A stretch of 37,124 bases of DNA from Saprospiraceae bacterium. Its GTDB lineage: Bacteria > Bacteroidota > Bacteroidia > Chitinophagales > Saprospiraceae. The translations under genes and the position numbers were made by a program. Shown piece by piece: positions 1-37,124 of the stretch (position 1 is its first letter; the number at the start of each line of letters is the position of its first letter). The stretch covers positions 1 to 37,124 of the forward strand of contig JAQXAY010000126.1 in the NCBI GenBank assembly GCA_029252685.1, in the 5' to 3' direction. The notes under the pieces were generated by a model. It had not been told where the DNA came from and ran no database searches. It worked only from the letters and a program-made list of their open reading frames with translations.

Positions 1-1
1 A

Positions 2-3000
2 GAAAACAATGGTCTGTTCCAATATGATACCCAAAAAGATAAAATTGAACAATTTCTTCAAGACAATAAAATATTAAACAGCCTGCCCTCCAACTCCATC
101 TGGTCCATGCATGCAGATAGAGATAATATTCTTTGGCTTGGATTCTACTTTAAGGGCTTATCAAAAATTGACCCGCTCGAACAGAAATTCCGCCCTACCT
201 TCAACTTCACCGACAAGAATAAAGTCTATGACCTTGACCTTGTCTCCTCGTTTGCTGAGGATTCGGATGGTACCCTTTGGATTGGAATGGATGGAAATGG
301 ACTCTACCGAATCAAACCCGACGGATCAATTACCTACTACAATGACAACAGTGGTCATAACCTTGAGAGCAACAATATAACTGATATAGAATTAGACGCG
401 GCGGGCAACTTATATGTCTCCACTTGGGGTGCTGGACTAAAATATTTGGAAGCTGGCAAAAACTACTTTACCAATCTAGAGCTGATATTAACTGAGTCTG
501 AAACATCTAAACTCTTTAATCTTATACTTGATAGTAAAGACCGTTTGTGGGTCAACAATTACCAACATGGATTTGAGATAATAGATACTAAGACCAAAAA
601 GAACCTAAAGTTTAGCTCGGGTGGCGAAAAATACTTGGGCTCAGACAAGTTCCACGGGATAGCTGAAGATCAATTTGGTAATATTTGGCTCGGATCATCC
701 AACAATGGCATCACACGAGTAAGTATTGATGACCAACTTAATATTGTTGACCTGAAATCATTACAGGAATTATCTGAAAGCACACAACTTACCGAGTGTA
801 TCATATCTTCAATATACGCTGCTTCAGATGGAAAAATTTGGATAGGAACACGGTCAAAAGGCTTATTCTATTATGATTCAAAAAGTCTTCAAACGCATCT
901 TATCACCGATAAAGTAAAACTGCCCAGCAATAATATTTATAGTATAAATGAAGATGCAAATGGGAGTATCTGGGCAGGTACCAACAAAGGACTCATACGA
1001 CTAAACCCTAAAACATTAGAATTAGATCACTTCCAAAAATCAGATGGACTTCAGTCTAACGAGTTTTTTAAAAATTCATCCTTCAAGAGCAAATCTGGTC
1101 AACTTTATTTTGGAGGTATTTCTGGATTCAATAGTTTTTATACCGATGAATTCATACTAAATGTCAAAAAACCTAAGGTCTATATTACCGATCTAGAGGT
1201 TGCAGGAAAACCACAGAAAATAAAAGGAGAGAATTACTTCAACAATAGTGCGATGAATTTCAATCATCAAGACAATGACCTAACAATTAAATTTAGCGCA
1301 ATAAATTTTTCTCAATCCTCAAAAAATATTTACAAATATCGCCTCGAGGGATATGAAGAAAACTTTCAGATCCTTCAAAATAGTCAGGAGGCACGATACC
1401 CAAATCTAAGCCCTGGCAAATATACTTTTGAACTGATGGCAGCTAACAATGATGGTGTCTGGTCGGATGAGAAAGTACATATGGACATAGTAATTCGAAA
1501 GCCATGGTATTTGACCTACATAGCCTACTTTATTTATCTTATTGGAATTGTCAGTTTCTTTCTTTGGAGAAGACAACAATTAATCGCCCGTCAGCGATTG
1601 AAGTATGACTTAAGGCTAAGAAAAAGGGATCTCGATCGGATGCATGAAATGGATAAGATTAAGACGCGTTTTTATACCAATATATCCCATGAATTAAAAA
1701 CCCCCGTAACGCTCATTATCAGCCCATTAAAAAACCTTATCACTAAATTTGGTGAGCGAGCAGAGAACAACAAAACTTATAAACTGATGCTCAACAATGC
1801 AGAAAATCTGCATCGCTTGATTAATCAGATCCTGGAAATTTCAAAGATCGAAGCTGGAAAATCAAATTTTAAACCAGGTAAACAAAACATAAATACATTC
1901 ATTAAAAATATTGGAATCAACTTTTCTGGCTATGCCGATGAAAAGCAAATTCGATATGATATAGAGCTTCCTAAAACAGATCAAAACATTTACTTCGACC
2001 CTGAAAAACTGGAACGAGTTTTTGTGAATCTAATATCAAATGCCTTTAAGTATACTGCTAAATATGGTATTGTAAAGATATCTCAAACTTCTAAACCAAA
2101 CTGGCATTTTATTCATATTGAGGATAATGGAGAAGGGATTAAAAAAGAAGAGCAGGCGTATATATTCGATCGCTTCTATCGCTCCGAAAAAGAAAATCAC
2201 AAAACAGGAACTGGGATTGGCTTGGAATTAGCAAAGCAAATTGTTGAACAACACAAAGGCTATATCAAATTAGAATCTGAACCTAATATCCGAACAATCT
2301 TTACCGTGGCACTAAAAAAAGGAAAGTCCCACTTCCCTTCAGGATTAATAAATGATGTAGATACATCTGACTTTAAGTTTAGTGAAGAATCGGTTATAGA
2401 GCTTAAAAACTATCAAACCAAAAAATCCAACAATAATATAAATCAGCCTATTCCGATTACGCAAATGTCATCAACAGTAGATAAACCATTGATCTTAATT
2501 GTAGAGGACAATCCAGATCTACAAGAGTTCCTCGTTCATTTGTTTCATAAAGACTATAAAGTACTAAAGGCAAATAATGGTCAAGAAGGGCTTGAGCTTG
2601 CAAAAAGTAAAAAACCTAAGCTAATCATTACAGATGCAATGATGGATCAAATGGATGGTTTTGAAATGAGTAAAAAGATCAAAGAAGACCCAGATCTCAG
2701 CCATATAATGATCATTATGGCGACAGTTAAAAGCTCAAAAGAATCGCGCGATAAAGCATACCAACATGGAGTTGATGCCTTAATGACAAAGCCATTTGAT
2801 CCAGAGGTATTATTGCTAAGAGTCAGTAATTTCCTCAAGGTCAAGCAAAATATTAAGGCGAATATATTCAATCCATCAAATCTGACTGCCAATACTGCAG
2901 ACGCAGATGATTTCATCCCCTTTAAAGAAGCTGATGAGCGCTTTATTAAAGAGGTTGTTCAAGTAATAGAAACCAATCTTAACAAGCCCGACTTCACCAT

Positions 3001-3289
3001 AGAAGACCTGTGCAAGTCCATTGGGGTAAGTAAGAGTAATCTTTACAGAAAAATCAAGTCAATACTGGGATGCACAACCAATGAACTTATCAGAAATACT
3101 CGAATAAAAAAAGCTGCACACTTATTAAAGAATAGTGACCTAAAGATCTCTGAGATCACCTACCGGGTTGGGTTTAATGATTTACAATACTTCAGAAAAT
3201 GTTTCAAAGAAGTCTATAAAATGACTCCTTCAGAATTTGGAAAAGCGGCTAAGCAAAACAAGAGAAAAATGAGCATTACTAAAAATTAA
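2..3289 (+). CDS. Hybrid two-component system (HTCS) sensor/regulator, 5' partial
   Basis: The reading frame is open to the left window edge, so the N-terminus is missing; about 1095 residues are visible. Numbering from the first in-window Met (107): several two-component-regulator propeller blades (e.g. LWIGMDGNGLYRI, IWIGTRSKGLFYY, IWAGTNKGLIRL), a Y_Y_Y-type domain (about 385-465), one membrane segment (about 467-489), HisKA with SHELKTP and phospho-acceptor His528, HATPase with NLISNAFKYT, DNGEGI and GTGIGLELA boxes, a receiver domain with VEDNPDL and phospho-acceptor Asp843, and a C-terminal AraC-type HTH (about 946-1050). This is the classical HTCS layout: a periplasmic propeller senses an oligosaccharide and the AraC domain activates a polysaccharide-utilisation operon. 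Full-length HTCS proteins are usually longer, so roughly 250-300 residues are probably outside the window. Its stop overlaps by 11 bp the convergent FG-GAP gene, making the susCD operon the natural target (inferred). Confidence 0.95.
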   Translation, partial: ENNGLFQYDTQKDKIEQFLQDNKILNSLPSNSIWSMHADRDNILWLGFYFKGLSKIDPLEQKFRPTFNFTDKNKVYDLDLVSSFAEDSDGTLWIGMDGNGLYRIKPDGSITYYNDNSGHNLESNNITDIELDAAGNLYVSTWGAGLKYLEAGKNYFTNLELILTESETSKLFNLILDSKDRLWVNNYQHGFEIIDTKTKKNLKFSSGGEKYLGSDKFHGIAEDQFGNIWLGSSNNGITRVSIDDQLNIVDLKSLQELSESTQLTECIISSIYAASDGKIWIGTRSKGLFYYDSKSLQTHLITDKVKLPSNNIYSINEDANGSIWAGTNKGLIRLNPKTLELDHFQKSDGLQSNEFFKNSSFKSKSGQLYFGGISGFNSFYTDEFILNVKKPKVYITDLEVAGKPQKIKGENYFNNSAMNFNHQDNDLTIKFSAINFSQSSKNIYKYRLEGYEENFQILQNSQEARYPNLSPGKYTFELMAANNDGVWSDEKVHMDIVIRKPWYLTYIAYFIYLIGIVSFFLWRRQQLIARQRLKYDLRLRKRDLDRMHEMDKIKTRFYTNISHELKTPVTLIISPLKNLITKFGERAENNKTYKLMLNNAENLHRLINQILEISKIEAGKSNFKPGKQNINTFIKNIGINFSGYADEKQIRYDIELPKTDQNIYFDPEKLERVFVNLISNAFKYTAKYGIVKISQTSKPNWHFIHIEDNGEGIKKEEQAYIFDRFYRSEKENHKTGTGIGLELAKQIVEQHKGYIKLESEPNIRTIFTVALKKGKSHFPSGLINDVDTSDFKFSEESVIELKNYQTKKSNNNINQPIPITQMSSTVDKPLILIVEDNPDLQEFLVHLFHKDYKVLKANNGQEGLELAKSKKPKLIITDAMMDQMDGFEMSKKIKEDPDLSHIMIIMATVKSSKESRDKAYQHGVDALMTKPFDPEVLLLRVSNFLKVKQNIKANIFNPSNLTANTADADDFIPFKEADERFIKEVVQVIETNLNKPDFTIEDLCKSIGVSKSNLYRKIKSILGCTTNELIRNTRIKKAAHLLKNSDLKISEITYRVGFNDLQYFRKCFKEVYKMTPSEFGKAAKQNKRKMSITKN

Positions 3290-5528
3290 TACATTCCGCA
3301 AGTGGCTCATTCCCCAGCGCAACCCGACGAGCTGATAATAACTCAGGATTCTTGTTCTGTTCAATTAAATAAAACTGATTCAGTTTTAAGTCTTCATAGG
3401 TTGTAATTGTATTATCAACATCAGGCCAATAGACCGTCAACTTCTCAACTTGACTAGCAAGACCAAGCCCCATTTCTACTCGCAAGGTATTTGCCCCAAA
3501 GGATCCTCCTGAATGCACTGTGTTATGCAGTACCTTTGATTCTCCATTAGCCATTTTTAGTTCAAACTTCAGCCTTGCTCCAATAGCAGCTTGGTTTGCC
3601 TCCGTTCCAGACAATTTCAAGGTGATCCAATTATTTGCTTCAAACCCTGGATTCTTTAATAGCATATTGTGGAAAACATCACTCTCTACAGCTCCACCTA
3701 CTTGATGATAGATATCTTGATCTCCATCATTATCTAAATCACCAAAGGACACTCCGTGGCCTTTTTGAATCATTCCAAAACCACCCGGATGGGTAACATC
3801 ATCAAATCCGTCCGAATCGTTGTGTACATACATTTTATTAGGAACGGCAGCCCACAGGTTAAATTCACCCGTACCTGAGTAAAAATCGTAGCGCCCATCA
3901 TTATTTAGATCGCCAAAATTACCCCCCATAGTATACAAGGACTCGTCTAGTCCTTTGACTACAGTTTTTTCAAATTTCGTCCCCCCTTTATTCAAGTATA
4001 AGGTTGGTTTATTCGTTGAGCTAGCTAGCCCCAGATACTCTTTACATACTTGAGAAGATATATTAAATGGATCTGAATTGTCATAAGAAAATACAAATAG
4101 ATCTTCCCAACCATCATGATCATAATCCCAAAACCAAGAAGAAAACGAATAGCTTGGCTCTTGAACACCATAGGCTTCTGCTTTGTCAATAAATGTCGGC
4201 ACACCATCTTGAAGTCCCTGATGGATATAAAGTTTATTTTTTCCGTGATAGACAGACAGAAACAGATCTGGCCAACCATCGTTGTTTACATCTGAAAAAT
4301 TGGCAGACTTAACAAACGCAAACACTTCAAGACCAGCATCTACAGATACCTGCTGAAAGCGTTCTCCTCCTAGATTTAAAAACAGGTCGGAGGGCAACTG
4401 GACTGACCCTGATTCATTGCCAACAAAGATATCCAAAAGACCATCTTTATTTACATCTGCAACAGCTACTGCACCACTTGGTTTTTCATTGAAGATTCCT
4501 GACTGCTCGCTAATATCTTCGAAGTACAGACCTTTCCGATTCATCAATAACGAATTAGGTAACTGCCCATTCTCTCCCAACCAAGCACCACGCATAATAA
4601 ACACATCCGTCCATCCATCATTATTAAAGTCTCCTTGTATGCAATTCAATCCTCCTTTGAGTACATCCACTCCAGAACCTATACTAAGATCCTGAAAGGC
4701 TCCACCTCCTGTGTTTTGATAATAATGTGTTTGATCTGATAAACCATAGGACGTAGTAAAAATATCCAAGAGGCCATCATTATTAAAATCTTCAATGATG
4801 CTACCTCCAGCATGATCCATAGATGCAACGCCAGACTCTAAAGCGATATTTGGAAACTTAGGAAAAGACTCTTGGGTGTAAAATTTTTCCGGTGCTATCC
4901 GAAAACGCTTATCCATTTGAGCAGGATAATCACCTGCTGCCATACTTGAAATATTATAAAACCATATGGACTGATAATCCTTTGGATTGTATTCAAGTAA
5001 AGTTTCGTAACAGTCTTTTGCTAACCTCGCAGGTGTTGCAAGTGCATGAATCCCTTTACCTTCCAAGGGGATTATGCAGGATTCTCCATTGTGATTATAA
5101 ATACAATTTTGATATTCAGCGTCTCTCAGATACGCTAGTGCAAGTGCTTTATAGTGTTGCACAGTTTGAGGAGTTACCTTCTTTTTTTCTACCCCAAGAT
5201 TCAGAAACTCAATCAATACATTTATGGCTTTCTGATTTTGTCCATTGAGGAGGAGCATCAGGCTATAATCCAATGCAGAACTGTATCTCATTTGTTCAGG
5301 TCTAGCATCATACTCGCGTTCAAACTTCTTCAGCATAAATTCTGTATAGTATGGAACTTGTCCAGAAATTTGTGCAGCCTTCCCTTTGTTATCAAGAATA
5401 TTCCCCATCTCGAGGTTAGAGATGGGGGTTTTACTTTTAGTACAAGAATTCAGTGCCAGCAGTGTTAAAAAACTGCAGCCAAGAATTCTAATTATTTTAA
5501 TTGAGTATTGCCATTTGTTCGTCTGCAT
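3279..5528 (-). CDS. TPR + FG-GAP/VCBS repeat + ASPIC/UnbV lipoprotein (CRTAC1-like)
   Basis: 749-residue predicted lipoprotein. The N-terminus has a hydrophobic stretch ending LLALNSC, a lipobox. Residues about 55-215 look alpha-helical and TPR-like (a tally of repeated units plus CYETLLEYNPKDYQS). Residues about 235-620 carry repeated FG-GAP/VCBS units with the calcium-loop pattern DFNNDGxxDIF, DVNKDGLLDIF, DLNNDGRYDFY and DLDNDGDQDIY. The C-terminus (about 645-735) is an ASPIC/UnbV-type domain with GARLKFE, HSGGSFGANT and LTVYWPD. Such proteins are probably surface beta-propellers; no catalytic residues are recognisable. I chose the ATG at 5528 over the GTG one codon upstream. It overlaps the end of the preceding gene by 32 bp, implying translational coupling, and is the last gene of the susCD operon. 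The biochemical role is unknown; glycan or protein binding at the cell surface is inference. Confidence 0.85.
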   Translation of the reverse strand: MQTNKWQYSIKIIRILGCSFLTLLALNSCTKSKTPISNLEMGNILDNKGKAAQISGQVPYYTEFMLKKFEREYDARPEQMRYSSALDYSLMLLLNGQNQKAINVLIEFLNLGVEKKKVTPQTVQHYKALALAYLRDAEYQNCIYNHNGESCIIPLEGKGIHALATPARLAKDCYETLLEYNPKDYQSIWFYNISSMAAGDYPAQMDKRFRIAPEKFYTQESFPKFPNIALESGVASMDHAGGSIIEDFNNDGLLDIFTTSYGLSDQTHYYQNTGGGAFQDLSIGSGVDVLKGGLNCIQGDFNNDGWTDVFIMRGAWLGENGQLPNSLLMNRKGLYFEDISEQSGIFNEKPSGAVAVADVNKDGLLDIFVGNESGSVQLPSDLFLNLGGERFQQVSVDAGLEVFAFVKSANFSDVNNDGWPDLFLSVYHGKNKLYIHQGLQDGVPTFIDKAEAYGVQEPSYSFSSWFWDYDHDGWEDLFVFSYDNSDPFNISSQVCKEYLGLASSTNKPTLYLNKGGTKFEKTVVKGLDESLYTMGGNFGDLNNDGRYDFYSGTGEFNLWAAVPNKMYVHNDSDGFDDVTHPGGFGMIQKGHGVSFGDLDNDGDQDIYHQVGGAVESDVFHNMLLKNPGFEANNWITLKLSGTEANQAAIGARLKFELKMANGESKVLHNTVHSGGSFGANTLRVEMGLGLASQVEKLTVYWPDVDNTITTYEDLKLNQFYLIEQNKNPELLSARRVALGNEPLAECINF

Positions 5529-8500
5529 CACTATCCTTTTTCAACGCATAAATCTGAAGAGGTGCATTATTATTCCCAAAAATCAACATATCTCTGCCGT
5601 CCTCATTAATTTTTATAATTTGTCTTGTCTCATAAGGCACATGGAAACCACTAAGGTCATTAGGGATTAGATCAAATGAATTCCCACCTTTATTTTTCAA
5701 TAATAAGCCATAAGAGGCATCTGATCGAGGTGTTTCAACCTCCGAATCAAACATATTTCCTGCTAAAATCAGATCCAAAAATCCATCTGCATCAATATCG
5801 ATTGTCTCAATAGCATTTATATTGGACATTTGAACTTCCACCGGTAATTCGAGCGAGCGAAATCCAGCTTTAGGTTCTCTGATAAAAAGCATAGTATTGA
5901 ACTGGTTAGCCCTATAGTGCAGTGCATTTTCAAGATTTGAAGCGCCATAGATACCTGCAAGATCTGAACTTGCAAAAGCATCATAGGAATTAAATTTTCG
6001 TTTGATACCTGGAACCTGCTCAGAACTGCATTGCTTTCCGCGCACTGGATACTGCTTGTCTCCTTCGAAATATCCCAGTACAATATCTAGGTTATTATTT
6101 CCATCAAAATCATCTACAAATACATCAAAGGTCTTTCCATGTCTAGCTTTATATTTATAATTATTCCCAAGGTTACCAGCTATCAAATCCTTGAGGCCAT
6201 CATTATTAATATCTACGAGTTTAAGGCAATTCCACCAACCAGTATAATCATCCCTGAAAAAATCTTCCGACCGATCCACCAGTTCGAATCCATTATTTAG
6301 AAAAACTTTCGGACTCATCCACTCCCCGACTAATATCAAGTCTTGTTTCCCATCCTGGTTAAAATCACTCCAATCAGCATCTGTTACCATACCTACATCC
6401 TGCAATACTTCATTAAAAGAAGCCGCAGCAAGTTTGAATTGTATGCCTCCTTCTTTTGAAATATTCTCCAACAGATAACTACTTGCCGGAAGGGGATACT
6501 GCCCTGGTATTTGTCGCCCTCCAACGAATATATCCATGTCACCATCCATATCGAAATCTACCATCCTGAGAACAGATACTGAACTTCTATAATCTGCAGG
6601 AAGTGCTGAATCAAAGGCAACAAATTTACCATTATCATTCCTATAAAAACGATCTTTATAATACTCGGAATCCACTACCTCCTCGGAGCCAGCCATACCA
6701 ATCATTAAATCCATGTCACCATCTTTATCGGCATCTATAAAAAGTGCTGCATTAGATTCTTGGTCTACATCACCAAGAGTCTGTACTTGTTTATTTCCAC
6801 TACCGTCGATGGTTAGCACTTTAGACGCTTGACCCTGGGCGCCACCCATGAAGATATATTTTGAAGATTGATCGAGTGCTTCACCATAAGCCAATCCGGG
6901 ACCAAAGCTAGACATCTGATGAGGAATGAGAATTTCCCGCTCAAAATCATCGAATGTATTTTCTTTATGTCCCCAAGATAACTGAGCGATTTCCAGAGGC
7001 TCAAAATAAGCCTCTGAAACCTGCTCCTTATGTTGTGCTAATTCAGCACTACCAATTATTAATTCTCTATTCTGATTCACAGCAAGATCTTTTACAACCT
7101 CTCTAAGTCCAGTCGGCCAAAGAATAATCAGGCTATCTACTTTCTGATCTTTTCCAAGACCAAAGTGTACTTTTTCTGATACAGCCGATTGGAATCCTCT
7201 AGTGCGTGTGTGTTCGTGGAACTGGGTTTTACCGTTGTGGTGAAGCCACATTTTGGCACCCAGTCCATTTTGGTTTTTTGAAGAACCTTTAAGTTTAAAG
7301 GTTATAAAATTGTTGAGTCCTAATTCACTACTAAGGTTCTTAAATACGCTTGCTGTGGTATCTATATTATTTGTTATCAATTCTAAATCTCCATCATTAT
7401 CAAGGTCTGCATATGCCAGTCCATTTGAAAAATCCTCACGAGAGATTCCCCATGCTTTGTTTACATGTTCGAAATGTTTTCCATCTACATTTTTGAACAT
7501 GTAGTTATCCACTTTTTTGGATGGCATCTTATCCATTAAATCACTAAGGGACAACTCTTTGTACTTGACTTTAAGACTAATATCTATTCGTTCAAGCCAA
7601 TTGAAGTAATCTTTATTATTTATATCTTTTCTGGTTCCATTAGTTATATACAGGTCTTTTAGACCATCGTTATCATAATCCGCAAAGAGGCAAGCCCAGC
7701 TCCAATCGGTACTCTCAAGATTTGAGAATTTGGCTTGATCGCCATAGAATGGAATTCCGTCCTTTGTCCCCTGGTAGGTTTGAAGGGAATTGTACATGTA
7801 TTGGTAATGAAATCCAAGATCTACATTATTGCGAAATGCTTGGATATCCATACTTGCCATATTGGCTTTAGATCTATAATTATCGACAGGAGACATATCC
7901 AGCTGAAAGATATCCAGCTTTCCATCTTGATTGAAGTCTGCCGCATCCACTCCCATTCCATAAAAGGATGTGTGTGTAAAGGATTCTTCAATATGATTTT
8001 CGAAAGTCCCATCGCCCTTGTTGATAAAAAATCGATCTGGTGTGCTAAAATCATTGGATAGATAGATATCGATGTATCCATCTTGATTGAAGTCATTTGC
8101 TAGAACACCGATGGTCAATCCAAAATTTTGTATACCGGCAGCTGCGGTCACATCGATAAAGTTTCCGTTTCCATCATTTTGGTAGAGATGATCTGAGGCA
8201 CTCCAACTATTTTTATCCAATTTCCTTTTATACTCAAAGGAATAAGAATCAAATGGAGTAGGCTCATAATTACCTACTAAAAGGTCTAAGTCTCCATCAT
8301 TGTCGTAATCAAAAAAAACAGATTGAATAGAGTAACTTGAATCTGCAATACCATAAGCATCTGCTTCCTCAGAAAACTGTGGCACGCCCGCTTCATCAGG
8401 TCCTTGATTGATCCAAAGTTCATTCTTTCTACTTGCCCATCTTCCGGCAACAGATATATAAATGTCTTCTAAGCCATCTTGGTTCACATCAGCAATTGTG

Positions 8501-8862
8501 GCTCCCGTGTACCATTTTTGTTGACTTTCTATACCACTCAGCTTAGTGATGTTCTCAAATTGAAGATCACCTGTATTCATGTAAAGCTGGTTCTCTACCA
8601 TATTACCTGTAAAGAAAACATCTTCTAATCCATCACTATTAAAATCTCCAACAGCAACACCCCCTCCCATATAGAAATATCCATAATTGAAGAAGTTCAT
8701 TGAATCTGTCACGGTCAGATCATTCCTGAAATCTATGCCACTTTCAGCATCTGTGATTTCTGTAAATATTTTCGAAGATGATTCTTTTGAAGACAAGTCT
8801 TTATCGGAACAAGCACTAAACAGTACTACAAGAAGGAAAACGATTCCAACTGCTCTATTCAT
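5497..8862 (-). CDS. Large FG-GAP/VCBS repeat lipoprotein with ASPIC/UnbV domain (CRTAC1-like)
   Basis: 1121-residue predicted lipoprotein. The signal ends VVLFSAC, and the residues after the Cys (SDKD) are acidic-rich, similar to surface-export signals known in Bacteroidota. FG-GAP/VCBS repeats begin about residue 65 (GVAVGDFNSDGLEDVFF, IADVNQDGLEDIYI, DYDNDGDLDLLVG, DFNQDGYIDIYLS) and run to about 500. An ASPIC/UnbV-type domain follows at about 525-605 (GLGAKMWLHHNGKTQFHEH, VHFGLGKDQ, LIILWPTG). A second block of FG-GAP repeats fills the C-terminal half (DADKDGDMDLMIG, DFDMDGDMDIFVGG, DFNQDGKQDLILVG, DIDADGFLDLILAG). The layout suggests two propellers flanking the ASPIC domain. The ATG at 8862 lies only 12 bp after the T-tract of a hairpin terminator that follows susD. 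It occupies the place where SusE/SusF-type surface glycan-binding proteins usually sit, so a binding role at the SusCD complex is plausible but unproven. Confidence 0.85.
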   Translation of the reverse strand: MNRAVGIVFLLVVLFSACSDKDLSSKESSSKIFTEITDAESGIDFRNDLTVTDSMNFFNYGYFYMGGGVAVGDFNSDGLEDVFFTGNMVENQLYMNTGDLQFENITKLSGIESQQKWYTGATIADVNQDGLEDIYISVAGRWASRKNELWINQGPDEAGVPQFSEEADAYGIADSSYSIQSVFFDYDNDGDLDLLVGNYEPTPFDSYSFEYKRKLDKNSWSASDHLYQNDGNGNFIDVTAAAGIQNFGLTIGVLANDFNQDGYIDIYLSNDFSTPDRFFINKGDGTFENHIEESFTHTSFYGMGVDAADFNQDGKLDIFQLDMSPVDNYRSKANMASMDIQAFRNNVDLGFHYQYMYNSLQTYQGTKDGIPFYGDQAKFSNLESTDWSWACLFADYDNDGLKDLYITNGTRKDINNKDYFNWLERIDISLKVKYKELSLSDLMDKMPSKKVDNYMFKNVDGKHFEHVNKAWGISREDFSNGLAYADLDNDGDLELITNNIDTTASVFKNLSSELGLNNFITFKLKGSSKNQNGLGAKMWLHHNGKTQFHEHTRTRGFQSAVSEKVHFGLGKDQKVDSLIILWPTGLREVVKDLAVNQNRELIIGSAELAQHKEQVSEAYFEPLEIAQLSWGHKENTFDDFEREILIPHQMSSFGPGLAYGEALDQSSKYIFMGGAQGQASKVLTIDGSGNKQVQTLGDVDQESNAALFIDADKDGDMDLMIGMAGSEEVVDSEYYKDRFYRNDNGKFVAFDSALPADYRSSVSVLRMVDFDMDGDMDIFVGGRQIPGQYPLPASSYLLENISKEGGIQFKLAAASFNEVLQDVGMVTDADWSDFNQDGKQDLILVGEWMSPKVFLNNGFELVDRSEDFFRDDYTGWWNCLKLVDINNDGLKDLIAGNLGNNYKYKARHGKTFDVFVDDFDGNNNLDIVLGYFEGDKQYPVRGKQCSSEQVPGIKRKFNSYDAFASSDLAGIYGASNLENALHYRANQFNTMLFIREPKAGFRSLELPVEVQMSNINAIETIDIDADGFLDLILAGNMFDSEVETPRSDASYGLLLKNKGGNSFDLIPNDLSGFHVPYETRQIIKINEDGRDMLIFGNNNAPLQIYALKKDSDADEQMAILN

Positions 8863-8873
8863 AATAGTTTTTT

Positions 8874-8900
8874 AAAAAACCCGGGCCATAGGACCCGGGT
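8874..8900 (-). terminator. Intrinsic terminator between susD and the FG-GAP genes
   Basis: On the minus strand the sequence forms a perfect seven-pair GC-rich stem (ACCCGGG pairing with CCCGGGT, extendable by two pairs including a G-U) with a short loop, followed by a run of six T. It lies 26 bp after the susD stop and 12 bp before the next start codon on the same strand. It should end most susCD transcripts and lower expression of the two downstream FG-GAP genes. Some readthrough is assumed because no clear promoter is visible in the 63-bp gap. Confidence 0.8.
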
Positions 8901-8925
8901 CTACTCTCACTGAATATTATAGTTC

Positions 8926-10440
8926 TTAGTAACCTGGGTTTTGAGTCAAGTTACTAGCTCTAAGTATTTCATTTTGTGGTATAGGAAGCAATTCATGCTT
9001 ACCAGTCTGGAAGTCTTCAAGCTCATCAGCAGCCATGCCCCAACGAACTAGATCGATATAACGGAATCCTTCCAAAGCAAGCTCTAATTGACGCTCTTTA
9101 ACGATTGCGTTCAACAGATCAGAACCTGTAGCAGTTACATCTGCCAAACCAACTCTTGATCTTACTTTGTTAAGTTCAGTTTGTGCAGCTCCATCATTTC
9201 CAGCTCTATGATTTGCTTCTGCAGCCATCAATAGAACATCAGCATAACGAATCAATCTCCAGTTTGTCCCATAATTCAACGCAAACACGTCATCATTAGA
9301 CTCTGTAGAATATGCACCATACTTTCTTCTTAAGAAACCTACGTAATCAAATGTATCAGTACCATCATACTCACCACCTGCATCAATGAATTCCTGCTCA
9401 GACATTACTGTAGAAGCCCTTCTTACATCATCACCTTCAGCAATAAATGCATCCCAAAGCTTAGCAGAAGGGTAGTTAAATCCCCATCCGTTGTTCAACG
9501 AATCAACACCAGAGAATACACCTTCACGTGCACCCATCAACTGAATGTGAATATTTGACTCTGAACGAGATCCCCAAGGGTAACCATTTGCACCCCAATC
9601 ATATCCTGCAGTCTCAATATAAACTGCCTCCATGATAGACTCCGTTCCAAGCTCACCAACCTCTGCGAATACATCCCCGTATTCTGCTTCAAGACCGTAT
9701 TCAGCTGAAGAAATAATTGTTCCGAATGTAGAAGCTGCCTCAGACCATTTTTCTTGGTAAAGTTGAGCTTTACCTAAGATTGCATGTGCAGTACCTTTAG
9801 ACATTCTGAACTTGTCCGCACTAGAGTATTCACTCTTGTTTGGAAGTACAGCCGCTGCCGCATTTGCATCTGCCTCAATTTGAGCATATACATCTGCTGC
9901 GCTTGATCTAGACTGATTGTACTCAGAAGGAGCAAGCTCAGTAAGAATCACAGGAACACCTCCAAATAGTGATGCTAACTCTAGGTAGTAATATGCACGA
10001 AGTGCTTGTGCCTCTGCTATCAAACGATCTTTAAAGTCATTATCTGCTTCAACATTGTTTATCACAAGGTTAGCTCTATAAATACCATAGTAATTAACTG
10101 CCCAAGTTCCTTCAATAGGAGCATTGGTAGCATCGAATTCCATTCTGTCAATCGCTACATAATTTGGCTGGTCACCTGAATTTGCACCACCTGCCTGAGA
10201 TTCATCAGACGGAAGCGTCTTTACCATATATGGAGAAGACCATCCAGAACCCCATTGGTTCTGATGCCACTGAAGAATATCGTAAACAGCCATTGTTGCC
10301 TGATTAGCATCATCGTCTGTTTTATAGAATTCATCAACTGAAAGTTGATTATTTACATCTACATCAAGGAAATCAGCACAAGCGTATATTCCTACGAATA
10401 ATACTAATGCTCCAAATCCTTTTATTAATAATGATTTCAT
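8926..10440 (-). CDS. susD: SusD/RagB family outer-membrane nutrient-binding lipoprotein
   Basis: 504 residues from the ATG at 10440; a TTG six codons upstream also stays in frame but leaves only a short gap from the susC stop and is less likely. The signal peptide ends VGIYAC and is followed by ADFLDVDVNNQLS, the typical mature start of SusD proteins. The helical, TPR-like scaffold includes IYRANLVINNVEAD and AEAQALRAYYYLELASLFGGVPVI, and the C-terminus has the family signature LIRYADVLLMAAEA ... RQLELALEGFRYIDLVRWG ... LLPIPQNEI ... NLTQNPGY. SusD caps the SusC barrel on the cell surface and helps bind the oligosaccharide. It lies 18 bp downstream of susC. The substrate cannot be read from the sequence. 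Confidence 0.95.
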   Translation of the reverse strand: MKSLLIKGFGALVLFVGIYACADFLDVDVNNQLSVDEFYKTDDDANQATMAVYDILQWHQNQWGSGWSSPYMVKTLPSDESQAGGANSGDQPNYVAIDRMEFDATNAPIEGTWAVNYYGIYRANLVINNVEADNDFKDRLIAEAQALRAYYYLELASLFGGVPVILTELAPSEYNQSRSSAADVYAQIEADANAAAAVLPNKSEYSSADKFRMSKGTAHAILGKAQLYQEKWSEAASTFGTIISSAEYGLEAEYGDVFAEVGELGTESIMEAVYIETAGYDWGANGYPWGSRSESNIHIQLMGAREGVFSGVDSLNNGWGFNYPSAKLWDAFIAEGDDVRRASTVMSEQEFIDAGGEYDGTDTFDYVGFLRRKYGAYSTESNDDVFALNYGTNWRLIRYADVLLMAAEANHRAGNDGAAQTELNKVRSRVGLADVTATGSDLLNAIVKERQLELALEGFRYIDLVRWGMAADELEDFQTGKHELLPIPQNEILRASNLTQNPGY

Positions 10441-10458
10441 TTTAAGATTTTTACACAA

Positions 10459-13400
10459 TTAGAAAGAAAGGTTAGCTCCAAACATGATTTTCTTAGGTAG
10501 TGGATAAACACCTCTGTCAATCCCCTGAGAACGATCATCACCTGAACCAACTTCCGGATCCATTCCTACATACTTCGTAAATGTAAAGAAGTCTTCTAGA
10601 GAAACGTAAACACGTGCTCCTTTCCAAACTGAATTTTGATTGAAGTTATAGCCTAACTGCATCTGCTTGATACGAAGGTAAGAACCATCAAATACCATAA
10701 AGTCAGAATTGTAAGCATATATATTGTCACTATTAGCTCTGAACCAATCATTAGATCCACTACCTTCAGTCCAACGATCTTCGTAGAAGAATGCTGGCTT
10801 GTTAGCAGACGCACGATCCGTACGGTTGTATCCTAAAAGGATATCATTACCAACTGATCCTTGCATAAACATAGTGAAGTCAAATCCTTTGTACTCAGCA
10901 GCCAAACGCACACCAAATAGCATATCAGGATGTGGGCTACCGATGAAAGTCTGGTCAGCTGGAGTGATTGCTCCGTCTTCGTTTACATCAACAACTCTTG
11001 GATCGCCAGCTGCAAAACCTTCTGTCAAACCATATTTTTGCATATAAGTAACAGCATCTTCCTCAGACTGAAGAATTCCTTCTGTTTGGTAACCTCTAAA
11101 GTACCAAGCCGGAAGACCAGTTTCAAATGCAGTAGCTGTCCAACCAACACCTACACCAGCACCTGGTGCAAAGTCTAGATTTTCATCCAAAGCAGTAACT
11201 TCATTCTGAATTCTTGTCATATTTGCACCCAATTCGAAATCAAGATCTCCGAATGAGTTTCTGTAAGTAAGTTCTACTTCCCAACCTTTGTTTGAGACAT
11301 CACCTAGGTTTACAGTAGGTGCATTATTACCAACAAAGTTAGGAATAACCCCTTGGTTCAATAGATTCTTAGTTTCCTTCTGGAAATAATCAACTGTAAG
11401 TGCAACGCGATCGTTGAACAAGCCTAAATCGATACCGAAATCCAATTGCTGAGAAGTTTCCCAAGTCAATTCTGGATTTGAAAGGATTGTTGGCTCTGCA
11501 GCAATATTTAGGTTTCCGTCGCCATCAGGATATGCATTTCCGAAACCAATTGCTGATTTCCATGCCCCTGGGCGAAGGTTTGCTAAACTACCATTCTGTC
11601 CCCAACTTGCTCTTACTTTCATAAAGTTAAGTGCACTTGATGATGGGAAGAAATCTTCTTTTGAAACGATCCATCCTAATGATGCAGATGGGAAAGTACC
11701 CCACTTGTTTCCATCAGCTAGTAAAGAAGATCCATCTCTTCTCATTACAACGCTCAAAAGATATTTACCAGCATAGTCATAGCTTACACGACCGAAGTAA
11801 GACAATAGGTTAGATTGAGATTCGCCACCGTTTGCAGTAGTGAACTCATTACCTGGTTGCACTGAACCTAGGTAACCAAAGTTGTCTGACTCAATAATCA
11901 AACCAGAACCTGCTCCAAGAACATAGCTATTTGAGTATGAGTACGCAGATGTACCCGCCACAACAGATATATTATTTAAGCCAAACGATTTGTTGAAGTT
12001 AAAGTAGTTCTCCCACTGAATATTTGAATTATTCCAGTGTGTTTGCTCTACAGTTGCAATATTAGACTGAGAAGTAGCTGTAAAGAAGTATGAAGGCGTC
12101 CAATTGTGGAATCTTCCATATTCATTATCAACACCTAGTCTAGAAGTAAATGTAAGACCTTCTACAAGCTTAAGTTCAGCAAACATAGAACCCATTAAAC
12201 GATTAGTCGTATTACCACTACCGTTTAACAAATGCTGAGCCGCTACTGGATTGTAGATCTCACCGTTTACAAACTCAGACATACCATATACATTACCGTC
12301 TGCATCAGTAAGGATGCTGTTACCAGCGTCAACTTGATCCTGAACGAATGAAGGTATAGCACCAGAATAAGTAACTGGAGTCAATGGATCCATCATGATA
12401 GCGTTACCAAGAACACCACCAAACTCAGAATCCTCTGCAATACCTTTACGGTTTGAATTTGTGTAATTAATACGAACACCTACGTTCAATCTGTCATTGA
12501 CTTTTGAGTTGATATTCGCACGAAAAGCAGTACGTGTAAATTTGTCACGATCTCCAACTACCATACCATCTTGATCAAAGTATGACCCTTGCACATAGTA
12601 ATTAGATTTTTCATTACCACCCGCAAATGATAAGGTGTGATTTTGCATTGGAGAAGCTTCGAAAACTTCATCCAACCAGTTCGTGTTTATACCTGCTGCT
12701 TGCACCATAGAATCAGTACGGCCCATTACTCCAGCTTCTTGCATATATGCAGCATGCTGACTTGCATCCATTAACTGAAGATTGGTGTTGAGATTCTGGA
12801 TACCATACTGAGCAGAGTACGTAATAGTGCTCTCTCCAGATTTTCCAGATTTCGTAGTAATGATAACAACACCGTTTGCACCTTCAGCACCATAGATAGC
12901 TGCTGCAGCTGCATCCTTAAGGATTTCGATGTTCTCAACCTCTCCTGCTGAAAGGAAAGAAATGTTTTTTGTTCTCATACCATCCACAATGTAAAGTGGT
13001 TCAGCATTCCCATTAGAACCTGTACCACGAATACGTACCTTAAATCCTGAACCAGGAGATCCTGAATTCGGTAGGATAGATACACCTGCAGATCTACCTT
13101 GAAGGGAAGACTGCAATTGGCCATTTGAAAGGTTTTGAATTTCGTCTACCTCAATACTTGAGATGGCACCGGTTAACTGACTCTTTTTCTGACGTCCGTA
13201 ACCAACAACCACTACTTGATCCAGCATTTCTGAACCAGCTTCAAGCTGTATTGAAATATTGTCCTGACCTTCTACAGAAACATCCATAGATTGATATCCC
13301 GTATAAGATATCTCTAAAATGCTTGATCCTTCTGGAAGGTTTACTGTAAATGCGCCGTTGATATCAGTGGCAGTACCTGAAGTGGTACCTTTTACTAATA

Positions 13401-13545
13401 CAGTTGCGCCAACTAAAGATTGACCAGTTTCATCCGTCACTTTTCCGGATACATTCCTCTGAGCAAACATGCTAAAGGAAAGGGTCATTAAAATTGCCAA
13501 ACTAAATAAATGTTTGGTTCGTCTAGTGAAAGAATGTCTATTCAT
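10459..13545 (-). CDS. susC: SusC/RagA family TonB-dependent outer-membrane transporter
   Basis: 1028 residues from the ATG at 13545 (a TTG two codons upstream is also in frame). A signal peptide ends FSMFAQ. It is followed by a carboxypeptidase-regulatory-like domain (about 30-110: NVSGKVTDETGQSLVGATV, GTATDINGAFTVNLP), a TonB-box-like QVVVVGYG, and a plug domain (ALxIVDG-type EPLYIVDGM, IEILKDAAAAAIYGAEGANG, VVIITTKSG). The rest is a long beta-barrel ending in the aromatic-terminated strand IMFGANLSF. The length is normal for the SusC subfamily. Together with SusD it imports oligosaccharides (or other large nutrients) across the outer membrane using TonB energy. It is the first gene of the operon, with a candidate promoter 69-100 bp upstream. 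There is no N-terminal anti-sigma signalling (STN) domain, consistent with control by the nearby HTCS rather than an ECF sigma pair. Confidence 0.96.
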   Translation of the reverse strand: MNRHSFTRRTKHLFSLAILMTLSFSMFAQRNVSGKVTDETGQSLVGATVLVKGTTSGTATDINGAFTVNLPEGSSILEISYTGYQSMDVSVEGQDNISIQLEAGSEMLDQVVVVGYGRQKKSQLTGAISSIEVDEIQNLSNGQLQSSLQGRSAGVSILPNSGSPGSGFKVRIRGTGSNGNAEPLYIVDGMRTKNISFLSAGEVENIEILKDAAAAAIYGAEGANGVVIITTKSGKSGESTITYSAQYGIQNLNTNLQLMDASQHAAYMQEAGVMGRTDSMVQAAGINTNWLDEVFEASPMQNHTLSFAGGNEKSNYYVQGSYFDQDGMVVGDRDKFTRTAFRANINSKVNDRLNVGVRINYTNSNRKGIAEDSEFGGVLGNAIMMDPLTPVTYSGAIPSFVQDQVDAGNSILTDADGNVYGMSEFVNGEIYNPVAAQHLLNGSGNTTNRLMGSMFAELKLVEGLTFTSRLGVDNEYGRFHNWTPSYFFTATSQSNIATVEQTHWNNSNIQWENYFNFNKSFGLNNISVVAGTSAYSYSNSYVLGAGSGLIIESDNFGYLGSVQPGNEFTTANGGESQSNLLSYFGRVSYDYAGKYLLSVVMRRDGSSLLADGNKWGTFPSASLGWIVSKEDFFPSSSALNFMKVRASWGQNGSLANLRPGAWKSAIGFGNAYPDGDGNLNIAAEPTILSNPELTWETSQQLDFGIDLGLFNDRVALTVDYFQKETKNLLNQGVIPNFVGNNAPTVNLGDVSNKGWEVELTYRNSFGDLDFELGANMTRIQNEVTALDENLDFAPGAGVGVGWTATAFETGLPAWYFRGYQTEGILQSEEDAVTYMQKYGLTEGFAAGDPRVVDVNEDGAITPADQTFIGSPHPDMLFGVRLAAEYKGFDFTMFMQGSVGNDILLGYNRTDRASANKPAFFYEDRWTEGSGSNDWFRANSDNIYAYNSDFMVFDGSYLRIKQMQLGYNFNQNSVWKGARVYVSLEDFFTFTKYVGMDPEVGSGDDRSQGIDRGVYPLPKKIMFGANLSF

Positions 13546-13613
13546 GAACAACAGAATTAAATTAGCATTCGGTTAACAATATGTTAAATCTAATTCGATA
13601 AAAGCCACAAACA

Positions 13614-13645
13614 GAAAGGTATTTGATTCATAATAGGTGGACAAA
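13614..13645 (-). promoter_or_regulatory. Candidate Bacteroidota-type promoter for susC
   Basis: Read on the minus strand: TTTG (13642-13645), a 20-bp spacer, then TACCTTTC (13614-13621). The Bacteroidota sigma consensus is TTTG, about 19-20 bp, TAnnTTTG, so this is one base off in the last position. It would give a 5' leader of roughly 60 nt before the susC ATG. Experimental start-site data are not available. Confidence 0.5.
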
Positions 13646-13718
13646 AAAACCAAAAACAACTAAATAACTGTAAAACAACAGCTTACAACTTCAAGGCTTA
13701 GGTGAAAAAAGTAAAATT

Positions 13719-13787
13719 CTTTGGTTTTTCGAAATAAAACTCGGAGATAGTGCCGGGGTTCAAAATTAAAAACAGAAACTTTGGTTT
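13719..13787. repeat. Direct repeat CTTTGGTTT, two copies 60 bp apart
   Basis: Copies at 13719-13727 and 13779-13787, extendable to 12 bp with one mismatch (CTTTGGTTT followed by T/A then TT). They lie upstream of the candidate susC promoter and upstream of the GH3 gene. AraC-domain regulators such as HTCS often bind paired direct repeats, so these are candidate activator sites; a 9-bp repeat in AT-rich DNA could also be chance. Confidence 0.3.
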
Positions 13788-13829
13788 ATTTACCCACCTT
13801 AAATGGTATAAGACACTATGCTAATTACC

Positions 13830-13855
13830 ACAAATCTTAAGGAGATTTGTTTTTT
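13830..13855 (+). promoter_or_regulatory. Leader hairpin with T-run upstream of the GH3 gene
   Basis: A perfect 8-bp stem ACAAATCT (13830-13837) pairs with AGATTTGT (13843-13850) around a 5-nt loop and is followed by a run of six T. It is terminator-shaped but AT-rich, and ends 28 bp before the chosen GH3 start. It could be a weak terminator or leader attenuator, or could block the upstream alternative start at 13818. Confidence 0.45.
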
Positions 13856-13883
13856 AATATTACTTATTAACCACTATAACATT

Positions 13884-16145
13884 ATGCTAAAATATATCAA
13901 GTTTATCCTAGTTCTGGGTATGCTAATCACAGGGCTAACTGTAGAGGCACAGAACAATGCATCCAAATTTACGGATGCGGATATTGAAGCTTTGATCAAC
14001 AAAATGTCCATTGAAGAGAAAGCAGGACAAATGACTCAGGTTACAATTGACATGATCCTAAAAGAGAAGTCATCCACTGAGATCGATGAAAAGAAACTTC
14101 GGTATGCTATAAAGGATATGCAAGTAGGCTCCATTCTAAATGTCAAATGGCATTCCTATGATCTAGCAACCTGGGACAAAGTCCTGACAGCAATACAGGA
14201 TGTAGCTACAAAAGAAACCAGACTAGGTGTTCCAATCCTATATGGGATTGATGCCATTCACGGAGCGAACTACACACAGAATGCTACCCTTTTCCCGCAC
14301 AATATTGGTATGGCTGCTTCTAGAGACAGATCTCTAGTAAAAGCAGGTGCTCAAGTTACAGCAAAGGAAGTTCGTGCCAGTGGACATAGATGGAATTTTG
14401 ATCCGACATTAGGTGTAGGAAGACAACCCTTATGGGCAAGATTTGAAGAAACTTTTGGAGAGGACACCTATTTAGCATCAGAGTTAGGTGCAGAGGTAAT
14501 AAAAGGTTATGAAGAAAAGGGACTAGACCATCATGAAGCTGTTGCCTCATGTATGAAACACTTCATCGGTTATTCAAATCCTAGATCAGGAAAGGATAGA
14601 ACCCCTGCATATATGTCCGACAGAGAATTGAGAGAACACTATCTACCTACTTTCCAAGCAGCAGTAGATGCAGGTACCTCAACTGTAATGATTAACTCTG
14701 GAGAATTAGACGGAATGCCTGTTCACGCAAGTAAGTATCTCCTTACTGATGTATTAAGAAATGAACTTGGTTTTGAAGGAATGGTCGTATCGGACTGGGA
14801 GGATGTAATCCGACTAAAACTAAGAGCACACGTTGCAGAGACGCATAAAGAAGCTGTTCGCCTAGCTGTAGATGCTGGATTAGATATGTCTATGGTTCCT
14901 TTAGATTATTCCTTTAGAAACCATCTTATAGATTTGGTAAAAGAGGGCACAATTAGTGAGGAGCGCCTAAATGAGTCAGTTAGAAGAATCCTTGTGCTTA
15001 AAAGAAACCTTGGTCTTTTTGACAACCCATATACCGAAGAAGAGGCAAGAAAAAACTTCAACCTGGACAATTATACAGAAGTTGCTCTTACTGCTGCACA
15101 GCACAGTATGACTTTATTAAAAAATGAAGATCAGGTGCTTCCTATGAAAGCAGGGCAGAAAATTCTTTTAGCAGGACCGGCAGCGAATGAATTTACCTGT
15201 CTCCACTCCTCTTGGTCATTTAACTGGCAGGGTAATGCAGCAGAATACTATCCGAAATCTACAGAAACCATTTACGATGCAATGAAGCAACGATTCGGTG
15301 CGGATAATGTAAGCTGTGCTTCTACCAATAAATTTGAAGATCCTAAAAATACGGATGCTGCTAAATTGACAAAAATGGCTGCGGATGCTGATGTGATCGT
15401 ACTTTGCCTTGGGGAAAAGGCATATGCAGAATCACCAGGTGTAATCAATGACCTTACATTGGATCAAGAACAACTTGAACTAGCCGAAGCTGCAATTGCT
15501 ACGGGTAAGACTGTAATCTATGTACTTGTGCAAGGAAGACCAAGAGTAATCAACAGTATTGAAGCGGGTGCAAAAGGAATCCTACAAGCATACAGACCTT
15601 CAAGCCGTGGAGCAGATGCAATCGTAAGTGTTCTAAGTGGAGACTTCAATCCATCGGGTAAGCTACCATTTACGTATCACAGGAATACCGGTGACATAGT
15701 ACTATATGACCATAAATTTGCAGAGACATTCACTGAACTTGCTCCTGGTGAGATTGGTGGCAGCGGTTTTAACCCACAATGGCAATTTGGCCACGGATTG
15801 AGTTACACAACTTTTGAATATGGAAAAATGAATGTTGATAAGACAAACTTTTCTGGAGATGAAAAGGTAACGGTTACAGTTAGTGTAACAAACACTGGTG
15901 ATCGTGATGGCCATCATGCTGTAGAGCTCTTCTCAAGAGATGACTATGCTTCAGTGTCTCCTTGTGTAAAAAGACTAAGAGCTTTCGACAAAAAGCTAAT
16001 CAAGGCAGGAACTACTGAATCTTTCAGTTTCACAATTGATTCAGATGATCTTTCCTTTATCAATTTTAAAAGTGAACGAATCACTGAAAAAGGAACCTTC
16101 TCCTTGTTCATTGATGATCAGTCGGCAAGTATCCGATATGAGTAA
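13884..16145 (+). CDS. bglX: Glycoside hydrolase family 3 beta-glucosidase
   Basis: 753 residues from the ATG at 13884. An in-frame ATG at 13818 exists, but starting at 13884 gives a clean signal peptide (MLKYIKFILVLGMLITGLTVEAQ), implying export to the periplasm. The GH3 N-terminal barrel contains YGIDAIHGANY, NFDPTLGVGRQPLWARFEE, KHFIGYSNPRSGKDR and the nucleophile motif GMVVSDWED, with Asp304 (numbered from 13884) as the predicted nucleophile. The GH3 C-terminal domain (GKTVIYVLVQGRPRVI, GKLPFTYHRNTGD) and a fibronectin-like domain (about 665-750) follow. The family removes terminal beta-linked glucose or other beta-glycosyl units from oligosaccharides. It diverges from susC and could process what SusCD imports; this would point to a beta-glucan rather than starch, but GH3 specificity cannot be read here. 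A terminator follows immediately. Confidence 0.92.
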   Translation: MLKYIKFILVLGMLITGLTVEAQNNASKFTDADIEALINKMSIEEKAGQMTQVTIDMILKEKSSTEIDEKKLRYAIKDMQVGSILNVKWHSYDLATWDKVLTAIQDVATKETRLGVPILYGIDAIHGANYTQNATLFPHNIGMAASRDRSLVKAGAQVTAKEVRASGHRWNFDPTLGVGRQPLWARFEETFGEDTYLASELGAEVIKGYEEKGLDHHEAVASCMKHFIGYSNPRSGKDRTPAYMSDRELREHYLPTFQAAVDAGTSTVMINSGELDGMPVHASKYLLTDVLRNELGFEGMVVSDWEDVIRLKLRAHVAETHKEAVRLAVDAGLDMSMVPLDYSFRNHLIDLVKEGTISEERLNESVRRILVLKRNLGLFDNPYTEEEARKNFNLDNYTEVALTAAQHSMTLLKNEDQVLPMKAGQKILLAGPAANEFTCLHSSWSFNWQGNAAEYYPKSTETIYDAMKQRFGADNVSCASTNKFEDPKNTDAAKLTKMAADADVIVLCLGEKAYAESPGVINDLTLDQEQLELAEAAIATGKTVIYVLVQGRPRVINSIEAGAKGILQAYRPSSRGADAIVSVLSGDFNPSGKLPFTYHRNTGDIVLYDHKFAETFTELAPGEIGGSGFNPQWQFGHGLSYTTFEYGKMNVDKTNFSGDEKVTVTVSVTNTGDRDGHHAVELFSRDDYASVSPCVKRLRAFDKKLIKAGTTESFSFTIDSDDLSFINFKSERITEKGTFSLFIDDQSASIRYE

Positions 16146-16147
16146 TA

Positions 16148-16181
16148 AAAAAAGGCAAGGATAAAATCCTTGCCTTTTCTT
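16148..16181. terminator. Bidirectional terminator between the GH3 and S33 hydrolase genes
   Basis: A 12-bp stem AAAAGGCAAGGA (16150-16161) pairs with TCCTTGCCTTTT (16167-16178) around a 5-nt loop, with T-rich tails on both strands. It lies directly between the convergent stop codons at 16145 and 16182, so it can end transcription from both sides. Confidence 0.92.
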
Positions 16182-17216
16182 TTATAGAGTGCCTGCTTCG
16201 ACTAATTCTATGAAGCCTATAATTCCATTCCAATAATTATCCATATCATCATACTGAGACAGATGCGAACCATTTGGACAAAGTAAGTGGCTCCCTTTCG
16301 GTATCTGCTCTGCCATCCATTCCATATGGTCAGGGTCCATGGTATCATGTGCTCCTCCAACGGTGAGTGTTGGTACCGTAATAGAACTCAACTGCTTAGA
16401 GACATCCCAATCTTTCAAGGTAGCATCTCCTTTTAATCCAAATTCTGATGGACCTTGCATATAAACATAAACCTCAGGGTTCAAATGCGCAAAGGTACGA
16501 CCGATGGCATCGGGCCATTCTTCTAGTGGAGCACGCAAAACATGCTTTGTATAATAATGCGTTTCTATAGTTGAAAGGTAAGTTTCATTGCTATAGTCTT
16601 CGCGATCCTCATAATACATAATGGTATCGAGCACATCTTTTGGCAATGCCGGAGCAAGCACCTCTTTGTTATACTTGTTGTAGGCTTCTACATTAGACAT
16701 CATATTTGAAATGATAAGCCCTTTGAGTTTATCCTGATGTCTAAAAGCATATTCCATAGCTAAAATACCGCCCCAGGATTGTCCCAGTAGGTAGAAGTTA
16801 TCTTGATTCAAGCCAAGTGCCTGACGGACTTGCTCTACCTCATCTACAAAGCGCTCTATATTCCATAGGCTTGTGTCTGAGGGTTGATCGCTGTAGTAAG
16901 AACCAAGCTGATCATAATAATAAAATTCGAAGCTTTTACCAGGAAAATACTGCTCAATACTTTCATAGAGCTCGTGGGTACAACCAGGGCCACCGTGTAA
17001 GAGTAGCACTTTCACATCTGGGTTGTCTCCGACTTTTCGGGTATAAACATTGAATGTCCCCTTCGGTGTTTCAACAGGTATCATCTGCACACCTTCAGCA
17101 TTCAATTTTGCTTCTTTTAAAGCATCTTCATCTGAAGTTGCTTCCTGAGTTACTTGATCCTCAGTTTCATTGGCTGAATCTTTCTCATTCTGACATGAAA
17201 AAAGGAACAGACTCAA
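16182..17216 (-). CDS. Proline iminopeptidase-like alpha/beta hydrolase (S33), lipoprotein, start uncertain
   Basis: Alpha/beta-hydrolase with the S33 signature: oxyanion motif LLHGGPGCTHE, nucleophile GQSWGG (Ser147), acid in GGAHDTMDPDH (Asp291) and NGSHLSQYDD (His318); numbering from the TTG at 17216. Proline iminopeptidases release N-terminal proline from peptides. The start is a problem. From TTG 17216 the signal is only about seven residues before the lipobox Cys (LFLFSC). The frame continues upstream through RLLPLLGLS and five Phe codons encoded by a T15 run, to a TAA at 17265-17267, with no ATG. The charged and hydrophobic upstream residues look like the rest of a lipoprotein signal, so the true start may be a non-ATG codon or the homopolymer length may be wrong or variable. 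Post-Cys residues QNEKD suggest surface export. It follows the alpha-glucan operon after a terminator; its link to glycans is unclear. Confidence 0.82.
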   Translation of the reverse strand: MSLFLFSCQNEKDSANETEDQVTQEATSDEDALKEAKLNAEGVQMIPVETPKGTFNVYTRKVGDNPDVKVLLLHGGPGCTHELYESIEQYFPGKSFEFYYYDQLGSYYSDQPSDTSLWNIERFVDEVEQVRQALGLNQDNFYLLGQSWGGILAMEYAFRHQDKLKGLIISNMMSNVEAYNKYNKEVLAPALPKDVLDTIMYYEDREDYSNETYLSTIETHYYTKHVLRAPLEEWPDAIGRTFAHLNPEVYVYMQGPSEFGLKGDATLKDWDVSKQLSSITVPTLTVGGAHDTMDPDHMEWMAEQIPKGSHLLCPNGSHLSQYDDMDNYWNGIIGFIELVEAGTL

Positions 17217-17237
17217 TCCTAGTAAGGGTAATAGTCT

Positions 17238-17290
17238 AAAAAAAAAAAAAAATGGATAAAATGTTTACAATAATATAAGCATTTTATCCA
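17238..17290 (-). terminator. Intrinsic terminator ending the alpha-glucan operon, T15 tract
   Basis: On the minus strand, 16 bp after the stop codon of the GH13 gene, an 11-bp perfect stem (TGGATAAAATG pairing with CATTTTATCCA, with three more pairs after one mismatch) is followed directly by 15 consecutive T. The long T-tract lies inside the open frame that leads into the downstream S33 hydrolase. It probably limits co-transcription of that hydrolase. Confidence 0.8.
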
Positions 17291-17306
17291 AAAGATCTAT
17301 TCAGAA

Positions 17307-20159
17307 TTACTTAAAAAGTATAAATCGTCCGAAGTACACTTGCTCTTCAGTAAGAATCTCCAGCATATATTGACCCGAAGGAAGTGCATATGCGCTTAAA
17401 TCAAGAGATCCGTTGCTAAGCTCCGAAGTATCAACAAGCTGAGTCATGCCATTGGAATATAACACACGAACTCTTAGGAATTTAGAATCTCCTAAAGACT
17501 CTTTGAAAGCTAAAATTCCTGTAGTTGGATTTGGGAAAAGTGTTAATTCACTTAAGTTTCTTTTTAATAGCTCATCAACATTATTAATATCCGCCTGACC
17601 AATGTTTACGTCTGTATACAAACGATACTCTCCTGCTTCAAAATCTAACGACATATTCACATCACTAACCTCTAAACTTTCTCCTGAAAAGTAATCATAC
17701 CAAGTTCCAGTAGAAGGAAAGTTAGCAGATATTGTTTCTCCATCCATATCGAAAGCACCTAGTATTACAACATTCACCTCATCATCAAAAAGACGAATCC
17801 TTTTTTGATTTGAGTTATAATGGTCATAGTCAAAGTCTTCTGTATGGAAGACATCATAAGTATTTCTCAATTCAAGTAAGGCCTTATTCACATCATGAAG
17901 CTTAACTCGATATTGATTATCTAAAAATTGCCAAACGATTGGCTTAGGGTCTAACTTACAACCTGTATCATTTGGATCTACTGTTCCATTTTCACAAGTA
18001 AATATCGAATAATTATAACCCAACTCACCAAACTGCCAGATCATCTTGGGACCTGGAATTGTAAGGAAGAACGTAGTTGCAAGTTCTTGTCTTCCCAAGG
18101 CTGTATTAAACTCTTTTACGTTATATCCAGAACCTGAATTACCATACTCAAGGTTTTTATACATCAGTCGCTCCTCATCATGACTTTCCATATAGCTTAC
18201 CAAGTGAGGATTAGACCAACCACGCTGTTTATACACCGCCCAGTTCAGATCATTATTATACCCCATAGTCGCTTCATTATACTGAAAGTTCATATTCCCC
18301 CACAACATAAATCCAAACTCTGATAAATTCTTTTCCTCCGAATTATCTGCAAAATGCTCTAATATTAGCAAGGAAGTAGGATCAAGCTCCCAGATCACAT
18401 TCCCCATACGCTTTAGCAGATCTATACGACTTTGGTCATAAGAACCCGCATCAAAAGGACCCCCAACATTCTGAGTAAAGCCTTTAGTCAAATCAAATCG
18501 ATAACCATCAATATGATATTCTTCAATCCAATGTTTTACAACTCTATCCACATAGTACTGAGTTCTTGAACTTTCATGATTGAAATCAGATCCAACATTA
18601 AAATTATGTGTTGGGTCAACATTGAACCAAGGGTTGTCAACAGCTGGCTTTCCCCATTCTCCAGCACTAGGATCCCAATAAAGTTGAGCGAGCGGACATT
18701 GACTGAATCCGTGATTCAAGGCTATATCTAAAAGAACTGCAATGCCCCTTTCATGACAAGCATCAACAAAGGTTTTAAACAATTCAGGACTACCATAATA
18801 TTTATCCAAGGCATAGTGAAAGGATGTATTATACCCCCAACTTAAGTTCCCCTCAAATTCAGAGATTGGCATCAATTCTATAGCATTGATACCAAGATTT
18901 TGCAAGTAATCTAGCTTAGAAATTAAAGCGTTATAATTACGCTCCTCTACAAAATCACGTATCAAAACCTCGTAAACCACTAGTTCTTCTTTAGCTGGAC
19001 GATCGTAATTATCATACGCCCAATTAAATGTTGGTTTCACAGGAAAAAAGCTAGTCACATTACCTGTTGTTTTTCCAAATGGATACTCTTTGAGGTTTGG
19101 AAAAGTTTCTTCACTGATATATTGATCGTTATATGGATCAAGAATGATCTCGCTATACGGATCAGCAATCTTCAAATCCCCATCCACATAATATTGGTAG
19201 GCATATTCTGTATCAGGATCTAAGCCTTCTACGTCAAGCCACCAAACACCATCTGGACTAAGCTTCATAAAGTAATCTTCACTAGCGACCCAGTTATTGA
19301 AATCCCCTATGACATAAACATAATCCTTGCTCGGAGCTGTGAGTGCAAATCGAACGTGATCCGCCTCAATTCTATTCAAACCAGATTCTGTTCCGTTAGG
19401 ATATGGGATAGTACTTACCGCTCCATTCACAACATAAAATATGGTATCATAAACTTCTTCCGCACCATCTGTGGCATACATTACCAATTCGTGATCTCCT
19501 GAAGTCAGTCCAATAATCGTATGATTCAGGCTTGTTGAATTCAACTCTTCTGCAACCAAGTTTCCATTATCAAACAGTTGAATATCTGCCTCCAAGGATG
19601 CATTAACCAATACCTCCATCTCTTCTCCTTGCTCGAGAATATTAGAATAGTCTGCTGGAACAGCAAAGCCAGAAATCAGCCCCTGCTGACCTGAAAAAAC
19701 AGGGACAAATATATCTGCACCATCGTCTGTTTTACCTTCCAAAGACCCTGAAGCATTTCGAAAAACTAAAGCTATTTCATTTATTTCAATGTCAGCAGGA
19801 AGGGCAGTATTATTATTATTGTTCTCTTCAGCCCATTCCAATAAGCTTGGAGAAAATGTTAGCTGCCAAATATCTGAGGTTCCAACTCTTGTCATCTCAG
19901 TTCGACTATCTGCAGTGCCCCAATTACCAGTAACATACTGCCAGGACCCTGGACCATCAGCTTCAGTAATCAGACCAACATGTGCATAAACTTTTTGCCC
20001 TTGCGGCAAACCGGCAAGCGCTCCTGTACCCAGTGCAGCGTCGTAAGTGATTGTTATTGCATCCTCAGCGGATGCGAAAGTTGGATCAGTAGTCACAATC
20101 TGACCATTAGTCAAGTTTCCTATCAGCAAAAAAACGATCAATACTAGATTAATTCTCAT
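17307..20159 (-). CDS. Multidomain GH13 alpha-amylase with CBM48 and T9SS sorting domain
   Basis: 950 residues with a signal peptide (VFLLIGNLTNGQ). After two N-terminal beta-rich modules (about 25-160 and 165-250) comes a CBM48-like starch-binding module (about 265-350: VYVIGDFNNWVASEDYFMKL). The GH13 barrel follows (about 375-770) with LDIALNHG, nucleophile Asp556 in DGYRFDLTKGF, acid/base Glu601 in LLILEHF and transition-state Asp661 in ESHDEERL. A C-terminal beta domain leads to a type A T9SS sorting domain (LTLFPNPTTG ... LPSGQYMLEI ... FILFK). It should be secreted or surface-attached through T9SS and cut starch or glycogen outside the cell. It is the last gene before the operon terminator, 11 bp after the MFS transporter gene. 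Confidence 0.95.
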   Translation of the reverse strand: MRINLVLIVFLLIGNLTNGQIVTTDPTFASAEDAITITYDAALGTGALAGLPQGQKVYAHVGLITEADGPGSWQYVTGNWGTADSRTEMTRVGTSDIWQLTFSPSLLEWAEENNNNNTALPADIEINEIALVFRNASGSLEGKTDDGADIFVPVFSGQQGLISGFAVPADYSNILEQGEEMEVLVNASLEADIQLFDNGNLVAEELNSTSLNHTIIGLTSGDHELVMYATDGAEEVYDTIFYVVNGAVSTIPYPNGTESGLNRIEADHVRFALTAPSKDYVYVIGDFNNWVASEDYFMKLSPDGVWWLDVEGLDPDTEYAYQYYVDGDLKIADPYSEIILDPYNDQYISEETFPNLKEYPFGKTTGNVTSFFPVKPTFNWAYDNYDRPAKEELVVYEVLIRDFVEERNYNALISKLDYLQNLGINAIELMPISEFEGNLSWGYNTSFHYALDKYYGSPELFKTFVDACHERGIAVLLDIALNHGFSQCPLAQLYWDPSAGEWGKPAVDNPWFNVDPTHNFNVGSDFNHESSRTQYYVDRVVKHWIEEYHIDGYRFDLTKGFTQNVGGPFDAGSYDQSRIDLLKRMGNVIWELDPTSLLILEHFADNSEEKNLSEFGFMLWGNMNFQYNEATMGYNNDLNWAVYKQRGWSNPHLVSYMESHDEERLMYKNLEYGNSGSGYNVKEFNTALGRQELATTFFLTIPGPKMIWQFGELGYNYSIFTCENGTVDPNDTGCKLDPKPIVWQFLDNQYRVKLHDVNKALLELRNTYDVFHTEDFDYDHYNSNQKRIRLFDDEVNVVILGAFDMDGETISANFPSTGTWYDYFSGESLEVSDVNMSLDFEAGEYRLYTDVNIGQADINNVDELLKRNLSELTLFPNPTTGILAFKESLGDSKFLRVRVLYSNGMTQLVDTSELSNGSLDLSAYALPSGQYMLEILTEEQVYFGRFILFK

Positions 20160-20170
20160 GTTCTATATAT

Positions 20171-21532
20171 TTAGCGAATAGATTCTTTTTCTGTAATCAA
20201 TAAGTTACATAAACCTGCTATAATTAAGCAAGTACCTGCCAATAACATGGTTGAAATAGTCTGATCTCCAAAGATCAGGTAACTTACATTTACCCCTCCC
20301 ACAGCAGCTAGGATTTGGGGAATAACAATAAACATATTGAAAATACCCATGTAGACACCCATCTTTTTTTCATCGATTGAAGAGGATAACATAGCGTATG
20401 GCATAGACAATATTGACCCCCATGAAAAACCAATCAACGCAAAACACAGATTAAGGTATTGGTAATCTGGGATGAAAAACATCAATATAAAACCTAGCCC
20501 ACCAAGAATCAAGGAGACTAAGTGCACCAACTTCCTGTTTATGCGGACTTTGGCAGTAATGAATGTTAGTATGAATGCAAATAGCATAGACGAGAGTCCA
20601 TAAACCCCCATATAACTACCCACTAAGTTTGCAGATTCATTATATGCTGTCAGTGCTTGTTGAAACATAGCAGTTCCTGCTTCAGGAAAAGGAGTTTGAA
20701 AAACATGTTCCGTCAGAGCTGGTGTTGCCATTGACCACATAGTAAAGAATGCAAACCAGCTAAAAAACTGCACCAAGCCAAGTTTTTGCATAACCTTTGG
20801 CATGCCGAGCACATTGTTTATGATCTCTTTTGCTCCATCAAAAAATCCAGCTTTAGCCTTTTCTGCTTCAAAGGCTTCTAGGTCTTCTGGTGGATACTCA
20901 TCTGTGGTAAAGATAGTAACCAATATAGAAGCAATGAAAATAACAGCTCCTATACCAAAAGCAATCTTCACATCACTGGGAATAACACCTGCGACTGATT
21001 CTTCAACTATCCCCATACGGTCCATTACGCTTTTGACCATAAAAGGAAGTTTACTTGCTACCCATGTTCCTATACCGATGATTAATGTCTGGATAACGAA
21101 GCCATACGATCGTTGCTCCTCTGGTAATTTATCTGCGACAAGTGCTCTAAATGGTTCCATAGAGATATTTATGGAAGCATCTAAGACCCAAAGCGAACCT
21201 ACTGCCATCCACAATGTGGAAGAGTAAGGCGCAAAGAAAAGCGTAACCGATGCCAACACTGCCCCTACTAAGAAAAAGGGCCTTCTCCTACCAAGCCGCG
21301 GATGCCAAGTCCTATCACTCATATAGCCAATAATCGGCTGTACAATAAGTCCCGTCAAAGGCGCAGCAATCCAAAGCATTGGAATATCATCTTTTGCTGC
21401 ACCAAGGGTCTGAAAGATCCTTGACATATGACCTCCCTGAAGTGCAAATCCGAACTGGATTCCTAAGAACCCGAAGCTCATATTCCAGATTTGCCAAAAG
21501 GTGAGTTGTTTTTTAGAATATCCTGAATTCAT
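20171..21532 (-). CDS. MFS sugar transporter (maltose/sucrose, SLC45/GPH-like)
   Basis: 453 residues with about 12 hydrophobic membrane segments. The N-terminus FWQIWNMSFGFLGIQFGFALQ and the loop SDRTWHPRLGRRRPFF (the MFS loop 2-3 motif with the R-rich end) are typical of the SLC45-like sucrose/maltose permeases found next to maltose phosphorylase genes in Bacteroidota. Its place between GH13 genes and in one operon with GH65 and pgmB indicates uptake of maltose or short malto-oligosaccharides across the inner membrane, probably with protons. Starts at ATG 21532, 20 bp after the upstream GH13 stop. Specificity is inferred from context. Confidence 0.9.
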   Translation of the reverse strand: MNSGYSKKQLTFWQIWNMSFGFLGIQFGFALQGGHMSRIFQTLGAAKDDIPMLWIAAPLTGLIVQPIIGYMSDRTWHPRLGRRRPFFLVGAVLASVTLFFAPYSSTLWMAVGSLWVLDASINISMEPFRALVADKLPEEQRSYGFVIQTLIIGIGTWVASKLPFMVKSVMDRMGIVEESVAGVIPSDVKIAFGIGAVIFIASILVTIFTTDEYPPEDLEAFEAEKAKAGFFDGAKEIINNVLGMPKVMQKLGLVQFFSWFAFFTMWSMATPALTEHVFQTPFPEAGTAMFQQALTAYNESANLVGSYMGVYGLSSMLFAFILTFITAKVRINRKLVHLVSLILGGLGFILMFFIPDYQYLNLCFALIGFSWGSILSMPYAMLSSSIDEKKMGVYMGIFNMFIVIPQILAAVGGVNVSYLIFGDQTISTMLLAGTCLIIAGLCNLLITEKESIR

Positions 21533-21552
21533 AATTTTTATGTTTGGTGGAG

Positions 21553-22956
21553 TTACATAGAAGCTTTTTGCTCAAAGACTTTATAGCCATAAGGAGCAAG
21601 ATCAATCTGCTGACCAGCGCCAGCTTCTTGGGTAAATATCTCTCTCATACCATCCACAGACTCTGTAAGGTCTGCAGTTTGTTCCGAATCACTAAAATTC
21701 AAAACAACGACCACTTTATCCCCATCCTTTTCCCGTTTAAATGCATATACGGTCTCGGATTCATTTAATCGAACTGGCTGACCACCATAAATTCCATTCC
21801 AAAGTGCTTTGTTATCTCTATGAACTGTTAGCAAAGTCTTGTAGAAGGATTCGTATTTAAAATCACCGAATTCAATATCATCTTTATCAAAAAAAGCAAG
21901 ACGTTTTTCCAAGGGTTCTTCTTGACCTGAATAAATCAATGGCATTCCTGTAAGCGTACCTGTAAGTACTGCAAAGGTCTGGTGTGCATCACCATAGCGT
22001 TCAAATTCTGTTCCATTCCATGAATTCTCATCATGGTTGGTCGTAAAGCTCATCTGAAAACCTTTGTTAAATTTCTCTGCGTTCTCAAGTAGGTATTTGT
22101 CTATTGCATTGACATCCTCAACTCCTTTGCCAATTTCATTGGTAAGGTGCATAAAAGACCAAGGATAACTCATATGGAAGTTTCCAGAATTCCTATGTGG
22201 TGGATGTTCTGCTTCTGCAAGCATGAATACAGGCTTTATTGCGCGCATCCTAGACACTGCAGAATCCCAATAATCATCAGGAACTTCAAAGGCAACATCA
22301 CAGCGATATCCATCTACATCATATTCTGTGATCCAATATTCCAAAGCCTGAGTCATTTCCTCACGCATATCCATATTACCAAAATCAAGTTCCGCAACAT
22401 CATACCAATCCGTCGGCTCACCATTCATAAAAGGATGAGTAATAGTATCTGCAACATGCGTAAAATATTCCGGATGATCCTCGATCCATACATGATCCCA
22501 ACCTGTATGATTCGGTACCCAGTCTAGGATGACTTTCATATCTAGGGTATGAATCTTATCAACCAGATTTTTGAAATCCTCAGCAGTTCCAAACTCTGGA
22601 TTTACAGCTGTATAATCTGAAACTGCATAATACGAACCCAAACTACCTTTTTTCTTGGTCGTCGATATTGGATAAATAGGCATCAACCACAACATTTTCA
22701 CGCCCATATTATTCAATCGATCTAAATGCTCTGCAAATGCATTGAACGTTCCCTCTGGAGTATATTGTCTAATATTTACTTCATAGATATTTGCATTTAC
22801 AGCCCATGCAGGCATCAAATCCGCTCCAACTGTTTCTTCTGCAATTACTGCAGCATCTAGAACAGCTTTTTCTTCTGTATTTTTCTCTTGGCAAGCCACT
22901 GAAAAAAGAACTAAGCTTGTAGCTAAAAGGCCAAATAGTGCTTGTTTACGTATCAT
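21553..22956 (-). CDS. GH13 alpha-amylase family lipoprotein
   Basis: 467 residues. The signal ends VLFSVAC and the mature N-terminus is QEKNTEEK, a Lys/Glu-rich start resembling Bacteroidota surface-lipoprotein export signals. It is a compact GH13 barrel without a carbohydrate-binding module: VNANIYEVNIRQYTPEGTF, ILDWVPNHTGWDH, nucleophile Asp220 in DGYRCDVAF, acid/base Glu248 in MLAEAEH and Asp309 in TTNHDENSW. A short C-terminal beta domain follows (VVVVLNFSDSEQTADL). It should hydrolyse alpha-1,4-glucans or malto-oligosaccharides at the cell envelope. It is 7 bp from the upstream GH13 gene. Compact GH13 lipoproteins of this kind recur in Bacteroidota maltose operons; its exact product profile is unknown. 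Confidence 0.93.
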   Translation of the reverse strand: MIRKQALFGLLATSLVLFSVACQEKNTEEKAVLDAAVIAEETVGADLMPAWAVNANIYEVNIRQYTPEGTFNAFAEHLDRLNNMGVKMLWLMPIYPISTTKKKGSLGSYYAVSDYTAVNPEFGTAEDFKNLVDKIHTLDMKVILDWVPNHTGWDHVWIEDHPEYFTHVADTITHPFMNGEPTDWYDVAELDFGNMDMREEMTQALEYWITEYDVDGYRCDVAFEVPDDYWDSAVSRMRAIKPVFMLAEAEHPPHRNSGNFHMSYPWSFMHLTNEIGKGVEDVNAIDKYLLENAEKFNKGFQMSFTTNHDENSWNGTEFERYGDAHQTFAVLTGTLTGMPLIYSGQEEPLEKRLAFFDKDDIEFGDFKYESFYKTLLTVHRDNKALWNGIYGGQPVRLNESETVYAFKREKDGDKVVVVLNFSDSEQTADLTESVDGMREIFTQEAGAGQQIDLAPYGYKVFEQKASM

Positions 22957-22963
22957 TTATAGC

Positions 22964-25324
22964 TTATTTTGATTGAATGATCTCAAAGGACCAGGGTTCT
23001 AAGGAAAGTGTTACCTGTGCTTCATTTTGAATCAACTTTTCACCTGCACTAATCTGTCGAACAAAGGTCATCGATCTCGTATTATTATCAGTCTTTATTG
23101 AAAAGGTTTTCGAGGAAACCCCTTTATTGAAAATGCAATAAGAAATCTCATCGAAATACCGTCGTTCCAGAATTATATAATCGTCTCCAGAATCTACAAT
23201 TCTTGTATCCCCATAAATCAGTGACATAGAATTCCTCCTAAGATTCACCATTTTAGAAGTCATAGCTTTTGTCTCCAATTGCTTTTGGTCGAGCTCATCG
23301 AAGATCATCATATCTCGATTGTCGGGATCATTAGCCCCGGGTATTCCAATCTCATCACCATAGAATATTGTTGGCACACCTGGTATGGAAAGATAGAATG
23401 CAGTCATCAATTGCAGCTTTCTATATGCTATAGGGTCTCCCACTCCAACCTCACGCTCAAAGCCTGCCGCTCTTGGGTCTTCGTCCATCCTCAAAGCTCC
23501 TCCGGCATATGAAATAAAGCGGGCCTGATCGTGATTCCCAGTCATATATCCCATTGTATTATGATGGCCGTAATAACTTAAAGATTGCTCCAGAGCATCT
23601 GCAACAACTTGCATGGAAGGCTCTTGAAGGGCGAAAGAAGAACGACTGTCAAAATATAAATTGAAATCAAACTGCGAATCTAAAAGCCCAGAACCTATAT
23701 AACTATTCACCAAATCTCTACTTCCATAGGTTTCTCCAATTTGATATACCTTTTTACCTTTGGAAACACGATCCTCTTTTAATCGTCTTGTCAGCTTACG
23801 CCAAAAATCTAATGGTATATGCTTTGTTGCGTCATGCCTAAATCCATCAAGGTCAAATTTTTGAATCCAATACATGGTAGAGTCCACCTGCAAATCAACA
23901 ACTTGAGGATTCTCTAAATCCAATGAAGGCAAAAACTCATCGAACCAAGTCGTCAACCTTTGCTCATCCCAAAGTCGGAGGTTTCTTCTTCCATCTTCAA
24001 GCATAAAACCAGTAGCATAGCTTGGATTATTCTTAATTATAGGATGTTGCTCATGAACATGATTGCATACATAATCTAGTAAAATTGCAATGTCATTTTT
24101 ATGCGCTACCCGAATGAGTTCATACATCTCTTCATCCGTTCCGAAGCGATGGTCTATTTTACTGGAAGAAATAGGCCAATACCCATGATAGCCCGAATAA
24201 AAATTTTGTGGCTCTATATATTCCTGAAAGGCTCCTACAGGATTTTGTGTGATTGGCGACAGCCAAATACTATTAATCCCTAAATCATTAAAATATCCTG
24301 AACGAATCTTTTCGGTAATACCTGCAATATCTCCGCCTTGATAATTTGCCTTATCATATAAACGTGGATCATCCAAAGGTTCGTCATTGGATGGATTTCC
24401 ATTATAAAATCGATCTACAAGCGTAAAATACATGACTTGGGCTTCGTAATCCGTCAAACCAAGAGCCTCTGGATCTCTAAGTATCTTCCCGTCATGGACT
24501 GGCACCATGATATCGTTAGAAAGTCCTGATTTGTTCTTAGCAAACACCCTAAGCTTCGTCTTTCCATGAACAGTTGGAAGTTTTACGCTCAATATTGAAT
24601 CTTCTACTTCATAGTCAAGGAATAAGTTATCTAGATAAGGAAAGTATTCCAATCCTTCTTGACTTCCGCTAACATTTATGAATACATTAGCCCCTGCATA
24701 GTGACTTGTTTGTAAAACTGGATAATCGGCTAGTTCGACCTTTGAAGGTCTAAGATCCAATAAACTATTAACCCCTCCAGAACCATTATCCGCCTGAAGT
24801 TCATTAGTAGGATCTAATAATTCTTTTCCATCCGTGACGAAAAGATATTGAAATGCATTAGGGTTCAAAAGAAACTCAAAATTCCAGTTTCCATCCTCAA
24901 GGCTCCCTTCTACAAGATTCCAATTGGTCATCTCCCCTTTGAGCTTGACTACTGAATAATTATCATCCGCCAAACTCAATCGCACTGGTTTTTTTATAGA
25001 ACCAATACTAAGTACATCCATGCTTCCACCAACTGTCTCAAATCTTATGTTGAACAACTGACCTCTAGTATTCTTGCTATAAATCAAAAGGCTATCCTTT
25101 TGATCTGAAAATTCAAAGGTCCATCCTTCTGGTAGATTCACACCCAAAACATCTGCTTTATCAAGAAAGTAATCTTCTAATATTACCACAGTAGTATCTG
25201 AAGACTCCAGCTTCACAGGACTTGCAATCCCAAGATCACTGGAAACATTTACCGGATCTCCTTCACAGGAAAAAAGGATAAAAAACAGAATAGGGCTAAT
25301 CAACTTGAAGGACTTCTTAAGCAT
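22964..25324 (-). CDS. GH13 neopullulanase/cyclomaltodextrinase-like (SusA-like) lipoprotein
   Basis: 786 residues from ATG 25324, a start that overlaps the GH65 stop by 8 bp; a TTG two codons upstream is in frame. Lipoprotein signal FFILFSC followed by EGDP. N-terminal beta-sandwich modules (about 25-290), including a region resembling a starch-binding or isoamylase-type module (VVKLKGEMTNWNLVEGSLED), precede the GH13 barrel: MYFTLVDRFYNGNPSND, YQGGDIAGI, LLDYVCNHVHEQHP, nucleophile Asp498 in DGFRHDATKHIP, acid/base Glu531 in YQIGETYGS and Asp599 in TGNHDQARF. The NPSND and GGDIAGI motifs fit the neopullulanase/cyclomaltodextrinase group, which hydrolyses malto-oligosaccharides, cyclodextrins and pullulan. 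Membrane-anchored, probably facing the periplasm or the surface. Confidence 0.92.
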   Translation of the reverse strand: MLKKSFKLISPILFFILFSCEGDPVNVSSDLGIASPVKLESSDTTVVILEDYFLDKADVLGVNLPEGWTFEFSDQKDSLLIYSKNTRGQLFNIRFETVGGSMDVLSIGSIKKPVRLSLADDNYSVVKLKGEMTNWNLVEGSLEDGNWNFEFLLNPNAFQYLFVTDGKELLDPTNELQADNGSGGVNSLLDLRPSKVELADYPVLQTSHYAGANVFINVSGSQEGLEYFPYLDNLFLDYEVEDSILSVKLPTVHGKTKLRVFAKNKSGLSNDIMVPVHDGKILRDPEALGLTDYEAQVMYFTLVDRFYNGNPSNDEPLDDPRLYDKANYQGGDIAGITEKIRSGYFNDLGINSIWLSPITQNPVGAFQEYIEPQNFYSGYHGYWPISSSKIDHRFGTDEEMYELIRVAHKNDIAILLDYVCNHVHEQHPIIKNNPSYATGFMLEDGRRNLRLWDEQRLTTWFDEFLPSLDLENPQVVDLQVDSTMYWIQKFDLDGFRHDATKHIPLDFWRKLTRRLKEDRVSKGKKVYQIGETYGSRDLVNSYIGSGLLDSQFDFNLYFDSRSSFALQEPSMQVVADALEQSLSYYGHHNTMGYMTGNHDQARFISYAGGALRMDEDPRAAGFEREVGVGDPIAYRKLQLMTAFYLSIPGVPTIFYGDEIGIPGANDPDNRDMMIFDELDQKQLETKAMTSKMVNLRRNSMSLIYGDTRIVDSGDDYIILERRYFDEISYCIFNKGVSSKTFSIKTDNNTRSMTFVRQISAGEKLIQNEAQVTLSLEPWSFEIIQSK

Positions 25325-27641
25325 TTTCAAAGGATTTTAGTTTGAAAGTATAGTCTAGACCTGCCCCAACATTTACTTGTTCACCATTAGCGAAGAACTC
25401 TAATTTCTGCGCAGATGAATTATGTACCACACAGGTATCAGCCTCTACTTTTATAGTAACCAAAGCACCATTGTGTAGTAATTTATAAGCAAATGATTTC
25501 CAATTTGCAGGTAACATAGGATTTAGATGTAGGCGAGCATCTTTCATTCGCATACCACCGAATCCCTTCACTACAGATATCCATGTCCCAGCCATACTAG
25601 TAATATGGAGTCCATCTTCTGTATCATTATTATAATCATCCAGATCCAATCTGGCTGTTCTCAAATACATTTCGTAGGCCTTTTCCTCTTTGTTTAGCTT
25701 TGCAGCCAGTATTGCATGTACACAAGGGGACAGTGATGATTCATGAACTGTCATTGGCTCATAGAAATCAAAATTGCGCTCAATATCTTCGATATTAAAA
25801 TCATCTTCAAAGAAGAACATGCCCTGTAAAACATCTGCCTGCTTGATAAAACAAGACCGAAGGATACGATCCCAAGACCAGTTCTGGCAAAGTGGATAAT
25901 CATTCCCACCAAGAGAAGAAACAGGCCTTAAATCTTTATCTAAAAATCCTTCCTGCTGAAGGATAACATTTTTTTCTTCTGAGATTGGGTAATACATATT
26001 GTCTGAAATCTCCTGCCACTTATCCCATTCACTAAGGTCAAAATTTGTTTTCTCCAAAATTGCATTGAATTTTTCTGGATAAGCTGATTTTACATAATCC
26101 ATACTCTCCTTGCAATATCTTAGACACCAAGATGCTATATAATTGGTATACCAATTATTGTTCACATTGTTCTCGTATTCATTGGGACCTGTAACACCCA
26201 ACATTACATACTTATTTTTTGCAGCAGACCAGTTGACACGCTGCGCCCAAAATCTTGAAATAGCAATAAGCACCTCAAGGCCGTAGTCGGCTAGATACGG
26301 TTTATCGCCTGAAAAGTTTATGTAGTCATAGATACCGTAGGCTATAGCTCCGTTTCTATGAATCTCCTCAAAAGTTATCTCCCATTCATTGTGGCATTCT
26401 TCGCCATTCATTGTAACCATAGGATACAGAGCTGCACCACTATTGAAGCCTAATTTAGAAGCATTTTCAATGGCTTTATCCAAATGATTGTATCTATAAA
26501 CCAACAACTGCCTTCCAACGTCAGACCCAGCGGTAGCCATATAAAATGGCAGGCAATAAGCCTCCGTATCCCAGTAAGTAGAACCTCCATACTTTTCACC
26601 GGTAAATCCTTTTGGCCCAATATTGAAGCGCTCATCCTCTCCTGTGTAGGTTTGAGTAAGGTGAAAAATATTAAATCGAATCCCTTGCTGTGCAGATACA
26701 TCCCCTTCAATTTGGATATCCGCAAGTTCCCATCGGCTAGCCCAGGCTTCTTTCTGTGCCGATAGCAAAGCTTCATAACCTTCTGCTACAGCATTATCGA
26801 GTGCTTCGTGAACGGAATCTTCAAGATTCTCCACAGCTGCATTTAAGGAAGAGACTATTGAAGCATATTTATAGACTTGAATAGTATCCCCTTCCTTCAA
26901 TTCCAAATCGATGGAAGAAGATGCAAACTTATCTTTTAATTCTATTTGGTGGTCACCATCGAAGAGTTCTCCATTGTGTTCTACAAAAAATTGCATTGCT
27001 GAACCTACCTGAAAAGCCGTCTTTTTGGTCTCTGCAATCACTACTACTTCATTCCCAACAGCCTCTTCCTTTACAGGAACCCAAAATTTTTCTTCGTAAT
27101 TACTATCCTCGTTTTCAACATCAGAGTCCAAATATGCTGAAATACTGATATTGCCGCTGAAGTTTAATGCGGTCAAGGTATACTTTAAGGCACCGATTCT
27201 AGAATCCGCAATGCTGCAAAAGCGCTGTGCGGAAACACTGATCTTTTTACCTGATGGAAGCTCAAGTTTAAAGGAACGCTCGAGCAAACCTTCCTGCATA
27301 TTCAATATCCTTCTAAAGTCAGACACCACGCCTTTGGCAAGATCTATTTGTTCTCCATCAATCCAAAGATCCAAACCGATCCAATTCACTGCATTTAGTA
27401 CTTTCGCAAAGTATTCTGGGTATCCATTTTTCCACCAACCAACTTTAGTCTTATCTGGATAATATACTCCAGCAACGTATGAACCTTGATGTGAATCTCC
27501 TGAATAGTACTCTTCAAAGTTGGCACGTTGGCCGAACTGACCATTGCCGATACTGAAGATACTTTCACTAATCCTATTATATGCTGTATGAAATCCATGC
27601 TCCTCAATAGTCCACTCCGACTGCTCTAAATATTGTTTCAT
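25317..27641 (-). CDS. Glycoside hydrolase family 65 maltose phosphorylase-type enzyme
   Basis: 774 residues, no signal peptide, hence cytoplasmic. The order is an N-terminal beta-sandwich (about 1-270: GNGQFGQRANFEE, GVYYPDKTKVGWWKNGYPEYFAKV), an (alpha/alpha)6 barrel (about 315-680) with GGSTYWDTEAYCLPFYM and VTGPNEYENNVNNNWYTN, and a small C-terminal beta domain. Glu488 in GPNEYENN corresponds to the general acid described for GH65 phosphorylases. Length and motifs fit maltose phosphorylase, which converts maltose and phosphate to glucose and beta-glucose-1-phosphate. The adjacent pgmB (14 bp upstream) supports a beta-glucose-1-phosphate product. Trehalose or kojibiose phosphorylase cannot be excluded from motifs alone, but the GH13 neighbours favour maltose. 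Confidence 0.93.
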   Translation of the reverse strand: MKQYLEQSEWTIEEHGFHTAYNRISESIFSIGNGQFGQRANFEEYYSGDSHQGSYVAGVYYPDKTKVGWWKNGYPEYFAKVLNAVNWIGLDLWIDGEQIDLAKGVVSDFRRILNMQEGLLERSFKLELPSGKKISVSAQRFCSIADSRIGALKYTLTALNFSGNISISAYLDSDVENEDSNYEEKFWVPVKEEAVGNEVVVIAETKKTAFQVGSAMQFFVEHNGELFDGDHQIELKDKFASSSIDLELKEGDTIQVYKYASIVSSLNAAVENLEDSVHEALDNAVAEGYEALLSAQKEAWASRWELADIQIEGDVSAQQGIRFNIFHLTQTYTGEDERFNIGPKGFTGEKYGGSTYWDTEAYCLPFYMATAGSDVGRQLLVYRYNHLDKAIENASKLGFNSGAALYPMVTMNGEECHNEWEITFEEIHRNGAIAYGIYDYINFSGDKPYLADYGLEVLIAISRFWAQRVNWSAAKNKYVMLGVTGPNEYENNVNNNWYTNYIASWCLRYCKESMDYVKSAYPEKFNAILEKTNFDLSEWDKWQEISDNMYYPISEEKNVILQQEGFLDKDLRPVSSLGGNDYPLCQNWSWDRILRSCFIKQADVLQGMFFFEDDFNIEDIERNFDFYEPMTVHESSLSPCVHAILAAKLNKEEKAYEMYLRTARLDLDDYNNDTEDGLHITSMAGTWISVVKGFGGMRMKDARLHLNPMLPANWKSFAYKLLHNGALVTIKVEADTCVVHNSSAQKLEFFANGEQVNVGAGLDYTFKLKSFENA

Positions 27642-27655
27642 TATTTATCTATCCT

Positions 27656-28306
27656 TTAAAGGGTTTGCAAAAATTCTAATTCGAGGCCTTCAAAACCTGG
27701 AATCACACGGTCTGCCGCTCCTAAGACATCAGATTTTCCAATACCGACAGTCTTCATTCCTGCAGCCTGAGCTGCTTGAACACCTTTTGGTGCATCTTCA
27801 AAAACGACACAATGTTCATTAGGGATTGAGACGGCCTCAGCACCCATTATAAAAACTTGGGGATCGGGCTTTGATCGGCTTGTCTTTGTACCGTCGATAA
27901 TTACATCAAAAATATCTATAAGATTGATTTGCTTTAAAATACGTTCGGCATTTTTACTTGCGGAACCAAGAACTACTTTCATTCCTGATGCTCTAACTTG
28001 CTCAAGAAAGGAGACTACACCTGGAAGTATTTCCTTCTCATCCATTTGATTAACAAAGATCAAATAGTCTTCATTCTTTTTAGCAGCTAATAGTTGTATG
28101 TCCTCTTCGGACATAGATACACCTCCCAGCTCAAGAATTAGCCTCAAGGATTCAATTCTACTAACTCCTTTGAGCATTTCGTTTTGCTCTTCAGAAAAAT
28201 CAAATCCAAGTTCATTGGCAAGTTTCCTCCAGGCAAGAAAGTGGTATTTTGCGGTGTCTACAATCACACCATCTAAATCAAAAATGCAGGCTTTAATTTC
28301 ACTCAT
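27656..28306 (-). CDS. pgmB: Beta-phosphoglucomutase (HAD superfamily)
   Basis: 216 residues, the usual size. HAD motif I is IFDLDGVIVDT, with Asp10 as phospho-acceptor and Asp12 as acid/base. A helical cap domain follows (about 15-90, FLAWRKLANELGF, LKGVSRIESL), then motif II/III elements VVLGSASKNAERIL and KPDPQVFIMGAEA, and motif IV VVFEDAPKGVQAAQAAGM. The enzyme turns beta-glucose-1-phosphate into glucose-6-phosphate, the partner step to GH65 phosphorolysis. It is the first gene of the operon, with a consensus promoter about 100 bp upstream. Confidence 0.95.
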   Translation of the reverse strand: MSEIKACIFDLDGVIVDTAKYHFLAWRKLANELGFDFSEEQNEMLKGVSRIESLRLILELGGVSMSEEDIQLLAAKKNEDYLIFVNQMDEKEILPGVVSFLEQVRASGMKVVLGSASKNAERILKQINLIDIFDVIIDGTKTSRSKPDPQVFIMGAEAVSIPNEHCVVFEDAPKGVQAAQAAGMKTVGIGKSDVLGAADRVIPGFEGLELEFLQTL

Positions 28307-28330
28307 TTCTCAAAAATATTGAAAGCTTAG

Positions 28331-28347
28331 TTTGTCCACGAAACAAA
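28331..28347. promoter_or_regulatory. Candidate operator in the pgmB leader
   Basis: Inverted repeat TTTGT (28331-28335), 7-bp spacer, ACAAA (28343-28347), located 25-41 bp upstream of the pgmB start and downstream of the predicted transcription start. A repressor binding here would block elongation. The arms are short and no regulator gene is adjacent, so this is tentative. Confidence 0.25.
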
Positions 28348-28408
28348 GTCAGCAAATTTTATTCTAAACACTAAGTACAAGAGCAAATTAAATTACAAGT
28401 TCCTAGCG

Positions 28409-28439
28409 CAAAGCTATTTTAAGCTAACTACCTACCAAA
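28409..28439 (-). promoter_or_regulatory. Bacteroidota consensus promoter for the alpha-glucan operon
   Basis: On the minus strand: TTTG (28436-28439), exactly 19 bp, then TAGCTTTG (28409-28416). This matches the known Bacteroidota promoter TTTG-N19/20-TAnnTTTG at every fixed position. Transcription would begin near 28402, giving a leader of about 95 nt before the pgmB ATG at 28306. Confidence 0.75.
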
Positions 28440-28489
28440 AAACACAAAAAATGTCAGTATTTAATTGTTTAAAGATTATTCATCAATTT

Positions 28490-28507
28490 CAAGCAAATTT
28501 ATGCTTG
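28490..28507. promoter_or_regulatory. Palindrome upstream of the alpha-glucan operon promoter
   Basis: Perfect 6-bp arms CAAGCA (28490-28495) and TGCTTG (28502-28507) around a 6-bp AT spacer. The site lies about 50 bp upstream of the TTTG box of the operon promoter, a position suited to an activator. It could also be a weak hairpin. No regulator is identified. Confidence 0.3.
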
Positions 28508-28603
28508 TAAATAGTTAAAAAACTATAGGTCATGTCAAAAAATGATTGCTGTTTTTGAATTTTACAGTTCCTGAAATCAGCAGAATAAATTGCTCAGTAG
28601 TAC

Positions 28604-29440
28604 TCATAAAATAGAAACCGAACCTTTGTATTTAATAATTTGACCATCGTTAAACTCAATCTCGCAGAAATAGACATACGGCCCTGACTTAAAGAACCTA
28701 TATCCGTCCTTACCATCCCATTGCACCTCATTAGCATTGCTGAATACGCCCCTTCTGTTGTGAACAATTTTGCCCCATCTATCTGCTACAACAAATCGTT
28801 TAACACTATGAACCTGATCACTAAGGCTTGGACGGAAGTAATCGTTAACACCGTCATTATTTGGAGAAAATATAGAAGGAAAATAAACGTAACGCCTATT
28901 ATCGACCTCGATGAATACCTCCACATAGCTTCTACAAACACTTTTATAAATAAGCTCTGCTCGATAAATTTGATCCTTTTCAGGACTTACAATTGGCTGA
29001 AGAATATTGCGGTCACTGAGTGCAGGAGCAAGAAACCAGGTGATGTTGTCAATCGCTGTAAAAACCTCAAGATCTATCTTATAGGAATCTCCTTTTTGTA
29101 TCTTTACTTTATCCGTGATGAAGTATTCTGGCTCCTCCTCAAAATCAACCTGAATATTAGTCTCAGCAAATTGACCTAAAGCATCAATAACAGAGACTGT
29201 ATAGATTCCAGTAAAAAGATCCAAAATGATTGCTGAATCTACACCAACAAGTACAGCATTGGAAAATATTTCATAAGGTGCCTGTCCCCCACTGATTTCA
29301 GATATATTTATTGAGCCATCAGGGGATAGTACACAACTGCTATTCGAAACTTCAAAAACAATCTCTAATTCAGCTTTTGCTATAAATATGTTGAATAGAC
29401 ACAAAATTAGGGTTGATAAATAGAGCTTAGGTTGTTTCAT
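28604..29440 (-). CDS. Short secreted protein with T9SS type B sorting domain
   Basis: 278 residues. A signal peptide (LYLSTLILCLFNIFIAKAE) is followed by one SprB-like/adhesin-type repeat (about 25-100: SCVLSPDGSINISEISGGQAPYEI in pieces, ending GIYTVSVIDALG), a second beta domain (about 105-180), and a C-terminal CHU_C/type B sorting domain (about 185-278) with FSPNNDGVNDYF, VADRWGKIVH and GPYVYFCEIEFNDG. Proteins with this C-terminus are moved across the outer membrane by T9SS, and type B substrates usually need a co-encoded PorP/SprF-like partner. None is seen beside it. It is unusually small for this class, which is often over 1000 residues. Function is unknown; adhesion is a guess from the class. 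Confidence 0.85.
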   Translation of the reverse strand: MKQPKLYLSTLILCLFNIFIAKAELEIVFEVSNSSCVLSPDGSINISEISGGQAPYEIFSNAVLVGVDSAIILDLFTGIYTVSVIDALGQFAETNIQVDFEEEPEYFITDKVKIQKGDSYKIDLEVFTAIDNITWFLAPALSDRNILQPIVSPEKDQIYRAELIYKSVCRSYVEVFIEVDNRRYVYFPSIFSPNNDGVNDYFRPSLSDQVHSVKRFVVADRWGKIVHNRRGVFSNANEVQWDGKDGYRFFKSGPYVYFCEIEFNDGQIIKYKGSVSIL

Positions 29441-29558
29441 CTTTTATTTATTGGGAGTTGAAAAAATGTAGATTAATATATTAAAAAAAAATAATTAAGT
29501 GTACGCCGACTTTAAAGGAGAAGCTATATTTCATTGATACACAGAAAAAATCAAGTTT

Positions 29559-29942
29559 ATGACATTAGTAGAACGCATGGAGTCGTCCAAGACTTCCATA
29601 TTCAAGGCAGTATTCCCAAACACTACCAACCATTATGATACCTTGTTTGGAGGTACCGCCTTAAAATACATGGATGAGGTAGCATTTATATCAGCCACAC
29701 GCTTTACAAGAAAAAGAGTTGTAACCATATCCTCCGACAAGGTAAATTTCAGCAAGCCAATTCCTGCAGGTACGATCATTGAGCTTATAGCGAAAGTCAC
29801 CAAAGTAGGAACTACATCTTTAGAAGTACAGGTGGATATCTTTTTGGAGGAAATGTATGTAAACATAAGGGAGAAAGCAATCAGTGGAATATTTACATTC
29901 GTTGCAATCGACGAAAACAGAAATGCTGTATCGGTACTCTAA
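29559..29942 (+). CDS. Acyl-CoA thioesterase (hotdog fold, YciA/BFIT-like)
   Basis: 127 residues, a single hotdog domain, cytoplasmic. It has NHYDTLFGGTALKYMDEVAF with the family's catalytic Asp (Asp39) after the G-G-x-x-L-x-x-M pattern, RFTRKRVVTISSDKVNFSKPIPAG, and the central strand VGTTSLEVQVDIFLE. The family hydrolyses acyl-CoA thioesters. Slightly shorter than typical YciA/BFIT single-domain proteins. It is 39 bp upstream of the S9 peptidase gene on the same strand, possibly co-transcribed, and diverges from the type B-sorted gene. Confidence 0.9.
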   Translation: MTLVERMESSKTSIFKAVFPNTTNHYDTLFGGTALKYMDEVAFISATRFTRKRVVTISSDKVNFSKPIPAGTIIELIAKVTKVGTTSLEVQVDIFLEEMYVNIREKAISGIFTFVAIDENRNAVSVL

Positions 29943-29981
29943 AGACTTGCTTGTATATTAACATAAAAAATCACAATAACG

Positions 29982-32009
29982 ATGTACTATAAATCAATTC
30001 AGTTAACATTTTTCCTCCTTAGTATAATTCATATTTCTTTTGCACAAAACAACCAGAAACCATTCCAGGAGCTGGATGTATTTGAACTAGAATATGCTGC
30101 AGATCCTAATATTTCACCTGATGGATCGCAGGTTGTCTATATTAGATACAGCATGGACATTATGAATGACCGAAAAGTAGGACAGCTCTGGACCGTTGAT
30201 ACAAATGGAGAAAACCATCAAAAACTTCTTGCCAATGACCAGTCTTCTTACAGTCCACGCTGGTCTCCCAATGGAGATAGAATAGCTTACATAACGAGCA
30301 GCAAACAAGGTTCTGAAATCCATATGTACTGGATAAACTCAGGAAAAACAGCGAGAATATCCAGTCTCGACAGAAGTCCTTCTGGCTTGAGTTGGTCTCC
30401 TGATGGAAGTAAACTAGCCTTTTCAATGCTTGTTGCTCAATCAAATCCAGTAATGGTGCGTGCGCCCAAAAAACCAAAAGGTGCAAAATGGGCTTCTAAG
30501 CCAAGAGTAACTACTCGAGTTAAGCACGAAGCGGACGGCAGAGGTTATATCGAACCTGGATTTAGTCAATATTTCATCATTCCAGCTGAAGGTGGCACAG
30601 CCAGACAGGTAAGCCACGGAGATTTTATGCATAGAGGAAGTCCTCAATGGACCAATAATGGGAACGGATTAGTATTCTCATCCAACAGAAATGAAAACTG
30701 GGAATACGACTTTGTGAATTCTGAAATCTACCACTTAGACATCAAAGAACAAAGCTATAGCGCTTTGACTAGCAGAAAAGGACCTGATTATAATCCTGTC
30801 ATCTCACCCGATGGGAATACGATTGCATACCTCGGGTATTCAGATAAGGTACAGACCTATCAGATCAATGAACTCAACTTAATGAACCTTGATGGGTCCA
30901 ATAAGAAGCAGATTAAATTAAAACTTGATCGCAAAATCCAAAATCTATCCTGGGCCAAAGATGGCAAAGCCATATTTTGCACCTATGACAATCATGGAGA
31001 TAGCAAGATCGCTAAGATAGATCTGAAAGGAAAGGTTAAAGTAATTGCTGAAAACCTTGGAGGCACAGCATTCGGTAGACCCTATGGAGGTGGCTCCTAC
31101 ACGCTATCTGACTTGGATGCAATAGTCTATACAACAACGAGCACCGAACATCCTGCTGAGGTGAAGTTTGTAGCTGAAAATTCTGCACGTATGCTTACTG
31201 ACTTGAATGCGGACTTACTCCCTTTTAGGAATCTCGCAGCTATTGAAGACATCTGGTACGAGAGTACTGTTGACGGAGAAAAGATACAAGGGTGGATAGC
31301 TTATCCACCAAATTACGATGCTACTAAGGAATATCCTTTGATCGTTGAAAACCATGGGGGGCCAATCTCTAATTATGGATTTAGATTCTCACCAGAAATA
31401 CAACTCTATGCAGCTGCTGGATATGTAGTATTCTATCCAAACCCAAGAGGAAGTACTGGATATGGTGAAAAGTTTGGAAACTTACTTTATCACAATTATC
31501 CGGGAGATGATTATCAAGACGTGATTGACGTTGTTGATGTATTAATAAAAAAAGGGATTGCACACGAAGACAAATTATATGTAACAGGAGGTAGTGCAGG
31601 TGGAATAATGACAGCTTGGATGATAGGAAAAAACAATCGATTTGAGGCTGCGGTAGTCGCAAAACCTGTGATAAATTGGATTTCTAAAACCTTAGTTGCC
31701 GATAACTACTATGGATATGCACATTATCGTTACCCAGGACAACCTTGGGAGAACCCAATGGAATATTGGAAATTCTCACCAATATCATTGGTAGAAAATG
31801 TAAAGACTCCAACCATGGTAATGGTTGGCATGAACGATTTAAGAACGCCACCCTCGGAGTCTAAGCAATACTATCATGCACTTAAACTCTTAAAAGTAGA
31901 AACAGCACTTGTAGAGATACCCGGTGCTTCACATGGCATTACAGGCAGGCCTTCTCAACTGATAACAAAAGTGGCCCATGTCTTAGCATGGTTTGAAAAC
32001 TATAAATAA
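29982..32009 (+). CDS. S9 family peptidase (prolyl oligopeptidase / acylaminoacyl-peptidase type)
   Basis: 675 residues with a signal peptide (LTFFLLSIIHISFAQ), so exported. The N-terminal half is a beta-propeller with WD40-like/PD40 motifs (NISPDGSQVVYIR, RWSPNGDRIAYI, SWSPDGSKLAFS, ISPDGNTIAYLG). The C-terminal alpha/beta-hydrolase (about 425-675) carries NHGGP, nucleophile Ser538 in VTGGSAGG, Asp619 in MNDLRTPPSE and His651 in GASHGI, so the triad is intact. Family members degrade peptides, often proline-containing or N-blocked ones, in the periplasm. Length is normal. A strong terminator overlaps its stop codon. Confidence 0.94.
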   Translation: MYYKSIQLTFFLLSIIHISFAQNNQKPFQELDVFELEYAADPNISPDGSQVVYIRYSMDIMNDRKVGQLWTVDTNGENHQKLLANDQSSYSPRWSPNGDRIAYITSSKQGSEIHMYWINSGKTARISSLDRSPSGLSWSPDGSKLAFSMLVAQSNPVMVRAPKKPKGAKWASKPRVTTRVKHEADGRGYIEPGFSQYFIIPAEGGTARQVSHGDFMHRGSPQWTNNGNGLVFSSNRNENWEYDFVNSEIYHLDIKEQSYSALTSRKGPDYNPVISPDGNTIAYLGYSDKVQTYQINELNLMNLDGSNKKQIKLKLDRKIQNLSWAKDGKAIFCTYDNHGDSKIAKIDLKGKVKVIAENLGGTAFGRPYGGGSYTLSDLDAIVYTTTSTEHPAEVKFVAENSARMLTDLNADLLPFRNLAAIEDIWYESTVDGEKIQGWIAYPPNYDATKEYPLIVENHGGPISNYGFRFSPEIQLYAAAGYVVFYPNPRGSTGYGEKFGNLLYHNYPGDDYQDVIDVVDVLIKKGIAHEDKLYVTGGSAGGIMTAWMIGKNNRFEAAVVAKPVINWISKTLVADNYYGYAHYRYPGQPWENPMEYWKFSPISLVENVKTPTMVMVGMNDLRTPPSESKQYYHALKLLKVETALVEIPGASHGITGRPSQLITKVAHVLAWFENYK

Positions 32010-32040
32010 AAAAGAGGCGTCTTTCGACGCCTCTTTTTTT
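32008..32040. terminator. Bidirectional terminator between the S9 peptidase and nuclease-like genes
   Basis: Stem AAAAAAGAGGCGTC (32008-32021) pairs with GACGCCTCTTTTTT (32026-32039) around a TTTC loop. T-runs are present on both strands. The hairpin overlaps the last bases of both convergent stop codons. Confidence 0.93.
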
Positions 32041-33769
32041 ATTCTATAATGAGTTTTGATTTTCCTTTTTTATCTTTTTCATAAAGCTCTACCATATAAA
32101 CACCGGGTGCCAAGCCTGAGCATTCGATACTATTGCTTGTTACAGGTCCTGAGCCAACAACACGTCCTAACAGATCCTTTATAGCGTAAGATTTCCATTC
32201 AATATCTCCTTGAATATAGATCGCCTCACTTGCAGGATTCGGATAAATACTAACAGCTTCAAATAAGCTATTAGTAACTTCTGTGGCACCAACCAATGAG
32301 AAGTCTGTAACCAGAGGCAGGTGATCAGATGCGAAGTAAGAATCTGACTGCAACAAGCCATTTTCCGCTAACAGCTCATCTGAAAGGTCCCTTGTATCCA
32401 ATACAAATCCATTCCTAGGCTGAAGGGCAGAAGGGCCATAAAAAACAAAGTCTAATCTTCCTGTAGGATAATCTCCCGGATCAGGGTATCTAGTATTCCA
32501 GGTTGCTGCCTTTGGAGTTGCAATGTGGTTGGGTCTAAAATCTGCAAAATCGCCATTGCCCCAATCAGGCTTTGTATCGGGACCATAAAGATTATTGTTC
32601 GCAATATTACCATCGATGACCGTATTGACCTGATCATCATTTCCTACAAAATTCATATCTCCGGAAAAGAGCATAGGTGTACCCTCCTCTAATTCAAGTA
32701 AACCTCCAGGATCTTTAGCATCAGCTAAAAACTCGATAAAGGCATCAACTTGATCCTGTCTATTATCATCATTTCCACAACAAGAAAGATGGCCAACAAC
32801 TGCCAATAAATCCTTATCGAAATCTGAGTCCGGCAGGTCAATCAATGCAGCTCCTAGTCTTCCATAATAAATTTCATAAATAGAAAGTAATGGAAATCTA
32901 CTAGCTACAATGTTCTCACCATTATATTTATGTGCATACCAAGTGCCTCCTAGAATAGTTTCCAATTGGTTCTTCACATAGCTTGCATTTGTATTATATA
33001 CTTCATTCAGGTGGACGATATCAGGATCAGCCGCTTGGATTAATCTTAAAATCTGATAGCGCTGATCATCATCAAGAAGTCCATCTTGCAGAGTATTAAA
33101 TGTGAATAATCTAAAATGATCCAGATTAGGTTTTGCCATTGAGATTTCTTCAAAGGCAGGCATATCGTCTTTCATTTTGTATGAAAGAACTTCTGTTTCA
33201 TCATCGTGAATAGTTTCCCGAAGATAGATCTTGAGATCCTCTCCAATACTTGCAGAACTATTTTGATTACGTTTTATTAAAAATTCAAATTCGTCCGAAG
33301 TAACCGTTGGAAGGTGCGCATAACCAATATCGTAGAAAGAAAGCTCTGTATAAAACCCATTACTTGCGTAACTAAGGACTCTTCTATCATAAAAATCAAT
33401 CATATACTCCGCTCCAATCCCATTGATAGATAAACCCGTATTACTATCGTTATCTGAATCAATGAAAAGATCAAACCTTGTGGCAGGAGTAAAATTATCT
33501 ACTAAGTCAATCTCTGCTGAAAGTATAAGGTGCAAAAACAAATACTCCTCATCGTTTGCAAGCTCCAGTTTTTCAATATCAACAACTGAAGCATCACCAA
33601 TAGGATCTAAAAAGGTTTGCACGAGATCACTATTTACAGTCCAATCCTCAAAATTACCATCTATCAATATTCTGTCCGCATTTTGTGCAAGGGAAAGATT
33701 GCAAACCAAAAGAGACAAAATAAACGTAATCGTTCTAATTCTCATTAATTCAATTTTGTAAATTTTCAT
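32039..33769 (-). CDS. Secreted endonuclease/exonuclease/phosphatase-family protein with T9SS sorting domain
   Basis: 576 residues from ATG 33769; an ATG at 33745 (MRIRTITFILSLLVCNLSLAQ) gives a more compact signal peptide and may be the real start. An N-terminal beta domain (about 30-205: ILIDGNFEDW, YLFLHLILSAE) resembles the CBM9/DOMON-like fold. The EEP domain (about 215-490) contains HLNEVYN (metal-binding Glu), VGHLSCCGNDDNRQ, SGDMNFVGND (Asp/Asn pair), LDFVFYG and SDHLPLVTDF (catalytic Asp-His). A type A T9SS sorting domain (VSIYPNPASEAIYI ... LAPGVYMVEL) closes the protein. EEP enzymes cleave phosphodiester bonds in nucleic acids or lipids; extracellular nuclease activity is possible but the substrate is not shown. 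Confidence 0.9.
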   Translation of the reverse strand: MKIYKIELMRIRTITFILSLLVCNLSLAQNADRILIDGNFEDWTVNSDLVQTFLDPIGDASVVDIEKLELANDEEYLFLHLILSAEIDLVDNFTPATRFDLFIDSDNDSNTGLSINGIGAEYMIDFYDRRVLSYASNGFYTELSFYDIGYAHLPTVTSDEFEFLIKRNQNSSASIGEDLKIYLRETIHDDETEVLSYKMKDDMPAFEEISMAKPNLDHFRLFTFNTLQDGLLDDDQRYQILRLIQAADPDIVHLNEVYNTNASYVKNQLETILGGTWYAHKYNGENIVASRFPLLSIYEIYYGRLGAALIDLPDSDFDKDLLAVVGHLSCCGNDDNRQDQVDAFIEFLADAKDPGGLLELEEGTPMLFSGDMNFVGNDDQVNTVIDGNIANNNLYGPDTKPDWGNGDFADFRPNHIATPKAATWNTRYPDPGDYPTGRLDFVFYGPSALQPRNGFVLDTRDLSDELLAENGLLQSDSYFASDHLPLVTDFSLVGATEVTNSLFEAVSIYPNPASEAIYIQGDIEWKSYAIKDLLGRVVGSGPVTSNSIECSGLAPGVYMVELYEKDKKGKSKLIIE

Positions 33770-33857
33770 AAAACTGCTATAAAACTAATCTAAGAAATTT
33801 TTAATATTGATACTTTAGTCTCGCATTTGATGCATCTTGCTGAATATTTACTTAAGT

Positions 33858-34553
33858 ATGATGAAAAATTCTATTCATTTGAATGAAATCTGGCTTTGGA
33901 AAGCTCCAAGAACCTTTCTAATCATTTTTCTTCTAATCCTAATTGTTGCTGCACTCCTTTACCCTGGAGGCACAATTTACGATAAAGAAATCACCTCTTA
34001 TTCCATAAAATACAACTTCCTAAGCGATATGGGAAGAACTATAGCAATCAATGGAGAAAACAACTTTTTCTCCAGTAGTCTATTTCTACTAGGGCTTAGC
34101 GGAGCAGGAGTTGTGATTTTATTATTTTTCATGCAGGTTTGGCGTTTATTTAGTGATACAAAAACAAGCAAGACACTCGCAATTATTGGAACAAGTTCAG
34201 GAGTTTTGGGTTGTCTCTGCATGGTTGGGGTTGCCTTCACTCCTGTTGATCTATTCACTGCCCCGCATATTGCTTTTGCAAATTGGCTATTTAGATTCTT
34301 TTTCTTGTCTGCACTTGCATATACTATTGCAATACTTCTCAATAAAGAATTACCCAACCGCTTGGCCATTGGATACCTCATATTCAGCATTTCTATTATT
34401 AGCTATATCTTGATCAATGAGCTCGGTCCATCTCCATCGGTATCTCAAACAATTTTGGCGATAAAGGTCATTGCACAAAAAGCAATACTTATAATTTTCG
34501 TACTAGCAATCTATTTTCAATCTACTGGATTAAAAAAGGTATTTGACAAATAA
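33858..34553 (+). CDS. Multi-pass membrane protein, DUF998-like
   Basis: 231 residues from ATG 33858 (the ATG at 33861 is an equal choice; a TTG at 33837 is less likely). About six hydrophobic segments are visible, e.g. FLIIFLLILIVAALLYPGG, SSLFLLGLSGAGVVILLFFM, TSSGVLGCLCMVGVAFTP and AILIIFVLAIYF. The segment YNFLSDMGRT after the first helix and VGVAFTPVD in the middle fit the DUF998 family of integral membrane proteins of unknown function. It ends 2 bp before the TruC-like gene, so the two are very likely co-transcribed. No enzymatic motif is recognised. Confidence 0.75.
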   Translation: MMKNSIHLNEIWLWKAPRTFLIIFLLILIVAALLYPGGTIYDKEITSYSIKYNFLSDMGRTIAINGENNFFSSSLFLLGLSGAGVVILLFFMQVWRLFSDTKTSKTLAIIGTSSGVLGCLCMVGVAFTPVDLFTAPHIAFANWLFRFFFLSALAYTIAILLNKELPNRLAIGYLIFSISIISYILINELGPSPSVSQTILAIKVIAQKAILIIFVLAIYFQSTGLKKVFDK

Positions 34554-34555
34554 AT

Positions 34556-35251
34556 ATGGAATTCCAACCGCTAGATATAATTTATGAGGATAGTGACTTC
34601 ATAGCGATCAATAAGCCTTGCGCTATCATGGTCCATCCTACGAAGATCACTGAGGACAAAGTTTTTCTAATGCAAATCCTTAGAGATCAGATTGGGCAAC
34701 GCGTATATCCTGTGCATAGATTAGATAGACCCACTTCAGGTGTTCTCCTGTTTGGCAAACATTCAGATGCCGCAGCGGAAATCTCTACTCTATTTAGAAA
34801 TCAGTTAGTAAAAAAAGAATATCGAGCAATTGTCCGAGGTTTCATGGATGAAAAAGGAATAATTAATCATCCTATTGCTAATAAAAAATTTGCAGAAGCA
34901 CAAAGGGCGGTTACCCTATATAAAAAGCTGTCAGAAATCAATTATCCCGCAGCAATAGGTCCTTACCCGAGTGCACGCTATACCTACCTAGCTCTATTCC
35001 CACAGACAGGCAGAAGACATCAATTGAGAAGGCACCTATCGCATTTAAGGCATCCAATCATTGGAGATAAACGGTATGGAGATCTGAAACACAATAAATA
35101 CTTTGCTGAACAGCTCGATAGCCCATTTCTTTTACTACACGCACTTCGGATGAACTTTGAAATAAGCCCTGGCAAAACAATAAGACTGGAAGCGCCAATA
35201 CAGGCACATTTTTCAAGTACACTGGATCAACTTGGCCTTAATACCTTATAA
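34556..35251 (+). CDS. truC: RluA-family pseudouridine synthase, TruC-like
   Basis: 231 residues, a single catalytic domain without an S4 RNA-binding domain. Key motifs: FIAINKPCAIMVHP, the catalytic VHRLDRPTSGVLLFG with Asp57, VKKEYRAIVRG, and FPQTGRRHQLRRHLSHLRHPIIGDKRYGD. The compact length, the HRLDRPTSG form and the RRHQLRRH loop match TruC, which forms pseudouridine at position 65 of some tRNAs. Starts 2 bp after the DUF998-like gene, so probably translationally coupled. Confidence 0.92.
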   Translation: MEFQPLDIIYEDSDFIAINKPCAIMVHPTKITEDKVFLMQILRDQIGQRVYPVHRLDRPTSGVLLFGKHSDAAAEISTLFRNQLVKKEYRAIVRGFMDEKGIINHPIANKKFAEAQRAVTLYKKLSEINYPAAIGPYPSARYTYLALFPQTGRRHQLRRHLSHLRHPIIGDKRYGDLKHNKYFAEQLDSPFLLLHALRMNFEISPGKTIRLEAPIQAHFSSTLDQLGLNTL

Positions 35252-35492
35252 AAACTATAGTTTTCATATAATAAATTCACAAACCTATCTACTTAGGCTG
35301 AATGATATCGACCATTCATCGAATGAAAAATACCAAAAACAGAAAACAATCACTTGGTAAGGGTATAAAGTTGCAATTTATGAGTGAGATAGAGATAAAC
35401 TAGCAAAGACTTGAACAAATTAATTACAATGAGTTTTCTAAAAAGCTAATCTAAGGGGGATTAGCTTTTTTTTTATTTCATATTCAAGCAAA
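35252..35492. other. Intergenic region downstream of truC with isolated terminator
   Basis: 241 bp. A perfect 14-bp palindrome AAAACTATAGTTTT (35251-35264) abuts the truC stop. A 33-codon basic reading frame (35302-35403, MISTIHRMKNTKNRKQ...) has no recognisable family and is probably not a gene. A strong terminator lies at 35441-35474, about 190 bp from truC. The space could encode a small RNA or simply be the 3' tail of the truC transcript. Confidence 0.4.
35441..35474. terminator. Hairpin terminator, mainly plus-strand
   Basis: Stem AAAAGCTAATC (35441-35451) pairs with GATTAGCTTTT (35459-35469) around a 7-nt G-rich loop. It is followed by nine T (35466-35474) on the plus strand and five T after the stem on the minus strand. 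It can stop truC-side transcription and also the minus-strand NTF2-like gene that ends at 35493. Confidence 0.88.
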
Positions 35493-36008
35493 CTAATCTT
35501 CCGAAGGAGATTCCGTTTCCTCAACTACACCCATATTAGTTACATAATCATGAGAATCAAAAATAAAGCCCACTTTTGCAACTTTATCGCCCTCCCACAT
35601 AAAATAACTATGTACCGGTGAATCAACCAGTTTACCAGAAGATTTACTTACACCTTCCCATTTAAACCAACTATTGGTATAAATCTTACCATCGTCATAG
35701 TGAACAGTAACAGTAGTCCTGTCGAGATTTTTGATATCGTCATAGAAATTTCGACCATCAAGAAATGATTGCATCATTTCCGCTGGACTTACTTCCACTC
35801 CGTTTGCATAAGCTACGGCATTCTCAGTAAATATTTCGTTTTGACCACTGAAATCATTAGATAGATACGCATCGTTGAATGCATCCATTGCTGCTGATTT
35901 AGTATCGCTTGATTCGACATAGCCAACTTGATTTTCAGTCTTTTCGGATGCTTGTTCGCAAGAAAACAAGGTACAAGCTAAGACAAATAAAAGGATGATC
36001 TTTTTCAT
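35493..36008 (-). CDS. NTF2-like (SnoaL-type) lipoprotein
   Basis: 171 residues. The lipobox is LFVLACTLFSC and the mature protein starts EQASEKTE. Residues about 40-160 look like a SnoaL/NTF2 alpha+beta cone: AMDAFNDAYLSNDFSGQNEIF, ENAVAYANG, a central helix (PAEMMQSFLDGRNFYDDI), then paired strands TTVTVHYDDGKIYTNSWFKWEG and SYFMWEGDKVAKVGFIFDS. NTF2-like domains bind small molecules or act as small enzymes; no catalytic residue can be assigned. Single-gene unit between a terminator and a candidate promoter. Confidence 0.8.
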   Translation of the reverse strand: MKKIILLFVLACTLFSCEQASEKTENQVGYVESSDTKSAAMDAFNDAYLSNDFSGQNEIFTENAVAYANGVEVSPAEMMQSFLDGRNFYDDIKNLDRTTVTVHYDDGKIYTNSWFKWEGVSKSSGKLVDSPVHSYFMWEGDKVAKVGFIFDSHDYVTNMGVVEETESPSED

Positions 36009-36030
36009 AATTATTGTAGTTAGTTTTAGT

Positions 36031-36061
36031 TAAACCTAAGCTACAAAACAGAAAACTCAAA
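36031..36061 (-). promoter_or_regulatory. Candidate Bacteroidota-type promoter for the NTF2-like lipoprotein
   Basis: Minus strand: TTTG (36058-36061), 19-bp spacer, TAGGTTTA (36031-36038), one base off TAnnTTTG. The predicted leader before the ATG at 36008 would be only about 16 nt. Confidence 0.45.
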
Positions 36062-36105
36062 CACAAACAACTGACTAACAAGCTTTTAACTAAACAGTAT
36101 TCGAT

Positions 36106-37124
36106 TTAGAAATAAAATATTAAATACACAAAAGCAGCCAATCTAAACAACTCTAAAGTCCTTAATACCAGATTGTCTTTTGCTTCTAAGATCAAACCTA
36201 AGAAAAGACAGGTCCATATGATCCAAGCAATTGATATACCTGCCATAATGTTGTCCATAGACTTAAAGGTAAATAGCACGATTGTAGTTATGACCAATAA
36301 TAAAATGAAGTTTATGGTAACATAACTTTGAATCTTCCAACCTTTCGCTCCCTGATTGTATTTCTGGTAGGTCGGATCGACATCTTTCGGGATTATACTT
36401 CCGCCTAAATAATCGGGTTGCCAGCCTGGCTTGTAAAACAAAACTTTCAATCCATCTGAGATTGAACGCACACTGAGCAAAGTTTTGAAAATATAGATAT
36501 AATGTTTGAAGTTGGCATAAATGGGATTCCAAGTTGCAGCGGGTATGGTAACACCATAATTCACTTTTTCTTCCTCGACCTGAAACGTGCCAAACATCTT
36601 ATCCCAAACAATAAACATCCCAGCATGATTCTTGTCAATGTATTTTGGATCCTTTGCATGATGTACTCTATGATGAGAAGGAGTATTCATAATTACCTCA
36701 AACCAAGAGGGCATTCTTTTGATATGCTCTGTATGAATCCAGAATTGATAAATTAGATTGATCCCTGCTACGAAAGCAAGCTGCATAGGATTAAATCCGA
36801 TAAGGGCAAGAGGCAGATAAAAGGGGAATGACCATAAAAAAGAGGTTGAACTCTGCCGAAGTGCCACGGATAGGTTAAAATCTTCACTCTGATGATGTAC
36901 TACATGAGCACCCCAAAACAAGCTAACCTCATGTGCCATTCGATGCCTCCAATAATAACAAAAGTCGTATAGTACGACCACTAAAAGGCCTGTCATCCAG
37001 TTCACAGGTATATCTATGAAATGGAATAAATTGAACACAAAAGTGTAGGCACCAATCTTTAATATCAATTTTAGTATCTGCTGCAACACACCTGCAAGAA
37101 TATTAGTAACCGCATCTTTAAACC
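36106..37124 (-). CDS. Sterol desaturase / fatty acid hydroxylase family membrane protein, 5' partial
   Basis: At least 339 residues; the frame stays open to the right window edge (upstream residues FKDAVTNILAG precede the GTG at 37089), so the true start is outside. The three histidine boxes of the family are visible: HRMAH, HVVHH and HRVHH, which bind a di-iron centre for oxygen-dependent hydroxylation or desaturation of lipids. Conserved surroundings include YDFCYYWRHRMAHE and HAGMFIVWDKMFGTF. Several hydrophobic helices precede and follow, and the C-terminus adds further membrane segments (FILLLVITTIVLF, IAWIIWTCLFLGLI). The lipid substrate is unknown. It is 97 bp upstream of the NTF2-like gene on the same strand. 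Confidence 0.92.
   Translation of the reverse strand, partial: FKDAVTNILAGVLQQILKLILKIGAYTFVFNLFHFIDIPVNWMTGLLVVVLYDFCYYWRHRMAHEVSLFWGAHVVHHQSEDFNLSVALRQSSTSFLWSFPFYLPLALIGFNPMQLAFVAGINLIYQFWIHTEHIKRMPSWFEVIMNTPSHHRVHHAKDPKYIDKNHAGMFIVWDKMFGTFQVEEEKVNYGVTIPAATWNPIYANFKHYIYIFKTLLSVRSISDGLKVLFYKPGWQPDYLGGSIIPKDVDPTYQKYNQGAKGWKIQSYVTINFILLLVITTIVLFTFKSMDNIMAGISIAWIIWTCLFLGLILEAKDNLVLRTLELFRLAAFVYLIFYF

Follow-up and report, generated by a model that had tools for sequence, protein, structure and literature searches.

What is transported by a SusCD pair whose only operon partners are two large FG-GAP/ASPIC lipoproteins, and what do these partners contribute? The stretch of DNA analyzed here (the window) is the entire contig C212, 37,124 bases, of a Saprospiraceae draft genome of 3.44 Mb in 297 contigs. 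Four tightly packed genes run on its minus strand in the order SusC-SusD-FGL-FGs. They encode a SusC-type TonB-dependent transporter of 1030 aa (10459-13551; Pfam CarbopepD_reg_2 and Plug, and its position in the SusC tree), a SusD lipoprotein lid of 510 aa (8926-10458; PF07980, E 9e-37), and the FG-GAP/ASPIC proteins FGL (5497-8862; 1121 aa; FG-GAP_3 E 2e-55, UnbV_ASPIC E 3e-18) and FGs (3279-5531; 750 aa; FG-GAP_3 E 1e-34, UnbV_ASPIC E 2e-9), the frames of which overlap. Both are lipoproteins by signal sequence (lipoboxes FSAC and LNSC, respectively). The gene content given in the original prediction was confirmed by these Pfam matches and lipoboxes.

The same prediction stated that the operon has no SusE/F-like gene and no hydrolase, and the Pfam scan found neither inside the four-gene run. 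However, the part on hydrolases is true just literally because a GH3 gene is recurrently linked to these operons. Two members of the locus had been omitted. One is this GH3 beta-glucosidase (13818-16145, plus strand; Pfam), which is divergent from SusC and has BoGH3B (5jp0, E 7e-180) as its best solved relative. The other is a hybrid two-component (HTCS) regulator (2-3289, plus strand) with Reg_prop, Y_Y_Y, HisKA, HATPase, receiver, and AraC domains (Pfam), which is convergent with FGs, overlaps it by 11 bp, and is truncated at its 5' end where the contig stops. With SusC adjacent to SusD, a linked carbohydrate-active enzyme (GH3), and a sugar-sensing regulator (HTCS), the locus has the composition of a Sus-like PUL, and FGL, as the lipoprotein in the third slot behind SusD, stands where SusE/F-type surface binders stand.

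The nearest solved structures of the window SusD are GMSusD (6GCZ, E 1.6e-59), a laminarin binder, and BtSGBP-A (7KV2/7KV3, E 8e-42), in which W62, W288, and W319 hold laminarihexaose (PMC11351036). In the alignment, this tryptophan triad is complete in the window SusD (minus strand), as W69 counted from the TTG start (10252-10254; W62 of BtSGBP-A), W288 (9595-9597; W288 of BtSGBP-A and W287 of GMSusD), and W325 (9484-9486; W319 of BtSGBP-A and W323 of GMSusD). Among FGL-linked SusDs, a complete triad was found only in the closest group of the window (L107, L109, L135, and L149); the triad of L169 is kept across two frame-split pieces, and L108 has two of the three tryptophans. The SusC tree placed the window SusC in a 28-row clade (SH-aLRT 100) comprising the window group of seven, all 18 SusCs of GH16 loci, and three others, while a strict clade of the window group and the GH16 SusCs alone was weakly rejected (p-AU 0.039). 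Among the 20 loci fetched for the nearest SusCs outside the window clade, 18 contain GH16 and 12 a PKD homologue, in the usual order SusC-SusD-PKD or unknown lipoprotein-GH16, often with GH3. The same genome also has a canonical laminarin-type locus on contig C8 (L014), with a PKD glycan-binding lipoprotein in the third slot. GH1 adjoins L149, and a GH1-like gene adjoins L112.

From these sequence relationships, we assigned the window SusC and SusD to the laminarin lineage (laminarin is an algal beta-1,3-glucan). The window resembles laminarin-type PULs in its SusC clade, SusD kinship, and linked GH3, and HTCS regulators are also present in several of these PULs. In contrast to them, it contains neither a PKD binder nor, in the Pfam scan of the window, a GH16 gene, and FGL and FGs fill those places. 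A glycoprotein or proteoglycan-like substrate had been suggested previously. However, it was favored by no neighbor gene, either here or among the relatives sampled. This substrate is unsupported because SusC, SusD, GH3, and the neighbors in relatives indicate beta-glucan or beta-glucosides for the window and a range of glycosides for other loci.

The gene order is not due to chance because it is retained in a close relative, a Sphingobacteriales MAG (G001, locus L107), with identities of 90% for SusC, 93% for SusD, 82% for FGL, 79% for FGs, and 79% for HTCS. The L107 genes are spread over two contigs, and FGs again adjoins HTCS. Two samples of FGLs, both chosen by similarity to the window FGL, were collected from 80 regions of the GTDB family of the window and from 79 loci of titled GTDB genomes. 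Of the 69 FGLs from named genomes, 55 are part of a SusCD operon; SusD is directly upstream in 36 of the 69. In the same-family set, SusD is the immediate same-strand upstream gene of 23 of 98 FGLs, compared with approximately 0.2 expected by chance (485 SusD matches in 61 genomes), a rate that holds for near relatives because the FGLs were selected by similarity to the query. SusC or SusD is upstream in the operon for 38 of the 98, and either gene is found within three genes on any strand for 54. The susC-susD-ASPIC order, which the original prediction proposed to look for in other Bacteroidota, is widely kept, and FGL is not found beside unrelated genes in most of the close relatives.

The FGL tree agreed with this result. 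The window FGL falls in a 28-row clade (SH-aLRT 99), all members of which follow a SusC-SusD pair; 26 were scored as in-operon, and L087 and L118 have the SusC-SusD-FGL order with a longer gap. The SusCD-linked label requires 20 changes on this tree versus 57 after label shuffling. Over 75 triplets, FGL distances correlate with SusD distances at r 0.80 and with SusC distances at r 0.83 (0 of 2000 permutations); inside one family, r is 0.63 (0 of 5000 permutations). Shared species history adds to all of these values, most in the wider set. Conserved order and co-variation together ruled out a chance neighborhood. The window genome encodes seven ASPIC proteins, of which FGL and FGs alone adjoin SusCD; the other five are beside unrelated genes, and several of them hold positions kept in the genus. 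GH3 is near SusCD-FGL in L108, L109, L115, L118, L123, and L145, and an HTCS-like partner is present in L108, L109, L115, L116, L118, L123, L145, L149, and L169. The SusC-SusD-CRTAC1 module spans Flavobacteriaceae, Cytophagia-type families, Saprospiraceae, and Chitinophagales, and the one control genome that is a Bacteroides encodes SusD but no ASPIC protein. The pairing of SusCD with FGL is common in Bacteroidota outside the gut.

Variations on this arrangement were also noted. In many Muricauda/Flagellimonas loci (L138, L140, L142, L143, L144, L146, L148, L156, L157, L165, and L168), SusC-SusD-lipoprotein-FGL is found at a fixed place, adjoining genes with N-termini that resemble those of rpsL, rpsG, and fusA, in the manner of a core locus of these genera. 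In Reichenbachiella faecimaris (L109, 13297-19767), FGs forms part of an open frame of 2156 aa, apparently as the result of a fusion. In a Saprospiraceae MAG (L169, 5345-10320), SusD and FGL are both split by frame changes, reflecting decay or an assembly error.

Although FGL is co-inherited with SusCD, the pairs do not descend as a single unit. A topology with all FGL-linked SusCs as one clade was rejected (p-AU 6e-55), and the SusC tree requires several origins. The window SusC group stands apart from the main FGL-linked SusC lineage, and the window FGL groups with the FGLs of that lineage. Because the SusC and FGL trees conflict, FGL and FGs appear to have taken the place of the PKD binder and GH16; the simplest history would be a laminarin-type SusCD that apparently gained the former two and lost the latter two. 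GH16 and PKD homologues were found in none of the 80 FGL-linked loci, versus the 18 and 12, respectively, of the 20 laminarin-type loci above.

The enzymes encoded in the 80 FGL-linked loci are mainly exo-acting (GH63-like in 13, GH3 in 6, GH31 in 4, GH1 in 2, and GH97 in 1), with GMC or keto-glycoside genes in 7, sulfatases in 5, and GH10 in 2; these counts are illustrative, as the seeds were taken from the FGL loci themselves. Given this prevalence of exo-acting enzymes, FGL systems may be geared to oligosaccharides and small glycosides. A GMC oxidoreductase is present in Christiangramia/Muricauda FGL loci (L110, L111, L113, L114, L117, L124, and L130), mostly accompanied by gluconate 2-dehydrogenase subunit 3 and sometimes by a 3-keto-disaccharide hydrolase; these genes suggest a pathway for keto-glycosides.

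The predicted structures assign FGL and FGs to the CRTAC1/ASPIC family, in which an FG-GAP propeller is followed by UnbV_ASPIC. The AlphaFold2 model of FGL (pLDDT 91.9, pTM 0.92) consists of an N-terminal calcium propeller (residues ~30-525; 7288-8775), an ASPIC/UnbV beta-sandwich (PF07593, residues 533-597; 7072-7266), and a C-terminal seven-blade propeller (residues ~615-1110; 5533-7020), all encoded on the minus strand. The N-terminal half, from residue 30 to ASPIC, matched murine CRTAC1 (9ETN) with Z 40.1 and an rmsd of 2.4 over 462 residues, and a profile search of FGL against solved structures returned CRTAC1 (E 2e-31), followed by integrin alpha chains. In FGs (pLDDT 87.9), a TPR-like helical arm at the N-terminus precedes a propeller and ASPIC, and the C-terminal two thirds matched CRTAC1 with Z 38.6. 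Unlike CRTAC1, FGL has an extra seven-blade propeller and FGs a TPR-like N-terminus, and both are bacterial lipoproteins paired with SusCD.

Residues 615-1115 of FGL, the second propeller, matched many seven-blade propellers. Many charged and aromatic residues of FGL that lie outside the calcium loops show at least 93% conservation across 82 sequences, SusCD-linked and solo copies alike. Those in the C-terminal propeller are R738, R783, Y789, E847, W848, W876, K903, R941, C945, Q949, E1041, E1043, and R1046, and many of these are located in loops that follow strand two of a blade. Based on this conservation, the C-terminal propeller may hold a functional pocket. A search for a specific enzyme kinship of this propeller was negative: generic propellers ranked equally (VIA-align).

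In Bacteroidota, lipoproteins destined for the surface have an acidic export signal right after the lipidated cysteine (PMC5080379), a rule established in a small number of species and based in part on SusD-like proteins. We scored this signal as the net charge at +2..+6 plus a DD motif, accommodating Capnocytophaga-type signals; a stricter rule excluding K and R agreed. The mean net acidic charge was 1.94 for SusD, 1.76 for the third-slot binders of laminarin loci, and 1.44 for GH16, versus -0.40 for GH3 (5 sequences) and 0.00 for FGL (80 sequences; p 4e-7 against third-slot binders). A net acidic start was found in 86% of SusDs versus 11% of FGLs. Among the 57 operons readable for both proteins, SusD alone has the signal in 43, both have it in 6, and neither has it in 8. 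The window FGL starts with CSDKDLS, and its own signal is ambiguous because two acids are accompanied by one lysine, a borderline case. The Pfam scan detected no Por_Secre_tail or CHU_C (type IX secretion) domain in FGL or FGs; GH13a (17307-20159) has one. The FGL family is most likely periplasm-facing, as judged from its N-termini, with the reservation that this export signal may not apply universally and that other surface routes may exist. FGL had been regarded previously as a surface capture module. Its position agrees with this view, as C8 and related loci have a glycan-binding lipoprotein in the third slot; however, the capture role itself is unsupported because the family lacks the export signal carried by SusD and third-slot PKD binders.

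Our preferred explanation, which we hold with moderate confidence, is that the locus is a beta-glucan PUL in which FGL and FGs have replaced the PKD glycan-binding lipoprotein and the GH16 endo-glucanase that would otherwise be the third and fourth genes. Beta-1,3-glucan (laminarin-like) oligosaccharides or related beta-glucosides would be imported by SusCD and sensed by HTCS, and GH3 would trim them to glucose. FGL, a lipid-anchored calcium double propeller, would be a dedicated partner of SusCD, most likely facing the periplasm, and may take over or process the compounds imported by SusC. FGs, which bears the TPR-like arm, may serve as an additional scaffold. The lack of GH16 in the window counts against this explanation because whole laminarin could not be cleaved by the locus alone.

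A somewhat less probable explanation, which we regard as doubtful, places FGL on the surface as a glycan-binding protein that takes the role of SusE/F or the PKD binder and passes glycan to SusCD. FGL is a lipoprotein co-inherited with SusCD, and it shares its operon position and lipid anchor with SusE, SusF, and other third-slot surface glycan-binding proteins, including the PKD binder of C8. Its fold differs from theirs, it is much larger, and the export signal is absent in most FGLs (71 of the 80 readable linked sequences); no operon has the signal on FGL and not on SusD. Furthermore, a separate lipoprotein with an acidic start is present beside FGL in L108, L090, L136, and L148. BtuG, a lipoprotein with a beta-propeller fold, is a precedent for such a partner. 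It associates with the TonB-dependent transporter BtuB (PMC10404256) and is, like FGL, a lipoprotein linked to such a transporter; however, BtuG serves vitamin B12, while FGL combines a pair of calcium propellers with an ASPIC domain. It is unlikely, in our estimate, that FGL is instead an enzyme, with the C-terminal propeller as an uncatalogued glycoside-processing domain, such as a hydrolase or lyase whose substrates are imported glycosides. The conserved C-terminal residues and their pocket-like placement in loops are consistent with catalysis, as are a match to the propeller of aldos-2-ulose dehydratase (Z 28) and the keto-glycoside genes of Christiangramia loci. However, the non-enzymatic propellers LGI1 and WD40 also matched with Z 25-31, sequence links lead to CRTAC1 and integrins and to no enzyme, and these residues are kept even where the substrates differ greatly.

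A role in alpha-glucan uptake also needs to be considered because a GH13/GH65 operon lies directly behind GH3. This starch/maltose operon (17307-28306) encodes GH13 (with a T9SS tail and CBM48), an MFS protein, two further GH13s, GH65, and a HAD phosphatase, and it holds five of the six GH13 matches of the genome (three of four genes). It has no SusCD, SusE, or SusF of its own, and there is no second SusCD on the contig. SusCD-FGL may then be its outer-membrane importer; the operon starts less than 4 kb from SusC, and a GH13-CBM26 gene is located downstream of FGs in L108. Nevertheless, we consider this improbable: both SusC and SusD trace to the laminarin lineage, with the tryptophan triad in SusD, GH3 is nearest to beta-glucosidases, and relatives of GH13 and GH65 were found in only 0-1 of the 80 FGL-linked loci.

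The SusC-SusD-FG-GAP/ASPIC architecture is real and conserved, and is without explanation in the open full-text literature that we searched, in which we found no paper treating this CRTAC1 module. Its new aspect is a laminarin-type Sus system with CRTAC1-type partners instead of a binder and an endo-glucanase. Knowledge on SusCD mainly comes from gut Bacteroides, and this type of partner, not yet assayed, may be widespread among environmental glycan importers. The window genome offers a natural experiment because it encodes a pair of related SusCDs, of which one has the canonical PKD binder (C8) and the other FGL. We speculate, although we regard this wider proposal as unlikely, that CRTAC1-type double propellers may be a general, exchangeable, periplasm-facing class of SusCD partners in non-gut Bacteroidota, possibly with a conserved catalytic pocket, and would define a second Sus type for oligosaccharides and small glycosides without surface binders or endo-enzymes.

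Some FG-GAP neighbors of FGL have additional features. Short FG-GAP proteins near FGL carry a CxxCH haem-c motif at their N-termini in L079 (10296-11801), L111 (18204-19742), L151 (18779-20293), and L182 (12659-15673), and a TPR protein with weak cytochrome matches adjoins SusCD-FGL in L121 (15203-17815). Based on these motifs and cytochrome-like matches, some FG-GAP partners may have a redox role.
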